A stretch of 64,000 nt of DNA from Natronosalvus vescus (GTDB lineage: Archaea; Halobacteriota; Halobacteria; Halobacteriales; Natrialbaceae). Position 1 is the first letter of the stretch. Each line of letters starts with the position of its first letter. The position numbers and the translations under genes were made by a program. The notes under the pieces were generated by a model. The model saw only the letters and a list, made by a program, of their open reading frames with translations. It was not told the origin of the DNA and did no database searches. This document shows positions 1 to 64,000 of this stretch, piece by piece. Location of the stretch: contig NZ_CP099546.1 in NCBI RefSeq assembly GCF_023973145.1, forward strand, positions 2,666,001 through 2,730,000, in the 5' to 3' direction.

Positions 1-814
1 CGGATTCGCCCGCGTCGGTTTCGTCCTCGTCGACGACTTCCTCTTCGATGACCTCTTCGACGACGTCTTCGTCGATCTCGACGGTCTCTTCGGGCTCGTC
101 GACGGGTTCGTCCTCGACGTCAGCCTCGAGGTCGTCCTCGGGCTCTCCCTCGAGCAGTTCCTCGACGCCCTCGGCCGCGTTGGCCTCGACGGCATCGGGA
201 ACGACCTCTTCGGGATCCATGTCCTCGTGGATTCGGAAGTCGTCGGGCAGCTCGGCTCCTGGCGGGATGATCTTCACGTTGACACCGATGGTGCCGAGTT
301 TCATCACCGCGACGCCCTGGCCGTGGTCGACGACCTCTTCGGCGGGCTCGCCGTTGTGCTTGATGTAGCCACGGTTGAACTTCTCGACGCGCGAACGCGC
401 CCCCGTGACTTTCCCGGCGAGAACGATCTCTGCGCCGAGTGCGCCGGCGTCCATGATCCGGTCGATCGTGGTGTGACCGGCTTTCCGGAAGTACCAGCCA
501 CGCTCGAGCGCGTTGGCCAGGCGGTCAGCGACGATCCGAGCGTTCAGGTCGGGTTCGTCGACCTCCTGCACGTCGATCTGGGGATCGTCGAGGTTGAACT
601 TCTCCTCGAGTGCCGACGTGACCTTCCGGATGTTCTCACCGCCTTTGCCGATGACCATCCCCGGCTTCTCCGCTTTGAGGACGATCTGGGTACCCATCGG
701 CGTCTTGGCGACGTCCATACCACCGTAGCCTGCGCGGCCGAGTTCTTCGGCGAAGAACTCGTCGATCTGTGAGCGCTGCAGGCCGTTCTCGATGAATTCG
801 TGTTCGTCTGCCAT
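1..814 (-). CDS. rps3: 30S ribosomal protein S3 (uS3), C-terminus cut by window edge
   Basis: Small-subunit protein of the 30S head near the mRNA entry site. The reading frame starts at the ATG at 814 and stays open to base 1, giving 271 visible residues. A type-2 KH domain is recognisable from its GKGG loop (about residues 56-59), followed by the C-terminal S3 domain with GALGAEI and GKVTGARS-like segments. From about residue 215 the protein becomes an acidic Glu/Asp tail, a common haloarchaeal extension. The start codon shares a base with the rpl22 stop codon, so translation is probably coupled. The stop codon lies outside the window. Confidence 0.96.
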   Translation of the reverse strand, partial: MADEHEFIENGLQRSQIDEFFAEELGRAGYGGMDVAKTPMGTQIVLKAEKPGMVIGKGGENIRKVTSALEEKFNLDDPQIDVQEVDEPDLNARIVADRLANALERGWYFRKAGHTTIDRIMDAGALGAEIVLAGKVTGARSRVEKFNRGYIKHNGEPAEEVVDHGQGVAVMKLGTIGVNVKIIPPGAELPDDFRIHEDMDPEEVVPDAVEANAAEGVEELLEGEPEDDLEADVEDEPVDEPEETVEIDEDVVEEVIEEEVVDEDETDAGES

Positions 815-1302
815 TAGTCGTCACCCTCCTCGTCCTCGACGCCGTCTTCGGTCTGTGCGACGACGATTTCGACGTCGACCTGTGGGGTGTTCCAGGCGGA
901 CGCTCGCCCCATCGCACGCGGTTTGCGTCCGATGGACTCACCGACTTTGTGGGCGGCACAGTGGGCGATTTCCATCGACCCACCGTCGAAGCCCTGGTGG
1001 TCGGCGTTGGCCGACACGTTCTCGAGCAACTCGAGGAACGCGTTGCTGGCCTTCTCGGGGTAGCGTCCCGCGTCCCAGCCGTCGATGTCCGATCGGTGAC
1101 CGACGCCGGAGTTGTGCGAGCGGAACGGAACCGATCGCTCGCCCTCGATGACTGCCTCGAGGTACTCGGCTGCGTCGTCGACGGTTCGGCCTTTGATCTC
1201 GCGGGCGATCTCCTTGCTGTGCTTGTGGCTCATGTGACGCTCCCGGAGCATCGCTTTCGCGGTCGTGTCCGGATCGGCGTCGACTGAGTAGTTGATTCCC
1301 AT
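814..1302 (-). CDS. rpl22: 50S ribosomal protein L22 (uL22)
   Basis: Large-subunit protein lining the peptide exit tunnel. It has 162 residues, the archaeal/eukaryotic L17e-like length rather than the shorter bacterial form. It begins MGINYSV and contains the family segments AKAMLRERHMSHKHSKEI and SNAFLELLENVSANAD. It sits between rps19 (7-nt gap upstream) and rps3 (one-base overlap downstream), the normal archaeal S10-operon order. The acidic C-terminus is typical of haloarchaea. Confidence 0.96.
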   Translation of the reverse strand: MGINYSVDADPDTTAKAMLRERHMSHKHSKEIAREIKGRTVDDAAEYLEAVIEGERSVPFRSHNSGVGHRSDIDGWDAGRYPEKASNAFLELLENVSANADHQGFDGGSMEIAHCAAHKVGESIGRKPRAMGRASAWNTPQVDVEIVVAQTEDGVEDEEGDD

Positions 1303-1309
1303 GCGATGA

Positions 1310-1735
1310 TCACTTCAGTGGGACGAACTTCGAGGAACGCGTCGCCCCGATACCGGCCTGTCCGTGCGAGACGGACGATCGGGTGAGCTGGAACTCACCG
1401 AGGTAGTGGCCGATCATCTCGGGTTCGACGCGGACGCGCTCGAAGCTCTGTCCGGTGTATACGGCGAACGTCAGGCCAACGAACTCCGGCAGCACCGGCA
1501 TGTTGCGCAGGTGCGTCCGGATCGGCGAGTTGGCCGTCTCCTGTTCGTCTTTCTCGCGGGCCTTCTCGAGCAGCTTCTGCTGTTCGACCGAGAGCCCGCG
1601 CACGATACTCCGCCGCTGGCGTGCCGGAAGCACTTCAGCGACGTCTTCGAGCTCCATCTCCTGGAGCTCCTCGAGCGTGTGGCCGCGGTAGGTGAACTCC
1701 TCACCCTCACGACCGGTACGGTATTCCGAACTCAT
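1310..1735 (-). CDS. rps19: 30S ribosomal protein S19 (uS19)
   Basis: Small-subunit head protein that pairs with S13. It has 141 residues with the archaeal N-terminal extension ([17 protein letters not shown]) before the conserved core. The core carries [16 protein letters not shown] and the C-terminal [10 protein letters not shown] and [14 protein letters not shown] motifs. Its ATG overlaps the end of rpl2 by 4 nt (ATGA), which supports coupled translation in the ribosomal operon. Confidence 0.96.
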
Positions 1736-2454
1736 TTGTTTCCACCTCGACCGGTGCGCCGGGAGGCGATGTCACCGACTTTCCGTCCCGGCGGTGCGTT
1801 CTTCGAGACGGATTTCGGACGACCGGGGTGCTGGCGACCGCCACCACCGAATGGGTGGTCGACGGCGTTCATGGCGACCCCGCGAACGCGCGGCCACTTG
1901 ATCCCGCGGGCGCGCATTTTGTGGTACTTCTTCCCTGCCTTGACGAACGGCTTCTCCGTGCGGCCGCCACCGGCGACGACGCCGATGGTGGCACGGCACT
2001 GGGGATCGAGCCGCTTGACTTCGCCACTTGGCAGCTGGACGACCGCAGCCTTGCGGTCGTGGGTGATCAGATCCGCGTTGACGCCGGAGGCGCGAGCGAA
2101 CTTGCCGCCGTCGCCCGGCTTGGCCTCGACGTTGCAGACCGGAACCCCTTCGGGGATCTCCGCGAGTGGGAGCGTGTTCCCCGGCTTGATCTCGGCTGAG
2201 ACGCCGACCTGGATCTCCTCGCCGACGGCGACGCCCTCGGGAACGAGGACGAGTCGCTGCTCGCCGTCTTCGAACTCGATCGCGGCGATCGGTGCCGAGC
2301 GTGCAGGGTCGTGTTCGATGCTGACCACGGTACCGGAGACGACGTCGCTGTCTTCGGTCGTCTTGTGGTCGAGCTTCGCCTTGTATCGGTGCGATGGGGC
2401 ACGGAACGTCGGGGAACCACGCCCTCGTCGCTGTCCAAAGATGCGTCGTCCCAT
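1732..2454 (-). CDS. rpl2: 50S ribosomal protein L2 (uL2)
   Basis: Large-subunit protein needed for subunit association and peptidyl-transferase function. It has 240 residues, the usual archaeal length. The conserved C-terminal segment [16 protein letters not shown], with the functionally important histidines, is present near residues 195-210, and the N-terminus [14 protein letters not shown] is typical. It directly abuts rpl23 and overlaps rps19 by 4 nt. Confidence 0.97.
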
Positions 2455-2709
2455 CTAGAACACCCCGATTCTGGAGGCGACTTCCTGGGCATCGTCGTCC
2501 GCGCCCAGGGTCACCGTTGCTTTCTTCTTTCCGTTCATCGTGATCTGTGTGTTCACGCTGTCGACCTCGACGTCGAAGCGCTCCTCGACGGCATCCCGAA
2601 TCTCGGGCTTGCTGGCGTCGACGTTGACGAGGAATTGGAGCTTGTTCTCGAAGTCCATGTCGTTCATGGCCTTCTCGGTGACGAGCGGGAATTCGATGAT
2701 GCCGCTCAT
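2455..2709 (-). CDS. rpl23: 50S ribosomal protein L23 (uL23)
   Basis: Exit-site protein that docks SRP and other factors at the tunnel mouth. At 84 residues it is the compact archaeal form. It contains VTEKAMNDMDFENKLQF near the start and VDVNAS/PEIRDAVEERF/VEVDSVNT-like elements of the family core. It starts at an ATG overlapping the rpl4 stop by 4 nt and ends where rpl2 begins. Confidence 0.95.
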   Translation of the reverse strand: MSGIIEFPLVTEKAMNDMDFENKLQFLVNVDASKPEIRDAVEERFDVEVDSVNTQITMNGKKKATVTLGADDDAQEVASRIGVF

Positions 2710-3458
2710 CGCTGGCTCACCTCCTCGACGGCGCTTTCGGTCCAGACCGTCAGTCGGCCGGGCTGGGTGCCCGGTGCCAGATCCTCCGCGTTGACTTCGG
2801 CGGCCGTCACCACGTCGGCTCCCGCGAGGTTGCGGGCGGCGCGCGATGGGCCGGTCTCGCTCGAGGTCACGAAGAGAATCGATTTGGGCTGTTTGTGCTT
2901 GCGGCCACGGAGTTTCCCCTGGCCGGCTCGAACGCTGCGGCCGTCGTCGGCGCGCTCAATGTCGGCGTCGACGCCGACGGCCTCGAGGAAGGAGACGACC
3001 TCCTTCGTCTTCACGAGGTCTTCGAAGTCGTCGCTGACGACGAGCGGAAGTTCCGCGTCGTCATCGAAGACGTGACCACGCTCGGCGACGACGTCTGCGT
3101 CGGTCGTCGCGGCGATGGCGCTTCGGATGGCCAGCTGGCGTTCTTTCTTGTTGATCGATTCGGACTGGTCTTTCTCGGCTTTTGGCGGGTGGGCCTTCCG
3201 TCCCTTGACCGTCTGGGGGACGCGTCGTCCGCGTCCGTTCTGACGGGGGACGTGAGCCATCCCGCGGCCGCTGCCAAACGATTCGGCGGGAGTTCGCATC
3301 CCCGCGAACTCGTCGGCACCGTACGTCTGTTTACTGTTTGCCTGGGAGACGCGAACCGCGCGGGCGATCAGATCCGGGCGGTACTCCGTTTCGAAGACCG
3401 CCGGGAGCTCGATCTCCCCCGCGTCGTCGCCGTCCAGGTTTCGTACTGTTGCGTTCAT
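2706..3458 (-). CDS. rpl4: 50S ribosomal protein L4 (uL4)
   Basis: Large-subunit protein whose long loop reaches the exit tunnel. It has 250 residues, the archaeal L4e length. The loop region is recognised from SFGSGRGMAHVPRQNGR and RRVPQTVKGRKAHPPK, and the globular core from AIRSAIAATTDADVVAERG. It lies 3 nt after rpl3 and overlaps rpl23 by 4 nt in the same operon. Confidence 0.96.
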   Translation of the reverse strand: MNATVRNLDGDDAGEIELPAVFETEYRPDLIARAVRVSQANSKQTYGADEFAGMRTPAESFGSGRGMAHVPRQNGRGRRVPQTVKGRKAHPPKAEKDQSESINKKERQLAIRSAIAATTDADVVAERGHVFDDDAELPLVVSDDFEDLVKTKEVVSFLEAVGVDADIERADDGRSVRAGQGKLRGRKHKQPKSILFVTSSETGPSRAARNLAGADVVTAAEVNAEDLAPGTQPGRLTVWTESAVEEVSQR

Positions 3459-3461
3459 GGT

Positions 3462-4481
3462 TTAGCCCTGGTTGGATGCGGTGGAGACGTAGCGCACCTC
3501 GGGATCGAGACGCGGCTGGCCTCCGGGTCGGATCGCCGGGCGGAAGCGCAGGAGGCGCTTGTTCGGCCCGGGGAGCGAGCCCTTGATCAACGCGTGTGGG
3601 CCGTCGACTTCGCCGTAGTTGACGAAGCCGCCGTCGACCGTCGCGTCGTCGCCGTCGCCGATATCGACGAGGCGCTTGTTGAGCTCCGTCCGCTGGTGGT
3701 AGCCGGTTTGTCCCTGCTGGGGAACCGTCGAGCGGACGCGGCTCGGGTTCCACGGGCCAAGGTTACCGATGCGGCGACGCCATCCCTGCCGGGCGTGTTT
3801 GCCCTTGCGCTTCTGGACGCCCCATCGCTTGACGGGACCCTGGGTACCCTTGCCTTTCGTGACGCCGCTGGCGTCGACGTACTCGCCGGCGCGGAACACG
3901 TCGTTCATGACGTGTTCGCCGCCCTCGGCGATCGTCTCGAGCGCGAAGTCGACGCGTTCCTCGACGGAACCGCCGCCGACGCGCGTCTCCATGACGTCGG
4001 GTTTCTTCTTCGGAACCGAGGGGACGCTGCCTGGAACGGTGTGAGTGATGACGCGAACGTCGTCGACGCGACCCTCCTCGAGGAGGCCGCGGAGTTCGTC
4101 CTCCGCAGCGTCGGCGTCGTACTCGTCGCCGGGCAGGTCGAGGACGCGCTCGAGTTCGTCGACGAACTCGGTCGTCCAGACCTCGGTGATCGGTTGCTGT
4201 CCATACGGTGTGTGTTCATACGCACGCAGAGCGACGGCGCGCATTGGCGGCGTCTCCACGATGGTGACGGGAACGGTCTGTTCCATTCCCTCGGTCGGCG
4301 AGTTTGCGGTGTCGTCGACCATTACCACGTGGGTCATGCCGGCCTTGTAGCCCGCGAAGCCCTGGAGCGATGGCTGTCCGTCGTCGTCCGGCCACGAGTT
4401 GAAGCGTGGAACCTCGCTGGTTGCCCGTTTCCGTGGGCCGAACCCGAGTGAGCCTTTGCGTGGTGCGTTTGGTTGTGGCAT
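3462..4481 (-). CDS. rpl3: 50S ribosomal protein L3 (uL3)
   Basis: Large-subunit assembly protein. It has 339 residues, the archaeal/eukaryotic length. It starts MPQPNAPRKGSLGFGPRKRA and carries the family segments GYKAGMTHV, GVTKGKGTQGPVKRWG and RKGKHARQGWRRRIGNLGPW. It is the first ribosomal-protein gene of the minus-strand operon, 4 nt after the SPOUT methyltransferase gene, so the operon promoter is probably the one upstream of that gene. Confidence 0.96.
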   Translation of the reverse strand: MPQPNAPRKGSLGFGPRKRATSEVPRFNSWPDDDGQPSLQGFAGYKAGMTHVVMVDDTANSPTEGMEQTVPVTIVETPPMRAVALRAYEHTPYGQQPITEVWTTEFVDELERVLDLPGDEYDADAAEDELRGLLEEGRVDDVRVITHTVPGSVPSVPKKKPDVMETRVGGGSVEERVDFALETIAEGGEHVMNDVFRAGEYVDASGVTKGKGTQGPVKRWGVQKRKGKHARQGWRRRIGNLGPWNPSRVRSTVPQQGQTGYHQRTELNKRLVDIGDGDDATVDGGFVNYGEVDGPHALIKGSLPGPNKRLLRFRPAIRPGGQPRLDPEVRYVSTASNQG

Positions 4482-4485
4482 TCTA

Positions 4486-5358
4486 TCACGCTCTCAGTGA
4501 GAGGGGAGCGAGCGTGGCGAACAGAGCTTCCTCCGTTCGCACGACGTCGCTGCCCTGATGCGGAACCGTATTGAGCCAGAGGTCGAACCCCGTTTCCAGA
4601 TCGTTGGGTTCGACGTTTGCGTCGTCCGCGACACCGTAGGCGGCTTCGATAGCCGCCTGGTCGATGCCGAGGATGTCCGGCAGTCCTCGTTCGGGTGCGC
4701 CGAAGGCGACGGTCATGCCGTCCCGTTCGACGTTCCCGGCCAGCGTTTCGAGCCGCCCGATGGTGAGTTCTTCACCGAATCGGGAGGCGGCGATCCGAAC
4801 GCCGGCGTCCTCACGGCCGAGTGCTGCCGATAGGTTCGTGCGTTCGACGCTGAATCCCGGTGGGGATTCATCGACGAGCTTCGCCCGAACCGGTCGTCGC
4901 GAAGAGATCCTGACGGTTACGCGCTCCCCCTCCTCGACCACCATCGACGGCGGTGCGTTGAGGGAGATCGGGTGTTGCAGTCCGCAATTGACCCGGACGC
5001 GCCCTTCAGGTCCGACCTCGGTCACGATCCCTTGTCTTTTCGACCCCGAACCGTTCGATTCGGAGCCGGTCTGTGACGGGGCACGGAGCGGCGGTAAGAC
5101 GCCCACGGCCTCCAGTTCGTCCCGCCTGTCCCAGACCTCCTTTCGAAGGTACGGGGGTGTTGTGGCGTACCGCAAGACGGTTTCGACGAACCCATCGCCA
5201 AATCGACCGGTATCGCCCCCCGGATCGGGGTAGACGATGAGGCGGTCGACCCGGAAGATCGTCGCCGCACGGGCGACGTAACCGAGTTTGCGAGTGGCCT
5301 CGCGTTTGTCCTCGGCTTCCCGGCTGAGTGACGACGGCACGAGTACGCTTGTGGTCAT
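4486..5358 (-). CDS. SPOUT-superfamily RNA methyltransferase leading the S10 operon
   Basis: Predicted RNA methyltransferase of the Methyltrn_RNA_3 family (related to human SPOUT1/C9orf114), 290 residues. Near the N-terminus lie VLVPSSLS and ARAATIFRVDRLIVYPD. A small OB-like insert follows (residues about 108-160), then the knot region with VAFGAPERGLPDIL and the C-terminal FDLWLNTVPHQGSDVVRTEE, typical of the SPOUT fold. The open frame extends upstream to 5475, but the ATG at 5358 fits the family start and lies 54 nt after a good TATA box. Proximity to rpl3 is a conserved haloarchaeal arrangement. The RNA substrate is not shown by the sequence. Confidence 0.85.
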   Translation of the reverse strand: MTTSVLVPSSLSREAEDKREATRKLGYVARAATIFRVDRLIVYPDPGGDTGRFGDGFVETVLRYATTPPYLRKEVWDRRDELEAVGVLPPLRAPSQTGSESNGSGSKRQGIVTEVGPEGRVRVNCGLQHPISLNAPPSMVVEEGERVTVRISSRRPVRAKLVDESPPGFSVERTNLSAALGREDAGVRIAASRFGEELTIGRLETLAGNVERDGMTVAFGAPERGLPDILGIDQAAIEAAYGVADDANVEPNDLETGFDLWLNTVPHQGSDVVRTEEALFATLAPLSLRA

Positions 5359-5412
5359 ACCGCGACTTCGGCGCCTCGTCACTAGACTGTAGCGATGTGT
5401 TACGGATAGGCT

Positions 5413-5419
5413 CTTAAAA
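5413..5419 (-). promoter_or_regulatory. TATA box for the SPOUT methyltransferase-S10 operon
   Basis: On the minus strand the sequence reads TTTTAAG, the classic haloarchaeal TATA element. The ATG at 5358 is 54 nt downstream, which predicts a short leader of about 30 nt. It is the only clear promoter upstream of rpl3 and probably drives the whole ribosomal operon. Confidence 0.65.
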
Positions 5420-5553
5420 GGGTAGCGGATTCGATTCCCGGCTGTGAGCCGTTCACAGGGCAGAATTCGTGACACTCGGGCACACGAGACGGTACGTCAC
5501 CGGTCGCTCGGTTCCAGCCGATGTACGGGAGTCTAAAGAAAACAGCGAGAGTT

Positions 5554-5575
5554 CCACGGGTCACCTGACCCGTGG
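5554..5575. repeat. Left-end subterminal hairpin of the IS200/IS605 element
   Basis: A perfect 10-bp stem, CCACGGGTCA paired with TGACCCGTGG, closed by a 2-nt CC loop. The same stem (9 bp, 4-nt loop) recurs at 7422-7443. Y1 transposases of this family recognise such hairpins as single-stranded DNA. Confidence 0.8.
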
Positions 5576-5594
5576 GTGAATCGCGTACGCTCGC

Positions 5595-6042
5595 CTAATG
5601 TTCAGTATCCTCGATATACCGACGAACCACGTCCTCGGAAACTGCACCCGTTGTTCCGACGTAGTAGCCATCCTTCCACAGGCCACTTCCCCAGAAATAC
5701 CGCTGTTTGAGTTCAGGATGACGCTTGAGAACCGTTCGTCCCGAGTAACCTTTGAATTGTTTCGCTATCTCGGCAGGACTCCATTTCGGGCCGGTCTTCA
5801 CGAACAAGTGAACGTGGTCGGGGGCAATCTCCATCGACACAATCTCGTGACCGAATCGCTCGGCAGTTCCTTGGAACAATTCCGCAAGTTCGTCTCGAAC
5901 GAACTCCAACATCTCGTGTCGGTACTAAGCGGAGCGAAGCTCCGCGTGGTACGCAAAGCTCTGCTTTGCTTGACTTCGGGCACCACACGAAATGATACTT
6001 ACACAGACTAATCGAATGTGCATGACTCCTGTATTCTCCCAT
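5595..6042 (-). pseudogene. tnpA: TnpA Y1 (HUH) transposase, broken by a 49-bp insertion
   Basis: An IS200-type transposase that would be about 132 residues. The N-terminal part from ATG 6042 reads MGEYRSHAHSISLCKYHFVW and ends at CPK. The rest resumes in another frame at YRHEMLEFVRDELAELF, contains the HUH motif in DHVHLF and the C-terminal GYYVGTTGAVS region with the candidate catalytic tyrosine, and stops at 5595. Removing bases 5925-5973 joins CPK to YRHE in frame and restores a normal family member. The inserted bases shift the frame and bring a TAG stop. Apart from the insertion the gene looks recent and undecayed. Confidence 0.88.
5925..5973. repeat. 49-bp tandem-hairpin insertion inside tnpA
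   Basis: On the minus strand the insert holds two perfect 7-bp hairpins with 3-nt loops, GCAAAGC-AGA-GCTTTGC and GCGGAGC-TTC-GCTCCGC, separated by GTACCAC and flanked by TCAA and TTAG. Excising exactly this segment restores the TnpA frame. No flanking target duplication is obvious. A miniature palindromic element or a replication/repair product are both possible. Confidence 0.7.
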
Positions 6043-6085
6043 CCTAATCCCCACTTTTATTATCATTTGATTCGATAGTCAAGGT

Positions 6086-7402
6086 ATGGGTATCGAAGAA
6101 GTCACGAAGACCGCACGCACTCGACTCTGCATAGAGTCTGGTGAGCGGTCGTGGCTCAAAGATGCCCGCTTCACCGCACGAGACATCGCCAACGACACAC
6201 TCCGACTCAAACAAGACGGATACAACCGTACTGAGATTCAGAAGGAAGTTGACCGCGATGACTTCCTTCGGAACAACAAGTGCGCGGTCGTCGGGAAAGC
6301 CCTGCAAGCGTGGGATTCCTACAAAGAACTCCTCAACTGGTGGCACGACCAAGACAACACTCACGTCGGAAAACCGTCGCCACCCGCCACGGACAAGAAA
6401 GGAGCCTACCCACTTGTCATGGCGCACACCGAAGGCTACCGCCTCACCTACAACGACGAGGATGACCGGGTTCAGTTCCGTGTGAGTCCGAAGCCGTACA
6501 AGAAGGTGAAAGGGCACCTTCGAGGGCGACCGGAAGACCTTGCGTTGATTGGGGAATCCTTGACGGAGGATGAGTGGTCGTTGGGACAGGCTGAACTTGT
6601 GTACCGAGATGGCGTGTACTACCTACACGTCACGGTTAAAACAGAGGTTGAGGTGCCTGAACCCGAAGACGCTGACACTCTCGTCGGCGTCGATATTAAC
6701 GAGCGCAACATCGCTCTCACCGCTCTTAATCGTGAGACGATGGACACGCTCGGAACACTCGTGCTTGACTACGGTACGGTGAAAGCCGAACGCCAACGCT
6801 ACCACACCATCACGAAACGCTGTCAAGAACACGGCCAACACTCCATCCATCACCAACTCGGGGAGAAAGAAGAACGCTACACTGAGTGGGTTCTTCACCG
6901 GCTGTCTCGGGTTGTGGTGGAGTTCGCCCAACAGTTCTCGAACCCAGTTATCGTGTTCGAGGACTTGAGTGGGATTCGAGACGCCATCAAGTACGGTACG
7001 TACATGAATCGGCGTCTGCACAAACTCCCGTTCCATAAGTTCGAGAAGCAGGTTCGCTACAAGGTGACGTGGAATCAGATTCCGTGTGAGACGGTTGAGT
7101 CGCCGTACAACTCGAAGTCGTGTTCGTGTTGTGGACACCGTGGTTACCGTCAAGGTCGGCGGTTCCGGTGTACGAATGATTCGTGTGAGGTTCAGCAAGA
7201 CCATGCTGACCGGAACGCGAGTGTGAATGTGGCGTGGCGAGCGTGGGCGAAACATGCTGGTGTAGATGTTGAATCAGTTAATTACCGGACTCGCAAAACC
7301 CAACCGTTTGTTCGGAAGGTGAGCCTGTCTGGGTCGGGGCGCTCTGTAAACCGCCCATCCTCATCCCGCGACATCGTGTCGCGTGGAGTGCTATCGGCAT
7401 AG
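6086..7402 (+). CDS. tnpB: TnpB RNA-guided nuclease, intact
   Basis: IS200/IS605 accessory protein of the family ancestral to Cas12, 438 residues. The split RuvC site is complete: Asp in LVGVDINERN (about residue 210), Glu in VIVFEDLSGI (about 295) and Asp in QDHADRNASVN (about 375). A four-cysteine zinc ribbon (CSCCGHRG ... CTNDSCE) lies between the last two. The N-terminal half has the usual helical and beta REC/WED-like region. TnpB proteins are known to cut DNA guided by a RNA from the element's right end. The divergent 43-nt gap to tnpA contains an AT-rich promoter-like stretch (CTTTTATTAT). No frameshift is seen, in contrast to tnpA. Confidence 0.93.
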   Translation: MGIEEVTKTARTRLCIESGERSWLKDARFTARDIANDTLRLKQDGYNRTEIQKEVDRDDFLRNNKCAVVGKALQAWDSYKELLNWWHDQDNTHVGKPSPPATDKKGAYPLVMAHTEGYRLTYNDEDDRVQFRVSPKPYKKVKGHLRGRPEDLALIGESLTEDEWSLGQAELVYRDGVYYLHVTVKTEVEVPEPEDADTLVGVDINERNIALTALNRETMDTLGTLVLDYGTVKAERQRYHTITKRCQEHGQHSIHHQLGEKEERYTEWVLHRLSRVVVEFAQQFSNPVIVFEDLSGIRDAIKYGTYMNRRLHKLPFHKFEKQVRYKVTWNQIPCETVESPYNSKSCSCCGHRGYRQGRRFRCTNDSCEVQQDHADRNASVNVAWRAWAKHAGVDVESVNYRTRKTQPFVRKVSLSGSGRSVNRPSSSRDIVSRGVLSA

Positions 7403-7443
7403 GCTGGGGGAACAAGAAAAGCCACGGGTCACCCGACCCGTGG
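7300..7443 (+). ncRNA. Candidate omega-RNA scaffold at the tnpB 3' end
   Basis: TnpB guide RNAs come from the 3' end of tnpB and the IS right end, with the guide just outside the element. Here the last part of tnpB carries a 7-bp hairpin CGCGACA-TCG-TGTCGCG (7367-7383), and the right-end hairpin follows at 7422-7443. The position and structures fit, but transcription and boundaries are inferred, not seen. Confidence 0.4.
7422..7443. repeat. Right-end subterminal hairpin of the IS200/IS605 element
   Basis: A 9-bp stem CCACGGGTC / GACCCGTGG with an ACCC loop, nearly identical to the left-end hairpin at 5554-5575 and 19 nt after the tnpB stop codon. Confidence 0.78.
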
Positions 7444-7544
7444 TCGTTTACGGGGTAGTTAAACGGTGGTCTCGAGTGCAACCGTCGCCAGCGCGGTCTT
7501 AGCGAGACTATTAACAAGTGCGACAGGAGCCTGGGGTTTCAGCA

Positions 7545-9455
7545 ATGGCAAAGCAATCCACGCGACGAGATATCGTCACCGGCATGGGTGCGACGGCGGC
7601 TGCGCTCTCGCTTTCGGGCTGTCTCGATCGGCTGACAGGCGACGACGGTAATGGCATTACCGACGGCATCGACGGTGGGAACGGAAACGGCGATGACGGC
7701 GGAAACGGCCAGTCCTCCGACGATATCGAGGAGTACGACGGCGACTTCGAGTGGCCCGCGATCGACGAGGGCGAAGTGATCTCGGACTTCGAAGACCTCG
7801 ACCTGTGGGCCGCCCGCGATGGGACGATCGAGCCCGCGCCCGAGGAGGCCCGCATGGGCTCGCAGGCAGCCGCCCTCGAGAGCGACGGGAACCAGGTCGA
7901 AGCAACCCTCGGCTTCCGTGACCGGATCGATCTCTCGACCTGGGACACCTCCCTCGCCGTCAAGATAGAGTCGGCTAACCAGATCCTTCTCGAAGTCATC
8001 ACCACGAACCGTGACCACCGGTTGACGAGCATCCGGAACGTTCCGGACACCTACGAGGGGTGGCTCCGGGTCGACTTCGGTTACCTCCACAAGTTCGGCG
8101 AACCGGATCTCGAGAACGTTTCCCGGTTGAACATCATCGCCCGCGGCCCGGAGGACGGCCCGACGCGGATCGTCGTCGACGACCTTCGGCGAACGGAAGC
8201 CGTCGACAACGGGAAGGCCGTCCTCGCGTTCTACGGCGGCCACGATTCCCAGTTCGAGGTCGCCGCGCCGATGCTCGAGGAACGCGGCTGGTCGGCTGCC
8301 GTGGCCGTCGACCCCGACCGGATCGGCGGCCAGGGCCGAATGGATCTCGAGGAACTCGAGGAACTGCAGGGGCGAGGCTGGGACGTCTGTGCCTACCCGT
8401 CCAGCCAGGGGGCGCTGCCGGAGATGCCCCTGGATCGACAGGAGCAGGTGCTCGAGCGAACCCAGTCTGCTCTCGAACAGTTCGGCTTCGAGGAGGGAGC
8501 GCGCCACTTCGTGGTTCCGGACGACAGCATGACACAGGAGACGCACGAGGCGATCCGGGAGCGCTACGATTCCGGGCTGCTGTTCGGAGCCGGGCCCGCT
8601 GGCGCGCCGCCGACGGGTATCCATATGATGCCACAGATCTGGGGGCCAGCCCTCCACGGAGGTGTACGTCGGTCGATCAACCTCTGTGATCAGTACAACC
8701 AGCTCGTCGTCCTTCGGATTCCCCGTATCGTCGAGGACGAATCCGGCTCGAACAGCATGTCGGTCGACGACCTCGAGCATCTGCTCAACCACATCGAACA
8801 CCGTGGCCTCGACGTCGTGACGCTCTCGGACGTCGTCGACGATACGATGGAGGGCGACGCCAGCGAGCCCGACGAAGACGTCGAGATGGAAGAGGGAACG
8901 ATCTTCGAGGCCGGGCAGTCGTTCGAATTCGAGGGCAGCGGCTCGGACTCCTCGGACACCTTCGACCTCTCGGATGGGCTGGCCGTGGCGAGCTTCACCC
9001 ACGAAGGTGACGGCGAGTTCACCGTCGACCTCGAGGCGGTCGATGGCTCGGTTCCGACCGAGCAACTGGTGGTGACGAGCGGTGGTGGCCCCGGTGCGTC
9101 GGCGATGGTCGTCGACGAGGGCAGCTACCGCCTGTCCGTCGAGGCCGATGGGGAGTGGGCGATCGATGTCGATCAACCGGAGATTCACAGCGACGACCTC
9201 GGGAGCCTTCCCGTGGAGGTCTCCGGCACCGGGTCGTCGTTCGTCGGGCCGCTGTGGACGGATTCTGACGTGAGCCTCGAGGCGACCCACGACGGCGATG
9301 GCGAGTTCATCATCGATGGCTTCAATGCAGACGGTGGCTGGGAACAGGTGATCAACCAGAGCGGGTCGTTCGACGGCTCCCGATCCTTCAGCGTGAGCGG
9401 GGCGTTCTGGATTAATGTCGAGGCTGACGGCGAGTGGACGCTCGAGATTCAGTAG
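7545..9455 (+). CDS. Tat-exported lipoprotein with NodB-like deacetylase domain
   Basis: Surface lipoprotein of 636 residues. The N-terminus MAKQSTRRDIVTGMGATA has the twin-arginine motif, and LSLSGC (Cys about 26) is a lipobox, so it should be anchored outside the membrane. A Gly/Asn/Asp-rich linker follows, then a possible carbohydrate-binding segment (about 65-200). From AVLAFYGGHDS (about 225) to about 430 it resembles the polysaccharide deacetylase barrel, but the usual metal-binding TFDDG motif is replaced by FYGGH, so activity is doubtful. The C-terminus has two related beta-rich repeats containing DGEFTVDLEAVDG- and DGEFIIDGF-type sequence (about 455-540 and 550-636). The ATG at 7545 is chosen over an upstream GTG because it begins the signal peptide. 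Confidence 0.7.
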   Translation: MAKQSTRRDIVTGMGATAAALSLSGCLDRLTGDDGNGITDGIDGGNGNGDDGGNGQSSDDIEEYDGDFEWPAIDEGEVISDFEDLDLWAARDGTIEPAPEEARMGSQAAALESDGNQVEATLGFRDRIDLSTWDTSLAVKIESANQILLEVITTNRDHRLTSIRNVPDTYEGWLRVDFGYLHKFGEPDLENVSRLNIIARGPEDGPTRIVVDDLRRTEAVDNGKAVLAFYGGHDSQFEVAAPMLEERGWSAAVAVDPDRIGGQGRMDLEELEELQGRGWDVCAYPSSQGALPEMPLDRQEQVLERTQSALEQFGFEEGARHFVVPDDSMTQETHEAIRERYDSGLLFGAGPAGAPPTGIHMMPQIWGPALHGGVRRSINLCDQYNQLVVLRIPRIVEDESGSNSMSVDDLEHLLNHIEHRGLDVVTLSDVVDDTMEGDASEPDEDVEMEEGTIFEAGQSFEFEGSGSDSSDTFDLSDGLAVASFTHEGDGEFTVDLEAVDGSVPTEQLVVTSGGGPGASAMVVDEGSYRLSVEADGEWAIDVDQPEIHSDDLGSLPVEVSGTGSSFVGPLWTDSDVSLEATHDGDGEFIIDGFNADGGWEQVINQSGSFDGSRSFSVSGAFWINVEADGEWTLEIQ

Positions 9456-9538
9456 CTCGAGTTCAGCTAGTTGACTACGGGTTGTTGGGCGTCTTGTGCC
9501 CTGTGCACTCGTAGGGCACACCCCTCCTAATTCGCAAC

Positions 9539-9548
9539 CCTTATACAC
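9539..9548 (+). promoter_or_regulatory. TATA box of the tRNA-Gly gene
   Basis: CCTTATACAC ends 30 nt before the mature tRNA 5' end, the normal spacing for an archaeal tRNA promoter with a start very close to the tRNA. Confidence 0.6.
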
Positions 9549-9578
9549 CCTTGCCGGAGTAGATGAAAGTGCAACCAG

Positions 9579-9649
9579 GCGCTGGTAGTGTAGTGGTATC
9601 ACGTGACCTTGCCATGGTCACAACCTGGGTTCAAATCCCAGCCAGCGCA
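9579..9649 (+). tRNA. tRNA-Gly (GCC)
   Basis: A complete cloverleaf. Acceptor stem GCGCTGG pairs with CCAGCGC. The D-arm runs GTG-TAGTGGTAT-CAC. The anticodon stem TGACC/GGTCA holds the loop TTGCCAT with anticodon GCC. The T-arm is CTGGG-TTCAAAT-CCCAG. The discriminator is A at 9649. No intron and no encoded CCA. Confidence 0.95.
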
Positions 9650-9699
9650 TTTTCACTGAACTAATCGACGAGCGAAGCGAGTCGCTCGTTCAGTGAAAA
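9650..9699. repeat. Long imperfect hairpin immediately after tRNA-Gly
   Basis: TTTTCACTGA at 9650-9659 pairs with TCAGTGAAAA at 9690-9699, and ACGAGCGA pairs with TCGCTCGT. This gives an 18-bp stem interrupted by an 8-nt bulge (ACTAATCG) on the left arm and closed by AGCGAG. It could terminate the tRNA transcript or mark an old recombination junction. Confidence 0.65.
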
Positions 9700-9766
9700 T
9701 CGAATCTGGATTTGAATCAGGGAGGTCGCACGCAGCGAGCGTGAGCGAGCGAGTACGTCCGACCGT

Positions 9767-9788
9767 GGTTCAAATCCCAGTCAGCGCA
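9767..9788 (+). repeat. Partial duplicate of the tRNA-Gly 3' end (att-like remnant)
   Basis: These 22 nt match the T-loop to acceptor end of the tRNA-Gly at 9579-9649 (GGTTCAAATCCCAG, then TCAGCGCA in place of CCAGCGCA), with one mismatch. The copy starts 118 nt after the tRNA ends. Integrases that use tRNA 3' ends leave such duplicates, but no integrase gene lies between the copies, so this is a relic at most. Confidence 0.6.
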
Positions 9789-9842
9789 AATCTGTGTAAG
9801 AGCATTGGGTGTCTTCAGAACCAATCACTCCTCGAGGAGAGC

Positions 9843-10235
9843 CTAGGCTCGTCGGTAGATCGGGCGGCCAAGCCAGTCACGGTTTTCTGCAACGTCCTCC
9901 AATTTGGACAGTACGTCGGTTCTATCGAGGGCGTCTCGTTTGACCAGTGCCTCGAGTACAATCGGTGAAATCACGACGGTGGCATCGGTTGCCGACCGTA
10001 GCTCGGGCAGTGCCCGTAGATCGTCCGTGATCAAGAACGCTGCCTGTTCCCTGTTTGCGAGTTCGACTGCAGTGCCTTCTCCCTCGTCGATTCTCGAGGA
10101 TGTAATTGTGGCATCACCGGTTTCGTGGATCGTGAATCGATGGTGCTGATTCAACACGTCTCGAGCAGCGTCGCCGTGTACGTCTTCGTATGCGGCTGTC
10201 TCATCTCGTGCACCGGTGTCCGTCCCGATAATCCG
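9843..10235 (-). pseudogene. PIN-domain (VapC-like) toxin remnant
   Basis: The C-terminal two-thirds of a haloarchaeal PIN-domain protein is readable: ETAAYEDVHGDAARDVLNQ, then DEGEGTAVELANREQA and FLITDDLRALPELRS, the region holding the later acidic residues of PIN nucleases. The same frame extends upstream of the only start (GTG at 10157) to a stop at 10236-10238. There IIGTDTGA, like the DTGA start of the family, runs straight into RDETAAYE, so about 35 codons seem deleted and no initiation codon is left. No antitoxin gene is adjacent. It is probably inactive and may belong with the tRNA-associated relic. Confidence 0.6.
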
Positions 10236-10251
10236 TCATCCCACCGCGAGA

Positions 10252-10623
10252 CTACTCGTCCCCGGACTCGACGTCGATCCGATGGGGCTCGACGGACTCC
10301 TCGTTACCGCCGTCGCCGACCGGAATCTTCGTCTGCAGCCGGCTGGCGAACGATTGCACCCGGTCGATCACCGTCTCGACTTCCTCTTCGAACTCCTCGA
10401 CCGATCGCTCGACGTAGTGTACCCGTCGGGACGGAATCCGCCGCACGATGTCGTTCCCGCTCTCGTCCTCGTCGGTCTTGACGATCCAGTGATCCTGGAA
10501 GTACGCGATGTGTTCGTTCGGCACTGTTTTGCTGACGGTATCCTCCTCCGGATCCTCGTACACGATCGTCGCCTCGCCGAGGTCGCGCTGAATCTCGAGG
10601 TCGTCGTCGATGAGTTCACTCAT
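10252..10623 (-). CDS. Conserved haloarchaeal hypothetical protein
   Basis: 123 residues, soluble and strongly acidic. The first half (IVYEDPEEDTVSKTVPNEHI then FQDHWIVKTDEDESGNDIV) looks like a small beta-rich unit. The second half (VHYVERSVEEFEEEVETVID) should form an amphipathic helix or coiled coil. I recognise no functional motif and assign no function. The ATG at 10623 is the only good start. It faces the same way as the DUF7504-like gene 117 nt upstream but may have its own promoter. Confidence 0.7.
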   Translation of the reverse strand: MSELIDDDLEIQRDLGEATIVYEDPEEDTVSKTVPNEHIAYFQDHWIVKTDEDESGNDIVRRIPSRRVHYVERSVEEFEEEVETVIDRVQSFASRLQTKIPVGDGGNEESVEPHRIDVESGDE

Positions 10624-10740
10624 GCTAAAACCTACGCAGCGAACGGTTGTAGAAGCCAGTGCTTGCGACGAACGGTCGCGGCTCTCAGGTACATTGTGGT
10701 ACTATGCGGTCGATGACGCGGGCGCTATACGATCGAGGAC

Positions 10741-11361
10741 TCAGTCGTTCCGACCGAACTCGAGGACGTCGTCGAACAGGTGCGTCAACGTCGTGATCGT
10801 CTGGTCGTCGTGGACACTCGAGTCGATGTGGACGTAGGCGGTGGCGTTGGCTTGCCTGATCTCCTCGAGGGTGACGTGGAGGAATCGGAAGGTCATTTCG
10901 AGGCCTTTCTCCTCGAGCAGGGGTGTAAGTGACTCGAACCAGAGAACGGGTGTGGTGTCCTCCCTGTAGTGAGCGAGCGCCTCGCCGATGGCGATGCCAA
11001 TGCCGGTGACGTCCTCGGAGCCGACGGTAAAGATGTTCGCCTGGGGGAGGGTCATCGCGGCCGTACCTGTCGCGACCGAGCGGGTCACTTCGCCAATGGA
11101 GACGATACCGAAATCGGTGGGAAAGGTGCCGACGGTGTTACGCCAGCCCTCGAGAATCGCTTCGGCGGTGTGGGCGCGGGAGACGACGACGATCGGGTGG
11201 CGGTCGGCGTCGGCATCACTGTCGGCGTCGGCATCGATCCCAGCGCGTTGGATCGCGTCCACGGTGGCGACGGTCTCGGACGCGTCCATCGAGGGGCTGA
11301 CGACGAGCACGCTCGAGCCGGGGTCGTGCTGGTCGATGTCGGGCGGGTGACCACGTGTCAT
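10741..11361 (-). CDS. DUF7504-like haloarchaeal protein
   Basis: 206 residues. The protein has a RecA-like alternating alpha/beta layout: SSVLVVSPSMDAS near the N-terminus, VVVSRAHTAEAILEG, DFGIVSIGEV, then TPVLWFESLTPLLEE and a C-terminal DDQTITTLTHLFDDVLEF. This resembles the haloarchaeal DUF7504 family, often found near signalling proteins. No intact Walker A motif is seen, so ATP binding is doubtful. A short Asp/Ala repeat (DADADSDADAD) interrupts the N-terminal third. The ATG at 11361 is preferred over the start at 11367 because a TATA-like GCTTTAATACC at 11383-11393 lies 21 nt upstream. Confidence 0.65.
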   Translation of the reverse strand: MTRGHPPDIDQHDPGSSVLVVSPSMDASETVATVDAIQRAGIDADADSDADADRHPIVVVSRAHTAEAILEGWRNTVGTFPTDFGIVSIGEVTRSVATGTAAMTLPQANIFTVGSEDVTGIGIAIGEALAHYREDTTPVLWFESLTPLLEEKGLEMTFRFLHVTLEEIRQANATAYVHIDSSVHDDQTITTLTHLFDDVLEFGRND

Positions 11362-11508
11362 ATGCACTTACTTGTGGGTGGCGGTATTAAAGCGCCCGGC
11401 CGGAATCGGTCGGTGGGAGAAAATAGTAGATGTGAGTTCGTGGTGAAATTTGACTATGTGAGGCCTGGTCGAGTCGAATCCGACCAGATGCCACTTAGCC
11501 GGGCGGGG

Positions 11509-12228
11509 TCAGCCCAACTGCTCGAGGATGTCGCTGCCCTCGAGATAGGTGAAGTCGTGACGGTTGGCGTAGGCGCGTGCGTCCTCTGGGACGAGTTCCT
11601 CGCCGGTCTGGTCGTCGAGCATCTCACAGACGACGACCGCTGGCGGGAGGTCGGCGGCTTCGGCGAGCGCGACGCCGAGTTCGGTGTGGCCCTCGCGCTG
11701 GGCGAGGAGGTCGGGGGCCGCCCGCAGGAGGTGGACGTGGCCGGGGACGCGAAACTCCGTGGCGAACTCCGTCGAGTCGGGATCTGCGGCGGCGTCCGCG
11801 AGCGAGCGAATCGTCAGCGAGCGGTCGTTATCGGTGACGCCGGTGTAGGTGTCGCGGTGGTTGACGGTGAACGAGAACGAGGAGCGGTCGTCGTAGCCGA
11901 GTTCGTGGTCGGCCGTCGCCGGGTGATCGACGGCGTCGTCGTAGAACGGGAGATCGAACGCGTCGGCGATCGACGCCTCGAGGGCGACGCAGATGAGCCC
12001 GCCGGCGTCGTTTCGCATTCGCGAGACGGCCTCGGGGGTGACGGCGTCGGCGTGGTAGATCAGATCCGTTTCGCCCTCCCGGTCGTCGGCGTCGTGGACG
12101 AGCACCGGTTCTCCCGTTGCCAGCGCCTCGAGCGCCTGATCGACGGCTCCAGCCTCACCTGAGGTGGCTGTGGTCAGTGCGGTCAGGCGGTCGGTACGCG
12201 GGTTCGTGGTGGCATCTGGTTCGGTCAT
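11509..12228 (-). CDS. ribB: 3,4-dihydroxy-2-butanone 4-phosphate synthase
   Basis: Riboflavin biosynthesis enzyme converting ribulose 5-phosphate to 3,4-dihydroxy-2-butanone 4-phosphate and formate. 239 residues. Family motifs are present: HDADDREGETDLIYHA (acidic metal-binding loop), MRNDAGGLICVAL, SFSFTVNHRDTYTGVTDNDRS and the REGHTELGVALAEAA catalytic segment. The open frame runs far upstream, but the ATG at 12228 fits the family and lies 17 nt after the rbkR stop. The two genes form an operon. Confidence 0.93.
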   Translation of the reverse strand: MTEPDATTNPRTDRLTALTTATSGEAGAVDQALEALATGEPVLVHDADDREGETDLIYHADAVTPEAVSRMRNDAGGLICVALEASIADAFDLPFYDDAVDHPATADHELGYDDRSSFSFTVNHRDTYTGVTDNDRSLTIRSLADAAADPDSTEFATEFRVPGHVHLLRAAPDLLAQREGHTELGVALAEAADLPPAVVVCEMLDDQTGEELVPEDARAYANRHDFTYLEGSDILEQLG

Positions 12229-12245
12229 AGTAATGTAAAATTCGC

Positions 12246-12953
12246 TCAGGCCGTCTCGCCGACGGTGATCGTCACGTGGTCGTCGTCCGCGAGGTCGAGG
12301 ACGTCGCGAAGCTTCTCGGGAGCGATTAACTCGAGTTGATCCTCGTCGTGGTGGGTGCGTTCGGGCGCGATGGTGTGGGCCGTCTCGTAGACGTCCCCGT
12401 CGGCGGTTTCGATCGTCGCGGGGGAGCAGACGGCGGGGCCGTACGTTCGATCCTCGTCCTCCCAGCCGTCGATCGGAATCGACTCGAGGGAGGCGATTGC
12501 CCGGCGGCGGCGAACGCTGTCGTCGTGCAAGGAGACGTTGAGCGTGCCGGGGAAGGGATCGTATCCCAGTCGCTCGTCGAACTGACGGCTGTAGCCCGGC
12601 AGCGAAATGTAGTGGCGTCCTTCGCCCATGCCGCCGGTGACGACGCCCTCGAGTTCGATCTCCGCACCGCTCTCGAAGATGCGCTTGTACGCCTCGTACT
12701 CCGAGCGAAGCGCCCCTTCGCCGGCGTCGGTGATCGCGACCCACTGGCCGTCGGCGACGGTATCGCGCTCGAGATACCCCTCGCTCTCGAGTCGCTGGAG
12801 CCGCCGCGAGGCGGTCTGGTTCGACGCGTCGAGTCGATCTGCGAGGGCCGAACAGGAAATCTTGAGATCGCCCTCGAGGCCGCCGTCGAGCGCCAGCAGC
12901 TTGAGCACGGCGAGTTCGTCGGAGCCGACGGTCGCCCGGACGGGTTCGTGCAT
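12246..12953 (-). CDS. rbkR: RbkR: transcriptional regulator / CTP-dependent riboflavin kinase
   Basis: Bifunctional archaeal protein of 235 residues. Residues about 10-85 form a winged-helix DNA-binding domain ([20 protein letters not shown]). About 95-225 is the CTP-dependent riboflavin kinase ([20 protein letters not shown], then FPGTLNVSL). RbkR is known to control riboflavin genes, and ribB follows 17 nt downstream, so autoregulation of this operon is likely. The ATG at 12953 is chosen because [10 protein letters not shown] starts the family and a TATA box at 12977-12985 lies 23 nt upstream. Confidence 0.92.
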
Positions 12954-12976
12954 ACCAGACCGTTTGCCCCACCCCG

Positions 12977-12985
12977 CCATAAGCG
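12977..12985 (-). promoter_or_regulatory. TATA box of the rbkR-ribB operon
   Basis: The minus strand reads CGCTTATGG, 23 nt before the rbkR ATG, which predicts a leaderless mRNA. No clear RbkR operator palindrome was identified by eye. Confidence 0.55.
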
Positions 12986-13060
12986 TACCGGATGTGGCAC
13001 GCATCTCAAAACTGTGAGGGTGTTGGGGGACGTTTCCGGGCGTTGTTACAGCATTCCCTC

Positions 13061-14107
13061 TCAGTCACCGGTAACGGGGTCGCGCTCCCAGAACGAGCTA
13101 TCCTTTTTGAGCGAGGGTACCCAGGTGTCCTCGGTTTTCGAGAGCAACGCGACGCGGGAGGCCGGCACGCCCATCACTTCGGTGAACTCGGGCATGTGGT
13201 CGGCCACCTCGTGGGCGAAGGCCATCACGTCCTCGTGGTCGGGCATCGACGAGCGGTCGAGGCGGCCGCGGGAGTGGCCGACGTGCATGTACGCCTTCAG
13301 TTCGACGAAGTCGGGGTCGGCGCGCTGGTAGAACGCCGCGTACCAGTCCGGATCGCGCATGTTCTCGCCGTCGACTAGCGTCGTCCGGAGGACGGTACGA
13401 GTCTCGTCCTTCTCGGCCAGGACGTCCATCGTCTCGACGAGCTTCTCCCAGGCGTCGTCCTCCATGGCCTTGACGACCTGGTCGAACGTCCATCGTTCTG
13501 GGGCGTCGACGCTGACGTACAGCTGCGTTGGGTCACACTCCCGGAGCACCTCGGGACGGGTGCCGTTTGAGACGAGGAACGTCGTGACGTCTCGGTCGTG
13601 GAACGCCTCGATCAGTTCGGGGAGGTAGGGGTACAGCGACGGCTCGCCGTCGAGGCTGATGGCAACGTGGCGGGGTTCCATCGCTTCCTCGAACACCGAC
13701 CGCGGCACTTTCTCGTTGCCGCCGAAGCCCGAGAGGAGCTTCTTCTGGAGGCGGATCGAGGCGTCGACGACCGCCTCGGGGTCGTCCCACTCGACGCCCT
13801 CGAGTTCGTAGGCGTGGCCGTTGTGGTCGCGCCAGCAGAAGACACAGCGCTCGTTACAGCGGACGACGGGCGTCATCTGGATGCACCGATGGGACTCGAT
13901 TCCGTACCAGATGTTCTTGTAACACTTTCCCTCGCCGCGGAGGGCGTTGGCCGTCCAGCCGCAGGTCTGGGCGGCGGTGTGGTTCTCGTGGTGGTAGTTC
14001 GGCGAGTCGACCTGCATCGGCCCTCCACCGTCGTCCTGGTCGTGATCGGCCTCTCCGGCGTCGTCGGCCCCGGTGGCTCCAGATCCGGAGTTGGCGGCGT
14101 CGCTCAT
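13061..14107 (-). CDS. taw1: 4-demethylwyosine synthase Taw1 (radical SAM)
   Basis: tRNA-modifying enzyme that forms the tricyclic wyosine base at G37 of tRNA-Phe, using pyruvate and SAM. 348 residues. The radical-SAM cluster motif is CNERCVFCW (about residues 83-91). Upstream cysteines in [12 protein letters not shown] and GEGKCYKN match those that hold the second cluster. [20 protein letters not shown] is the family's substrate region. The first 30 residues are low-complexity acidic sequence. It is a stand-alone minus-strand gene with 107 nt upstream of rbkR. Confidence 0.93.
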
Positions 14108-14181
14108 GCTGAGAAGCGGTTGGACGGCCGCGAGTAAAAGCCGTGTGGTGTTAGTGTCGCCTCACTCGTGTTCGACGTGGG

Positions 14182-14862
14182 TCAATCCCCGCGAACTCGC
14201 TCGAGCACCGACAACGTTCCCTCGGCGTGGCCGGCCTCGAGCACCTCGTCGGCAGCCGCCCGTGCGGCCTCGTCGGCGTTGGACACGGCGAAACTGCGGC
14301 CGACAGTCTCGAACGTGGAGACGTCGTTGATGGAGTCACCCACCGCAACGGTCGCCTCGAGGTCGAAGCCGACGTATTCGGCGATGGTCGCGACGCCAGC
14401 CCCTTTGCTCGTCTCGGGCTCGACGACGTGGTAGGCGTAGCCGGTGTCGAGCACCTCGAGGTCGTAATCGGCGGCGATCTCTCGAAGCGGATCCTCCGGC
14501 TGGTCGCGATTGACGGCGACTTCGGTCTCGCGCCAGCGGTTGACGGTGTCGTCCGACCCCCAGCCGAGTTCGTATCCTGCGTCTCGGTAGGCGTCGGCGA
14601 CGGCCTGTGCGGCCGCTCGGTCGGCGGTGTACTGGACGGAGTCGCCGGTGTAGATCACGCCGCCGTTTTCGGCGACGACGAGTTCCGGGACACCAATGCT
14701 GTGACAGAGCGCGATCGGGTACGGAAAGGCCTTTCCTGTGGCGATGACGACCGGGGCGTCCCACTCGCGAATCGGGTCGAACACACGTGGATCGACACCC
14801 CACCCCTCTGGTCGGGTGAGGGTGCCGTCGATGTCGAGTACGAGTGGCGGATCGCGGTTCAT
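14182..14862 (-). CDS. pgp: Archaeal phosphoglycolate phosphatase (HAD family)
   Basis: HAD hydrolase that removes phosphate from 2-phosphoglycolate, 226 residues. Motif I is LVLDIDGTLTRPEG (nucleophile Asp about 10), motif II VVIATGKAFPYP, the lysine of motif III is in ETSKGAGVATI, and motif IV is VAVGDSINDVSTFE. Length and cap layout match the archaeal Pgp/TA0175-type family. The frame extends upstream without a stop, but the ATG at 14862 gives the family N-terminus. Confidence 0.88.
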   Translation of the reverse strand: MNRDPPLVLDIDGTLTRPEGWGVDPRVFDPIREWDAPVVIATGKAFPYPIALCHSIGVPELVVAENGGVIYTGDSVQYTADRAAAQAVADAYRDAGYELGWGSDDTVNRWRETEVAVNRDQPEDPLREIAADYDLEVLDTGYAYHVVEPETSKGAGVATIAEYVGFDLEATVAVGDSINDVSTFETVGRSFAVSNADEAARAAADEVLEAGHAEGTLSVLERVRGD

Positions 14863-14938
14863 ACCGTTCCTCGTCGGGGAGCGGCCTAAAGCGGTCTGTT
14901 TCGTCTCGAGTCCATACCGGTTTGGATGATGAGTTCCT

Positions 14939-16480
14939 TCACTCGTCCCCGTCGACCGCCCAGCCGAGCGAGCGCTCGACGGCCTCGCTCCACCGAGAAT
15001 AGCGCCGGTCGGCAGTCGCCGTCTCCATCTCGGGGCTGAACTCGCGGTCGACCCGCCAGTTGTCCCGCAGTTCCTCGAGGTCGTCCCAGTAGCCGACGGC
15101 CAGGCCGGCGGCGTAGGCCGACCCGAGGGCGGTCGTCTCGTCGACGACGGGGCGGATGATCTCCGAGCCGATGATGTCGGCTTGCAACTGGCAGAGGAAG
15201 TTGTTCTTGACCGCACCGCCGTCGACTTTCAGGCTGGCCATCTCGATGCCCGAGTCGGCCTCCATCGCCTGAGCGACGTCGCGGGTCTGATAGGCGATCG
15301 ACTCGAGGGTCGCCCGGATCACGTGCTCCTTGCGGGTGCCCCGGGTCATGCCAACGATGGTTCCGCGGGCGCGTTGATCCCAGTGAGGTGCGCCGAGGCC
15401 GGTGAACGCCGGGACGACGTAGACGCCGTCGGTCGAGTCGACGCTACGGGCCAGTTCTGCGGTCTCGGCCGGATCGTCGATCAGCGACATGTCCTCGAGC
15501 CACTCGATGGCCGCGCCGGTGATGAAGATCGATCCCTCGAGGGCGTACTGGACGGGTTCACCCGACCGCTGGAACCCGATGGTGGTGAGCAGGCCGTGTT
15601 CGGAAGCGACGGCCTCCGCGCCAGTGTTCATGAGAAAGAACGAACCCGTCCCGTAGGTGTTTTTGGCCTCGCCGGCCTCGAAACAAGTCTGGCCGAACAG
15701 GGCCGCTTGCTGGTCGCCGAGCGCACCCGCTACCGGAATCTCGGCCTCGAGGAACCCGTCTGGATCGGTCGATCCGTAGGTGGTCTCGTCGCTCGAGGGG
15801 CGCACCTCGGGAAGCATCGTTCGGGGGATAGAAAACTCCTCGAGCAGGTCGTCGTCCCACGCGAGGTCGTGGATGTTGTACAGCATCGTCCGGGAAGCGT
15901 TGGAGACGTCGGTGACGTGTGCCCCGGTGAGGTTGTAGATTACCCAGCTGTCGATCGTCCCGAACAGCACCTCGCCGCGCTCGGCGCGATCCCGGATGTC
16001 GTCCGGGCGGGCCCGTTCCATCTTGATCGGGTCGGCGTTCTCGAGCAACCACTCGGCTTTCGTCGCCGAGAAGTAGGCGTCTGCCTCGAGGCCGGTCTTC
16101 TCCCGGATCGGTTCGACGAGGCCGTCCGCCTCGAGCGCTTCGACGCGGCCGGTCGTCCGACGGTCCTGCCAGACGAGCGCGTTGTGTACGGGTTTGCCGG
16201 ATTCGGCGTCCCAGAGCACCGTCGTCTCTCGCTGATTGGTGACGCCGATGGCCTCGAGCTGGTCGGGGCTGACCCCGGCCTGTCCGAGAGCCGTCGTGAT
16301 CACCGCTTTCGTGTTCTCCCAGATCTCCATCGGGTCGTGTTCGACCCAGCCTGGCTCGGGGTAGTGCTGTTCGTGTTTCCGGTAGGCGGTCGTGACGACT
16401 TCTCCGGCGTGGTCGAAGACCATAAACCGCGTTCCGGTCGTTCCCTGATCGACTGCACCGACGTACGTTGTTTCGGTCAC
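14939..16480 (-). CDS. glpK: Glycerol kinase
   Basis: Phosphorylates glycerol to glycerol 3-phosphate, the entry step for glycerol, a major carbon source in hypersaline water. 513 residues, full FGGY-kinase length. ATP-binding motif YVGAVDQGTTGTRFMVFD at the N-terminus, GVTNQRETTVLWD, WVIYNLTGAHVTDVSNASRT, GALGDQQAALFGQ and the C-terminal VDGGAVKNNFLCQLQADI are all conserved. The start is GTG at 16480. The gene diverges from glpABC over a 379-nt control region. Confidence 0.96.
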   Translation of the reverse strand: MTETTYVGAVDQGTTGTRFMVFDHAGEVVTTAYRKHEQHYPEPGWVEHDPMEIWENTKAVITTALGQAGVSPDQLEAIGVTNQRETTVLWDAESGKPVHNALVWQDRRTTGRVEALEADGLVEPIREKTGLEADAYFSATKAEWLLENADPIKMERARPDDIRDRAERGEVLFGTIDSWVIYNLTGAHVTDVSNASRTMLYNIHDLAWDDDLLEEFSIPRTMLPEVRPSSDETTYGSTDPDGFLEAEIPVAGALGDQQAALFGQTCFEAGEAKNTYGTGSFFLMNTGAEAVASEHGLLTTIGFQRSGEPVQYALEGSIFITGAAIEWLEDMSLIDDPAETAELARSVDSTDGVYVVPAFTGLGAPHWDQRARGTIVGMTRGTRKEHVIRATLESIAYQTRDVAQAMEADSGIEMASLKVDGGAVKNNFLCQLQADIIGSEIIRPVVDETTALGSAYAAGLAVGYWDDLEELRDNWRVDREFSPEMETATADRRYSRWSEAVERSLGWAVDGDE

Positions 16481-16859
16481 TCGTGATCACCCATGTGGCC
16501 CGCGTGAGATGTCTTTACTGACGATAACGCGTTAGTGATAAACAATATCGAGCACCGGTATAAACGTTGTCCACCGGAACCCTCGTGGGGAGGAACCGGT
16601 GCCGACCCGAGGGGATCGGTTTCCCGCCCCTGCAAAGCGACGTTTTCACCTCTCGAGGCCGTGTTTCGAGACCAACTGCCGGATACACGACCAGTTGCAA
16701 TTGATGGAAGTCGCGTTTTACTCCCGGATTCGGTCGGCCTCGAGGATGGCCTCGCCACCGAGTCAGGGAACCGCCAAATCTAGTAAACCATGATGTTTAT
16801 GGGCGCTCGAGTGGCGTCGATAAAATAAAGGGGCGTGGCGGCTAGCGTACGAATAACGG
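16481..16859. promoter_or_regulatory. glpK-glpABC divergent control region (379 nt, no gene)
   Basis: No convincing coding sequence. The glpK side has TATA-like TGTTTATC (about 16537-16545, minus strand) and GTTTATA (about 16559-16565). The glpA side has the clear TATA at 16819-16830. Near the glpA side AAAC-CATGAT-GTTT (about 16787-16800) is a short inverted repeat that could serve as an operator. The likely regulator would be a GlpR-type repressor, which is not in the window. Confidence 0.5.
16819..16830 (+). promoter_or_regulatory. TATA box of glpABC
   Basis: GATAAAATAAAG lies 29 nt before the glpA ATG at 16860 and stands out from its GC-rich surroundings. It predicts an mRNA with almost no leader. 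Confidence 0.6.
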
Positions 16860-18659
16860 ATGGCACCCAGTACTGAGGTACTCGTGATTGGCGGGGGGTC
16901 GACCGGCTGTGGCATCGCCCGTGACCTGGCGATGCGCGGCATCGACGTCACCCTCGTCGAACGCGGGAACCTCACCCACGGAACGACCGGGCGAATGCAC
17001 GGCCTGTTACACAGTGGTGGACGGTACGCCGTCTCCGATCAGGCCAGCGCGACGGAGTGTATCGAGGAGACCACGATCCTCGGGGAGATTGCGGGCCACT
17101 GCGTCGAGATGACCGGCGGGCTGTTCGTCCAGCGGCCGGAGGACTCTGACGAGTACTTCAAGCGAAAACTCCAGGGCTGTCGGGACTGCAACATCCCTGC
17201 CCGCGTCGTGTCGGGCCGGGAGGCGCGCGAGATCGAACCCGCGCTCGCCAGCGACGTCAAACGGGCGATCGAGGTGCCCGATGGCGCCGTCGATCCGTTC
17301 AGACTCTGCGTGGCGAACGCCCTCGACGCCCAGCGCCACGGTGCGCGCATCGAAACCCACGCCGAGGTTATCGACCTGCTTCGCGACGGCGACGACATCT
17401 ACGGCGTCACCGTGCGTCACGATTCGGGGCCCGGGAAACGTACCCACCGAACGGCCGGCTCGACCGAGGACATCACCGCCGAATACGTCGTCAACGCCGC
17501 CGGTGCGTGGGCCGGCCAGATCGGCGCGATGGCCGACCTCGAGGTCGCCGTTCGCCCGTCGAAAGGCGTCATGACGATCATGAACGTCCGGCAGGTCGAC
17601 ACGGTGATCAACCGCTGTCGACCCAAGGGCGACGCCGACATCATCGTCCCCCACGAGACGACGGTGATCCTCGGGACGACCGACGAGGAGGTCAATGATC
17701 CGGACGACTACCCCGAAGAACAGTGGGAAGTCGATGCGATGATCGACACGCTCTCGGAACTGGTGCCGAAGCTCGCGAAAGCCCGGACGATCCGCTCGTT
17801 CTGGGGCGTCCGGCCGCTGTACGAGCCGCCGGGAACCGGCACCGTCGACCCGACCGACATCACGCGGGACTTCTTCCTGCTCGACCATGCCAACCGCGAC
17901 GGGGTTACCGGGATGACGAGCATCGTCGGCGGCAAGCTGACCACCTACCGTCTGATGGCCGAGAAGATCAGCGACCACGTTTGTTCGAAACTCGGCCATC
18001 GGGCGGAGTGTGAAACCGCCGAGACACCGCTCCCCGGCAGCGAGAACCTCGAGGTGCTCGAGTCGGCGATGGACGACTTCGGTCTGCGGTCGCCGATCGC
18101 TCGACGGAGCAGGGATCGGCTGGGAAGCCGCGCACCGGACGTCCTCGAGACCGACGAACCCAACCCCGTGATCTGCAACTGCGAGGGCGTCACGCGGGCG
18201 GAGGTTCGAGACGCGATCGAGCAGTCGGGCTCCGACCTCAACGCCGTCCGCATCCGCACCCGGGCGTCGATGGGCAACTGCCAGGGCGGGTTTTGCTGTC
18301 ACCTGCTGGCCAACGAGCTGTACCCAACCTACGACGAGCCGACGGCACGCGCGGCCTACGACGAGCTGTTTCAAGAGCGCTGGAAGGGCGAACGCCACGC
18401 CCTCTGGGGCGAACAGCTCTCCCAGGCGATGTTGAACTACGCGCTGCACGCGACGACGCTGAACGGGGATGGCGACCCGGCTCGAGGTGACGACTCGATC
18501 GACTTCGAGACGTTCGACAGCGGGCAGACGGACTCGAGGCAAGGAACCATCTTCCCCGACGGTGGCACCTCGTCCACACCTGGTGCCACCCCGTCTACAT
18601 CTGACGACCCCTCGCACATGCCTGGTGAGAAGGACGATACGCCCGGAGGCGATCGCTAG
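16860..18659 (+). CDS. glpA: Glycerol-3-phosphate dehydrogenase subunit A
   Basis: FAD-containing subunit oxidising glycerol 3-phosphate to dihydroxyacetone phosphate and passing electrons to the respiratory chain. 599 residues. The FAD-binding motif [15 protein letters not shown] is at residues 9-23. The catalytic domain continues to about 390 ([22 protein letters not shown]). A C-terminal BFD-like [2Fe-2S] domain carries CNCEGVT and CQGGFCC (about 438-490). The last 60 residues are low-complexity acidic sequence. It abuts glpB without a gap, first gene of glpABC. Confidence 0.95.
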
Positions 18660-19943
18660 ATGGCCATCACCGACGACGTCCTCGTCATCGGCGGCGGGCT
18701 CGCTGGGGCGACCGCCGCCCTCGCCGCGGCTGAACACGGCCACCGCGTCCGCCTGCTAACGTACAAACAGAGCACGCTCCGCCACGCCAGCGGGCTGATC
18801 GACGTGCTCGGCTACACCCTTGGGGGCGACGGGCCGCTGTCGAATCCGTTCACCGCCCTCGAGGATCTTCCAGAACGCCACCCGTACAGCCTGGTCGGGC
18901 GGGAGGCCGTTCGCGACGCGCTGCACTTCTTCGACGCTGTCGTCGGCGACACTTACGCCGGCGCGCACACGAACGTGAACGCACTCGTGCCCACGAGTAG
19001 CGGCTCGATCAAGCCGACAGCCCGCTACCCCGCCGCCGTCGCACCAGGGCTGGCGAGCGATCCTCGAGACTGCCTGCTCGTTGGCTTTGCGACCCTGCCG
19101 GACTTCTGCGCCCCGCTCGCCGCCGACCATCTCCTGGATACTGGCGTCCCGTTCGACGTTCGTGGCGTCACGCTGTCGTTCCCCGGCATCCGGCGTGACG
19201 ATGCGAAGGTGACCCGGTACGCACACATTCTCGACCGCGACGAGGGCGTCGACATCGGCCGCGGGACGACCTCCGCTCGCGCCGCGCTGGCCGCGCTCGT
19301 CCGTGAACACCTCGAGGACGAAGCCCGCGTCGGGTTCCCGCCGATCCTCGGCGACGACAATCATTCGGTGGTTCGGCGCGACCTGGAGGAACGCCTCGGC
19401 GTCGACGTCTTCGAAGTCCCCTCCGGGCCGCCGAGTCTCCCCGGAATGCGCCTCGAGGATCGCCTGTATGAGGCGCTCGAGGCCGCCGGGGTTCGCGTGA
19501 CCACCGGCGTTCCGGTCGTCGGCTACGAGGCCACAGACGGTCGAATCGAACACGTCCTTGTCGACCGGAAGGGACAGGACGTCCCGTACCAGGCAGGGGA
19601 GTACGTCCTCGCGACCGGCGGACTCGTCGGCAAGGGCGTTCGATCCGACCGCGACCGGGTGTACGAACCGATTTTCGACTGTCACGTCGACCACGCACCG
19701 GATCGGTACGACTGGTTCGACGGCGACGCCTTCGGCGACCATCCGTTCGCCAGCTTCGGGGTGACCGTAGACGACGACCTGCGGCCGCTCACTGCCGACG
19801 GGGGTCTCGAGTTCGAGAACGTGCGGGCGGCCGGCGGCGTCCTCTCGGGCTACGACTTCGCCGCCGAGAAATCGGGCAGCGGCGTCTCGCTGGCGACCGG
19901 ATTCGTCGCCGGCGACCGCGCTGGTGCGGAGGTGAGTCGATGA
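18660..19943 (+). CDS. glpB: Glycerol-3-phosphate dehydrogenase subunit B
   Basis: Second flavoprotein subunit of the membrane-associated GlpABC complex, 427 residues. The dinucleotide-binding motif VLVIGGGLAGATAALAAAEH is at the N-terminus, and RHASGLIDVLGY and AGGVLSGYDFAAEKSGSGV near the C-terminus are typical of GlpB. It starts immediately after the glpA stop. A 34-codon mini-ORF bridges its stop codon to glpC. Confidence 0.93.
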   Translation: MAITDDVLVIGGGLAGATAALAAAEHGHRVRLLTYKQSTLRHASGLIDVLGYTLGGDGPLSNPFTALEDLPERHPYSLVGREAVRDALHFFDAVVGDTYAGAHTNVNALVPTSSGSIKPTARYPAAVAPGLASDPRDCLLVGFATLPDFCAPLAADHLLDTGVPFDVRGVTLSFPGIRRDDAKVTRYAHILDRDEGVDIGRGTTSARAALAALVREHLEDEARVGFPPILGDDNHSVVRRDLEERLGVDVFEVPSGPPSLPGMRLEDRLYEALEAAGVRVTTGVPVVGYEATDGRIEHVLVDRKGQDVPYQAGEYVLATGGLVGKGVRSDRDRVYEPIFDCHVDHAPDRYDWFDGDAFGDHPFASFGVTVDDDLRPLTADGGLEFENVRAAGGVLSGYDFAAEKSGSGVSLATGFVAGDRAGAEVSR

Positions 19944-20044
19944 CCCTTGCCTCGAGTTCGAGAGCCAGCGACCGCCATCAGTGCCCACTAGGACGAGCGA
20001 TAGGCGATGCGACGCGGACGACCCACACCGTGGTGATTCGATGA
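19940..20044 (+). other. 34-codon mini-ORF bridging glpB and glpC
   Basis: An ATG at 19940 overlaps the glpB stop (ATGA), and the frame ends in a TGA at 20042-20044 that overlaps the glpC ATG at 20041 (ATGA). The peptide (MTLASSSRASDRHQ...) has no recognisable domain. It could carry ribosomes across the 97-nt gap by coupling, or be chance. Confidence 0.3.
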
Positions 20045-21378
20045 GCGACACAGCACACCCACCCGACGATCAGGTACCAGAGGACGAGGACGAGGACGAG
20101 TTCGAGCCGATTCAGGTGTTCTCGGAGCCGACGGCGATGGATCTCCGACCCGGCGCCGACAACTGTTATAAGTGCTCGACGTGCGACACGAACTGCCCGG
20201 TCGCCGAGGTTGACGACGAATTCCCCGGGCCGAAGTTCCAAGGGCCCGAACAGTGGCGGCTCAAACGCCAGGACGATACCGACATCGACGACTCGATCAT
20301 GAAGTGTTCGAACTGCATGCGCTGCGACGACGCCTGCCCATCGGAGGTTCCCCTCTCCCAGATGCACAACACGGCCCGCGGGGAGTACGTCGACACCCAC
20401 ATGAGCAAGCGTTCGATCGAATACTGGCGCAACCGGTTGCTCTCGAACTACCGACTCATGGCACACCTCGGGAGCAAGGTGCCCCGTCTGACGAACTTCG
20501 TCATGGGGCTCCGGGTAACGAAACTGTTCAACGAGAAGGTGCTGGGGATTACGAGCGAACGTGAATTCCCCGAGTTCGCCACCGAAACCTTCCGCCAGTG
20601 GTGGCGAACACGCGGCGGTGCAAGGGTTACGAACCCGGACAAGCGCATCGCGTACTTCCACGGCTGTTACTCGAACTACAACACCCCCGAGGTCGGCAAA
20701 GCCCTCGTCAGGGTCTTCGAACACTTCGGCTACGAGGTACTCGTTCCCGACCAGCGCTGCTCTGGCACGCCAATGTACGCGAACGGAATGCTCGGAGACG
20801 CGCGCCGGGCCGCCGAGACGAACGTGCCCGAACTCGCCGCCGCCATCGACGACGGCGCCGACGTGATCGCCTCCTGTACCTCCTGTTCGATGTCGCTTCG
20901 CCAGGAGTACCCCGAACTGTTCGACCTCGAGAACGTCGAAACCGTCTCGGACAACACCTGGGACGCCCTCGAGTACCTCCGCGTCCACGAGGATCTCGAG
21001 AACGCGCTCGAGGGAACTGCGGTCGACCACCCGGACGTCGCCTACCACGCCCCGTGTCACGCCCGCAACCAGGGTCTCGACGGACAGGCCGTGGAAGTGC
21101 TCTCGGCCATCGACGGCATCGACGCCCACGACGTCGGTGACTCCTGTTCGGGCATCTCGGGTACCTACGGCTGGAAGGACGAGAACTACGAGACCTCGAT
21201 GGCCATCGGCGAGGAGATGTTCGAGCACATGCTAGCCAGCGAAGCCGACACGGGGCTCACCGAGTGTCCGACCTGCTCGATGCAGATGGAACACGGCACC
21301 GGGTACTCGATCAGTCACCCGCTCGAGATCCTTGCGGAGGCGCTCGTCGGCGACGCTTCCGAGGCGGGGGCCGCCTGA
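20041..21378 (+). CDS. glpC: Glycerol-3-phosphate dehydrogenase subunit C
   Basis: Iron-sulfur subunit linking GlpAB to the quinone pool, 445 residues. Two [4Fe-4S] motifs occur near the N-terminus: CYKCSTCDTNCP (about 41-52) and CSNCMRCDDACP (about 86-97). Two CCG domains follow, with FHGCYSN, CSGTPMY, SCTSCSMS, APCHARNQG and SCSGISGTYG. The N-terminus is acidic (DEDEDEFEPI). The ATG at 20041 is preferred to an in-frame GTG at 19981. Its stop overlaps the next gene's ATG (ATGA). Confidence 0.94.
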   Translation: MSDTAHPPDDQVPEDEDEDEFEPIQVFSEPTAMDLRPGADNCYKCSTCDTNCPVAEVDDEFPGPKFQGPEQWRLKRQDDTDIDDSIMKCSNCMRCDDACPSEVPLSQMHNTARGEYVDTHMSKRSIEYWRNRLLSNYRLMAHLGSKVPRLTNFVMGLRVTKLFNEKVLGITSEREFPEFATETFRQWWRTRGGARVTNPDKRIAYFHGCYSNYNTPEVGKALVRVFEHFGYEVLVPDQRCSGTPMYANGMLGDARRAAETNVPELAAAIDDGADVIASCTSCSMSLRQEYPELFDLENVETVSDNTWDALEYLRVHEDLENALEGTAVDHPDVAYHAPCHARNQGLDGQAVEVLSAIDGIDAHDVGDSCSGISGTYGWKDENYETSMAIGEEMFEHMLASEADTGLTECPTCSMQMEHGTGYSISHPLEILAEALVGDASEAGAA

Positions 21379-22565
21379 TGAATCTCGAGGAGCGCATCGC
21401 CCGGCGACACACGGCCAGCGGTCGGGCGGGTCTCCTCCTCGACAGGAACGCACTCAGTCCGACCGTCCACTTGCCGACGCCGATCGGCCGCGGGACGGAA
21501 CTCGAGCGCCTCCTCGACGCCGTCGAACCCGTGTTCGCTGGAGAGTTGCCTGCCCCGTTCGCTGTGGCCGGCCCACCTGGATCAGGAACGTCTGCTATCG
21601 TGACTGCGCTGTTCGACGCGCTCACGGCTGAACTGGCAGGCAATCGCCAGGCCATCGGGACGACAACACGCGCTGGAACCGATACCGGCGAGCCGACGAC
21701 CTGGTTCGTGACCGTCGACGCCCGGCGGGTGACCAGCGCCTTCGCGTTCTATCGGGCAGTCCTCTCGACGATTTCCGCCGAACCGGTTCCAACGAGTGGG
21801 GTCGGAACGGCTGCTCTTCGAGAACGCATGAGACAACGACTCGAGTCCCCGGACAATCAGGTCGTCATCGCAATCGACCACCACGACGAACCCGAGACGC
21901 TCACAGCCAACAGAGTGTCGACCCTGCTCGATGCCGTCACCGACAGCACCACGGTCGTCCCGGTAGGTCAGCGCGTCCCCGACGACTGGGGACACCCCGT
22001 CGTCGACATCCCGGCCTATCGCCACCACGAACTCGTCGACATCCTCTCCGAACGGGCCTCCGCCGGCCTGACTGGGGGCGCACTCGACCACCAGACGATC
22101 CGCTCGCTCGCCGCCTGGGCCGACGGCAACGCCCACGACGCCCTGTCGGCCCTGTTCAATGGCGCGATCCTGGCCAGCGAGTCAGGTGAGGAAACGATCG
22201 AGTCGGCGTCACTCGAGCGAGCCAAAGCCGACGTCCCGACAGACTGCGTCCACGTCGACAGGGCGCTGGCGTTGCCGGAAACCCGCCAGCAGGTGCTCTG
22301 TGCGCTGGTCGGGCTCGGATCGACGGGTGGACGTGAACGAGAGCGACTGCCGGAACGCCCGATCCGTGACCTCGCCACCGAGATCGCCGATCGCGGCGAT
22401 CTCGCCGCCGGTACGGTCAAACGATTGTTGTACGAACTCGCCGAGCACGGGCTACTCGAGCGGATTCCACTCGAGTCCTCCGGCAGTGGTCGACAACCGA
22501 GTACGCTCGAGCCGCGATTTCCGACGATTGCGTTTCGGGCGCTGACGACTGTCCAACCGTCTTAA
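21378..22565 (+). CDS. Orc1/Cdc6-like AAA+ ATPase, degenerate
   Basis: 395 residues with the layout of archaeal Cdc6: LPTPIGRGTELERLLDAVEP before a P-loop region, then AAA+ core, then a C-terminal winged-helix-like part (DLAAGTVKRLLYELAEHGLL). The Walker A is GPPGSGTS, lacking the invariant lysine (GxxGxGKS/T), and Walker B is VVIAIDHHDEPE instead of a DE pair at the end of the strand. ATP hydrolysis is therefore doubtful. It starts inside the glpC stop codon (ATGA) and is probably cotranscribed with glpABC. No origin-like repeats are adjacent. Function is open: a divergent initiator paralogue or a regulator. Confidence 0.7.
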   Translation: MNLEERIARRHTASGRAGLLLDRNALSPTVHLPTPIGRGTELERLLDAVEPVFAGELPAPFAVAGPPGSGTSAIVTALFDALTAELAGNRQAIGTTTRAGTDTGEPTTWFVTVDARRVTSAFAFYRAVLSTISAEPVPTSGVGTAALRERMRQRLESPDNQVVIAIDHHDEPETLTANRVSTLLDAVTDSTTVVPVGQRVPDDWGHPVVDIPAYRHHELVDILSERASAGLTGGALDHQTIRSLAAWADGNAHDALSALFNGAILASESGEETIESASLERAKADVPTDCVHVDRALALPETRQQVLCALVGLGSTGGRERERLPERPIRDLATEIADRGDLAAGTVKRLLYELAEHGLLERIPLESSGSGRQPSTLEPRFPTIAFRALTTVQPS

Positions 22566-22610
22566 AAGCTGTCGTCGTCGCTTCGAAAACCAGGAACAGC
22601 CGTATCAGCT

Positions 22611-25600
22611 CTAGCGAGTCGGCTCGAGGGCGATCATCGGCGTTCTCGCATCCGTCGTATTGTTGTCTGTCTCGTTATCGTTCGCGTTTTCGGTTTCGTC
22701 ATCGCTGTCGTTCGCGTCGTCAGCATCCGTCTCGCCGTCCTCTTCGCCGACACCCTCATCATTCGCATCCGGGTCGGCTTCCGGCGGTTCGGGTTCGGCA
22801 TCAGGATCCGGTACGACCTCGCCGTCACCCGGCTCGAGAACCAACTCGATCGTCTCGCCGTCGACGACGGCCGTCTCCGGTACGTCGGTCGTGCCGAGAT
22901 ACTCGCGTTCGATCTCGCCATCCTCGGGCGTTCCGACGAACACCTCGTACTCGGCGTTATCGGTGGCAGTCACGGCGCTGTCCGCGTACCCATCGTCCGG
23001 CCCGAGCGTGTTGTCCGTGGCGTAAGGCACGGTCAGCTCGTAGGTGCCGTCCTCGTTCACCTCGGCTTGCTGGGTGTAGGTGAACGTTCGCCCGGCGTTC
23101 GTCTCGAGTTCGACCTGCGCGTACACGCGGTCGGCGTCTCCAACTTCACCGTCGACGATACCGCTGATCGTCGCGCCGTCGACGCGCTCGAACGTTTTGA
23201 CCGAGGAGACGACCTCCGCGTTGTACACGTACTGGGTGGTAAGCATCCCCTCTATCTGGTAGTTTTGCTGGAACAGCGTTGCCTCGTTGGCCGCACTCGC
23301 GCCTTCGAGCATGGCGTCGATGTTTTGGATCTGCTCGTTGTAGCCGGTCGGCGCACCGAAGCGCTCCGAGCTGACCGTGATGTCGAAGGCCTGGCCGTTC
23401 GGCAGGACGTGGATCTCCGAGCCGACGATCGAGAACCAGTTCGACTCGTGAACCAGCCGGTAGTGTTCCATTCCCTCGGCATCGTCGAGGTACAGCGATG
23501 CGAGCATCGTGTTTCGGTACTGCTCGTTTGTCGTCGACACCTCGAGCTCCTGGCCCTCGACGTTCGCCATGTCGCTCTCGGCGTACTGTTCATACTCGGT
23601 TTCGGTCCACTCCGTGATCGCGCTGAATTTGCCACCGGCCATCTGGTCGTCGATCATCACGTACCGAATCTCCTCGTGGCCTGACTCGCCTTCGAGGTCG
23701 GCTTCGATCTGCTCGAGCGGGCGGTTGACGACCGGCACGTCGGCCGCAACGCCGTCGAGGATCGCCTCACCGTGGGCTTCCTCCTGGGCGAGTAAGTACC
23801 ACGACGACGAGCGCGCGTTCGACTGGAACGGGTTCGAGTGGGGCATCCGCTCGGCGTTCGTCGTGATCAGGTGGCCGTAGTCCCACCAGGACATCACGCC
23901 GTAGGCGCCGACCGGGTAGTCGTAGTCACCGTCATCGGGGTACTCGTAGGTGCCGTAGTACTCGAGCTGGCTCTGGTTGCCCGCTCCGGCCCAGTTACCG
24001 GATTCGGGCGTGCTCTCGAGCATCCACTGGGTGGATTCGTCCCAGACGACCGCGTCACCGCTCGGGTTCGCGGCGGCACCGCGATCCCAGGCGGTGGCAC
24101 CGGGGCCGGCGATCGGTGGCAGTAGCGGCATAAACAGCATCATCACGACGAGGAAGATCGCGATTACCTGGTAGGTCTCGATCTCCCGTATCTGCTGGGC
24201 ACTACCGTGAAAGTCGATCTGGAGCAAGCGAGCGATGTCGGCGACGAAGACGGCGTTCAGCACGGCGACCGCGAGCACGAGGTAGTAGGCGAACCGGATC
24301 TGCGTTGCCGCCATACTCGTCAGGAACAGCGTCCAGACGACGATCAGGGTGTACTCGGTGCGCCACTCACGGCCGAACAGCGGGCGAATGAGGAGGAATG
24401 CGAGGCCGCCGAGCATGGTGAAGAAGGCGGCACCGAACTCGTTGAAGACGTGGTTGGCGAAGTTGTCGGGGCGCTGGGCTTCGGAGATGGTTGCGTCGGT
24501 TGCCGTTGCGCCGAACGGGATCAGTCGCCGGTAGAGGTTATCGAGAATCGTGTTGAAGATGTCAGGCAGCACGACCGCCATAACCAGCAACGATGCACCC
24601 ATGATCCCGACGATTGCAGCCGGGTAGTACTCCCGCTGGAGTGAGCGGCCGTCCCACTGGCGTGCCAGCCAGGCCATAAACACTGCACCAATGGCGACGA
24701 CTCCCGCCGTCAGCGGCTGGATGTAGCTAAAACTCGTGGGACTCGAACCGGGCTCCTCGAGAAGCGCCAGCGTCATGATCGTCGTGACGCCCATGCTGAC
24801 CGCAGCGACGAACGCGAGGTGATCGGGTGAGCGTCCGCGGAGGTACTGCACACAGAGGCTGACGACGAAGAAGGTTCCAAAGATCCCGACGAGGACGACG
24901 CCCGGGGGCCAGACCCAGATGTAGAGACCGGTTGCGAACCCGGCGAGTGCGCTGTAGATTGTCGGTCGGCGAAGAGTGTCCCAGTCTCGAGCCTCGACGA
25001 GCTCCCAGATCGGTCGATCCTGTTCGGCGACGCGAAGGGCAACCATCATCGCGAGGACGGCGATCGCCATGAACAGCACCTCAGCAACGTGGTGCTGGAG
25101 TTGGCCGACGGTCGAGCGCGAGAGGAACTGGCCGCGGGAGAGTGCGAGGACGACGACCGCGACGAGTCCGCCGAGCGTCCCCCCGAGACGACGTCCAATG
25201 AAGAAGACGGGGAGTGCAACGAGAGCGGCCATTACTGGAACGGCGACGATGGCGACAGTGTACAACGTCTCTGTCGACGGGGAGCCGAGACCGACGATCA
25301 TCGCTGCGGTGACGATTAGCTGATCGAACAGGGTGCCAAACTGGCCAACGTACCGGCCGGTGGGGAACGACGTCCAGATGTCGAACGGCATCGTGTACGG
25401 ATAGTTCTCGGCCGTCCACTGTACCGTTCGCCAATGATACCACGAGTCGACGGCAGACAGCCTGGGTTCGCCGTCGGCCATCGCAACTCGGTCGTACGAT
25501 TGGAGCCGCGTCCACAGCATGAAGAGCATCACGAGCCCAAGCACGGGCACGTGATACCACCGCTCGAGTGTCTCGAGCGTCGAGACGGTCGTTTCGCTCT

Positions 25601-25625
25601 CGACGCGCTCAGTGTCCGTACTCAT
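22611..25625 (-). CDS. aglB: AglB, archaeal oligosaccharyltransferase (STT3 family)
   Basis: Transfers the dolichol-linked glycan to Asn-X-Ser/Thr sites on S-layer and other exported proteins. 1004 residues. About 13 membrane segments occupy residues 20-500, including the first-loop motif SAVDSWYHWRT with the catalytic acidic residue. The signature WWDYG is in SWWDYGHLITTNAERMP (about 595-612), at the start of the extracellular domain. Beta-rich domains follow, then an Asp/Glu/Asn-rich tail of about 60 residues. The ATG at 25625 is chosen over an upstream in-frame start because the promoter motif at 25649-25663 is 23 nt upstream. It is the key enzyme of this locus. Confidence 0.95.
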   Translation of the reverse strand: MSTDTERVESETTVSTLETLERWYHVPVLGLVMLFMLWTRLQSYDRVAMADGEPRLSAVDSWYHWRTVQWTAENYPYTMPFDIWTSFPTGRYVGQFGTLFDQLIVTAAMIVGLGSPSTETLYTVAIVAVPVMAALVALPVFFIGRRLGGTLGGLVAVVVLALSRGQFLSRSTVGQLQHHVAEVLFMAIAVLAMMVALRVAEQDRPIWELVEARDWDTLRRPTIYSALAGFATGLYIWVWPPGVVLVGIFGTFFVVSLCVQYLRGRSPDHLAFVAAVSMGVTTIMTLALLEEPGSSPTSFSYIQPLTAGVVAIGAVFMAWLARQWDGRSLQREYYPAAIVGIMGASLLVMAVVLPDIFNTILDNLYRRLIPFGATATDATISEAQRPDNFANHVFNEFGAAFFTMLGGLAFLLIRPLFGREWRTEYTLIVVWTLFLTSMAATQIRFAYYLVLAVAVLNAVFVADIARLLQIDFHGSAQQIREIETYQVIAIFLVVMMLFMPLLPPIAGPGATAWDRGAAANPSGDAVVWDESTQWMLESTPESGNWAGAGNQSQLEYYGTYEYPDDGDYDYPVGAYGVMSWWDYGHLITTNAERMPHSNPFQSNARSSSWYLLAQEEAHGEAILDGVAADVPVVNRPLEQIEADLEGESGHEEIRYVMIDDQMAGGKFSAITEWTETEYEQYAESDMANVEGQELEVSTTNEQYRNTMLASLYLDDAEGMEHYRLVHESNWFSIVGSEIHVLPNGQAFDITVSSERFGAPTGYNEQIQNIDAMLEGASAANEATLFQQNYQIEGMLTTQYVYNAEVVSSVKTFERVDGATISGIVDGEVGDADRVYAQVELETNAGRTFTYTQQAEVNEDGTYELTVPYATDNTLGPDDGYADSAVTATDNAEYEVFVGTPEDGEIEREYLGTTDVPETAVVDGETIELVLEPGDGEVVPDPDAEPEPPEADPDANDEGVGEEDGETDADDANDSDDETENANDNETDNNTTDARTPMIALEPTR

Positions 25626-25648
25626 TAGCTTGCACGAGACGTAAGTCA

Positions 25649-25663
25649 AGAATAAGCCTTGTC
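25649..25663 (-). promoter_or_regulatory. aglB promoter, copy 1 of a 15-bp shared motif
   Basis: Minus strand GACAAGGCTTATTCT, with the TATA-like CTTATT. It ends 23 nt before the aglB ATG. The identical 15 bases occur on the plus strand at 25806-25820 with the same 23-nt spacing to the divergent glycosyltransferase ATG. Confidence 0.75.
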
Positions 25664-25805
25664 ATATCGCATCTCACTTTCTCATCAGTTGTGGCGTGGT
25701 GGTTCGGATACAGTTCGATGGGGTGAGAGTTGCCTTTTTCTCGAGCGAGTGTAGCTGGCTGAGCACACTTCGAGTCGTGATCGAGCGCCGTGATACTGAC
25801 CGAAG

Positions 25806-25820
25806 GACAAGGCTTATTCT
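25806..25820 (+). promoter_or_regulatory. Glycosyltransferase promoter, copy 2 of the 15-bp shared motif
   Basis: Plus strand GACAAGGCTTATTCT, 23 nt before the ATG at 25844. It is a perfect inverted copy of 25649-25663. Both spacings predict leaderless mRNAs, and the identity upstream of the TATA core suggests shared TFB or regulator recognition. Confidence 0.75.
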
Positions 25821-25843
25821 CCACACGTCAGAACGACCTGCCA

Positions 25844-26809
25844 ATGAGTACACGGGTCTCCGTCGTCATCTGCACCTACGCGATGGAGCGCTACGAGGTC
25901 TTTTCGGCGTGCGTCGAAAGCGCTCTCGAGCAAACCTACGAGCCGCTCGAGATCGTGATCGTCGTCGACGGGAACGAAGAGGTGTTCGACCGCGTCCGCG
26001 AGGATTTCGGTGACTGCGACGAGGTCGTCCTCCACTGCAACGACGCCAATCAGGGGATTTCCTATAGCCGGACGAAGGGAGCGAAGATTGCCACCGGTGA
26101 CGTCGTCGCGTTCATCGACGACGACGCGGTCGCCGAACCGGACTGGGTCGCCGAACTCGTCCGGGTGTACGAGGAGACCGACGCGATCGCTGTCGGCGGC
26201 CACGTCGCACCCGACTGGGTGACCGAGAAACCCGACTTCTTCCCGGCGGAGTTCTACTGGCTCGTCGGCTGTGACGAGCGAGGTATGGGCGAACACATGG
26301 AGGAACTCCGCAACACATACGGCTCGAACATCTCCTTTCGCCGGGACGTGTTCCTGAACGTTGGCGGCTACGACGAGAACACGGGTCGGAAAGGGGATCG
26401 GCACATCCAGGCGCACGAGGCCCCGGTCTGTATCCGAATGGCCAACAAGTACGGCAAAGGTGTGATCTATAACACGGACGCCGTGGTTCATCACAAGCTG
26501 TTCGACTACCGTGGCGAGTTCCGGTGGCTCGTGTTCCGGTCGTTCTGGCAGGGCTACTCGAAACGGATCATGGATCTCCTGTTGCCCGAGGCATCCGGGG
26601 ACAAGAACGATTATTTGAAGCAGCTCATGCTCGGGTTCGTTCCGTTACGTCTGAAAGAGTTGGTTCGTCGGCCCTCGAGTGCGAAACTCCAACAGCTCGT
26701 GACGATATTCGTCTTTACTGCGGCAGTTGGGTTGGGGTATTTGTACGGACTGCTCGAGGTGGATCGGTCGGAGTTGGTAGCCAGTCGTGACGCCGCGACG
26801 GATACCTGA
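25844..26809 (+). CDS. AglG/AglE-type family-2 glycosyltransferase
   Basis: 321 residues. A GT-A catalytic domain (about 5-230) has VSVVICTYAMERYEVF, EIVIVVDGNEE, the metal-binding DDD in VVAFIDDDAVAEPDWV, and an acceptor-region sequence GSNISFRRDVFLNVGGYDEN. A C-terminal hydrophobic segment (QLVTIFVFTAAVGLGYLYGL) anchors it to the inner face of the membrane, where it would add a sugar to dolichol phosphate-linked glycan. It resembles haloarchaeal AglG and AglE, but the sugar added cannot be read from sequence. It diverges from aglB with a matched promoter. Confidence 0.82.
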   Translation: MSTRVSVVICTYAMERYEVFSACVESALEQTYEPLEIVIVVDGNEEVFDRVREDFGDCDEVVLHCNDANQGISYSRTKGAKIATGDVVAFIDDDAVAEPDWVAELVRVYEETDAIAVGGHVAPDWVTEKPDFFPAEFYWLVGCDERGMGEHMEELRNTYGSNISFRRDVFLNVGGYDENTGRKGDRHIQAHEAPVCIRMANKYGKGVIYNTDAVVHHKLFDYRGEFRWLVFRSFWQGYSKRIMDLLLPEASGDKNDYLKQLMLGFVPLRLKELVRRPSSAKLQQLVTIFVFTAAVGLGYLYGLLEVDRSELVASRDAATDT

Positions 26810-26851
26810 CGATCCAGTTTTCGACTGTTGTTGCCTCTCTCGAGCACCTGT

Positions 26852-27802
26852 TCACGGCTCGAGTTGCGGAACGCCCTCGAGGTTCCCGCGTCGATTTTCG
26901 GTGAGGTACTCCTGGTAGTAGCCCAGCCCACGGACGGCTGTGAGCAGCCTCGAGAGCGCGCCGAAGGCGAGTCGGTCTTTCGCGGGGAGGTCGCGATCGG
27001 GGCGTTTGATCCCGCTCGGGCGTGGGGGGATCCCGGGCGTGCCGTACCGATTGGGGTGATAGCGCTGGAGCTGACAGAGCCCGCGGCCGACGCGGCGATC
27101 CTTTTTGACGTGTGCGCTGAGGCTGTTCCTGGTCGGGTGGTACATAGTGGCGTCGTCGGCGAAGCGAAGGTCGTATCCGGCGTCGTGAACTCGGTTACCG
27201 AACTCCTTGTCGCCGCCAGACTCGAGGCGGTGGTCGAATAGCCCGACGTCCTCGAAGACTTCGCGCCGGACGAACAGACAGCAGGTGGGGGCGAACTGCT
27301 GGTGCTCGAGGTACTGTTTTACGGGAAAACCTGTGTGATGATCGTAGCGGGCAGCGAGCGAGCGATCTTCTGGGTGGGTAAGTTCCACGTTACAGCCCAT
27401 GTACGCGGCATTCGTCTCCTCAAATGCTTGGCGAGCGGTAGCAAGCCAGTCGTCGGGAACGGTCATGTCAGCATCGACGAACGCGATTATCTCGCCCGCT
27501 GACTGGCGGATCCCGCTGTTTCGAGCGGCGTAGGAGGATTGGACGGCGTCCTCGAGCACGCTCGATATCAGCTCGTCGTCGGTGTACGACTCGATCACTG
27601 TGGGCGTTCGATCCGTCGAGTCGTTATCAACAATGGTGAGGTGTGCCTCCCCTTCCTCAAGTTGTGGTCGAATTGACTCAACCGTCGCGCGAACCCCTGA
27701 CGGATCATTAAATACCGGCATCACAACTGAGATCACCGGGTTGGGAGACGTACTATCCATTTGGCCAGGTCGTGACGACGTAGATTGGGGAGAAAAAGGC
27801 AT
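26852..27802 (-). CDS. Family-2 glycosyltransferase (Agl locus)
   Basis: About 316 residues from the ATG at 27802. Other in-frame starts are ATG 27760 and GTG 27889. The GT-A core begins ISVVMPVFNDPSGVRATVES and includes HLTIVDNDSTDRTP, the DxD-type IIAFVDADMTVPDDW and CCLFVRREVFEDVGLFDHRL. No membrane segment is seen at the C-terminus, so it is probably a soluble or peripheral enzyme extending the dolichol-linked glycan, AglI/AglE-like. It converges with the plus-strand glycosyltransferase. The 5' part lies at the border of the AT-richer region. Confidence 0.78.
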   Translation of the reverse strand: MPFSPQSTSSRPGQMDSTSPNPVISVVMPVFNDPSGVRATVESIRPQLEEGEAHLTIVDNDSTDRTPTVIESYTDDELISSVLEDAVQSSYAARNSGIRQSAGEIIAFVDADMTVPDDWLATARQAFEETNAAYMGCNVELTHPEDRSLAARYDHHTGFPVKQYLEHQQFAPTCCLFVRREVFEDVGLFDHRLESGGDKEFGNRVHDAGYDLRFADDATMYHPTRNSLSAHVKKDRRVGRGLCQLQRYHPNRYGTPGIPPRPSGIKRPDRDLPAKDRLAFGALSRLLTAVRGLGYYQEYLTENRRGNLEGVPQLEP

Positions 27803-28040
27803 TGGTAAACTAGCATAATTCCCTGAAAATGAATGGATGCGTGACGGCAAATGAACGCGATATCCAATTTTCCATACCCTACATAACACGTTGGAACGAT
27901 GCCTTTGAATAGGTGGCCTTGACGGAACCAGTATCAGTGATCAAATACCCTCCTGAATTATTCAGGCTCCAGCGCAAGCACTGAGTCGGTAAAGACGACG
28001 TGGGCGTGATTCGACTTGAAGAAGCACACCACGATACTAA

Positions 28041-29477
28041 CTAAATCAATGGAAGATCGAACGGCAGGTTGTTCTTGACTGTTTTCTGGAACGTGGTCGA
28101 AATTACTAAGAGTGTGCCGAAATAGATGCTTGCACCGAGGGCAACCAAGATAACAACGAACACTGCGTTGTGCTGGGTGAGCCAATGGCCCTCTAATCCC
28201 GTGCGGACACCGTAAATAAGCAGACCCATGCTTAGTGCCGCAACCCACTGGTATAAGATATCAGCGAGTGGGATTGAGACGGGGACGAGCGCCTTGGTAT
28301 ACCGGAAAGCAAACACGAGCCCGAAGACGGCTGAGAGACCGGTTGCCACGGCAGCACCGATCCATCCAAACTGCCAGATCAAGAGGACGTTCAGGCAAAT
28401 GTTGGCCACAATGAAAACCGCGTTAGAACGGAATGCAAGGTCTGGTCGGTCGATCGCATTGAGGGTGTTCAGAAATTGTTTGTTATAGGAATAGATCAAA
28501 AGGCCAGCAATAAGGATCCCGAGAACTTCAGTACCTACGACGAACTCAGCTCCGTAAATCAACATGAGGAGATCACCAAGCACCAAAGCCCCAACGAATC
28601 CGGGGATAAGGATCAAACCGGCATACGTGAGTGCATCTTCCGTTAATGTCGCGACCATTCTAAAGTCACCCTCTGTTGACACCTTACTCATTTCCGGAAA
28701 CAGCGTGCTGCTTATTGCGTCGCTGAATATATTGAGGAATTTACTCAGTGACCAGGCAACAGAATAGACGCCGATGAGACCCTGCGTTACGAACAGCCCC
28801 AGGACAGTAATATCGATTGTGTTGAACGCACGTCCGCGAAAGCTCCCAAGCCATGCGTACTTCGCATAATCAAAGAGGTTAACAATATGGAATTTCTCCG
28901 GTCGGGCCGGGCGAAGCCCAAGAATCCACAGTCCAATCGTCGCAGTGACGAGGTACCCGAAGGCGTACCCAAACAACATACCACTAAGACCCATGCCGAT
29001 AGCGACCAGAAGAATCTGGGCCAGAGCCCTTGACGCCTGCCTTCCCGTCGATAAAATGGCATACACGTGCACGAGGTGATTACCTTGAAGGGTGGCGTTC
29101 ACGATCGACTTGTACAAAATCATAACAAGGATGAGAATGATAAATCCCGTCGCCGGGGCGCCGACATAGGCATCTACCTGCCCCCTGAACAGAAAGAGAA
29201 TCAATGAGGTTATGAGCAATAGAGCACACATCACAACGATTCCAGCACCGACAAATTCCTCCTCCTGTTCGCCTTCACTTACCCGTTTTGTAATTGCTCT
29301 GGAGAATCCCACCTTCCCCGCGAGGCTTGCCCACGTAATGATCGCCATCGCCAGCGCATATTGTCCAAGAACTTCAGCACCTAACACTCGAGCAAAATAA
29401 ATTGTTGCAATAAAGCCCAGTAAAGACCCGACAACTTTCGCGATAAAATAAATAAGTGATGTCTGACCAAGTCGCAT
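28041..29477 (-). CDS. Oligosaccharide flippase (MATE/Wzx-type, AglR-like)
   Basis: 478 residues with about 12-14 membrane segments across the whole length. The N-terminal SLIYFIAKVVGSLLGFIATI and YFARVLGAEVLGQYALAMAI are typical of the polysaccharide-biosynthesis exporter family. FRGRAFNTIDITVLGLFV and AISSTLFPEMSKVS are characteristic mid-protein segments. It would move the dolichol-linked glycan to the outside for AglB, as AglR is proposed to do in Haloferax. Base composition is clearly AT-richer than in aglB, which suggests separate acquisition. Confidence 0.85.
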   Translation of the reverse strand: MRLGQTSLIYFIAKVVGSLLGFIATIYFARVLGAEVLGQYALAMAIITWASLAGKVGFSRAITKRVSEGEQEEEFVGAGIVVMCALLLITSLILFLFRGQVDAYVGAPATGFIILILVMILYKSIVNATLQGNHLVHVYAILSTGRQASRALAQILLVAIGMGLSGMLFGYAFGYLVTATIGLWILGLRPARPEKFHIVNLFDYAKYAWLGSFRGRAFNTIDITVLGLFVTQGLIGVYSVAWSLSKFLNIFSDAISSTLFPEMSKVSTEGDFRMVATLTEDALTYAGLILIPGFVGALVLGDLLMLIYGAEFVVGTEVLGILIAGLLIYSYNKQFLNTLNAIDRPDLAFRSNAVFIVANICLNVLLIWQFGWIGAAVATGLSAVFGLVFAFRYTKALVPVSIPLADILYQWVAALSMGLLIYGVRTGLEGHWLTQHNAVFVVILVALGASIYFGTLLVISTTFQKTVKNNLPFDLPLI

Positions 29478-29743
29478 TTGTTATGTCACCGTAACCCGGT
29501 CGCAATGGGAAGGCTTGAGATAAATGGTGCAATGAACGCTCGAACTATATGCGTTTCCTCTTTCCACGAGATTGTGTGAATACAAACAGCACGTTGACTC
29601 TGAAAGAAATGTTCTCCGGTATGTCAACGCTAAGGGGAGGCTATCCAAAAGAAGGGAGACCATGCTGATACCGACTCCAGAGGGGTTATTAGCCATTTAG
29701 AAAGTTGCCAGAATCGATTACCGTTCGAAAGAATTATGGAGTA

Positions 29744-30457
29744 ATGAGCAACAACTTACATAATGATTTGAATCACTTGCCAATTGTTGCTCAATCACTT
29801 ATTAGAGATTTATTGAAAGAGTCATTTCTAACGATTGAACTCGCTTTTTCATTGGCAGCGGTGACCTTCGTCGGGTTCACATTCATAGCGTTCTATTATT
29901 CCGATATGAAAAGAGTTCGAAAAGCATACATTACGTACCTTCTTGTTGGGATAGTGATTGTCAGCATTGTCGGCGTTGAACTTCTCCCATTTGTGCATTT
30001 GCACAAGTTCATCGATTCGCCAGACCCGGTCGATAGTAACACTGAAGTCCGTCTTTTCGACGAAGATGGTAACGAAATCGTATACGACGCTCGAGCAAGC
30101 CCACCGCTTACTGAACCAATGACCGGACGTTTAGCAAGGTATTCATTAGAGAAAAACCCATCATCGAAAGGTGAATTCTTCGATCATTTGTTGTTAAATG
30201 CTTGTGAATTTAGAAATGAGGGTATTGAAACCGGAACCCGCTCTACAGTGGAAGGCTCGTTCCCCCCACACCATTTCGATTATAAGTGGAACACTGCCGA
30301 GTTAGCAAACTTTGGAGATATTGAAGGCATTGTCGTATACACTGTAACTATCGAATCGAGTTCCGACGGGAGAGAAGTCATCTCTCGAGAAGAAGAAAGG
30401 CAGTTTGAAAGATCGGTAGCGGAGGCAAGTGAGGAGGTGCAGGCTGCGTGTTCGTAA
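29744..30457 (+). CDS. Membrane-anchored hypothetical protein upstream of HTTM gene
   Basis: 237 residues from the ATG at 29744 (an in-frame TTG lies at 29705). Two membrane segments are clear, LTIELAFSLAAVTFVGFTFI and YLLVGIVIVSIVGVELLPFV. A mostly polar domain with KFIDSPDPVDSNTEVRLFDEDG and a C-terminal acidic helix (SREEERQFERSVAEASEEVQ) follows, probably outside. It is AT-rich, with codon use unlike the flanking agl genes. Its end overlaps the HTTM gene start by 10 nt, so the two are translationally coupled and probably work together. I do not recognise the family. Confidence 0.7.
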   Translation: MSNNLHNDLNHLPIVAQSLIRDLLKESFLTIELAFSLAAVTFVGFTFIAFYYSDMKRVRKAYITYLLVGIVIVSIVGVELLPFVHLHKFIDSPDPVDSNTEVRLFDEDGNEIVYDARASPPLTEPMTGRLARYSLEKNPSSKGEFFDHLLLNACEFRNEGIETGTRSTVEGSFPPHHFDYKWNTAELANFGDIEGIVVYTVTIESSSDGREVISREEERQFERSVAEASEEVQAACS

Positions 30458-31413
30458 ATTATTATGCAAATCCACGCTTCCACTCGAGCCTAAACGTCGC
30501 GGTTGCACGTCTCATATTGGGGATCACTTTACTCTGGAAAATTGTATCATACGACTGGAAGGCAATCAGTTCGTGGCCAGATGGCACACCAACAGCGGCA
30601 CCCAATAAGACGATAGAGGCATTTCACGTATTTCACATCGAAATCCTCCACGATCAATTACACCTCCTCAGTTGGTTAGCAATCATCTTTCTGGTCTGTT
30701 TTATCATCGGTTATCAATTAAAGTGGTCGAGCTTTCTCAGTTCAATGATTGTCTTCTACCTTATGGCGAACGTGTATTTCTTCAACTCCGTTGGAGAGAC
30801 CGAGACGGTATTTATTGTCATTTATTTCGTTCTGTTAATTGGATTGTACGATGAACATGATATGCTCACGATAGATGCCCTTCGTGAGGCCGGTGAAAAC
30901 AAAAGGAGCCGTTTAGAGGGTTGGTACTCCGACGCTACCTCTCACACCTTTCCCCAGCTAAAATGGGCACTTGTCATCTTCTCAACACTCTACTTTATGC
31001 CTGGGCTAGCAAAACTACTGACCGGCCCAGGACATAAATGGGTACAACCGGAAACGTTAGCGCGGTTTATCACCCACCGAAGTGAATTCTATACTTCGAC
31101 TGAAGTAGTCTTAGTCCCTTGGATAATGGAGTATGACATCTTCCTGTTTGGCATGGCATTCGGGACGATCTTCCTCCAAATTGGGTTTCTCCTCGCCGTT
31201 TTGCTTCGGCGCAATATCTCATTTTTCGCCCTCGGACTCATAGGAATGCACATTATGATCGCACTGACGATGCAGATACTGTTCATAATGAATATCATAT
31301 TGATATTGTGTTTTGTAGACTGGGAACGGGCGTATCAGACGTTCAGGAACCACAAGGAACAAGAAAGGTACTTTGACCGGTTATGGTTCGGTTCCAGTGA
31401 GTACAGAGAATAA
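30448..31413 (+). CDS. HTTM-family integral membrane protein
   Basis: 321 residues, start GTG overlapping the previous gene. About eight membrane segments, beginning SSLNVAVARLILGITLLWKI, a pattern typical of the HTTM superfamily related to vitamin-K-dependent gamma-carboxylase. WALVIFSTLYFMPGLAKLL followed by WVQPETLARFI is the usual second-half signature. HTTM proteins in haloarchaea occur with DUF393/DCC thiol-oxidoreductase-like genes, and such a fragment is at 32866-33123. The enzymatic role is unknown. AT-rich, probably acquired. A truncated paralogue lies downstream at 32206. Confidence 0.75.
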   Translation: MFVNYYANPRFHSSLNVAVARLILGITLLWKIVSYDWKAISSWPDGTPTAAPNKTIEAFHVFHIEILHDQLHLLSWLAIIFLVCFIIGYQLKWSSFLSSMIVFYLMANVYFFNSVGETETVFIVIYFVLLIGLYDEHDMLTIDALREAGENKRSRLEGWYSDATSHTFPQLKWALVIFSTLYFMPGLAKLLTGPGHKWVQPETLARFITHRSEFYTSTEVVLVPWIMEYDIFLFGMAFGTIFLQIGFLLAVLLRRNISFFALGLIGMHIMIALTMQILFIMNIILILCFVDWERAYQTFRNHKEQERYFDRLWFGSSEYRE

Positions 31414-31462
31414 CAACACAATCTAAAGACTCCAATAGAGATGGCAACAAATATAGCATACG

Positions 31463-32205
31463 GGCACTGTCTAGTTCTGCACCTCCTCGACGGGAGTTTG
31501 ACCGTTTAGTGCCTGGTTCGGTCGATCGTGGTTATAGTGGTGTCTGAAGCGTCTGAGCCAGCGACGTGCGCTGGCTGGACTGCCCCGCCAGAACGAATGA
31601 AAGCGGTCGATCCGCATCGACACTGTCTGGAACCACTTTTCGATGTGGTTTCGCTCGATGTAGTCGAGCTGACCGCTCAACTTCCGACGAGCGAGGGAAG
31701 TCAGATAGCCACCAGCATCCACGAGAAACGCTGTGTCGTCGAGATCGTGTTTCTCCTCCAATCGGTGGAGAAAGGCCGCCGCGGGGTCGGTGCCGCGACG
31801 GCTGAACACGTCGATTTCGAGCAGGAGCTTCGATTTTGTGTCGATCGCGGCGTACAGCCACTTTTTCTCGCCGTCGACCTCGATCTGTTTCTCATCGACC
31901 GCGACCCGTGACGGCGCTGCCGTCGGCGGGTCGCTCTGAGCCTCCGACAGCGTGTGCGTCCAGTTCCAAATTGCGCCGTGAGAGCGGTCAATGCTGAGTA
32001 ATTCGAGGACTGCAACGACCTCCCGAACCGACAGTCCCATCGAATGCAGCCGCACCCCAAACACCCTGACGGGTGTCGGGGTGCGCTCGTTCTCCCAAAC
32101 CTCATCACAATCCACGTTCAAGGTTTCTCTGAGCAGGTCGGCGAGTTGCATGGATACTTCTCGTCACCACCTGCTCGTTCCTCAAACTCTCATCTAGACA
32201 GTGCC
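31463..32205. mobile_element. IS6-family insertion sequence
   Basis: About 743 bp, bounded by perfect 12-bp terminal inverted repeats GGCACTGTCTAG (31463-31474) and CTAGACAGTGCC (32194-32205), with one transposase on the minus strand. IS6 elements normally make 8-bp target duplications, but the flanks (GCATACGG on the left, TCTCGGAG on the right) do not match. That points to an adjacent deletion or recombination after insertion, which agrees with the truncated HTTM gene directly to the right. Confidence 0.88.
31471..32151 (-). CDS. IS6-family DDE transposase
   Basis: 226 residues, full length for haloarchaeal IS6 enzymes. The N-terminal helix-turn-helix (MGLSVREVVAVLELLSIDRS) is followed by the catalytic core. 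First Asp in RVAVDEKQIEVDGEK, second in AFLVDAGGYL, Glu in ERNHIEKWFQTVSMRIDRF. The end RRFRHHYNHDRPNQALNGQT is typical. The stop codon lies in the left inverted repeat. It looks intact and probably active. Confidence 0.92.
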   Translation of the reverse strand: MQLADLLRETLNVDCDEVWENERTPTPVRVFGVRLHSMGLSVREVVAVLELLSIDRSHGAIWNWTHTLSEAQSDPPTAAPSRVAVDEKQIEVDGEKKWLYAAIDTKSKLLLEIDVFSRRGTDPAAAFLHRLEEKHDLDDTAFLVDAGGYLTSLARRKLSGQLDYIERNHIEKWFQTVSMRIDRFHSFWRGSPASARRWLRRFRHHYNHDRPNQALNGQTPVEEVQN

Positions 32206-32842
32206 TCTCGGAGTTATTCATCGAATGGCTGATGCGTCTTGGTCAACCCAGATGTTTTTCGTGTCCGCTCTACTTTTAATGCTGTTTGCCCTCTATGCTG
32301 ATCAGGATCAACTGTCGTACGATGGACTTCGTAATCGGTCTTCACGTGGAATAGATGCCCTGAACCGGCATCTCACAAAGCCGTTGACACCAAAGTATCG
32401 GGCGACGCCGCTGGCGGTGTTTCTTTTCGGACTAGCGGTCTTGTACTTCGGCTCAGGTGTAGCAAAGGTGGTGCTCGGTGGCCCAGAGTGGGTCTCAGCA
32501 ACGAATTTGGGAAGGTACATAGAACACTTCTATCAGTTAGGCTACTCCCCGTTCGTTCGGGATCTCGTATTGCAGTTCGATACGCTGCTTCTCATCGCAG
32601 CCATTGGGACGATCGTTTTTGAACTTGGATTCGTATTTTCAGTGTTGTTTGACAGGCTGTTTCACCTGTTCGTACTATTGGCGATCAGTTTCCACATCGG
32701 GATTGCAATCGTAATGGGTCCAGTGTTTCTCTATTCACTCGTCTTTCTTGCCTTGTTCGTTGACTGGGAGAAGATCCTCGAGCGTCTCGGGCCATCCAAC
32801 CGGTCACGGTCAAATACGACAACACTCACAGAAGGTGTGTGA
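32206..32842 (+). pseudogene. Second HTTM gene, 5' end removed by the IS6 element
   Basis: The frame starts inside the IS right end and then reads LGVIHRMADASWSTQMFFVS, LSYDGLRNRSSRG, AVLYFGSGVAKVVLGGPEWV and a multi-spanning C-terminal half. It aligns with residues from about 106 of the intact HTTM protein at 30448-31413. The first 100 or so residues, with the first membrane segments, are missing, and no remnant of them is seen left of the IS. Unless the remaining half works alone, the gene is dead. Confidence 0.8.
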
Positions 32843-32865
32843 AAGGATTGTAATTTTACAAATTT

Positions 32866-33123
32866 TTGGATGTGAACGAGACGATTGCCTTCGTCCCACA
32901 AAGAGAGTACAGTAAGGTGGCTGGATGTGGAGATAACATCAATCCCTCTGTCACAATTGCAGTGTGTCAAGGGGAGAATTATGTCGAAGGGTACGACGCA
33001 GTTGCCTATCTAACTCGGCATCTCGGGATTCTCTATCCAGTATATGTGGTTATGCATCTCCCTGGAATCAAGCGATTCGGCCATCACCTCTACCAATATG
33101 TGATGGCACCCGAACCCAACTGA
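32866..33123 (+). CDS. DUF393/DCC-like C-terminal fragment
   Basis: 85 residues from a TTG start. The C-terminal part (VEGYDAVAYLTRHL, YPVYVVMHLPGIKRFGHHLY) matches the end of DUF393/DCC1-type thiol-oxidoreductase-like proteins, which usually accompany HTTM genes. The N-terminal half with the CxxC active site is absent: the frame is closed by a TAA a few codons upstream. It may be a remnant or a short variant. It follows the HTTM pseudogene by 23 nt. Confidence 0.45.
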   Translation: MDVNETIAFVPQREYSKVAGCGDNINPSVTIAVCQGENYVEGYDAVAYLTRHLGILYPVYVVMHLPGIKRFGHHLYQYVMAPEPN

Positions 33124-33244
33124 GTCTGCACTGAAGGTATCCTTCGTGCTGGCGGTAGCATCTAACAGACAGAGCAAAGAGAAGTGCGGTGTATAGTGAT
33201 AAAGTTTCGGTACATAGAAATGACATGGGACTATCTCAGAACAC

Positions 33245-34351
33245 ATGCATCGACTGGTTCGCAGGGCTCGCGAAATTTACCGTTCTAAGGGTCTGGTAAA
33301 TCTCCTGAGCGGCGTGCTCCATTATTCAGCGCGGAAAATCGCAGCGCTATCGACGTTTATTCGGGCGGAGTGGGGAAACCCCTACCGGAAACGGGTGCCC
33401 CTGCAATGGCGGGTGCGGCTGCTCTCAAATGGATTCCTGTCCCAATCGTACTTCTTTTACGATATTTCGAACCTCAACGAGTATGTCTCAAACTACCATC
33501 GGGATTTTCGAACGCGAGAGATAAACGGGAAATCCGAGCGAATCTTCAACGATAAACTTCTCTTCCACCAATTGTTCGATCGCGTACTGAACGGGCATGT
33601 TGCTGAGGCTCTCGCGTGGATGGACGACGGTGAACTCTATTTTTTCCATGATGTTGATTCGTTCCAGCAGCTCATTGATGAACACGACCAGCTAATAGTG
33701 AAACCTCGTCTCGGAGGGGGTGGCGACGATATCCAGCGGATCACAAGTAAGGAGGGTACTCTCTTACTCAATGGAGAAGAGATCCAGACCGAAATGCTCT
33801 TCGCCCGCATTCGAGACAAGACAGATTCCATTGTCTGTGAGTTCATCGAGCAAGACAACTATTCGAGTCAAATCTTTCCACACTCGTTGAATACAATCCG
33901 AATACTGACCATGGTCGACCCAGATACCGGTGAGGCGTTTATCCCGATCGCAGTACACCGATTCGGGACGGCCGACTCAGTACCGACCGATAATTGGTCA
34001 AAAGGCGGGATCGCATCGCAGGTGGATATCGACTCCGGAGAACTCAGTCCTGCAGCCGGTATCGCCGAGGATGGAACCATCTCGTGGTATGCATCTCACC
34101 CAGATACGGGCGAACAAATTGAAGGGGCGGAAATCCCTGGGTGGACTACATTGGCGGAGCAAATTGTACGCGTCGCCGAACAGTATCCTAACTTACCGTA
34201 TGCTGGATGGGATGTCGCTATTGACGCCAATGGAGAGTTCAAAGTTATTGAGGTCAACAGCTACCCTGACGTCAATATGATCCAAATTCACAAGCCCTTG
34301 TTATCGGATGAACGCATCACCCGTTTCTACGAATCCCATCACGTCTTGTGA
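33245..34351 (+). CDS. ATP-grasp enzyme, sugar-transfer-associated type
   Basis: 368 residues. The N-terminus (MHRLVRRAREIYRSKGLVN) is basic and may be peripheral to the membrane. The ATP-grasp core runs from about 115: DQLIVKPRLGGGGDDIQRI (glycine-rich lysine-containing loop), SIVCEFIEQDNYSSQIFPHS, NTIRILTMVDPDTGEAF, and the metal-binding end WDVAIDANGEFKVIEVNSYPDVN. This matches the ATPgrasp_ST family found in polysaccharide clusters. Family enzymes join a carboxylate to an amine or thiol through an acyl phosphate. The substrate here is unknown, with glycan modification inferred from context. Confidence 0.78.
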   Translation: MHRLVRRAREIYRSKGLVNLLSGVLHYSARKIAALSTFIRAEWGNPYRKRVPLQWRVRLLSNGFLSQSYFFYDISNLNEYVSNYHRDFRTREINGKSERIFNDKLLFHQLFDRVLNGHVAEALAWMDDGELYFFHDVDSFQQLIDEHDQLIVKPRLGGGGDDIQRITSKEGTLLLNGEEIQTEMLFARIRDKTDSIVCEFIEQDNYSSQIFPHSLNTIRILTMVDPDTGEAFIPIAVHRFGTADSVPTDNWSKGGIASQVDIDSGELSPAAGIAEDGTISWYASHPDTGEQIEGAEIPGWTTLAEQIVRVAEQYPNLPYAGWDVAIDANGEFKVIEVNSYPDVNMIQIHKPLLSDERITRFYESHHVL

Positions 34352-34464
34352 CAATCAAACTAAGTGCGCACGTGATCTGATTCGCCACGGATAGACGTAC
34401 AGTCTGTGAGACGCTGCTTTGAACAAGAAGACTTTATGCCACACCCGACACATCTCAGAATGGC

Positions 34465-35391
34465 GTGAGTACAATAGAAGACGCAAAGCGTCTCTATCGG
34501 TCTGGTGGGATTCGGTCGCTCCCCAGTGGAGTAGTATACTATTTACTCAAAGAAGGCCCTACTGCCAACTTCACAAAGCGTATTTTGGGATCTACGCTGC
34601 ATCAGAAATGTCTGGTCTATCCGAGTTTGGGCTATTGGCCACAGATCGAGAATCCACAAACCTTCAACGAGAAAATCCTCCACAGAAAGTTACGGACGAG
34701 CGATGATCGTCTCGCAACCGTTGAAGGAAAAATTACGGCTCGAGAATATGCTGCTGATCGCATTGGTGATGATAAGCTTCCTGAGGTATACCACGTCACG
34801 GACAATCCAGAGGAGATCCCGTTTGAGTCATTCCCAGAGGAGTACGTGATCAAACCCACGCATATGGCTGGTGAGGTGATATTTGCCGAAAAGGGTGAGA
34901 CACCGGATCACGCAGCAATAAAAGAACGGTGTAAACAGTGGTTGAACGCTGACTATGGCTATATTCGAAACCAGTATTGGAACGCTGATATCGACCGCCA
35001 GGTTATGGTCGAAGAGCGCCTCTCTGACCCGGAGTTCGACGTCCCAATCGATTATAAGATGTACGTGTTTCATGGGAATGTCGAATACATACACATCGAT
35101 TTCGACCGCTTTGGTAGTCCATCGAGACGGTTCTTTGACAGGGACTGGAACGCCCTGGATTTCCGAAAAGGTGAACTGCCACTTGGCCCAGCGATCGAGA
35201 AACCGAATCAATTTGAAGAGATGATTGCTACCGCAGAAACCCTGGGCGCGGATTTTGATTTTATTCGCGTTGATCTGTACAACCTCGAGGATCAGGAGAT
35301 ATTGTTTGGGGAGTTGACGAGCTGCCCTGCATCGGGAATGACGCCGTTTCATCCCCAATCTTACGACCATGAATTTGGTTCTCTCTGGTAG
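34465..35391 (+). CDS. TupA-like ATP-grasp protein
   Basis: 308 residues from a GTG start. The family pattern is clear: GYWPQIENPQTFNEKILHRK near the start, VYHVTDNPEEIPFESFPEEY, VIKPTHMAGEVIFAEKGE, VMVEERLSDPEFDVPIDYKM and the terminal acidic residues in FDFIRVDLYNLEDQEILFGE. TupA-type proteins are associated with teichuronopeptide, exopolysaccharide and glycan clusters. With the ATP-grasp gene just upstream (113 nt) this suggests amide-linked decoration of a sugar acid. AT-rich like its neighbours. Confidence 0.8.
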   Translation: MSTIEDAKRLYRSGGIRSLPSGVVYYLLKEGPTANFTKRILGSTLHQKCLVYPSLGYWPQIENPQTFNEKILHRKLRTSDDRLATVEGKITAREYAADRIGDDKLPEVYHVTDNPEEIPFESFPEEYVIKPTHMAGEVIFAEKGETPDHAAIKERCKQWLNADYGYIRNQYWNADIDRQVMVEERLSDPEFDVPIDYKMYVFHGNVEYIHIDFDRFGSPSRRFFDRDWNALDFRKGELPLGPAIEKPNQFEEMIATAETLGADFDFIRVDLYNLEDQEILFGELTSCPASGMTPFHPQSYDHEFGSLW

Positions 35392-35601
35392 TTATCACGG
35401 TCTGTCGGGTAACTATGAGCTAGTATAGCTAACGACAAGCGATAGATGCGTTCCAGATTCTCAAACCACCAATATCTTCGTTGTTGAGTCTGTCAAACTG
35501 TGGTTCTAAACAAGTGCCATTCAATTTGTTGTCAATAAAAACTCCAATTACCTCCCGTTCGACATGCCCTTCATGGCAAAATAATATCGCGCTCGCTCAC
35601 A

Positions 35602-35611
35602 AAGCATATGT
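35602..35611 (+). promoter_or_regulatory. TATA-like element before aglF
   Basis: AAGCATATGT ends 24 nt before the ATG at 35636 and 15 nt before the ATG at 35627. The spacing favours 35636 as the start of a leaderless message. Confidence 0.4.
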
Positions 35612-35635
35612 CCGCCCGCTAAAATTATGACTACT

Positions 35636-36373
35636 ATGCAAGCAGTCGTCCTCGCCGCCGGCAAAGGCACCCGCCTCCGGCCCCTCACCGAAGACAAACC
35701 GAAAGCGCTCGTGGAGGTCGACGGAAAGCCTCTCCTCGAGGACGTCTTCGACAACCTCCTCAGGATCGGAGCCACCGAACTCATCGTCGTCGTCGGCTAC
35801 ATGAAAGAGAAGATTATCGAACGCTACGGCGACGCCTACGAGGGCGTCCCGATCACCTACGCCCACCAGCGCGAGCAGTTGGGGCTGGCCCACGCGATCC
35901 TTCAGGCCGAACCGCACATCGAGGACGATTTCGTCCTGATGCTCGGCGACAACATCTTCCGGGCAAATCTCGGCGACGTGATCAACCGTCAGCAGGAGGA
36001 GCGCGCCGACGCCGCATTCCTCGTCGAGGAGGTGCCCTGGGAGGAGGCCTCCCGCTACGGCGTCCTCGACACGAACGGCTACGGCGAGGTCGTCGAAGTG
36101 ATGGAGAAGCCGGATGACCCACCGTCGAACCTCGTGATGACCGGCTTCTACACGTTCACGCCGGCGATCTTCCACGCCTGTCACCTCGTCCAGCCCTCCG
36201 ACCGTGGCGAGTACGAACTGCCGGACGCCATCGACCTGTTGATCCAGTCGGGGCGGACGATCGATGCAATTCGGATGGACGGCTGGCGGATCGATGTCGG
36301 CTACCCTGACGACCAGGAAAAGGCCGAAGAGCGCCTGCAGGACGACGAGCAGGTACTCTCGGCGAGCGAGTAA
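35636..36373 (+). CDS. aglF: AglF-type sugar nucleotidyltransferase
   Basis: Makes a UDP- or dTDP-sugar from the sugar 1-phosphate. Haloferax AglF is a glucose-1-phosphate uridylyltransferase. 245 residues. The nucleotide-binding signature MQAVVLAAGKGTRLRPLTED starts the protein, with KPKALVEVDGKPLL next, VLMLGDNIF (metal-binding Asp) near residue 103 and the C-terminal GWRIDVGYPDDQEKAEERL. The base composition returns to GC-rich here, marking the right border of the AT-rich insert. It is followed by aglM, which would use UDP-glucose. Confidence 0.85.
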   Translation: MQAVVLAAGKGTRLRPLTEDKPKALVEVDGKPLLEDVFDNLLRIGATELIVVVGYMKEKIIERYGDAYEGVPITYAHQREQLGLAHAILQAEPHIEDDFVLMLGDNIFRANLGDVINRQQEERADAAFLVEEVPWEEASRYGVLDTNGYGEVVEVMEKPDDPPSNLVMTGFYTFTPAIFHACHLVQPSDRGEYELPDAIDLLIQSGRTIDAIRMDGWRIDVGYPDDQEKAEERLQDDEQVLSASE

Positions 36374-36472
36374 TCTCGAGACGATGCTCGAGCACGGATC
36401 GCCGAACCGATTGATTCCCTCCTCGAGCCCCAACCCAAAAACCACTACTCCCCGCCTCTCTTTTGGTACCGC

Positions 36473-37774
36473 ATGAATGTCTCTATCGTCGGTAGCGGCT
36501 ACGTCGGCACCACGATCGCGGCCTGTCTGGCCGACCTCGGCCACGACGTAACCAACGTTGAGATCGACGCCGAAACTGTCGACACGATCAACGCCGGCGA
36601 GTCCCCGATCCACGAACCGGGACTTGAAGAACGGATCGCCGAACACGCGGGCACGCGACTCCGTGCAACGACTGACTACGGCGCGGTTCGAGACACCGAC
36701 CTCACGTTTCTCTGTCTCCCGACCCCACAGCACGACGACGGGAGCCTCGATCTGACGGCGATGCGAGCGGCCAGTGAGTCCCTCGGCGCTGCCCTCGCCG
36801 AGAAAGACGGCGATCACCTCGTCGTCGTCAAGAGCACGGTGTTACCCGGAACCACGGACGAGGTCGTCGGCCCGACCGTCAGCGAACACGCCGGGACGCC
36901 GATCGGCGAGGGGCTCGAGCTAGCGATGAACCCCGAGTTCCTGCGGATGGGCTCTGCAGTCGATGACTTCCTCGAGCCCGAGAAGGTCGTCGTCGGGGCC
37001 ACGTCCCAGGCGGCCGCCGACACCCTGCGGACGCTCTACGCCCCCATGTGCGACCGCGGCGCTGCCTTCGTCGAAACCGGCGTCCGCGAGGCCGAGTTGA
37101 TCAAGTACGCGAACAACGCGTTCCTCGCCTCGAAGGTCTCCCTGGTGAACGAACTCGGGAACATCGCGAAAGCCTACGACGTCGACGCCTACGAGGTACT
37201 CGAGGCGGTAGGCCTCGACGATCGGATCTCAGACCAGTTCATGCGCTCGGGCCTCGGCTGGGGCGGGTCGTGTTTCCCAAAGGACGTGAACGCGTTGCGG
37301 GCGGGCGCACGGGAGCAGGGCTACGAACCCGCCCTGCTTGACGCCGTTGTCAGGGTCAACGACGGCCAGCCGCGTCGCCTGGTCGACCTGCTTTCGAACC
37401 ACGTCAACCTCGAGGGCGCTCGAATCGCCGTCCTTGGACTCTCGTTCAAGCCACACACCGACGACTTGCGCAAGTCGCGTGCGCTCGACGTGATCGATCA
37501 CCTACGCGATCGGGGGGCGGCAGTCGTGGCCTACGACCCCGTTGCCGCCGACTCGCTCAGCAAGCGGTACCCCGAGTACGCCGACCTCGAGTACGCCGAC
37601 AGCGCGGCCGACGCCCTCGAGAACGCGGACGGCGCGGTCGTCGCGACCGACTGGCCGGAGTTCGACGACCTCGAGGCAGCACTCGACGGGATGGCACGAA
37701 AAGTCCTCGTCGACGGCCGGCGCATCGACATCGACACCGACGCCCTCGAGGTGTACGACGGGTTGACCTGGTGA
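36473..37774 (+). CDS. aglM: UDP-glucose 6-dehydrogenase AglM
   Basis: Oxidises UDP-glucose to UDP-glucuronate with two NAD+, supplying the uronic acids of the haloarchaeal N-glycan. 433 residues. Rossmann motif MNVSIVGSGYVGTTIAACLA at the start, the substrate loop MNPEFLRMGSAV, the conserved lysine in EAELIKYANNAFLASKV and the catalytic cysteine in GLGWGGSCFPKDVNAL (about 265). C-terminal domain with LGLSFKPHTDDLRKSRA. It follows aglF in the same orientation with a 99-nt gap. Confidence 0.94.
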   Translation: MNVSIVGSGYVGTTIAACLADLGHDVTNVEIDAETVDTINAGESPIHEPGLEERIAEHAGTRLRATTDYGAVRDTDLTFLCLPTPQHDDGSLDLTAMRAASESLGAALAEKDGDHLVVVKSTVLPGTTDEVVGPTVSEHAGTPIGEGLELAMNPEFLRMGSAVDDFLEPEKVVVGATSQAAADTLRTLYAPMCDRGAAFVETGVREAELIKYANNAFLASKVSLVNELGNIAKAYDVDAYEVLEAVGLDDRISDQFMRSGLGWGGSCFPKDVNALRAGAREQGYEPALLDAVVRVNDGQPRRLVDLLSNHVNLEGARIAVLGLSFKPHTDDLRKSRALDVIDHLRDRGAAVVAYDPVAADSLSKRYPEYADLEYADSAADALENADGAVVATDWPEFDDLEAALDGMARKVLVDGRRIDIDTDALEVYDGLTW

Positions 37775-37827
37775 GCCCTGGACACCGCCGCCACGGTTGC
37801 AGCCGGACACGTCAGGCCAGCACCAGT

Positions 37828-37837
37828 ACGTTTTTCC
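37828..37837 (+). promoter_or_regulatory. TATA-like element before aglJ
   Basis: ACGTTTTTCC ends 24 nt before the aglJ ATG (37862), the spacing expected for leaderless transcription. Confidence 0.45.
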
Positions 37838-37861
37838 AGTCTGGGCGTCGAGTGCACCTCA

Positions 37862-38896
37862 ATGAACGACGAGGGTGGTCTCGAATCGGAATATCACGAC
37901 GGTGACACACAGGTTACGGACGCGACCGTCGAGGAGAGACCACTGTCCGATATCGATCACCCCCTTACGCCCGCACGGGTCTGCATCCTGATCCCGACGC
38001 TCGAGGAGGCCGCGACGATCGGCAGCGTCATCGACGACTTCCGCGACCGCGGCTACGAGAACGTGCTCGTCGTCGATGGCGACTCGGGCGACGGCACGCG
38101 CGATATCGCTCGCGATCACGGGGCCCGCGTGCTCACCCAGTCCGGCTCCGGGAAGGGCCAGGCCGTTCGCGAGGCGATCGAGCACATCGACGCCGACTAC
38201 GTGTTGATGCTCGACGGCGACGGCACCTACGACCCGGACGACGCAGAGACCATGCTCGAACCGCTCACCCGCGGTTACGAGCACGTCATCGGGAACCGCT
38301 TTGCGCGGATGGACGAAGATGCCATGAAGCGGCTCAACGGCGTCGGCAATCGTCTCATCAACGGTGCGTTTGGGTTCATCCACGGCGCGAACTACGGGGA
38401 CATTCTCTCGGGCTACCGGGCGTTCACCCGCGACTCCTTCGAGCGATTGTTGCTCGAGGCGGACGGGTTTACGATCGAGACGGAACTCGCCGTCGAATGC
38501 GTCCGCCAGGGAATCGAGACGACGGTCGTCCCGGTTAGCTACCGTGCGCGACCGGAGGACTCGGAGACGAACCTCCACCCGGTCTGGGACGGCGGGACGA
38601 TCATCCTGACGCTGTACTCACTCGCGAAGACGAACAACCCGCTGTTTTATTTCGGCAGCGTTGGGGTCACCTCGATCCTGACCGGTTGTCTCCTGGCTGG
38701 CTTCGTCCTCTGGCAGTGGATTCAGTACAACATCGGCCACGAGATTATCGCCGTCGTGTCGGCGGCGGCGATCCTCCTCGGGGTGCAACTCCTCATGTTC
38801 GGCGTCCTCTCGGATATGATCGTGACGCTCCACCGCGAACAGCGCCGACGGCTCGAGTCGGTGCGTCGCGAGATACACGGCGACCGTGAGCGGTGA
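37862..38896 (+). CDS. aglJ: AglJ, dolichyl-phosphate hexosyltransferase
   Basis: Family-2 glycosyltransferase adding the first hexose to dolichol phosphate in S-layer N-glycosylation. 344 residues. The catalytic domain starts at about 40: VCILIPTLEEAATIGSVIDD, VLVVDGDSGDGTRDI, and DXD-like MLDGDGTYDPDDAE. GDILSGYRAFTRDSFE is the signature seen in AglJ/Dpm1-like enzymes. Two membrane segments lie at the C-terminus (VGVTSILTGCLLAGFVLW and IIAVVSAAAILLGVQLLM). The first 38 residues are an acidic extension. Confidence 0.9.
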   Translation: MNDEGGLESEYHDGDTQVTDATVEERPLSDIDHPLTPARVCILIPTLEEAATIGSVIDDFRDRGYENVLVVDGDSGDGTRDIARDHGARVLTQSGSGKGQAVREAIEHIDADYVLMLDGDGTYDPDDAETMLEPLTRGYEHVIGNRFARMDEDAMKRLNGVGNRLINGAFGFIHGANYGDILSGYRAFTRDSFERLLLEADGFTIETELAVECVRQGIETTVVPVSYRARPEDSETNLHPVWDGGTIILTLYSLAKTNNPLFYFGSVGVTSILTGCLLAGFVLWQWIQYNIGHEIIAVVSAAAILLGVQLLMFGVLSDMIVTLHREQRRRLESVRREIHGDRER

Positions 38897-39064
38897 GTGG
38901 TCGTTCCTCTCCCAGCTCGACAGTAAGTACGTCTTCTCAACGTTCTGGTTACCTCGAGGCAGGATCCCACCCGTCTCGAGAACTCGAGATGATCAGCAGG
39001 AATGAGCACCAGTTGGCCGGAATCATGTGGGAGGTTTATCAGCATATCCGTACTACGGCCGCAT

Positions 39065-39412
39065 ATGACCGCTGATGACCTCGTTCGGACGATCATTATC
39101 ATCGTTGGGATCCTCTTCCTGGCACCGATCGTGCTTATGGTGCTTCTGTGGCCGGCAATGGGGATGGGTGGCGGGCACATGTGGGACGGCGGCATGTGGA
39201 ATGGCACCGGCTCGTGGTTCTGGATGGGCAGCTGGCTGTTCACCGTCCTCGTCGTCGGTGCGATTGGCTACCTGCTGTTCAGCGCGCTTCGAGGGCCGGA
39301 CGGTCGGGAAACCGACAGTGCCCTCGAGGAGTTGCGCCTGGCGTACGCTCGAGGTGATCTCACCGACGAGGAGTTCGAGACGCGTCGTGAGCGACTGGAG
39401 CGAGATAGATGA
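39065..39412 (+). CDS. SHOCT-domain small membrane protein
   Basis: 115 residues. Two membrane segments (TIIIIVGILFLAPIVLMVLL and WLFTVLVVGAIGYLLFSAL) surround a Gly/Met/Trp-rich loop (GMGGGHMWDGGMWNGTGSW). A SHOCT motif is at the C-terminus: ALEELRLAYARGDLTDEEFE. Such proteins are widespread in haloarchaea, and the motif is a short oligomerisation-type element. The Met/His-rich loop could bind metal, and the next gene is a ZIP transporter on the opposite strand, but this link is only suggestive. Confidence 0.75.
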   Translation: MTADDLVRTIIIIVGILFLAPIVLMVLLWPAMGMGGGHMWDGGMWNGTGSWFWMGSWLFTVLVVGAIGYLLFSALRGPDGRETDSALEELRLAYARGDLTDEEFETRRERLERDR

Positions 39413-39565
39413 CGGCGTGGTGATGGGACGGTTCACAGTGGCGGTGACGGTACAATCGCTGTGGAATAGCTCAAGATCGGTACCCTCTGCCAACTGCTCG
39501 AGGCGGTTGTGACGCCGTCGCCACCTCGAGAAACGTCGTCTGTTTCTTTATCGGGCGCTTCGGGA

Positions 39566-40372
39566 TCAGATCAACGTTAGCGGGAGCATTGCCACCACGC
39601 CGATCGCGAAGCCGGCGACGAGTTCGCGTTTCCCGCCGTGGGGGAGGTCGCTACCAATGTCGAGGGCTTCCGGGACGAACTCGGATAGGACGAGGTAGAT
39701 CATCGCCCCTGCCGCGAACCCGAAGCCGAATGGGAGGAACTCGCGAGCGATCCGAACGAAACCGAACGCGAGGACGGCCCCGATCGGTTGCGGGAGGCTC
39801 GAGAAGACTGCCCACCAGACCATTTTCCAGCGTTCGACGCCCATCGACTTCAGCGGGATCGAGATTGCCGTCCCCTCCGGAATGTTGTGAATCGAGATGG
39901 CGACCGTCATGAATACGGCCAGCAGCGGGACGGTGAACCCGAGGACGGGCACCCCACCCTCGAGACCGAGATCGGCGAACGCCACGCCGACGGCGATCCC
40001 CTCCGGGAAGCTGTGGACGGTCAGGATACCGAGGATGAGGACGAGCTTTTTGAAATCGGCCTCCTCGTACTCGCGGGGATCGATGTCGGCGTCTACGAGC
40101 ACGTCGTGGGCAACGACCACGAGCAAGACCCCAGCGGCCATGCCGGCACCGATCTCGAGTGGCGTCCCTACGGCGAGCCCCTCCTCGATGAGACCGAACA
40201 CGGAGGCAGACACCATGATCCCCGAAGATAGTCCCCACAACAACACGTTTCGGCGGTCGCTGATCTCGTCGAAGAAGAAAAACGGGAGCGCTCCCAGTCC
40301 CGTCGCCAGCGCGGTGATGAAGCCGGCTACGAACACCAGGGCGAGGTTCTCGAGGAGCACCATCTGGTACAA
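39566..40372 (-). CDS. ZIP-family metal transporter
   Basis: 268 residues, eight predicted membrane segments. The two family metal-binding motifs are present: LTVHSFPEGIAVG in segment IV and SIHNIPEGTAISI in segment V. It probably moves Zn2+ or another divalent metal into the cytoplasm. An alternative start at ATG 40363 (MVLLEN) is equally possible. No metal regulator is adjacent. Confidence 0.88.
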   Translation of the reverse strand: MYQMVLLENLALVFVAGFITALATGLGALPFFFFDEISDRRNVLLWGLSSGIMVSASVFGLIEEGLAVGTPLEIGAGMAAGVLLVVVAHDVLVDADIDPREYEEADFKKLVLILGILTVHSFPEGIAVGVAFADLGLEGGVPVLGFTVPLLAVFMTVAISIHNIPEGTAISIPLKSMGVERWKMVWWAVFSSLPQPIGAVLAFGFVRIAREFLPFGFGFAAGAMIYLVLSEFVPEALDIGSDLPHGGKRELVAGFAIGVVAMLPLTLI

Positions 40373-40394
40373 CTATCGAAGCGGTGGAACAAGT

Positions 40395-40560
40395 CTTGAC
40401 CTCCTCCCGCGCCTGAAGACGCGGGTATGCGCTCGCACTATGTATCACCGGGGGTATTGAAATCGCCCCACTCCGGCGCCCGTCCTCCTCGTTTCCGTTA
40501 CACTCGAGCGAGGATTTGCCGTTCCAGTGGGGGCCGAGTTCCTGTCCAGTGCCAGCTTCG
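40395..40560 (-). repeat. Relic of an IS1341-type tnpB 3' end / right-end hairpin
   Basis: On the minus strand the end of a decayed frame (SVTETRRTGAGVGRFQYPR-like) is followed by a hairpin, CCCGCG / CGCGGG at 40406-40425, and then GGAGGAGGTCAAG. This order resembles the 3' end of haloarchaeal IS1341-type tnpB elements. No other part of the element is visible. It lies between the ZIP and Usp genes. Confidence 0.42.
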
Positions 40561-40626
40561 GCGTTCTCGCTATTTGAGGAGCCGTGTTCGTTTCACGGGT
40601 GCCCGATTCCGATCCCGACTTCACCC

Positions 40627-41472
40627 TCAGACGACTCCGGAGGGCGGCACGAGCAAGACATTCCCCTCGGCTCGAGCGACGATGTCTTCGGAGACGCTGC
40701 CGAGGAGCAACCGGCGCAGGCGGCTGTGCCCGCGCGAGCCGACGAGGATCGTCGAGGGTTCGTAGGTCGCCTCCGCGGCGAGGATTTCGTCGGCCGGGTC
40801 GCCCTGTCGCACCTTGGTCTGGGTCTCGATCCCCCACTCCTCGAGCCGGGTCGCCAGGTCTATGAGCTGTTCCTCGGGATCTTCGTCTTCCGGGAGCCCC
40901 GGGTCTTTCGGCGTCTCGACGTGCACCAGCATCGCCTCCTGGGTCGCGTGACGTAGGTACGAAAACGTCTCGAACGCGGCCTCGGCGTTCTCGGAGAAGT
41001 CCGTCGCGTACAGCACGCGCTGGAAAAGGCGTTCTCTGAGCACCTTGGGATCGTCCGCCGCGCGTTCGATCCGGTTGACGAGCAACGGCGTCGTCGTCGT
41101 CCGCGCGAGGTTGCGCGCGGTCGACCCGATCACGCGATTCTCGAGCGGGCTTTTTCCGCGGGAGCCGACGACCGTGAGGCTGGCACCGATCGTTTCGGCA
41201 ATCCCGACGATTCGTCGGTGTGGCGTCCCGCGAACGACGTGAGTTTCGACCTCGAAGCCGGCGTCCTCGATGACGCGACGGTATCGCTTGAGTGCACGAC
41301 GACGACGCCCCTCGAAGTCGATGCCGGGCATCCCGGCGTGGACGTTCGACGGGATGACCGTTACCAGGTGGATCTCATCGATGCCGATCCGGCCGAGACA
41401 CTCGAGGCAGGTTTCGCTCTCGATGGTCGCTTCACTCGCTACCGAGAGGTCGGTTGCACAGACGGCTTTCAT
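40627..41472 (-). CDS. UspA-family protein, two domains
   Basis: 281 residues with two Usp folds (about 1-140 and 150-281). Each carries the ATP-binding pattern G-2x-G-9x-G(S/T): GSRGKSPLENRVIGS and GSRGHSRLRRLLLGS. The N-terminus MKAVCATDLS is the usual first strand. The open frame extends upstream, but ATG 41472 is supported by homology and by TATTATA at 41495-41501, 22 nt upstream. First of twelve usp genes between 40.6 and 61 kb. Confidence 0.85.
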   Translation of the reverse strand: MKAVCATDLSVASEATIESETCLECLGRIGIDEIHLVTVIPSNVHAGMPGIDFEGRRRRALKRYRRVIEDAGFEVETHVVRGTPHRRIVGIAETIGASLTVVGSRGKSPLENRVIGSTARNLARTTTTPLLVNRIERAADDPKVLRERLFQRVLYATDFSENAEAAFETFSYLRHATQEAMLVHVETPKDPGLPEDEDPEEQLIDLATRLEEWGIETQTKVRQGDPADEILAAEATYEPSTILVGSRGHSRLRRLLLGSVSEDIVARAEGNVLLVPPSGVV

Positions 41473-41986
41473 ACCTGTCCTATGGTCGCACGGTATAATA
41501 TTGTTTGGCTCACCCAATACAGGGCGGTCGGTATCTCGCCTGTCGTACCGGTTCGAAGTGGTCGCCCTCGGTGGGTTCTGAATTGTGTAGTCGCCGAAAG
41601 GTGTGTACACGTACGCTGAACTCACAGGGTGGGACGGAGTTCGCAACAGCACTGCATGTGTACGTCTACTGGCCACGCAATCGTGACAAGTAGATCGTCA
41701 CTCGTAGAGACGGTTCGACGTCTTCCATGAGCGTGGTATCCGACCAGGTATTACCGTGCGAACTGCTCACAGGAATCCGGCGCGCGCTCGAGCACTGCTC
41801 GAGATGGTTCACCCGATGGCTGTATTCTCATAACGTACAGAAATATTCCCGTTGGATAGGTGTGTGATTCTCTGCAGTAATATTGTGCACCAGTCCCAAA
41901 AGCGTTATACGCACTCTCGGAATAGTAGACGACGAGTAGAAAATCATGAGCCACACACAACCGGGTTCGGTTCGGGGCGATCACGT
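41473..41986. other. 514-nt intergenic region
   Basis: Divergent intergenic space. It holds the usp promoter (TATTATA, 41495-41501, minus strand) and a TATA-like GTTATACG (41904-41911, plus strand) upstream of the DUF7512-like gene, predicting a leader of about 50 nt there. No convincing gene or RNA was seen in the rest. Confidence 0.5.
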
Positions 41987-42136
41987 ATGATCGATGTCAT
42001 CACGCTCCCGTTGTACGTACAGGCAATCCTCCTTCTCGTGCTCGTCCTCGTGGAAGCCGTTGGCTTCTACGCTGGATATGGCGCTATCGAGCGAGTCATC
42101 GCACCACCGGTAATCGAAACCCTCGAGCAGGTCTGA
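41987..42136 (+). CDS. Small DUF7512-like membrane protein
   Basis: 49 residues, start ATG 41987. One hydrophobic helix (PLYVQAILLLVLVLVEAVGF) followed by YAGYGAIERVIAPPVIE. It lies 3 nt before the TauE/SafE gene. Small proteins of this kind occur next to TauE-type permeases in haloarchaea, so it may be a partner or assembly subunit of that transporter. Confidence 0.65.
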   Translation: MIDVITLPLYVQAILLLVLVLVEAVGFYAGYGAIERVIAPPVIETLEQV

Positions 42137-42139
42137 GCA

Positions 42140-43165
42140 ATGGCGATACTTGGTCTTGGAATCGAGATGCTGGTGCTGTTCGTCGCCTTCGGCTTCATGG
42201 TCGGGGTCTTCTTCGGGTTCTTCGGGATGGGTGGCTCCTTCCTGGTCACGCCCGCGTTGTTGATCCTCGGCTATCCGGCCCCAGTGGCGATCGGGAGTTC
42301 GATGGCGTTCGTCTTCGGGACGGCCGTCATCGCGACGATGAAACACCACGACGTCGGACAGGTCGACTACAAACTCGGCGCGCTGATGTTCGTCGGGATC
42401 GCACTCGGCATCGAGGGCGGGAAGTACGTCGTCTTCTTCCTGGAGTCCCTCGGACGAGCGGAGGTCGTCATCGGGACGGCCTACGTGCTGTTGCTCGGTG
42501 CGATCGGCGTGTTGTTCATCCGGAGCGCGCGCAACCAGTCGGCAGCCGAAGACGGCGACGGAACGCACGACGCCGACGAAATCCCCGAGATTGCAAAGAC
42601 GATCAAATCCTACAATATCCCGCCGATGGTGACGCTCACCGATGGCAGCAAGGCGTCGATGTGGACAATCTCGGGCGTCGGCGGTGGTGTCGGTCTCGTC
42701 TCGGGCTTTCTCGGCGTCGGTGGAGGATTCATTCGGATGCCCGCGATCTACTACCTGATCGGGGTGCCACTCGCCGCCGCCGTTGGCACGAGCCTCTTTG
42801 GCGCGCTCATGTCCGGTGCTGTCGGGGCGTTCACCTACGGGCTCGGCGGCTTCGTCGACCTCGGCGTCGTGACGGCCCTGCTGGCCGGGAGCGCCCTGGG
42901 CGCTCGTATCGGCTCAGCGCTGACGGCCTACGTCGACGAGGACGACGTCACGATCTACTTCGGGATCATGCTCCTCCTCGCGAGCGTTGGCGTCGCCTTC
43001 GGCGAACTCGCCACCTGGCTCGAGATGCCGATCCTCGACTCGTTGAGTTTCGTCCTGCTCGTCGGTTCCTCGGCGTTCGTGACGGCCGTGATCCTCTTCT
43101 ACGGTACCAAAGCGATTCGAACGACGGACGTGAAATCGACCGCGTCAGCGGGGGATACCGATTGA
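42140..43165 (+). CDS. TauE/SafE-family anion exporter
   Basis: 341 residues, about nine membrane segments. The family's duplicated motifs are visible: MVGVFFGFFGMGGSFLVTPA near the start and GLVSGFLGVGGGFIRMPAI in the second half (about 190). A polar acidic loop (AAEDGDGTHDADEIPEI) separates the halves. Likely exports sulfite or another small organosulfur anion, substrate not predictable. It forms an operon with the small upstream protein. Confidence 0.85.
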   Translation: MAILGLGIEMLVLFVAFGFMVGVFFGFFGMGGSFLVTPALLILGYPAPVAIGSSMAFVFGTAVIATMKHHDVGQVDYKLGALMFVGIALGIEGGKYVVFFLESLGRAEVVIGTAYVLLLGAIGVLFIRSARNQSAAEDGDGTHDADEIPEIAKTIKSYNIPPMVTLTDGSKASMWTISGVGGGVGLVSGFLGVGGGFIRMPAIYYLIGVPLAAAVGTSLFGALMSGAVGAFTYGLGGFVDLGVVTALLAGSALGARIGSALTAYVDEDDVTIYFGIMLLLASVGVAFGELATWLEMPILDSLSFVLLVGSSAFVTAVILFYGTKAIRTTDVKSTASAGDTD

Positions 43166-43292
43166 CGACCGGCAACGACCGAGGCGTCCACCGACGTCCA
43201 CGTGGCTCGAGTGACGGGTCAATGGCTTCCGGCTTCGCCGCAACCGGAGTTTTCCGTACTCACCGTTGTCGCCGTCAGGCAGGTGAGCAGCC

Positions 43293-45146
43293 ATGATGGT
43301 CGTCGCTATCGTCGCGCTCATCCTGGCTCTCGGCGTCGTCTCGCGCGTCGTCGCCGACCGCGTCCGGATCCCGAGCGTGCTGTTCCTGATCATCGCCGGG
43401 ATCGTCATCGGTCCCGAGGTGCTCGGACTGGTCTCACAGGACACCTTCGGCAGTGGCCTCTCGGCAGTGGTCGGCGTCAGCGTCGCAATCATCCTCTTCG
43501 AGGGTGGCTATCATCTCACCCTCGGAAAGCTCCGTGAGAGTCCGACTGCACTCTCACGGTTGACCACGGTCGGCGCGGTGATCACCTGGCTCGGAACGGC
43601 CGCTGCCGTCATCATCTTCCTCGACACCAGCCTCGAGGTCGGACTGCTGGTCGGGGCGCTGTTGATCGCGACCGGGCCGACCGTCATCGGGCCGATTCTA
43701 AACGTCGTCACCGTCCGCGATCACGTCGCCTCTGTCCTCGAGGGGGAGGGTGTCATCAACGACGTGACCGCCGCGATCCTGGTGGTCGTCGTCTTCGAAG
43801 TGCTGATCGCCGGCGATGGCAGCCTCACCCACCTTGTCGCCAACTTCGCCCTGCGATTGCTCGTCGGCCTCGGCGTCGGGGCGCTCGTCGCCGGCGTCGT
43901 CTGGCTGGTGCTCACTCGCGGGAACCTCGCGCCCGGGAACGGACCACTCCACGCGCGGATGATCGTCCTCGCCGGCATCGTCGTCGCCTACGGCGGGGCC
44001 GAAGTGATCGCCAGCGAAACAGGTATCGCCGCTGCAGCGATGGCCGGGTTCGCCCTCGGGAACGTCGACCTGCCCCACCACGAGGCCGTGATCGACTTCC
44101 TGGACGACCTCTCGGTGGTCGTCCTCTCGTTCGTCTTCGTCGCGCTGGCAGCGCTGATCGACTTCGGGGACATCATCCAGCTCGGTCTTGCCGGCCTCGC
44201 TGTCGTCGTCGCGATCACGTTGGTGCTCCGGCCCATCGTGATCTACCTATCGACGACGAACGAACGGTTCACCCGGAGCGAACGGCTGTTCCTCAGCGCC
44301 GTCGGCCCACGGGGGATCATCCCTGCGAGCGTCGCGACGCTGTTCGCCGTCGAACTGCAGGCACTCGGTCGGCCACAGGAGGCCCAGCTGCTGGCCGGAA
44401 CCGTGTTCCTGATCATCTTCGCGACGGTTGTCCTCCAGGCTGGGCTCGCCCGACAGATTGCACAAACTCTCAACGTCTCACCAATGCGCACGATACTTGT
44501 TGGTGGGGGACGGGTCGGCCTGTCCCTCGCCGAACGGCTCGAACAGGATGGAGAAAACGTACTGCTCATCGACAACGACCCAGACGCCGTCGAGAACGGG
44601 CGCAAACGCGGACTCCGGGTTCTCGAGGGCGACGGCACCGACGCCGACGTCCTCGAGAAAGCGGGTGCCGACAACGCGAAGACGGTCATCTCGACGACGC
44701 CCGACGACGACGTCAACCTGCTGGTCTGCCAGCTGGCGAAGACGACTTTCGACGTCGAGAAGGTCGCCTCGCGGGTCAACCAGCCCGACAACGTCGGCGC
44801 CTTCGAATCGCTTGGCGTCCATGCGATCGACCTCTCGATGGCGACCGCCTGGTCGCTCGAGAACGTGCTCGAGCGGCCGTCGCTGTCGGCGTGGATGAAC
44901 GAACTCGGTCGAACCGGAGACGTCCAGGAGATCGAGGTCACGGCCGAGGATCTGGTCGGGAAGTCGATTGCCGACCTCAACTCGGAGATCCCGGACGGGA
45001 CAATCGCCGGGCTGTTGACTCACAGGGATGGGGAGACGGAAGTCCCAACTGGTGACCACGAACTCCGGGAGGGTGACCGGGTTACGTTCATCGGCCAGGT
45101 CGGCGCGGTCGATCGGGCCGTCAAGCGATTCCACCCGCACGACTGA
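43293..45146 (+). CDS. Cation/proton antiporter with TrkA-type NAD-binding domain
   Basis: 617 residues. Residues 1-390 are a CPA-type antiporter with about 12 membrane segments (VLFLIIAGIVIGPEVLGLV, LFEGGYHLTL, LLIATGPTVIGPIL, GEGVINDVTAAILVVVVFEV). From about 405 a cytoplasmic TrkA-N domain begins MRTILVGGGRVGLSLAERLE, with VLEGDGTDADVLEKAGADNA. A TrkA-C domain (about 545-615) ends the protein. This layout fits K+ or Na+ export regulated by nucleotide binding, relevant to osmotic and pH control in a halophile. Confidence 0.88.
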   Translation: MMVVAIVALILALGVVSRVVADRVRIPSVLFLIIAGIVIGPEVLGLVSQDTFGSGLSAVVGVSVAIILFEGGYHLTLGKLRESPTALSRLTTVGAVITWLGTAAAVIIFLDTSLEVGLLVGALLIATGPTVIGPILNVVTVRDHVASVLEGEGVINDVTAAILVVVVFEVLIAGDGSLTHLVANFALRLLVGLGVGALVAGVVWLVLTRGNLAPGNGPLHARMIVLAGIVVAYGGAEVIASETGIAAAAMAGFALGNVDLPHHEAVIDFLDDLSVVVLSFVFVALAALIDFGDIIQLGLAGLAVVVAITLVLRPIVIYLSTTNERFTRSERLFLSAVGPRGIIPASVATLFAVELQALGRPQEAQLLAGTVFLIIFATVVLQAGLARQIAQTLNVSPMRTILVGGGRVGLSLAERLEQDGENVLLIDNDPDAVENGRKRGLRVLEGDGTDADVLEKAGADNAKTVISTTPDDDVNLLVCQLAKTTFDVEKVASRVNQPDNVGAFESLGVHAIDLSMATAWSLENVLERPSLSAWMNELGRTGDVQEIEVTAEDLVGKSIADLNSEIPDGTIAGLLTHRDGETEVPTGDHELREGDRVTFIGQVGAVDRAVKRFHPHD

Positions 45147-45301
45147 CCGGTCACACTGTCCGAGCGCACGCTACCGATCCGTTCGCTCGAGCAGCTTGGG
45201 TCGCTTTGCTCGAGCAGGTGACCGTGAAGCCTGAAACACGATTCGTAAATCCTGAAACTCGATCCTTCTCAGAGAGTGATCCACGTCGGAACGGGAGCTC
45301 C

Positions 45302-46171
45302 TTACGGCAGGAGCCGGCGTAGACGCGACGGGACGGGATCGTACCGCTTCGCGAGGATCACCGACCCCGCCGCGTGTCGACCGACGGCTTCCGAGACGGT
45401 GCCGAGGAGTTTTCGCTGCACGAGTCCGCCTCGAGAGACACCCATCACGGTCACGTCGTGGTCGGTTGTCCAGTCGGTGATCGTTCCGGTGACCGCATCG
45501 CTTTCGACGAGTGCCGTCTCGACGGATGCGACGTCGCTGACCTGTCCTCGGGTCTCCTCGAGCAGCGCTTCTGCGTCTTCGACGGTACCATCGGAATCCG
45601 ATTCGTCGTGAACGTGCAACAGCGTCACCGACGCGTCGTTCTGCCGAGCGATCGCTGCTGCCGTTTCGGCAGCGAACGCGCTGTGTGGCCCTCCGGCGAC
45701 CGGCACCAGGATGCGGTCGACGTCCGGTCTCGGGAGTTTGATTCGCTGGACGAGGACGTCGCACTCGGCACTTCGAAGCACTCGGTCGAGGTGGTTTCCG
45801 AGGATAATGTCCTCTCGGGGTGGCCGGCCGCGCCACCCCAGCAAAATTGTGTCGACGTCGTGTTCGTCCACTGCACCGACGATTCCCGTCGCGACCCCGC
45901 GGGCGATTCGGATCCGGCTTTCGACGGGCACACCCTGGGATTCTACGCGGTGAACGGCCTCCTCGAGCATCCGCTCGTCGTCGTCCTCGAGCAGGTAACG
46001 ACGGCCGTCGGCGAGTGAGAGCTGTGACGGCACGTCGAGGACGAACAACAAGAGGATGCTGGCTGATCGGTCACAGGCGATATCGATCGCGGTGTCCAGT
46101 TGTCGCGCCGCCGTTTCTGCGTTGGCGACGGGGACGAGTATCGTTTCCTCGGTGTCCGAACGCGATGTCAT
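45302..46171 (-). CDS. UspA-family protein, two domains
   Basis: 289 residues, tandem Usp domains. The first has ILVPVANAETAARQLDTAID and a slightly altered nucleotide motif GWRGRPPREDIILGN. The second has RILVPVAGGPHSAFAAETAA and GVSRGGLVQRKLLGT, lacking the canonical spacing, so nucleotide binding in that half is uncertain. It converges with the antiporter gene. Confidence 0.82.
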   Translation of the reverse strand: MTSRSDTEETILVPVANAETAARQLDTAIDIACDRSASILLLFVLDVPSQLSLADGRRYLLEDDDERMLEEAVHRVESQGVPVESRIRIARGVATGIVGAVDEHDVDTILLGWRGRPPREDIILGNHLDRVLRSAECDVLVQRIKLPRPDVDRILVPVAGGPHSAFAAETAAAIARQNDASVTLLHVHDESDSDGTVEDAEALLEETRGQVSDVASVETALVESDAVTGTITDWTTDHDVTVMGVSRGGLVQRKLLGTVSEAVGRHAAGSVILAKRYDPVPSRLRRLLP

Positions 46172-46463
46172 GACTATTAATACGTGCTCGGTTCGTTTAT
46201 AGGTAATAACTCCTTCTCACCGACCGGGAGAGCACTCTCGACCCAGGAGTGACGCCACGTTCTGCGTTTTGTCAACACGCTTCCTGAATACGGGAATTGG
46301 AACTCGAGACACGTCCTTTGACATCGGGACGAGTCGGCCGTCCGCTTTGTTAACACTATAGATATGGACTACATTGGCGGCCGATGAGCGGTGGGTAGTC
46401 GGACGATTCTTCCTCCCATCGATGGGTAACGATCGGTGACTGTCAGTCGTTCGTGGTCGTACG

Positions 46464-47384
46464 ATGGGTCTTCTTGACGACACGGTGCGTACAACTGGTG
46501 TGTTCGGATCCATACTCGTCCCGACAGACGGCAGCACCAGTGCCGAGGCACCGATCGCCCACGCACTCGAACTGGCTCGAGTGGACGACGCGACCATCCA
46601 CGCGCTGTACGTCGTCGACGGCGACCTCGAGACGCCTGCACTCGACGCCGAGAGCCGCGACACGCTCGCGGACGCGTCGGAAAAACGGGGGCAGGAGGCG
46701 ACCGTCCGAATCGAGAACGCCGCGGACGAGCAGGGCTTCAGGAGCGTTCGGGAGGTTCGCGAAGGGGCACCACACACGGCGATCCTCGAGTACGCCGAGG
46801 AGCAGGCCGTCGACCTGATCGTGATGGGAACACACGGTCGAACCGGAGCAGAACGAGTTCGCCTGGGGAGTACGACCGAACGGGTCATCATGCTCTCCGA
46901 CGTTCCCGTGGTGTCGGTTCCCCTCGAAGCGGAGGGAGGCGACGCATCGTACGACCGGATCGTGATCCCGACCGACGGCAGTGACGCAGCCGAGCGCGCT
47001 GCCGCCACCGCACTCGACGTCGCCGAGGGAACCGACGCGACCGTCCACGTCGTCTACGTGGTCGATACGACGACGTACGAACTCGAGGATGCACCACGGA
47101 GTATCGTCGGGTTGCTCAAAGAGGGTGGAGAAAACGCCACGTCGTCCATCGCCGAGATGGCTCGAGATCGCGACCTCAGCGCGAAAACCGACGTTCGCCG
47201 GGGCCAGCCTGCGTCGAAACTGCTCGAGTACGCCTCGGCCGTCGACGCCGACCTGCTCGTGATGGGGACGCGGGGCCAGGCACTGGGAACCCGGGGGCAA
47301 CCGGTCGACGCCGATCGGTTGCTCGGCAGTACGACCGCCCGTGTCGTCCGACGGTCGTCGGTGCCGGTGTTGACGGTCAGGTGA
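46464..47384 (+). CDS. UspA-family protein, two domains
   Basis: 306 residues. The first domain begins GSILVPTDGSTSAEAPIAHA and has GTHGRTGAERVRLGS. The second begins DRIVIPTDGSDAAERAAATA. Its nucleotide loop carries an insertion (GTRGQALGTRGQPVDADRLL before GS), which duplicates the GTRGQ element and is unusual for the family. The 292 nt upstream contain no other gene. Confidence 0.85.
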   Translation: MGLLDDTVRTTGVFGSILVPTDGSTSAEAPIAHALELARVDDATIHALYVVDGDLETPALDAESRDTLADASEKRGQEATVRIENAADEQGFRSVREVREGAPHTAILEYAEEQAVDLIVMGTHGRTGAERVRLGSTTERVIMLSDVPVVSVPLEAEGGDASYDRIVIPTDGSDAAERAAATALDVAEGTDATVHVVYVVDTTTYELEDAPRSIVGLLKEGGENATSSIAEMARDRDLSAKTDVRRGQPASKLLEYASAVDADLLVMGTRGQALGTRGQPVDADRLLGSTTARVVRRSSVPVLTVR

Positions 47385-47479
47385 TCGTGACCGTGTTGGT
47401 GTCGTCCCTCGAGTGTCGAGTGTTACTGCCGTTACTCGGGTGTCGAGAATCGATGCCCGGATGAGAGCGAGCCGCCCGA

Positions 47480-47878
47480 TCACCTATCGTTCGCACTACA
47501 CAGCAACACAGGTCGCTCGGTGTTGAGGAACACGTTCTGGGCGACGCTGCCGAACAGCGCCTTGCCAGCAGGCGTTCGTTTGCGGCCCGCGATGGAGATC
47601 ACGTCCGCATCGTGTACCTCTGCGGCCGCCAGGATCTCGTCGGCTGGCTCGCCGCTTTGCCCTTCGACGCTCACTTCGAAGTCCGTTCCCTCGAGGCGCT
47701 CTTTCGCTCGGCGGACGGCCCCGATCTGGGTGACTGAGGCACCCTCCGGGTTGTCCGTGAACACGTGGACGATTCGAACGTGTGTGGCGGCTGGCTCGAG
47801 ATCGAGGCCGAGAAGCGAGTCGGCCTGGGCTACGGCTCGGTCTTCGTCGTGATCGACGGCAAGTAGTACTGTGGCCAT
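47480..47878 (-). CDS. UspA-family protein, single domain
   Basis: 132 residues. [20 protein letters not shown] at the start and [14 protein letters not shown] near the end. The first glycine of the nucleotide motif is missing (SIAGRKR), so it belongs to a non-canonical class. The ATG at 47878 is supported by a strong TATA at 47903-47912. Confidence 0.82.
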
Positions 47879-47902
47879 ACTGGACACAGTCACAGTCAAT
47901 TC

Positions 47903-47912
47903 GTATATATCT
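47903..47912 (-). promoter_or_regulatory. TATA box of the single-domain usp gene
   Basis: AGATATATAC on the minus strand, 24 nt before the ATG at 47878. One of the strongest TATA matches in the window. Confidence 0.6.
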
Positions 47913-47990
47913 ACAGTTCAGTTTTCCAGGTGGAAGAATCGGGGGGTCGCTTGGGTGAACGAGAAACCCGTCCCCAGCGCTCGAGGTCAG

Positions 47991-48001
47991 CGCTTTTATC
48001 G
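47991..48001 (+). promoter_or_regulatory. TATA box of the APC permease-usp operon
   Basis: CGCTTTTATCG ends 22 nt before the ATG at 48024. It supports that start over the open upstream frame and predicts leaderless transcription. Confidence 0.55.
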
Positions 48002-48023
48002 CTCGAGCGAAAACACCTCGACT

Positions 48024-49448
48024 ATGACAGCCGATGGGCCGCCGGTAGACGCCGAGGCTAATACCGGCACCGATACCGGTACCGTCACCGCAGACGCGAC
48101 TCGACACGAGGGTGGTGCGGAACTCGAGCGAACCATCGGCCTCGCCGGTGGCCTCTCGATTGGCGTCGGAACCATGATCGGTGCCGGCATTTTCGTCTTT
48201 CCAGGTCTCGCCGCCGGGCGAGCCGGGCCGGCCGCGGCCGCCTCGTTCGCCATCGGAGCCGTGATCGCGTTGCTCGTCGCGCTGCCGACCGCAGAACTGG
48301 CGACAGCCATGCCGAGAAGCGGCGGCGGCTACTACTTCATCTCCCGCGGCATGGGGGCCGTGTTTGGGGCCATCGTCGGCATCAGTCTCTGGCTCGGCCT
48401 CGTCTTCGCGTCGGCGTTTTATCTCGTCGGACTCGGCGAGTACGCGGTAGCAACCCTCGCGGAGGCGGGCGTGGCCGTTGGCGGCGGGTCGATGGTCGTC
48501 GCCCTCGGCATCGTCGTCGGGATCGGGTTGACGGCGATGAGTATGACTGGAACCGAAAACACGGCGGCCCTCCAGAACGTCGTCGTCGGTACCTTGCTCC
48601 TGTTGTTGAGTGTGTTTCTATTCTACGGTCTCCTCGATGCGGTCGGCGTGTTCGGGCGGGAGACGGTTCCCGAGCAGTTCGCGCCGGCCGGCTACGTCCC
48701 GATCATGACGACGGCTGCGCTCGTGTTTACCTCGTATCTCGGGTTCGCACAGGTTGCGACGGTCGCCGGAGAAATTACTGATCCCGGGCGGAACCTGCCA
48801 CTGGCGATGGTCGGTTCGGTCGTGATCGTCGGTGTGTTTTACGTCCTCACGATCTTTGTCGCCACGAGCGCCATCGGCAGCGACGCGCTCGAGGCCGCCG
48901 GCGAGACCGCGATCGTCGAGGTTGCTCGCGAGTTCTTCGGTCTCCCCGGCGCCGTCGCTATCCTCCTCGCCGGCCTGCTCGCGACGCTCTCGAGCGCGAA
49001 CGCATCGATTCTCTCCGCGTCTCGAGCGCTGTACGCGCTCAGTCGCGATCTGATCGTCCCTCGGGAAGCCAGTCGGATCAACCTGCGCTACGGGACGCCC
49101 CACATCGCCCTCGCGCTCGTCGGCGGCCCCGTCATCGTGCTCGTCGGAACCGGCCAGACCGAACTGCTCGCGGAGGTCGCCTCGTTTCTTCACCTCGTCA
49201 TGTACGGCCTGATCTGTGTGGCACTGATCGTCCTACGCCGTCGAGACCCAGATTGGTACGAACCCGACTTCATCATCCCCGGCTACCCGGCCGTGCCCGT
49301 CGTCGGCGCGGTCTCGAGTTTCGGCCTCATCGCGTTTATGCAGCCGACGTCTCGCTGGGTGGGCGTTGCCATCATGCTCGCGGCGCTCGGGTGGTACGCC
49401 TATTATGCTCGAGACGTTCATCTCAAACGAGGTGAGACCGATGACTGA
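48024..49448 (+). CDS. APC-superfamily amino-acid permease
   Basis: 474 residues, 12 membrane segments after a 30-residue acidic leader. The family signature is in [20 protein letters not shown] (segment 1), with [16 protein letters not shown] in segment 3. Probably imports amino acids or polyamines by cation symport. The stop overlaps the ATG of the following usp gene (ATGA). Permease-Usp pairing is common in haloarchaea and suggests regulation of transport by the Usp partner. Confidence 0.88.
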
Positions 49449-50268
49449 GCCGGAGCGTCCCCACCGCGTGCTCGTCCCCGTCGAGATCCTTCGCGGGCAG
49501 GCGATTCCCGAGACGCTCATCGAGGTGCTCTCGTCGGTTCCCGTCGTCTTACTCGGCTACCACGAGGTGCCCGAACAGACCGCCCCAGGCCAGGCTCGAA
49601 TGCAGTTCGAGGAGAAAGCCCAGCGCGAACTCGACGAGCTCGTGAGGGCGTTCGAGGACGCCGGTGGTACTGTCGCGACGCGACTGGTGTTTACCCACGA
49701 CGCGATGAAAACGTTCGAGCGGATCGCTGCCGAACTCGAGTGCGATGCCGTCGTCTTGCTCAACCCCGCACCGCGACTCGAGCGCGTGTTGCTCCCACTC
49801 AGGGGCGACCTCATCGCCACACCCATCACCAGGCTCGTCGGGGCGATCCTGGCCGCCAGCGACGCCCGGGTCACCCTCTTTCACGTCTCGGCGACCGAAG
49901 ACGAACAGTCGGAAGCACGGGCGCTGTTGGACGACGCCGCTGCGATGCTCGAGGCCGAAGGGATCGAAGCGAACCGAATCGAACCGATGAACGTCGTCGC
50001 CGACGATCCACTCGAGACGATCGTCGAGGTCGCCGACGACCACGATTTCATCATCATGGGCGAAAGCCAGCCGTCGATCCGCGATCGACTCTTCGGCGAC
50101 CCGTCGACGGCCGTCGCGACCCAGACCGTCAACCCCGTCCTGGTCGTTCGTCGCCGATTCCTCGAGATGGATGCGGACGAACGCGAGGATCGCGTCGACG
50201 ACCTCGAGGAGACGGCCGACGCGTTCGACGAGGACAGGAGCGACGAGAACACCGTCGACACCCACTGA
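49441..50268 (+). CDS. Divergent two-domain UspA-family protein paired with the APC permease
   Basis: 275 residues, start ATG 49441, overlapping the permease stop. The first half ([20 protein letters not shown]) lacks the glycine motif. The second (about 135-245) ends with [20 protein letters not shown], a degenerate version of it, so ATP binding is doubtful. A 30-residue Asp/Glu-rich tail follows. Translational overlap implies a function tied to the permease. Confidence 0.78.
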
Positions 50269-50406
50269 AACAGCAAAAATGAAACCACCGACGATGGTGG
50301 TCGTAACGGAACTGGTGGACGGTGAGTCGATTGACTGGACGGCCCCGATGGAGTCACGCGAACCCACCAACTGTTAACCCCGCTGTCTTCGTACGTGGAG
50401 GTGAGC

Positions 50407-50877
50407 ATGCACACCACGGACGACTCGAACGCTGACGGAGACACGGCCGACGACGTCGAGAGTATCCTCGTCGGCGTCGACGGAAGCGACACGGCCAGAC
50501 GGGCCCTCGGCCGTGCGCTCTCGCTCGCCGAACGATACGACGCGTCCGTGTCCGTCCTCTCCGTCCTCGACCCCGACGGCACCCCGATGACCTTCGACGT
50601 CGAGACGGTGGACGAACTCGAGCAGACCAAACGTCGCCTCGTCGACGACATCGTCGCCGAATACGACAGCCACACGGTCGAGGTGAACGGGACGATCCGA
50701 CGCGGACGACCCGGGGACGTGATCCGCCGGTTCGCCGAGAACCACGACGTCGACCTGATCGTCCTCGGTAGATCTTCCCATGGGCCGATTACGGAGGCGT
50801 TGCTCGGGAGCACGGCTGATCGCGTTATCCGAACCTCGTCGGTTCCCGTCGTCGTCGTTCCTGAAGCCGAACGATAA
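50407..50877 (+). CDS. UspA-family protein, single domain
   Basis: 156 residues with a 20-residue acidic N-terminal tail. ESILVGVDGSDTARRALGRA and GRSSHGPITEALLGS show the first strand and the nucleotide loop. The ATG at 50407 is preferred to the in-frame upstream start at 50395. It precedes the SLC13 permease on the same strand, 115 nt away. Confidence 0.84.
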   Translation: MHTTDDSNADGDTADDVESILVGVDGSDTARRALGRALSLAERYDASVSVLSVLDPDGTPMTFDVETVDELEQTKRRLVDDIVAEYDSHTVEVNGTIRRGRPGDVIRRFAENHDVDLIVLGRSSHGPITEALLGSTADRVIRTSSVPVVVVPEAER

Positions 50878-50938
50878 CCCGTTCCCGCGGAACTCCTTCG
50901 GTGGCACAGCCCGTTCGGTGCGTGCAATTCGATCGAAT

Positions 50939-50952
50939 CTTTTTATTTTCGG
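50939..50952 (+). promoter_or_regulatory. TATA-like element before the SLC13 permease
   Basis: CTTTTTATTTTCGG lies 40 nt before the ATG at 50993 and implies a leader of roughly 20 nt. It suggests the permease can be expressed independently of the upstream usp gene. Confidence 0.45.
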
Positions 50953-50992
50953 TCGTGGTAGCAGCGACAGAGCTGTGTTCCCGGCCGTCTTG

Positions 50993-52858
50993 ATGAATCT
51001 CGTCGTTCTTCGTCAGCAGACTGACGAGGTGCCAGCGCTCTCCCCGGAGATGCTCGTCGTCTTCGCGATCATCGCCATCGCGATCGTCCTCTTTGTCACC
51101 CAACCAATCCCGCTCGATATCACGGCACTGCTGGTCGTCGTCGCGCTCGTCGTCCTCGAGCCCTGGACGACGATCACGGCTGAGGAGGGGGTTTCGGGCT
51201 TCTCGAGTCCGGCGACGATCACCGTGTTGATGATGTTCGTCCTGAGCGAGGGTGTTCGCCGAACGGGGGCAATCCAGTCGCTGGGCGAGCAACTCGCCGC
51301 CTTCGCTGGCACCAGCCCCCGTCGTCAACTCGGTTCGATGATCGGCGTCTCGGGGGTGTCCGCGGGCTTCATTAACAACACGCCGGTCGTCGCGCTCCTG
51401 ATCCCCGTCGCGAACGACCTCGCCGCACGAACCGGAACGTCCCCATCCAGGCTGCTGATTCCGCTGTCGTTCGCGTCGATGATGGGCGGAATGCTCACAC
51501 TGATCGGGACGTCGACGAACATCCTCGCCAGCGACATCGTCGCTCGCCCCGAGTATCTCGGCCGTCCCTTTTCGATGTTCGAGTTTACCGCCCTCGGCGC
51601 GCTCGTGCTCGTCTCGGGATCGATTTACCTGCTTTTCGCCGCTCCGCTCCTCCTCCCGGAACGGGTCGAGCCCACGACCGAACTGATCGACGAGTTCGAC
51701 ATGACGGCGTACCTCACCGAGATCACCGTCCCCGAGGAGTCGCCCATGACCGGCAAAACCATCCTCGAGGTGCTGACCGAACTCGATGTCGACCTGGACG
51801 CGGTCACACTCGTCCGCGGTGCGGACACATTCGGCGGGTCGATCGAGGAAAAGACACTCCAGTCGAACGACGTCCTGCTCGTTCGGGCTGGACGCGACGC
51901 TATCCTCGAGGTCGACCGGACGCCGGGTCTCGAACTCCTCCCGCAGACATCCGTTTCCGACACCGACCTCGAGACACGATCGACGCCGGGGGAACGATCG
52001 ACCCCACAGATTCTCGCGGAGATTGTCATCGCTCCCGACGGGACGCTGGCCGAGGAAACGCTCGCCACGTCGAATTTTCGACAGCGATTCGATGCGACCG
52101 TCCTCGCAATTCGCCGTGGAACGGCCATCGTTCACACCCGAATGGAGCAGCGCCCGCTTCGGGGCGGTGACTCGCTCCTGGTACGGCTGAGCAAGGATGC
52201 GCTCGAGCGGTTGAACCGCGACCGGAACGTTATCGTTGCCGGTGAGTACACGCGACCGACCTACCGCCGATCGAAACTTCCGCTCGCACTCGCCATCATC
52301 GCTGGTGTCGTCGGTATCGCCGCCCTCGAGATCTTTCCAATTTTGCTCACCTCGATCGCCGGCGCGGTGGCGATGGTCGGTACCGGCGTCCTCGATCCAC
52401 GCGAGATCTACGGGGCGGTCGACTGGAGCGTGATCTTCTTACTCGCCGGATTGATCCCGCTCGGGATCGCGATGGAGCGCACCGGGGCAGCGGCGTTTCT
52501 CGCCGGCAACGCCGTGATGGGCGTCGCCGGGTTACACATCGTGATCGTACTGGGATTGTTCTATCTCTTCACGGCGCTTATGACCGAGTTGTTGAGCAAC
52601 AACGCGAGCGTCGTCCTCATGATTCCGATTGCGTTCGATGCCGCGGCACGGGTCGGTGCCGATCCGTACGCGTTCGTGCTCGCCGTCACGTTCGCGGCGA
52701 GTACGCCCCTGCTCACTCCGGTCGGCTATCAGACGAATCTGATGGTGTACGGGCCAGGTGGGTACAAGTTCACGGACTTCGCTCGGTTGGGCCTGCCGCT
52801 CCAACTGATCCTCACGGTCGTCACCACGCTCGGTATCGTGTTCATCTGGGGCGTGTGA
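50993..52858 (+). CDS. SLC13-family permease with TrkA-C domains
   Basis: 621 residues. N- and C-terminal membrane halves (GVSAGFINNTPVVALLIPVA near 115, LLSNNASVVLMIPIAFDAAA near 540) are the duplicated signature of the divalent-anion/Na+ symporter family. Between them two TrkA-C-type regulatory domains (about 235-325 and 340-430) are inserted, with VTLVRGADTFGGSIEEKTLQ and LAIRRGTAIVHTRMEQRPLR. Likely substrates are sulfate, phosphate or dicarboxylates. The long upstream open frame is not coding. Confidence 0.85.
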   Translation: MNLVVLRQQTDEVPALSPEMLVVFAIIAIAIVLFVTQPIPLDITALLVVVALVVLEPWTTITAEEGVSGFSSPATITVLMMFVLSEGVRRTGAIQSLGEQLAAFAGTSPRRQLGSMIGVSGVSAGFINNTPVVALLIPVANDLAARTGTSPSRLLIPLSFASMMGGMLTLIGTSTNILASDIVARPEYLGRPFSMFEFTALGALVLVSGSIYLLFAAPLLLPERVEPTTELIDEFDMTAYLTEITVPEESPMTGKTILEVLTELDVDLDAVTLVRGADTFGGSIEEKTLQSNDVLLVRAGRDAILEVDRTPGLELLPQTSVSDTDLETRSTPGERSTPQILAEIVIAPDGTLAEETLATSNFRQRFDATVLAIRRGTAIVHTRMEQRPLRGGDSLLVRLSKDALERLNRDRNVIVAGEYTRPTYRRSKLPLALAIIAGVVGIAALEIFPILLTSIAGAVAMVGTGVLDPREIYGAVDWSVIFLLAGLIPLGIAMERTGAAAFLAGNAVMGVAGLHIVIVLGLFYLFTALMTELLSNNASVVLMIPIAFDAAARVGADPYAFVLAVTFAASTPLLTPVGYQTNLMVYGPGGYKFTDFARLGLPLQLILTVVTTLGIVFIWGV

Positions 52859-53026
52859 CGGCTCGAGGCGGGGAGTCAAGATGGAATCGAGGACGACCAC
52901 GGAACCGAGATACTCAACTCGAGACGGTGCGGTAGGTAACCGGGAATCTCGAGTCGTTGGCGACCACTCGGTCGCCGGAACGAGTTCGAGGGTGACTTCT
53001 GGTGGGTCACGATACGAGGTCGTCGG

Positions 53027-53485
53027 TCAGGCGTCGTCCGCTCTGACGATCGTCACCGTCACGGGCGATCGCATGACGACCAGCTCCGCAACGCTACCGA
53101 GGAGTAAACGGGTTTCACCAGTTCGGCCATGACTCCCCATGACAATATGGTCGACGTCGTGCTCCTCTGCGTACTCGACGATCGTCCGAGCCGGCTCGCC
53201 GTCGACCCGCTCGGTCACCAGCTCGCCGTCGTATCCCGCCGCGGTCTCGCGGGCCTGTTCGAAGAGACGCGCTTCCTCCTCGCGAGCCCGTTCGTACCAC
53301 TCTTCGGAGCCGTGTCGAGGTTCGTTCCGAACGTCGACGTCGGTCACAGAGCTATACCCCGGATCGAACGGATCGAGCACGTGAATAGCAACGACTGTCG
53401 GTTCATCGTGGGCCTCGAAGGCGTACTCGAGGGCCCGTGTTGACAGCGGCGAGCCATCGATGGGGACGAGTATGGTGTCAGTCAT
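53027..53485 (-). CDS. UspA-family protein, single domain
   Basis: 152 residues. MTDTILVPIDGSPLSTRALE opens the protein, and GSHGRTGETRLLLGS is a canonical ATP-binding loop. It ends VTVTIVRADDA. This is the standard haloarchaeal Usp type. Confidence 0.88.
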   Translation of the reverse strand: MTDTILVPIDGSPLSTRALEYAFEAHDEPTVVAIHVLDPFDPGYSSVTDVDVRNEPRHGSEEWYERAREEEARLFEQARETAAGYDGELVTERVDGEPARTIVEYAEEHDVDHIVMGSHGRTGETRLLLGSVAELVVMRSPVTVTIVRADDA

Positions 53486-53670
53486 GGACGGGATCCTACC
53501 ACACGAGGGTGCAAAAGACTAGCCGGCGATCTGTCGATGTTCGTAACCCGGCGTCCTGATACCCGTCAGGCGCACGCCAATGGCTTTTGTGCGTCTTTGG
53601 TGTCGTTCCACTACTCGCATTGCACGACGACAGTGCGTGCGATATTCACGAGTTACCGGAGTGATTACCG

Positions 53671-54075
53671 ATGAACTACAAAGAATTCGTAGGCGAGGTA
53701 CAGCACCGACTCGAGTACGCCCAGTTCGGCCAGGCCGTTCGCGCCTGTCGTGCCGTCCTGACAACTCTCGGGGAACGGTTACAGGAAGGGGAGGCGACCG
53801 ATCTCGCCAGCCCATTGCCGATGGAGATCGACCACTACCTCGTCGCGGCCGACCACGGCCAGCGATTCGACTACCAGGAGTTCCTCGAGCGGGTGAGTAA
53901 ACGCGAGGGCGTGGATCGGTCGGACGCAAACTATCACACTCAGGAGGTGCTCGCACTCGTCGCGAGCGTGGTACCCGCCGGGAACCTCGAAAAGGTTCGT
54001 GCCCAGCTTCCGGACGACTACGAGCAGTTGTTCGAACTCGTCGAGACAGCGGACGGCGGTAGAACCAGCCAGTGA
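53671..54075 (+). CDS. DUF2267-domain protein
   Basis: 134 residues, acidic and mostly helical. MNYKEFVGEVQHRLEYAQFG, RACRAVLTTLGERLQEGEAT and ASPLPMEIDHYLVAADHG follow the DUF2267 pattern, with the second half repeating it (TQEVLALVASVVPAGNLEKV). The family's biochemical role is unknown. It often lies near stress genes, and here it lies within the usp cluster. Confidence 0.8.
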   Translation: MNYKEFVGEVQHRLEYAQFGQAVRACRAVLTTLGERLQEGEATDLASPLPMEIDHYLVAADHGQRFDYQEFLERVSKREGVDRSDANYHTQEVLALVASVVPAGNLEKVRAQLPDDYEQLFELVETADGGRTSQ

Positions 54076-54086
54076 CTGCTGTTCCG

Positions 54087-54515
54087 TCAGTCGGTAGCAT
54101 CGCTATCGCACGGCCAGGTGGTATACTCCACGTGGAGGGTCGTTGACCCGAGGTAGAAGTCGAGGTAGAGACAGTCCTCCTCCGGCGAGACCACCTGTTT
54201 CGTCTCGACGCTCGCCTTGTGTTCGGCGACCTCGACGACGACCTCGTAGTCCCCAGGTTCGACGACCGGATCCTCGTACAGGACGACGCTCTCTCGTGGG
54301 TCACCTGCGGCCAGTTCGACGTGATCTTCGAATACCGTCTCTCCGTGTTCCGTAATGAGAACGGTGAACACGTCGCCCTCGTCGTGACGGTGGTTCTGGA
54401 TCTCGAGATACTCGATGCGTGGCTCCGGCTTCGGCTCCGGTTCCTCATCCAGGCACCCGGCAACGACCCCCATCCCCAGACCTCCGAATGAAGTGAGTAG
54501 CGTCCGTCTTCGCAT
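54087..54515 (-). CDS. Tat lipoprotein of unknown function
   Basis: 142 residues. The N-terminus MRRRTLLTSFGGLGMGV resembles a twin-arginine signal and VVAGC (Cys 21) is a lipobox. A short Pro/Glu linker follows (EEPEPKPEP), then a beta-sandwich-like domain (IEYLEIQNHRHDEGDVFTVL, ESVVLYEDPVVEPGDYEVVV). It is probably an external membrane-anchored protein of unknown role. It converges with the DUF2267 gene. Confidence 0.72.
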   Translation of the reverse strand: MRRRTLLTSFGGLGMGVVAGCLDEEPEPKPEPRIEYLEIQNHRHDEGDVFTVLITEHGETVFEDHVELAAGDPRESVVLYEDPVVEPGDYEVVVEVAEHKASVETKQVVSPEEDCLYLDFYLGSTTLHVEYTTWPCDSDATD

Positions 54516-54728
54516 CGCTGGCTCTACGATGTGTAGCTTGGGTGATGGGATAATCGTTCTGATCGTGATATGTGGGTCTGACGACGTCGAAAATCATCGG
54601 TATCCCCTGGCGTCGGTGCGCTATAGTAACAACTGATACGATTCACACACTGATCGACGATACGTCTGGCGATCAGGTGGGCAATGACGTGCAGTGGCTA
54701 CTATACCTGTCACGTTGCACTTGAGACG

Positions 54729-55613
54729 TCACACATTACGCCCACCCCGAACCAGCGTCACCGTCAGCGGCGACCGCTGGGCGACGCGTTCGGCAACGGA
54801 ACCGGTGAACAGTCGGGCGGCAAGCGAGCGCCCGTGGCTCCCCATCACGATCTGGTCGTAGTCGCCTGTCTCCGCGTGGGCGATGATCTCCCTCGACGGC
54901 TTCCCGCTCGCCGACGCCGTCCCGAGTTCGGCGTCGTATTCGTCGGCGACGGCCACCGCAGACTGGAGGATCTCTTCTCCCTGCCGCTCGTGTTCGTCCA
55001 GGATCGCCTCGAGATACGTTCCTTCGACCTCCTCGCGGGATCGGTCGAACGGCACTTCGAGAGCGTAAAAGGCGGTGTGTGTCGCCCCGGGAAACGTCTC
55101 GAGGGCGTATCTGAGGGCGGCTTCGGCCTGTTCGGAGCCGTCGACGGGAACGAGTACGTTCCCCGGAAGGTCTCGGTTTTCCAGTGCGGTGGTGCCCTCC
55201 GGGACGACGGTCGTCGACACCGGGGCGCGCTGGACGACCGTCTCACTGACGTGCCCGAGAAACGGGCCCGTGATCGGTGACCTCCCGTGGCTCCCCATGA
55301 CGATGTGGTCGACGTCGCTCTCGGACGCCGTCTCGAGGATTTCGGTGTGGGGTGTCCCGGTTCTCAGTTCCGTCCGAACCGTTCGACCGTGATCGTCGCC
55401 ACGATCCGTGGCGTTCTCGAGCACGCGCTCGCCACGTGATTTCGCTCGCGTTTCGGGGTCGGTCTCAGATCCGACGCCCGTGGTGTGATCCCGGCTGGGA
55501 TTGACGACGTAGAGGGCGGTGATCGTCGCGTCGGGGAACGACTGCAGACTGTACTCCAGACCGGCGGCGGCGTGATCCGATCCGTCGATCGGAACGAGAA
55601 CGTGGCGTGGCAT
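54729..55613 (-). CDS. UspA-family protein, two domains
   Basis: 294 residues from the ATG at 55613. Two canonical domains: HVLVPIDGSDHAAAGLEYSL with GSHGRSPITGPFLGH, and NVLVPVDGSEQAEAALRYAL with GSHGRSLAARLFTGS. In the first domain the last glycine is followed by His rather than Ser/Thr. A TATA-like GGCTTTATACACG lies about 45 nt upstream. Confidence 0.87.
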   Translation of the reverse strand: MPRHVLVPIDGSDHAAAGLEYSLQSFPDATITALYVVNPSRDHTTGVGSETDPETRAKSRGERVLENATDRGDDHGRTVRTELRTGTPHTEILETASESDVDHIVMGSHGRSPITGPFLGHVSETVVQRAPVSTTVVPEGTTALENRDLPGNVLVPVDGSEQAEAALRYALETFPGATHTAFYALEVPFDRSREEVEGTYLEAILDEHERQGEEILQSAVAVADEYDAELGTASASGKPSREIIAHAETGDYDQIVMGSHGRSLAARLFTGSVAERVAQRSPLTVTLVRGGRNV

Positions 55614-55777
55614 GGGCGGAATCGAGTGTGACTCGAGGCGACCTTCCACGTCGTCGTGTATAAAGCCAGACCCGGAAAATCACCACCTCGGTGGAGGTTC
55701 GACCGTGGCTGGAGAACGAGACGGCGGAGAGGCATGCTGCCGAAATCGGCTCCGGCAACGCGAGCCAACTCGGCTCG

Positions 55778-56215
55778 TTACCGAACGATCGTCACAGGAA
55801 CCGCCGCTCGTCGGAGTACCGTTTCGGCGACGCTCCCAAGGAGAAGCCGCGAGACGCCGGATCGACCGTGGCTCCCGATGACGATGTGGTCGACGGGGTG
55901 GTCGGTCGCGTACCGGATAATTGTCTGGGCCGGTCTGCCGGTTTCGACCGCTTCCTCCAGGACGGTGTCGGCTGTGTCGTCTCGCTCCTCGAGTCGCTCC
56001 CGAGCGCGCTCACAGAGGGCTTCCCCGCGATCAACCGCCCGATCGAACGCTTCGCCGTCGTAGTAGCCGCCGTCGTAGCCCATGTAGACGCCTTCGGCGG
56101 GATCGACGACGTGCAAGACGGTTATCTGCTCACCGGCGTAACGATCGAGGGCGTGGTCGAACGCGTCCCAGGATGGATCGGAGCCGTCGAGTGGCACCAG
56201 GATGTGTTTGCTCAT
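55778..56215 (-). CDS. UspA-family protein, single domain
   Basis: 145 residues, start ATG 56215. MSKHILVPLDGSDPSWDAFD and GSHGRSGVSRLLLGS. A Tyr/Gly-rich insertion (YMGYDGGYYDGEAF) follows the second strand. Canonical nucleotide-binding type. Confidence 0.87.
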   Translation of the reverse strand: MSKHILVPLDGSDPSWDAFDHALDRYAGEQITVLHVVDPAEGVYMGYDGGYYDGEAFDRAVDRGEALCERARERLEERDDTADTVLEEAVETGRPAQTIIRYATDHPVDHIVIGSHGRSGVSRLLLGSVAETVLRRAAVPVTIVR

Positions 56216-56366
56216 ACGACTATGTGGGTTGTGAACCACTATAGTTCCCCCGCGTGGTCACAGCGGACTGAAAATCGTATAACCGATATGAGGCGAGATG
56301 GCGACTCGAGCGATGCGACCCGGCCTATCTCGTTAGTCTCGAACGATGGTGACAAGCCCCAGGGCG

Positions 56367-57131
56367 TCAAACGTCGCGTTCCGCGTCGGCCTCGAGGAAT
56401 CCCGTCGCCCGCTGAGCCGTATCACGCAACAGCGGGAGATCGTCGGTGAACACCTCGACGGCCACGGTTCCGTCGAACCCTGCGAGGTGCTCGGTGACGA
56501 TCCCGTAGTCGATTTCGCCGGCGCCGATCGGCAGGTGGGTGTCGCCCCGGCTCCGGGCGTCGTGGACGTGGAGGTGGGAGACGAGGTCGCCGTACCTCGA
56601 GAGAAACCGGTCGACGCCGTCGTCGCCGTCTTCCATGTAGGCGTGGCCGACGTCGAAACAGACAGCAGTGTCGGTTTCGCGAGCGAGATCACCGAGCACC
56701 GTTAACGGCAGCCCCCGTTTCTGGTGGCCGACGTTTTCGACGACGAGTTCGATACCGGCGTCGGCGGCGGCCGCGCCGATGGCCTCGAGTTGCTCTGCGA
56801 ACACCGGTCGCAGGTCGGTGTCGTGTGGGTTCCGCGCGGTTCCGTGCAACACGGCCTTTTTCGCCCCTCGGTCTCCGGCCCACTCGAGCAACTGCCGTTG
56901 ATAGGCGAGGATTCCCTCGTTGATCTCCCGAACCGGCGTCACGACCACCTGCGTGAACGGGAGGTGGATGCAGAGGTCGGCCCCGGCGTCTTCCAGTGCC
57001 TGCTCGAGGCGACCCGCGTCGATCGCCTCGATGTCCGCCCCCTCGCCGATCGAGAACTCCGCCAGATCGAAGCCCTCGACCGTTCGTTCGAGTCGCTCGA
57101 GCGAGTCGCCGACGGTGAGTCCAACGTCCAT
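56367..57131 (-). CDS. Sugar phosphate isomerase/epimerase-like TIM barrel
   Basis: 254 residues of the xylose-isomerase-like/AP endonuclease 2 superfamily. Candidate metal ligands occur at strand ends: His in CIHLPFTQVV, His in KKAVLHGTARNP, Glu in IELVVENVGHQKRG, Asp/His in VCFDVGHAYMED and SHLHVHDARSRGDTHLPIG. No specific substrate is indicated. It lies on its own between two usp genes. Confidence 0.8.
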   Translation of the reverse strand: MDVGLTVGDSLERLERTVEGFDLAEFSIGEGADIEAIDAGRLEQALEDAGADLCIHLPFTQVVVTPVREINEGILAYQRQLLEWAGDRGAKKAVLHGTARNPHDTDLRPVFAEQLEAIGAAAADAGIELVVENVGHQKRGLPLTVLGDLARETDTAVCFDVGHAYMEDGDDGVDRFLSRYGDLVSHLHVHDARSRGDTHLPIGAGEIDYGIVTEHLAGFDGTVAVEVFTDDLPLLRDTAQRATGFLEADAERDV

Positions 57132-57207
57132 ACTGAATCACGACCGTCCAACCCTATAATGACGGGCACTTTCACGAGGGGGATGACGCAGGTGGTGTCG
57201 ATAGTGA

Positions 57208-57633
57208 TTACCGTACAACTGTTACGGGAACACTCGCTCGCTTGATCACGATCTCCGCGGTGCTCCCCATCTGTGCGTGCGGAGCCTTTCCCCGCCCTCG
57301 GCGTCCCATGACGAGCTGGTCGACGCCGGCGTCCTCGAGGTAGCCCACGATCGACTGGGCGGGCGAACCGACGGCGGTGGCGGTCTCGATTCGCTCCTGA
57401 ACGTGGTCGTCGACCGACTCGAGTGCTCGCTCGAAAAGCGCGTCGGCCTCCGCGCGCTGTTCCTTGAGCCACTCGTCGGTCAACGGCGGGAGCGACTCCT
57501 CGTCGGGCGTCACCTCGAACGGATCGATCGCGTGAAACAGGACGATCGTCGCGTCCGGAAACGTCTCGAGGGCGTAGGACAGTGCGTCCTGCGCGTTCGA
57601 CGAGCCGTCGTGGGGAACGAGAATGGTGGGCAT
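57208..57633 (-). CDS. UspA-family protein, single domain
   Basis: 141 residues. MPTILVPHDGSSNAQDALSY at the start and GRRGRGKAPHAQMGS as nucleotide loop. TATA at 57658-57670 is 24 nt upstream of the ATG. Confidence 0.86.
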   Translation of the reverse strand: MPTILVPHDGSSNAQDALSYALETFPDATIVLFHAIDPFEVTPDEESLPPLTDEWLKEQRAEADALFERALESVDDHVQERIETATAVGSPAQSIVGYLEDAGVDQLVMGRRGRGKAPHAQMGSTAEIVIKRASVPVTVVR

Positions 57634-57657
57634 ATGCTATGCTGTCATTGGGGCGGG

Positions 57658-57670
57658 CCGATAGTAAATC
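57658..57670 (-). promoter_or_regulatory. TATA box of the usp gene at 57208-57633
   Basis: GATTTACTATCGG on the minus strand, 24 nt before the start codon. Confidence 0.5.
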
Positions 57671-57686
57671 CACCCGCGCCATCCAG

Positions 57687-57733
57687 GTGATGGTGATGGT
57701 GGTATGGTGGTGGTGATGATGGGGGTGGGTGCG
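57687..57733. repeat. GGT/GAT-rich simple repeat
   Basis: A purine/T run made of GGTGAT and GGTGGT units (minus strand ATCACC/ACCACC), between the usp and PPOX genes. No coding function; it would read as a poly-His/Thr stretch on the minus strand. Confidence 0.55.
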
Positions 57734-57821
57734 GTCAGGGTGGGTGTGGTATTCGAACCCAGGCAGTTCACGGGGTGATCGATTTGTTTCAGTTTCATCG
57801 TGACTCACGAGTGACTCGGGC

Positions 57822-58277
57822 TCAATCCTCGGTCAGCACCTCCCCTCTCCCGTTTACCGTCTCGGGAACCATTCGAAAGTCCCGGAACGTGACGTCCTCG
57901 CGGGGATCCTCGAAAATGTCGACGGCTGGAATCTGGACGTCCCACATCGCCTGCACCGCCATCGAATCGTATGGAGCGGCTGCGACCTCCTCGAGTGTCC
58001 CCTGAGCGACGACGCTCTGCCACCTGTCGTCGAGGTCGCCGTAGACGACGAACGACACGGGTCGGTCGATGACCGTCGCTTTCCCGCCCGTGTGGTCAGC
58101 CGGGAACGACAGCCGAAAGTAAAAGTGGCCTTCGTCGGCGAAGTAGCCGTAGGAGACGGGGATCGAAAACGGCGGCTCGTCGACGGCGGTTCCGAACGAG
58201 ATGACGCCCGTTCCGCCCCGGCCGAGAAACGCATCGATTTCGTCTCGAGTGAGTTGCACCCATCGGAGCTCTTGCAT
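57822..58277 (-). CDS. Pyridoxamine 5'-phosphate oxidase-like flavin-binding protein
   Basis: 151 residues of the split-barrel FMN-binding superfamily. VISFGTAVDEPPFSIPVSYG, FYFRLSFPADHTGGKATVID and VSFVVYGDLDDRWQSVVAQG are the usual three blocks. Single-domain haloarchaeal members of this type are of unknown substrate. The ATG at 58277 is supported by a TATA-like element at 58299-58310. Confidence 0.82.
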   Translation of the reverse strand: MQELRWVQLTRDEIDAFLGRGGTGVISFGTAVDEPPFSIPVSYGYFADEGHFYFRLSFPADHTGGKATVIDRPVSFVVYGDLDDRWQSVVAQGTLEEVAAAPYDSMAVQAMWDVQIPAVDIFEDPREDVTFRDFRMVPETVNGRGEVLTED

Positions 58278-58298
58278 AGCCGACCCTACGACGAGTGA

Positions 58299-58310
58299 CT
58301 AGAAATAGCT
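58299..58310 (-). promoter_or_regulatory. TATA-like element of the PPOX-family gene
   Basis: AGCTATTTCTAG on the minus strand, 21 nt before the start codon. Confidence 0.45.
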
Positions 58311-58413
58311 CATTCGGCGACACGAATACTTTCAGGGCGAACAGAACGTCGAAAGCAATCGAATCTGATCGGTTCCCTGTTCTTATTTGCTCCTCTCTGT
58401 CGTGGATTCGTCG

Positions 58414-59052
58414 ATGGTGTCCCGCGACCCGGCACGACCCGAGGGGATGGATGCGCCCGACCGGCGACAGCTACTGCACTGGGCCGGCGTCGGCCTCGCT
58501 GTCCTCGTGGGATCACGGACGGTCGGTGCTCAGGACGAAGACGAACCGGAGACCGAGGAGAACGGGCAGGAAGAGGAAAACGGACAGGAAGAGGACGAGG
58601 GTGACGAAGAGCCCGCCACAGGGGAGGCGATCACCGTCGACCTCGTCGACTACGCCTATGAGCCCGGAACGGACAGCCCGCTGGAGATCCCACCGGGAAC
58701 GCTCGTCGAGTTCGTCTGGATCACGGACAACCACAACATCGTCGTCGACGACCAGCCGGACGAGGCAGGGTGGGACGGCTACGAACCGATCGAGGACACC
58801 GGGTTCGAGTACGAATTTACGTTCGAGACCGAAGGCCAGTACGATTTCCACTGTACTCCGCACATCGGATTGGGGATGGTCGGTACGATTGTCGTCGATC
58901 CCGAGGCGACCGTCGGCGACGGGGATGGAGCCCTCCCGGAGATCGTTCCGGAACCAGCGATCACGCTGCTGGTGGCTACCATCGTCGCGCTGGTCGCGGT
59001 GATGACGTTGGTATACCTCTTCCTCAAGTACGGTAGCGATCCACAGGGGTGA
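58414..59052 (+). CDS. Halocyanin-like blue copper protein, membrane anchored
   Basis: 212 residues. RRQLLHWAGVGLAVLVG resembles a Tat signal, followed by an acidic Glu/Gln linker. The plastocyanin-like domain (about 85-180) has the copper ligands His in TDNHNIVV and Cys-His-Met in FHCTPHIGLGM. A C-terminal membrane helix (AITLLVATIVALVAVMTLVY) anchors it facing outside. Small mobile electron carriers of this type link respiratory complexes. Start 58414 is chosen because TTCTTATTTG lies about 25 nt upstream; ATG 58447 is an alternative. Confidence 0.85.
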   Translation: MVSRDPARPEGMDAPDRRQLLHWAGVGLAVLVGSRTVGAQDEDEPETEENGQEEENGQEEDEGDEEPATGEAITVDLVDYAYEPGTDSPLEIPPGTLVEFVWITDNHNIVVDDQPDEAGWDGYEPIEDTGFEYEFTFETEGQYDFHCTPHIGLGMVGTIVVDPEATVGDGDGALPEIVPEPAITLLVATIVALVAVMTLVYLFLKYGSDPQG

Positions 59053-59198
59053 CTTGGCTCGCTCGAGCGAGCCAAGAGCGAGTTGGGGTGGGTGGAAGCG
59101 ATCTCGGGCGGGTTGGCTCGAGCAAAATTCCCCGCCCTAAGCGAATCGGGGCGACGGAATACAGGAACTGATTTAGTGACAAGTGTTGACGTGACACT

Positions 59199-59603
59199 AT
59201 GGCGGCTATTGGCAACATCACCTTCGCCTGTAACGATCCCGGTGCACTCGCCGAATTTTGGGCTGCAGCCCTCGAGTACGACGTAGAGACGCCCCCGCCA
59301 GACCTTCTCGAGGCGATCGAAGCCGAAGGCGGTGACGTCAATGCGGCCGCAGGGGCCGTCGATCCGTCGGGACAGGGGCCTCGGCTGTTTTTCAAAAAGA
59401 TGCCGTGCTCGTCGCCCGAACACATTCCGATTCACCTCGATCTCAACGTGGCGGATCGCGACGCTGCCGTCGAGCGGCTGACCGAGTTGGGAGCGACCGT
59501 CCTCGAAACCAAGACCGAAACGACCGGCCCGTACACCGAAACCTGGACTGTCATGCGCGACCCCGAAGGAAACGGGTTCTGTGTGCAGTCGCCACCTCGA
59601 TAG
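59199..59603 (+). CDS. VOC-superfamily (glyoxalase-like) protein
   Basis: 134 residues, two beta-alpha-beta modules. AIGNITFACNDPGALAEFWA starts the first and IHLDLNVADRDAAVERLTEL the second. The end TWTVMRDPEGNGFCVQSPPR carries the usual terminal acidic/asparagine pattern. Candidate metal or substrate residues are His in PIHLDLNV and Glu in DPEGN. Substrate unknown. Confidence 0.85.
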   Translation: MAAIGNITFACNDPGALAEFWAAALEYDVETPPPDLLEAIEAEGGDVNAAAGAVDPSGQGPRLFFKKMPCSSPEHIPIHLDLNVADRDAAVERLTELGATVLETKTETTGPYTETWTVMRDPEGNGFCVQSPPR

Positions 59604-59612
59604 CTGCCCGTC

Positions 59613-60449
59613 CTATTTCGAGAGCGTCCGAACCGTCAGGACGGGTGCCGGAGCGGTCGCGACGACCCGCTGTGAGACGCTCCCCACGACGAGTCGCTCG
59701 AGCGACGACAGGCTCTCGACGCCCATGACGACGAGGTCGATATCTCGTTCGTCGGCGTAGGCGACGATTTCCTCGTGCGGGATGCCCCGCTGTATCGCCC
59801 GTTCGCTCGAGAGCCCGCGTTCGGCCGCCCGGGCGGCGATGACGGCCGTCGACTGCTCCCCGACGGCTTCGAACGACTCGAGGACGACGTTCGTTCGCGA
59901 GTGAACGTCGTCGACGACGTACAGCGAGTGGACGGTCGCCCCGGCGGCCTCCGCCAGGTCGAGGCCTGCGTCGACGGCCCGATCTACCCCGGGTCGGCCA
60001 TCGGTTGCGATCAGAATGTCGTCGAACTGCTCCTGTACGGTCTGGACGGAGCCGTTGACCGTCAGGACGTGACACCGTGCTTCGCGGACGACGGCGCTCG
60101 CGACGCTGCCCATGATCCAGCGCTTGAGCCCCGTCCGGCCGTGGGTGCCGAGGACGACGAGGTCGATTCCGTTCTCGTCTGCGTACTCGAGGATCGCACG
60201 GCTGGGATGCCCTGTTGGAACGCTCGTGACGACGTCACACCCGCGGTCGATCGCCGCCGATTCGATTTGCTCGACCCAGTCACGGTGGCGCTTTCGCTCG
60301 GTGTCAGTGGGGGTTTCCCCCTCTAACTCCTCGAGAACGGAGACGACGTGAACGGTCGCACCGGCCGCTTCCGCGATGGCGAGCCCCTGTTCACCTGCTC
60401 GTGTCGCGAGGTCGCTTCCGTCCGTCGCGATGAGTACGTGGTGGTACAT
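59613..60449 (-). CDS. UspA-family protein, two domains
   Basis: 278 residues. First domain HHVLIATDGSDLATRAGEQG with GTHGRTGLKRWIMGS. Second DDILIATDGRPGVDRAVDAG with GVESLSSLERLVVGS, whose second glycine is replaced. It diverges from the single-domain usp gene at 60583. Confidence 0.86.
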   Translation of the reverse strand: MYHHVLIATDGSDLATRAGEQGLAIAEAAGATVHVVSVLEELEGETPTDTERKRHRDWVEQIESAAIDRGCDVVTSVPTGHPSRAILEYADENGIDLVVLGTHGRTGLKRWIMGSVASAVVREARCHVLTVNGSVQTVQEQFDDILIATDGRPGVDRAVDAGLDLAEAAGATVHSLYVVDDVHSRTNVVLESFEAVGEQSTAVIAARAAERGLSSERAIQRGIPHEEIVAYADERDIDLVVMGVESLSSLERLVVGSVSQRVVATAPAPVLTVRTLSK

Positions 60450-60550
60450 TGCGTCTCCTACGACGGCTGGCCCCTTGAACGACTGTCCTCAGTGTCAGCT
60501 ACCGGGAAGGCGCCGACTCCCTCTGGCGCGGTCGAGTCATTCCATCCCAC

Positions 60551-60560
60551 ACGTTTTTGC
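60551..60560 (+). promoter_or_regulatory. TATA-like element of the usp gene at 60583
   Basis: ACGTTTTTGC ends 22 nt before the ATG, the same kind of element as seen before aglJ. Confidence 0.45.
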
Positions 60561-60582
60561 GACCGGCTTCGAAGTTTTCCGT

Positions 60583-61017
60583 ATGGCCACACACGTTCTC
60601 GTTCCGGTCGACGGCTCGCCAGCCGCCCGAAAAGCGCTCAAGTACGCCATCGAACAGCTTTCGGACGGGACGTTAACGCTGTTGTACGTGATGGATCCGA
60701 TGATCGAGTTCAGCCGCCAACAGGCCTATCCCGGCTTTAGGCTGGACGACGAGTTCAAAAACGAACGGGAGAAGGGCCAACACGTCCTCGAGTCGCTCCT
60801 CGAGACGGTTCCGGACGGTATGTCGGTCGAGACGGAACTCGAGGCTGGGCGGCCCGCGGAGACGATCGTCCGCTACGCCGACGATCACGACGTCGATCAG
60901 ATCGTCATCGGGAGCCACGGCAAGCGTGGGGTCGCCCGCTTTTTGCTCGGGAGCGTTGCGGAAACGATCGTTCGCCGGTCGGTCGTTCCCGTCACGGTGG
61001 TTCGCCCGACAGCGTAG
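60583..61017 (+). CDS. UspA-family protein, single domain
   Basis: 144 residues. MATHVLVPVDGSPAARKALK and GSHGKRGVARFLLGS. Canonical nucleotide-binding type. Last of the twelve usp genes. Confidence 0.88.
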   Translation: MATHVLVPVDGSPAARKALKYAIEQLSDGTLTLLYVMDPMIEFSRQQAYPGFRLDDEFKNEREKGQHVLESLLETVPDGMSVETELEAGRPAETIVRYADDHDVDQIVIGSHGKRGVARFLLGSVAETIVRRSVVPVTVVRPTA

Positions 61018-61121
61018 CGAAGACGGTAGTTCGTGGGTCTTCGGGCTCGAGGCTCAGTACGGGACGACGTCTCTGGAGAGCGGGCAGACGTTAATAGTGT
61101 CGGATACGAACGCGTACGGTG

Positions 61122-61784
61122 ATGACCGATCCCGAACGCGCTGGCGTCATCCTCGCGGGTGGCTTTTCGACCCGGTTCGGTGAGTCGGACAAAGCCGTCG
61201 CCGACCTCCAGGGGACTCCGATGGTCGCTCGCGTCGCGGAGCGAGTCGCTTGCGTCACGGACGAACTCGTCGTCAACTGTCGGGCTGAACAGGTCGAGGT
61301 TCTCACGAGCGCACTCGAGGAACTCCCCGTAGACTATCGATTCGCCGTCGATCCGACGCCCGATCTGGGGCCGCTTGCGGGGATCCTGGCGGGCCTCGAG
61401 GCCGCCGAGGCACCGCTTTCGGCCGTCGTCGCGTGTGATATGCCGTTCGTCGACCCGCACTTTCTCGCGTTTTTGTTCGAGGTGGCCGAAGGCGAGACGA
61501 CTGTCGCCGGCGAGAATACGGAGTCTGTGGCCACGGAACCGGCGGCCGTCGTCCCGAAACTCGAGGACGGCTGGTATCAGACGACCCAGGCAGTGTACCA
61601 AACCGAGCCGATGGCCACCGCCTGTATGGAGGCCCTCGAGGCGGACGAGGGCAAGATTCTGGCCGCCCTCGACCGTCTCGAGTGGGTAGTCGTCAAGGAA
61701 TCGGCGGTGCTGGAACACACCACCCTCGAGACGTTCGACAGCATCGACACGCAGGCTGATCTCGAGACGGCTCGAGAGCGGTGA
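61122..61784 (+). CDS. mobA: Molybdenum cofactor guanylyltransferase
   Basis: Transfers GMP from GTP to molybdopterin, forming the dinucleotide cofactor. 220 residues. GVILAGGFSTRFGESDKAVA is the N-terminal GTP-binding signature, then PTPDLGPLAGILAGLEAAEA and AVVACDMPFVDP (metal-binding Asp). Relevant to molybdoenzymes such as nitrate or DMSO reductases, none of which is in the window. The start is one or two codons uncertain. Confidence 0.88.
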   Translation: MTDPERAGVILAGGFSTRFGESDKAVADLQGTPMVARVAERVACVTDELVVNCRAEQVEVLTSALEELPVDYRFAVDPTPDLGPLAGILAGLEAAEAPLSAVVACDMPFVDPHFLAFLFEVAEGETTVAGENTESVATEPAAVVPKLEDGWYQTTQAVYQTEPMATACMEALEADEGKILAALDRLEWVVVKESAVLEHTTLETFDSIDTQADLETARER

Positions 61785-61868
61785 TCCGTGTGGTCGCAGT
61801 AGCGGCTCGACTCGAGGGTGCTGTGTCGACGGTAACCTCGTCGATCTCGATCAGCACCGCTGACCTCG

Positions 61869-61917
61869 AACTATACTTTTTGTAGTTACGGCGGTTTCGT
61901 AACTATATATTTTGTAG
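61869..61917. promoter_or_regulatory. AT-rich direct and inverted repeats, candidate operator
   Basis: Two 17-nt direct repeats, AACTATACTTTTTGTAG (61869-61885) and AACTATATATTTTGTAG (61901-61917), are identical at 15 positions and start 32 nt apart. Between them AGTTACG (61884-61890) and CGTAACT (61898-61904) form a 7-bp inverted repeat with a 7-nt spacer. The AT-rich block interrupts GC-rich sequence about 95 nt before the gene at 62012 and contains TATA-like TATATATTTT. Confidence 0.55.
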
Positions 61918-62011
61918 CATTGTACACACTCACACTTCACCATCTGTAGTAGTGGGGACGATCGAACCTGAGCCGGAACTATCATTCCACTTCGTTACGT
62001 GGCGATGACAC

Positions 62012-62551
62012 ATGGATCACGCCGACAAACCCGCCGACACCGAGGACAAAACGCCGTGGCTACGCTTCGGCGAGCAACGCGAGGGGACGTTCCTCGAGTC
62101 AGTCGCCCCGGAAATTGGACTGGACGCCGACCGAAACCCGGCCAAAGACGACGATCCAACCGCCCTCGACCTCCTCGTCGACGGCGAAGCGGCCGACCTG
62201 AAGACCCAGGAGACGCCGTTTTTCACCGCGGAATCGAACTACGACCTCCCGCCGCAGTACGTCGTCACGTTCAACGCCAACGACTACCGTCGATACCAGC
62301 GGAAGAACGACCCGGCTATCCTCTTCTGGGTACGATGGCACGACGAACTCAGCGGGTACGGAGCCTCCGTGGAGGAGATGGAGGGGGTCTGGCGGCTGTC
62401 CTTCGACCGCCTCGAGTCGATGATCGAGTCCGGGGACGCACCGTTGCACCAGTACAGACGCCGCATCGGAGATCGAATGAACGCGAACGCATCCTACCTC
62501 CTCGACCTGCGACGGATGGACTGTCTCGCCTGTTTCGTCGGCCCCTGTTGA
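62012..62551 (+). CDS. Hypothetical protein, possible PD-(D/E)XK nuclease fold
   Basis: 179 residues, start ATG 62012. The central part LDLLVDGEAADLKTQETPFF has an Asp followed by a D-x-K pattern on adjacent strands, as in PD-(D/E)XK nucleases. PQYVVTFNANDYRRYQRKND and ILFWVRWHDEL could form the following strand-helix elements. The C-terminal SYLLDLRRMDCLACFVGPC holds three cysteines. The nuclease reading is inference from a short motif; the family is not recognised. No partner is adjacent. Confidence 0.6.
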   Translation: MDHADKPADTEDKTPWLRFGEQREGTFLESVAPEIGLDADRNPAKDDDPTALDLLVDGEAADLKTQETPFFTAESNYDLPPQYVVTFNANDYRRYQRKNDPAILFWVRWHDELSGYGASVEEMEGVWRLSFDRLESMIESGDAPLHQYRRRIGDRMNANASYLLDLRRMDCLACFVGPC

Positions 62552-62834
62552 GTGCCCTGAAACGAGTCACCAGCCACGACGATTCGTCCGTTTTCGTGTC
62601 GACGACTTTCTGGTCGCCAGTAAGGGATACTCGAGACCCAGGGTAGCAGTAAGGAACTCGAGACCCTGGATGGCGGTGAGAAGTTCGAGCGACGAAATCC
62701 CGACAGCGGCGCGTACCCGGAGGCAGAACGCACGTTCCTCAACCGGTTCGACTGCGGTGACCGTTCGGCCACGCCGGCAGTCAGACCGATCGCCTACATG
62801 ATTTACAACCAGCGATGTCGTGCTACGCCGTGAC

Positions 62835-63725
62835 ATGGGAACCGAACGCGACAATCAGGTAATCCGCCGCCGAACGCTGCTTACGGTGGCGGCCGGGACA
62901 GCGGGTCTGTCCGCATCGGGGATTGGAACGGCGACGGCGAACCGATCCGAGGGCTTCAGGAGCGTTTCGCGGTGTCCGGACGCGACGATCGGGACGGATA
63001 TGGCTCCCTGCGAGGGGGCGAGCGTGGACGGGTGTGCGGACGACCATCCGAAAACGATGGAACTCAGGGAGCGAGCGCGGGAGACGATCGACACCAGGTA
63101 CGACACCGTTGGGAAGTTGATCGATCGAGGTTTCGTTCCGTACTTCGACGTCAAACGCCCGGGTACCTCGTCCGGCTGGTCACACTGGTTGAACCCCGAG
63201 TACATCGGCGACCACGTGCTGCTCGACCCCGACCGCCCCGAATCCGTTCTCGTCGACAACGAGTTATGGCGACCGATCGGCCTCATGTTCATCGCAACCA
63301 TCGACGGCGATCCGGTCGACGTACCGCCGACGCTCTACACACAAGATGGGGCGGAGGATGGCATCGACGGCACCGACGACACGGACGACACGGACGGTCG
63401 ATGTTCTCCCTGGCACTATCACCGGGGGTTACCCGGTCGATTCGCCTGGAAGTACTACCGGCAGGTGTACGAACGCGACTATCGGGACGGGGAACTGTCG
63501 ATTCCGTGTCGAACCCCGTGCATGATGCACGTCTGGGCCGTTCCACATCCTGACGGAACACACGCTCACGGTGCGCCGCCGCCGGAGAATCGCGGCGGCC
63601 CGCCGGCGAACGACCCCGGGTTCGACACTGACGTGGATCCCGACGAGGAGCCACTCGGCTGGTCGGTGCTCCCTGACGCGGTCGTCCCTGACCGGAAGCC
63701 TCGAGACCTCTTTGGATCGTGGTGA
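62835..63725 (+). CDS. Tat-exported protein of unknown function, His/Cys-rich
   Basis: 296 residues, start ATG 62835 (an upstream GTG is in frame). NQVIRRRTLLTVAAGTAGLS is a Tat-type signal, with likely cleavage near ATA-NRS. The mature part contains YFDVKRPGTSSGWSHWLNPE, then PWHYHRGLPGRFAWKYYRQV, CRTPCMMHVWAVPHPDGTHA and an acidic Gly/Pro tail. Paired cysteines and clustered His/Met/Trp could bind metal or form disulfides outside the cell. An Asp/Thr/Gly run (GTDDTDDTDG) interrupts the middle. Family not recognised. Confidence 0.65.
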   Translation: MGTERDNQVIRRRTLLTVAAGTAGLSASGIGTATANRSEGFRSVSRCPDATIGTDMAPCEGASVDGCADDHPKTMELRERARETIDTRYDTVGKLIDRGFVPYFDVKRPGTSSGWSHWLNPEYIGDHVLLDPDRPESVLVDNELWRPIGLMFIATIDGDPVDVPPTLYTQDGAEDGIDGTDDTDDTDGRCSPWHYHRGLPGRFAWKYYRQVYERDYRDGELSIPCRTPCMMHVWAVPHPDGTHAHGAPPPENRGGPPANDPGFDTDVDPDEEPLGWSVLPDAVVPDRKPRDLFGSW

Positions 63726-63830
63726 GGCTCGAGCGTCCGCCGGTCGTCGATCGTCGAAGCGGTGGCAGGTGCATGTAACGAGAGCAAACGGGCCTAGGTC
63801 AGGACGTTCTCAGAAGCGAGACGGCATCGC

Positions 63831-64000
63831 TCACTGCGGATGGGGTGGTTTCTTCCCCGCGATATCGAGTACGTGCTCCCCCAGCCGTTTTGCCATCAGC
63901 GGCGGTACCGCGTTCCCGATCTGATTGGCGACGTCGTCGAATCGACCCTCGAACACGAAGGTGTCCGGGAAGCTCTGAATTCGCGCTCCCTCGCGGAGCG
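63831..64000 (-). CDS. DNA (cytosine-5-)methyltransferase, C-terminal end only
   Basis: 56 residues visible, running off the right edge. EGARIQSFPDTFVFEGRFDD, then VANQIGNAVPPLMAKRLGEH, is the conserved C-terminal region (motifs IX-X) of m5C methyltransferases, and the protein ends AGKKPPHPQ. The catalytic part lies outside the window, as would any restriction partner. Confidence 0.85.
   Translation of the reverse strand, partial: LREGARIQSFPDTFVFEGRFDDVANQIGNAVPPLMAKRLGEHVLDIAGKKPPHPQ

Follow-up and report, generated by a model that had tools for sequence, protein, structure and literature searches.

The window analysed here, a 64,000-nucleotide stretch of Natronosalvus vescus DNA, carries N-glycosylation genes on either side of an AT-rich island. 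Ahead of the island lie aglB, encoding the oligosaccharyltransferase (22611..25649, minus strand; TIGR04154, 846.7 bits against a cut-off of 450), aglG, encoding a glucosyl-dolichyl-phosphate glucuronosyltransferase (25790..26809, plus strand; NF041394, 528 bits, cut-off 440), and a GT2 glycosyltransferase gene (26852..27889, minus strand; PF00535) that is the last conserved flank gene and has a 71% identical counterpart at the same place in G250, a genome of the same genus. Behind it, all on the plus strand, follow aglF for a UTP-glucose-1-phosphate uridylyltransferase (35627..36373; NF041313, 432 bits, cut-off 400), aglM for a UDP-glucose 6-dehydrogenase (36473..37774; NF041297, 694 bits, cut-off 670) and aglJ for the first-sugar dolichol-phosphate glycosyltransferase (37862..38896; TIGR04182, 457 bits, cut-off 325). 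The five agl assignments are of equivalog or subfamily grade and exceed the curated cut-offs; by family membership, these genes cover UDP-glucuronate (UDP-GlcA) supply and a glucuronate transferase.

The island (27632..35635) has a GC content of 0.49, with 0.489 in 28041-35391 versus 0.633 in the rest of the window (standard deviation 0.028, 1-kb windows), and its genes, leaving out an insertion sequence (IS), have a third-position GC of 0.42-0.57 versus 0.78-0.85 for aglB, aglG, aglF, aglM and aglJ. The sequence-only reading had recognised both this compositional drop, between the aglB-glycosyltransferase pair and aglF-aglM-aglJ, and the genes within it, namely a flippase, a two-helix protein with an HTTM protein, a truncated HTTM gene, a DUF393-like fragment, ATPgrasp_ST and a TupA-like gene, and we find all of them present. 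When aligned to the G250 locus, the flanks are 82-86% identical, stop at about 27546/27631 and restart at 35636; the island has no counterpart there, and 365 bp separates segments that stand 8.09 kb apart in the window. A lower-GC interval occupies the same place in 11 of 12 comparable Natrialbaceae agl loci, for which reason we rejected AT-richness as the mark of something unique: the drop is far from chance, yet not special to the window's gene set. In the other loci the interval is variable and holds GT4, GT61 and sulfatase-family genes with flippases, not the genes seen here. Given the short interval in G250 and the lower-GC intervals elsewhere, the island appears to be a glycan cassette open to exchange, with no fixed gene content. 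No second genome with the complete island gene set was found. The flippase (28041..29477, minus strand; PF01943, 2e-21), of the Wzx/AglR type, has relatives of 40-63% identity in many other agl loci. Clusters of this kind are known to vary among close relatives via gene exchange in Haloferax species and Halorubrum lacusprofundi (PMC5867893, PMC6011602); these N-glycosylation clusters differ between relatives as the window's does, but unlike for the window, the main texts of the two reports name no ATP-grasp gene.

The middle of the island encodes membrane proteins on the plus strand. TM2 (29705..30457), a two-helix membrane protein with a soluble domain and no family assignment, is the first of a conserved pair and overlaps by 10 bases with the gene for HTTM1 (30448..31413), an HTTM-like membrane protein that has no Pfam match by itself and lacks the C-terminal DCC1 domain that most of its relatives have. 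TM2 could not be assigned to SdpA or another known family, there being no Pfam match above cut-off, no NCBIfam match and no structural match of its AF2 model (pLDDT 76) in the PDB; TIGR04033, probing for an SdpA/SdpB-type pair, matched HTTM2 only, weakly (24.9 bits versus a cut-off of 178.4), and TM2 not at all. HTTM2 (32201..32842) is the remnant of a second HTTM gene, 30% identical to HTTM1 (5e-23), and falls below the PF05090 cut-off (27.2 versus 27.7 bits), so that for both proteins the HTTM name denotes a resemblance. The DCC1/DUF393 remnant that follows (32866..33123; PF04134, 24.2 bits, cut-off 27.8) matches profile positions 23-103 only; the CxxC-bearing segment is missing, and no in-frame segment upstream could supply the N-terminus.

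An IS6-family insertion sequence (31463..32205, minus strand; transposase at 31471-32151; NF033587, 171 bits, cut-off 125) separates HTTM1 from HTTM2; it was absent from the earlier reading of this stretch. The element has perfect 12-bp terminal inverted repeats (GGCACTGTCTAG, at 31463-31474 and 32194-32205). HTTM2 is truncated because the element cut the gene: its N-terminus is missing precisely from the IS end, and its reading frame begins inside the inverted repeat. No 8-bp target duplication was found, the flanks AGCATACG and TCTCGGAG being different, and such a site fits an adjacent deletion or recombination. With this damage, part of the island may be non-functional.

Beyond the remnants, ATPgrasp_ST, TupA, aglF, aglM and aglJ follow one another on one strand with gaps of 87-235 bp. 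ATPgrasp_ST (33245..34351, plus strand), a predicted RimK-like ATP-grasp ligase, matches PF14397 (4e-40, 138.2 bits, cut-off 31.4) and keeps all invariant ATP-grasp residues, while its match to TIGR02291, a RimK-related glutamate ligase model, stays below cut-off (2e-14). The TupA-like protein (34465..35391, plus strand), a predicted ATP-grasp amidoligase, matches PF14305 (8e-41, 140.7 bits, cut-off 25) over positions 1-238 of 241 and retains 15 of the 15 columns that are invariant in an alignment of 33 family sequences, including K130, E183, D196, K198, R268, D270 and E283 (window TupA numbering). It models as an intact protein with a predicted ATP-grasp ligase fold (AF2, pLDDT 92.6), and its best Foldseek matches in the PDB are the ATP-grasp ligases PsnB, Ddl, LysX/ArgX and RimK (E 3.5e-7; probability 1.00; TM-score about 0.35-0.5). 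Among solved structures, a search by sequence gave no convincing TupA-like or ATPgrasp_ST protein.

TupA genes are rare in haloarchaea, occurring in 7 of 292 genomes; a scan of genome contigs with the single protein gave nothing, whereas one with an alignment did give matches. AglF (at least 73% identity) lies within 15 kb in five of the 12 haloarchaeal TupA loci, ATPgrasp_ST lies within 8 kb in four, and 11 show one or more glycan gene matches in the flank covered; TupA does not consistently stand away from glycosylation loci, which would have told against the amidation idea. Relatives on plasmids bear the annotation 'ATP-grasp fold amidoligase family protein'. A link to glucuronate does not hold throughout the family: among 60 TupA loci that span 15 kb or more, from bacteria and haloarchaea together, only 2 contain a UGDH gene. 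For ATPgrasp_ST the picture is mixed and tells in part against the idea: clear sugar-transfer genes neighbour it in several loci (L040, L044, L051, L054 and L057) and none were seen in L049, L050 and L053, while aglF lay within about 10 kb in none of the 12 loci retrieved for ATPgrasp_ST alone (L048-L059) and conserved copies in the same genus stand away from agl loci.

Because the TupA-like family has a characterised glucuronate amidoligase, and because the window protein is intact and in the company of glycan genes, its predicted role as a carboxylate-amine ligase that acts on glycan uronic acids is supported, and the same role is probable for ATPgrasp_ST. The uronic-acid amidation cassette of the sequence-only reading is retained for these enzymes and given up for HTTM and DUF393 as participants. 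The characterised relative is the C-terminal domain of Cj1438 from the Campylobacter jejuni capsule pathway (Cj1438C), which amidates the C6 carboxylate of glucuronate in an ATP-dependent reaction with serinol phosphate or ethanolamine phosphate and whose fold its authors call TupA-like ATP-grasp (PMC11800379). By that description it falls in PF14305, the family of the window protein, and stands in a glucuronate surface-glycan pathway; unlike the window protein, Cj1438C makes up only part of a bacterial polypeptide, in which it is joined to a GT2, serves a capsule rather than an N-glycan and receives its amines from dedicated enzymes not seen here. TupA itself is named for teichuronopeptide, made of poly-gamma-glutamate and polyglucuronate in alkaliphilic Bacillus (PMC8153356). 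The Bacillus halodurans protein, the name-giving member of the family to which the window protein also belongs, is tied to a polymer with glucuronate and glutamate, but this is a bacterial cell-wall polymer with no dolichol-linked N-glycan.

Archaeal N-glycans offer further comparisons. In Methanococcus voltae and M. maripaludis, threonine is amide-linked to a uronic acid of the N-glycan, which is the kind of amino-acid amide proposed for the window, although these organisms are methanogens with a different sugar set. Haloferax volcanii shares the aglB, aglF, aglG, aglJ and aglM frame, and its AglP caps a hexuronic acid on the lipid-linked N-glycan with a methyl ester (PMC3827465), a SAM-dependent modification as opposed to the ATP-grasp amide proposed here. 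In Halobacterium salinarum DSM 3754, only 54 bp separates a TupA-like gene from aglF, and the locus also has a flippase gene and aglJ, as the window does; the TupA-like gene is cut by a contig end and readable only in part, and the N-terminal half was not found in its genome, which does not imply absence. Its N-linked tetrasaccharide, GlcA(2S)-IdoA(3S)-GlcA-Glc, is sulfated and contains IdoA, and no amide has been reported in it (PMC13308652), as against the amide proposed for the window.

The reading we favour, at about even chances, is that the island arrived by lateral transfer as an exchangeable cassette for glycan diversification within a conserved haloarchaeal N-glycosylation frame, in which the TupA-like enzyme would amidate glucuronate and the HTTM module would be separate. 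Judged by family membership, AglF and AglM would make UDP-glucuronate, AglJ would place the first sugar on dolichol phosphate, and glucuronate would be added by AglG. Using ATP, the TupA-like enzyme would convert the C6 carboxylate of glucuronate, either on the lipid-linked glycan or in UDP-GlcA, to an acyl phosphate and couple it to an amine to give a uronamide, a step suggested by the characterised relative Cj1438C together with the intact ATP-grasp residues. Less surely, the RimK-like ATPgrasp_ST might add a further amino acid or act on a second uronic acid. The island flippase would then flip, and AglB transfer, the decorated glycan. TM2-HTTM, the HTTM2-DCC1 remnants and IS6 would form a partly decayed membrane module of their own, lodged at the same insertion site and dispensable for decoration. 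Neither an amine-making (PLP) enzyme nor a Campylobacter-type phosphatase was recognised near the island.

The arrangement first suggested, in which HTTM, DUF393 and the ATP-grasp enzymes work together as a single cassette to decorate uronic acids, is very improbable. The genes are neighbours in the window, and another TM2-HTTM pair, in G263 (L096), lies in an AT-rich locus with a flippase, aglF and aglM. However, of 292 genomes 19 carry the pair; TM2 adjoins an HTTM gene every time, agl genes are almost always distant, and the surroundings of the other pairs are mostly ordinary chromosome. Outside the window, no TupA locus includes such a pair, and the window's DCC1 remnant is without its CxxC segment. 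We therefore rejected a single cassette of all island genes: HTTM/DUF393 is a two-gene unit in its own right, which has partly decayed in the window and lies outside the amidation system.

A stronger rival, which we still consider unlikely, assigns the ATP-grasp enzymes to a different surface polymer, either an exopolysaccharide or a glutamate/glucuronate polymer resembling teichuronopeptide; they would share only the locus and its UDP-GlcA, and the N-glycan would go unamidated. The origin of the TupA name fits such a role, as do the PGA_cap capsule protein gene adjoining TupA in Halorussus salinisoli, the SHR40 and G128 TupA loci with their polymer-type genes (heparinase-type, sulfatase, Wzy or GT4), and the lack of a reported amide in the Halobacterium salinarum N-glycan. 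Yet the island showed no recognisable genes for a polymerase, for chain length or for polyglutamate, its flanks are N-glycan genes, and the Halobacterium salinarum copy too sits with aglF, a flippase and aglJ. We judge it improbable that the island is just a store of horizontally gained genes at a hypervariable site, where IS-driven decay is in progress and nothing contributes to the glycan at present. The IS6 element without target duplication, the two remnants, the lack of a G250 counterpart and the low third-position GC are what this would predict, but the flippase, TM2, HTTM1, ATPgrasp_ST and TupA are not truncated. The two ATP-grasp proteins have lost none of the invariant positions of their families, even though their relatives are only 30-50% identical, which argues for purifying selection on both genes until recently.

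More broadly, and tentatively, with the chances somewhat against it, some haloarchaeal N-glycans may carry glucuronate with an amide-linked amine or amino acid, possibly an aminoacyl chain built by TupA and then ATPgrasp_ST in teichuronopeptide-like fashion, with the genes passing from species to species as a cassette. If so, amide-capped uronic acids would be a linkage undescribed for haloarchaeal N-glycans and an alternative to the AglP methyl ester for capping a carboxylate; the caps would take away negative charge that sulfation and uronic acids normally add. Specific archaeal genes could then be named as candidates for making such a cap, and TupA-like amidoligase activity would reach from bacterial capsules to protein glycosylation. 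With its constant flanks and an AT-rich centre open to exchange, the agl locus resembles a bacterial capsule locus, a likeness of relevance to mating and to the way archaeal viruses recognise the cell surface.

The window, G000:C1:2666001-2730000, belongs to the 3.84-Mb genome of a haloarchaeon (family Natrialbaceae) and holds an N-glycosylation locus in which aglB, aglG and a GT2 gene lie to the left of the AT-rich island and aglF, aglM and aglJ to its right. In profile searches AglB scored above the subfamily cut-off and aglG, aglF, aglM and aglJ above NCBI equivalog cut-offs, with the GT2 gene assigned from Pfam only. Since AglG matches the model 'glucosyl-dolichyl phosphate glucuronosyltransferase', glucuronate is both produced (by AglF and AglM) and consumed at this locus. 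GC drops from 0.63 in the flanks to 0.49 within the island, with GC3 down to 0.42-0.57. Another GC dip in the window (5595-7402) holds TnpA-like (5595-5912, minus strand) and TnpB-like (6086-7402, plus strand) ORFs, judged by eye from translations and probably an IS200/IS605 element; many small UspA-like universal stress proteins, likewise judged by eye from translation starts, extend across 15 kb at 45302-60449.

The AT-rich island is an exchangeable middle within a conserved locus. In the congeneric genome G250, aglB, aglG, the GT2 gene and aglF occur in identical order and orientations, and the flanking segments that align, at 82% and 86% identity, lie 365 bp from each other, compared with 8.09 kb in the window. 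Other Natrialbaceae carry different genes at this site (GT4, GT61 and sulfatase-family genes, other flippases), and interval GC is reduced in 11 of 12 agl loci of the family. Variable agl clusters were previously described in Haloferax and Halorubrum (PMC5867893, PMC6011602). The island noted in the sequence-only reading is confirmed and enlarged: besides a flippase, a two-helix membrane protein gene (TM2) coupled to HTTM1, HTTM and DCC1/DUF393 remnants and the ATP-grasp genes ATPgrasp_ST and TupA-like, it contains an IS6-family element that had escaped that reading. This element (31463-32205) has perfect 12-bp terminal repeats without a target duplication. The agl locus of a second congener, G174, also holds part of an IS6 transposase (L115:4694-5149), with 94% identity to the transposase of the window.

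The frame of HTTM2 (32201-32842, plus strand) opens inside the IS end, which leaves the protein without its N-terminal part; the DCC1 match (32866-33123, plus strand) covers the profile from position 23 onward, with the CxxC segment absent. Full-length HTTM1 relatives are mostly of about 420 residues or more with a C-terminal DCC1 domain; HTTM1 itself (30448-31413, plus strand) stops short of this domain, and its counterparts at L103, L104 and L109 do likewise. Given this domain layout and the two truncations, HTTM2 and the DCC1 fragment are best read as leftovers of a second HTTM-DCC1 gene.

TM2 (29705-30457, plus strand) and HTTM1 co-occur in 19 of 292 class genomes, adjacent in every case, in contexts mostly unconnected with glycosylation; aglF at ≥70% identity lies within ~10 kb in one of the 19. 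That exception, in G263 (L096:3910-12974, GC 0.37-0.43), is another AT-rich locus uniting a TM2-HTTM-DCC1 pair, a flippase, aglF (78%) and aglM (58%, equivalog grade); it also encodes a PglZ-like protein and a 633-residue protein without known family. TM2-HTTM is therefore a module separate from the ATP-grasp genes, and the proposed membership of HTTM and DUF393 in a cassette decorating uronic acids of the N-glycan is dropped. TM2 matched no known family in the profile search and its predicted structure no solved structure; given its strict adjacency to HTTM, it may well represent a family, so far undescribed, whose members are obligate partners of HTTM proteins.

Overall that proposal finds partial support, its amidation part having gained a characterised precedent. 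The TupA-like protein (34465-35391, plus strand) keeps 15 of 15 invariant family positions, and its structure model (pLDDT 92.6) best matches carboxylate-amine ATP-grasp ligases such as RimK, LysX/ArgX and Ddl, and also the graspetide ligase PsnB; Pfam and NCBI names count as annotation, not as tests. The C-terminal domain of Campylobacter jejuni Cj1438, described as a TupA-like ATP-grasp, was shown to amidate the glucuronate C6 carboxylate with serinol-P or ethanolamine-P (PMC11800379). Going by this description, the domain is the direct biochemical anchor for the putative amidation. ATPgrasp_ST (33245-34351, plus strand) matches RimK-related glutamate ligases below cut-off, and an amino acid would hence be its likely co-substrate.

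ATPgrasp_ST occurs in 49 of the 292 genomes, often within polysaccharide loci, and in the window's genus also at a conserved site away from agl genes. A second copy in the window's genome (G000:C1:3712-4917, GC 0.51), near the contig start, adjoins an ORF of a cluster common to several loci, possibly a transposase. TupA-like genes are rare (7/292), with additional haloarchaeal and many bacterial copies found by alignment search. AglF (≥73% identity) lies within 15 kb of TupA in five of 12 haloarchaeal loci (the window, G020, SHR40, Natrialba chahannaoensis and Halobacterium salinarum) and ATPgrasp_ST within 8 kb in four (the window, Natronolimnohabitans, SHR40 and Natronococcus), counts that are lower bounds because several stretches end at contig ends. 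In G020 a second aglB-like gene adjoins TupA and aglF. The joint loci of Natronolimnohabitans (L133) and Natronococcus (L139) also encode polytopic membrane proteins, 562-635 residues long and with no family assigned. None of 12 loci fetched for ATPgrasp_ST without TupA had aglF within ~10 kb.

General clustering of surface-glycan genes explains part of this association. Only one of the 12 haloarchaeal TupA loci lacks any glycan gene in the flanking sequence covered. The ATP-grasp genes may possibly serve another polymer, for example a teichuronopeptide-like one: in Halorussus salinisoli (L134:8495-9808) the TupA-like gene adjoins one for a PGA_cap (polyglutamate capsule) protein. Among the 60 longer loci from the alignment search, haloarchaeal and bacterial pooled, just two have UGDH close to TupA; the family, taken as a whole, is thus not tied to glucuronate. 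Next to the island, genes for amine synthesis were not recognised. In H. salinarum DSM 3754 (L047/L143:1-3851) the 3' portion of a TupA-like gene lies 54 bp from aglF, with the flippase and aglJ of the N-glycosylation locus, yet the N-linked tetrasaccharide, as published, contains sulfate groups but no amide (PMC13308652); the literature examined does not mention the fragment. Because this gene runs off the contig end, it may be broken or strain-specific.

Uronic-acid amidation by the TupA-like enzyme is, by analogy with Cj1438, a good, testable hypothesis. In Methanococcus N-glycans threonine is amide-linked to a uronic acid, so archaea already offer a precedent for such a bond; among haloarchaea, both it and the enzymes behind it would be new.
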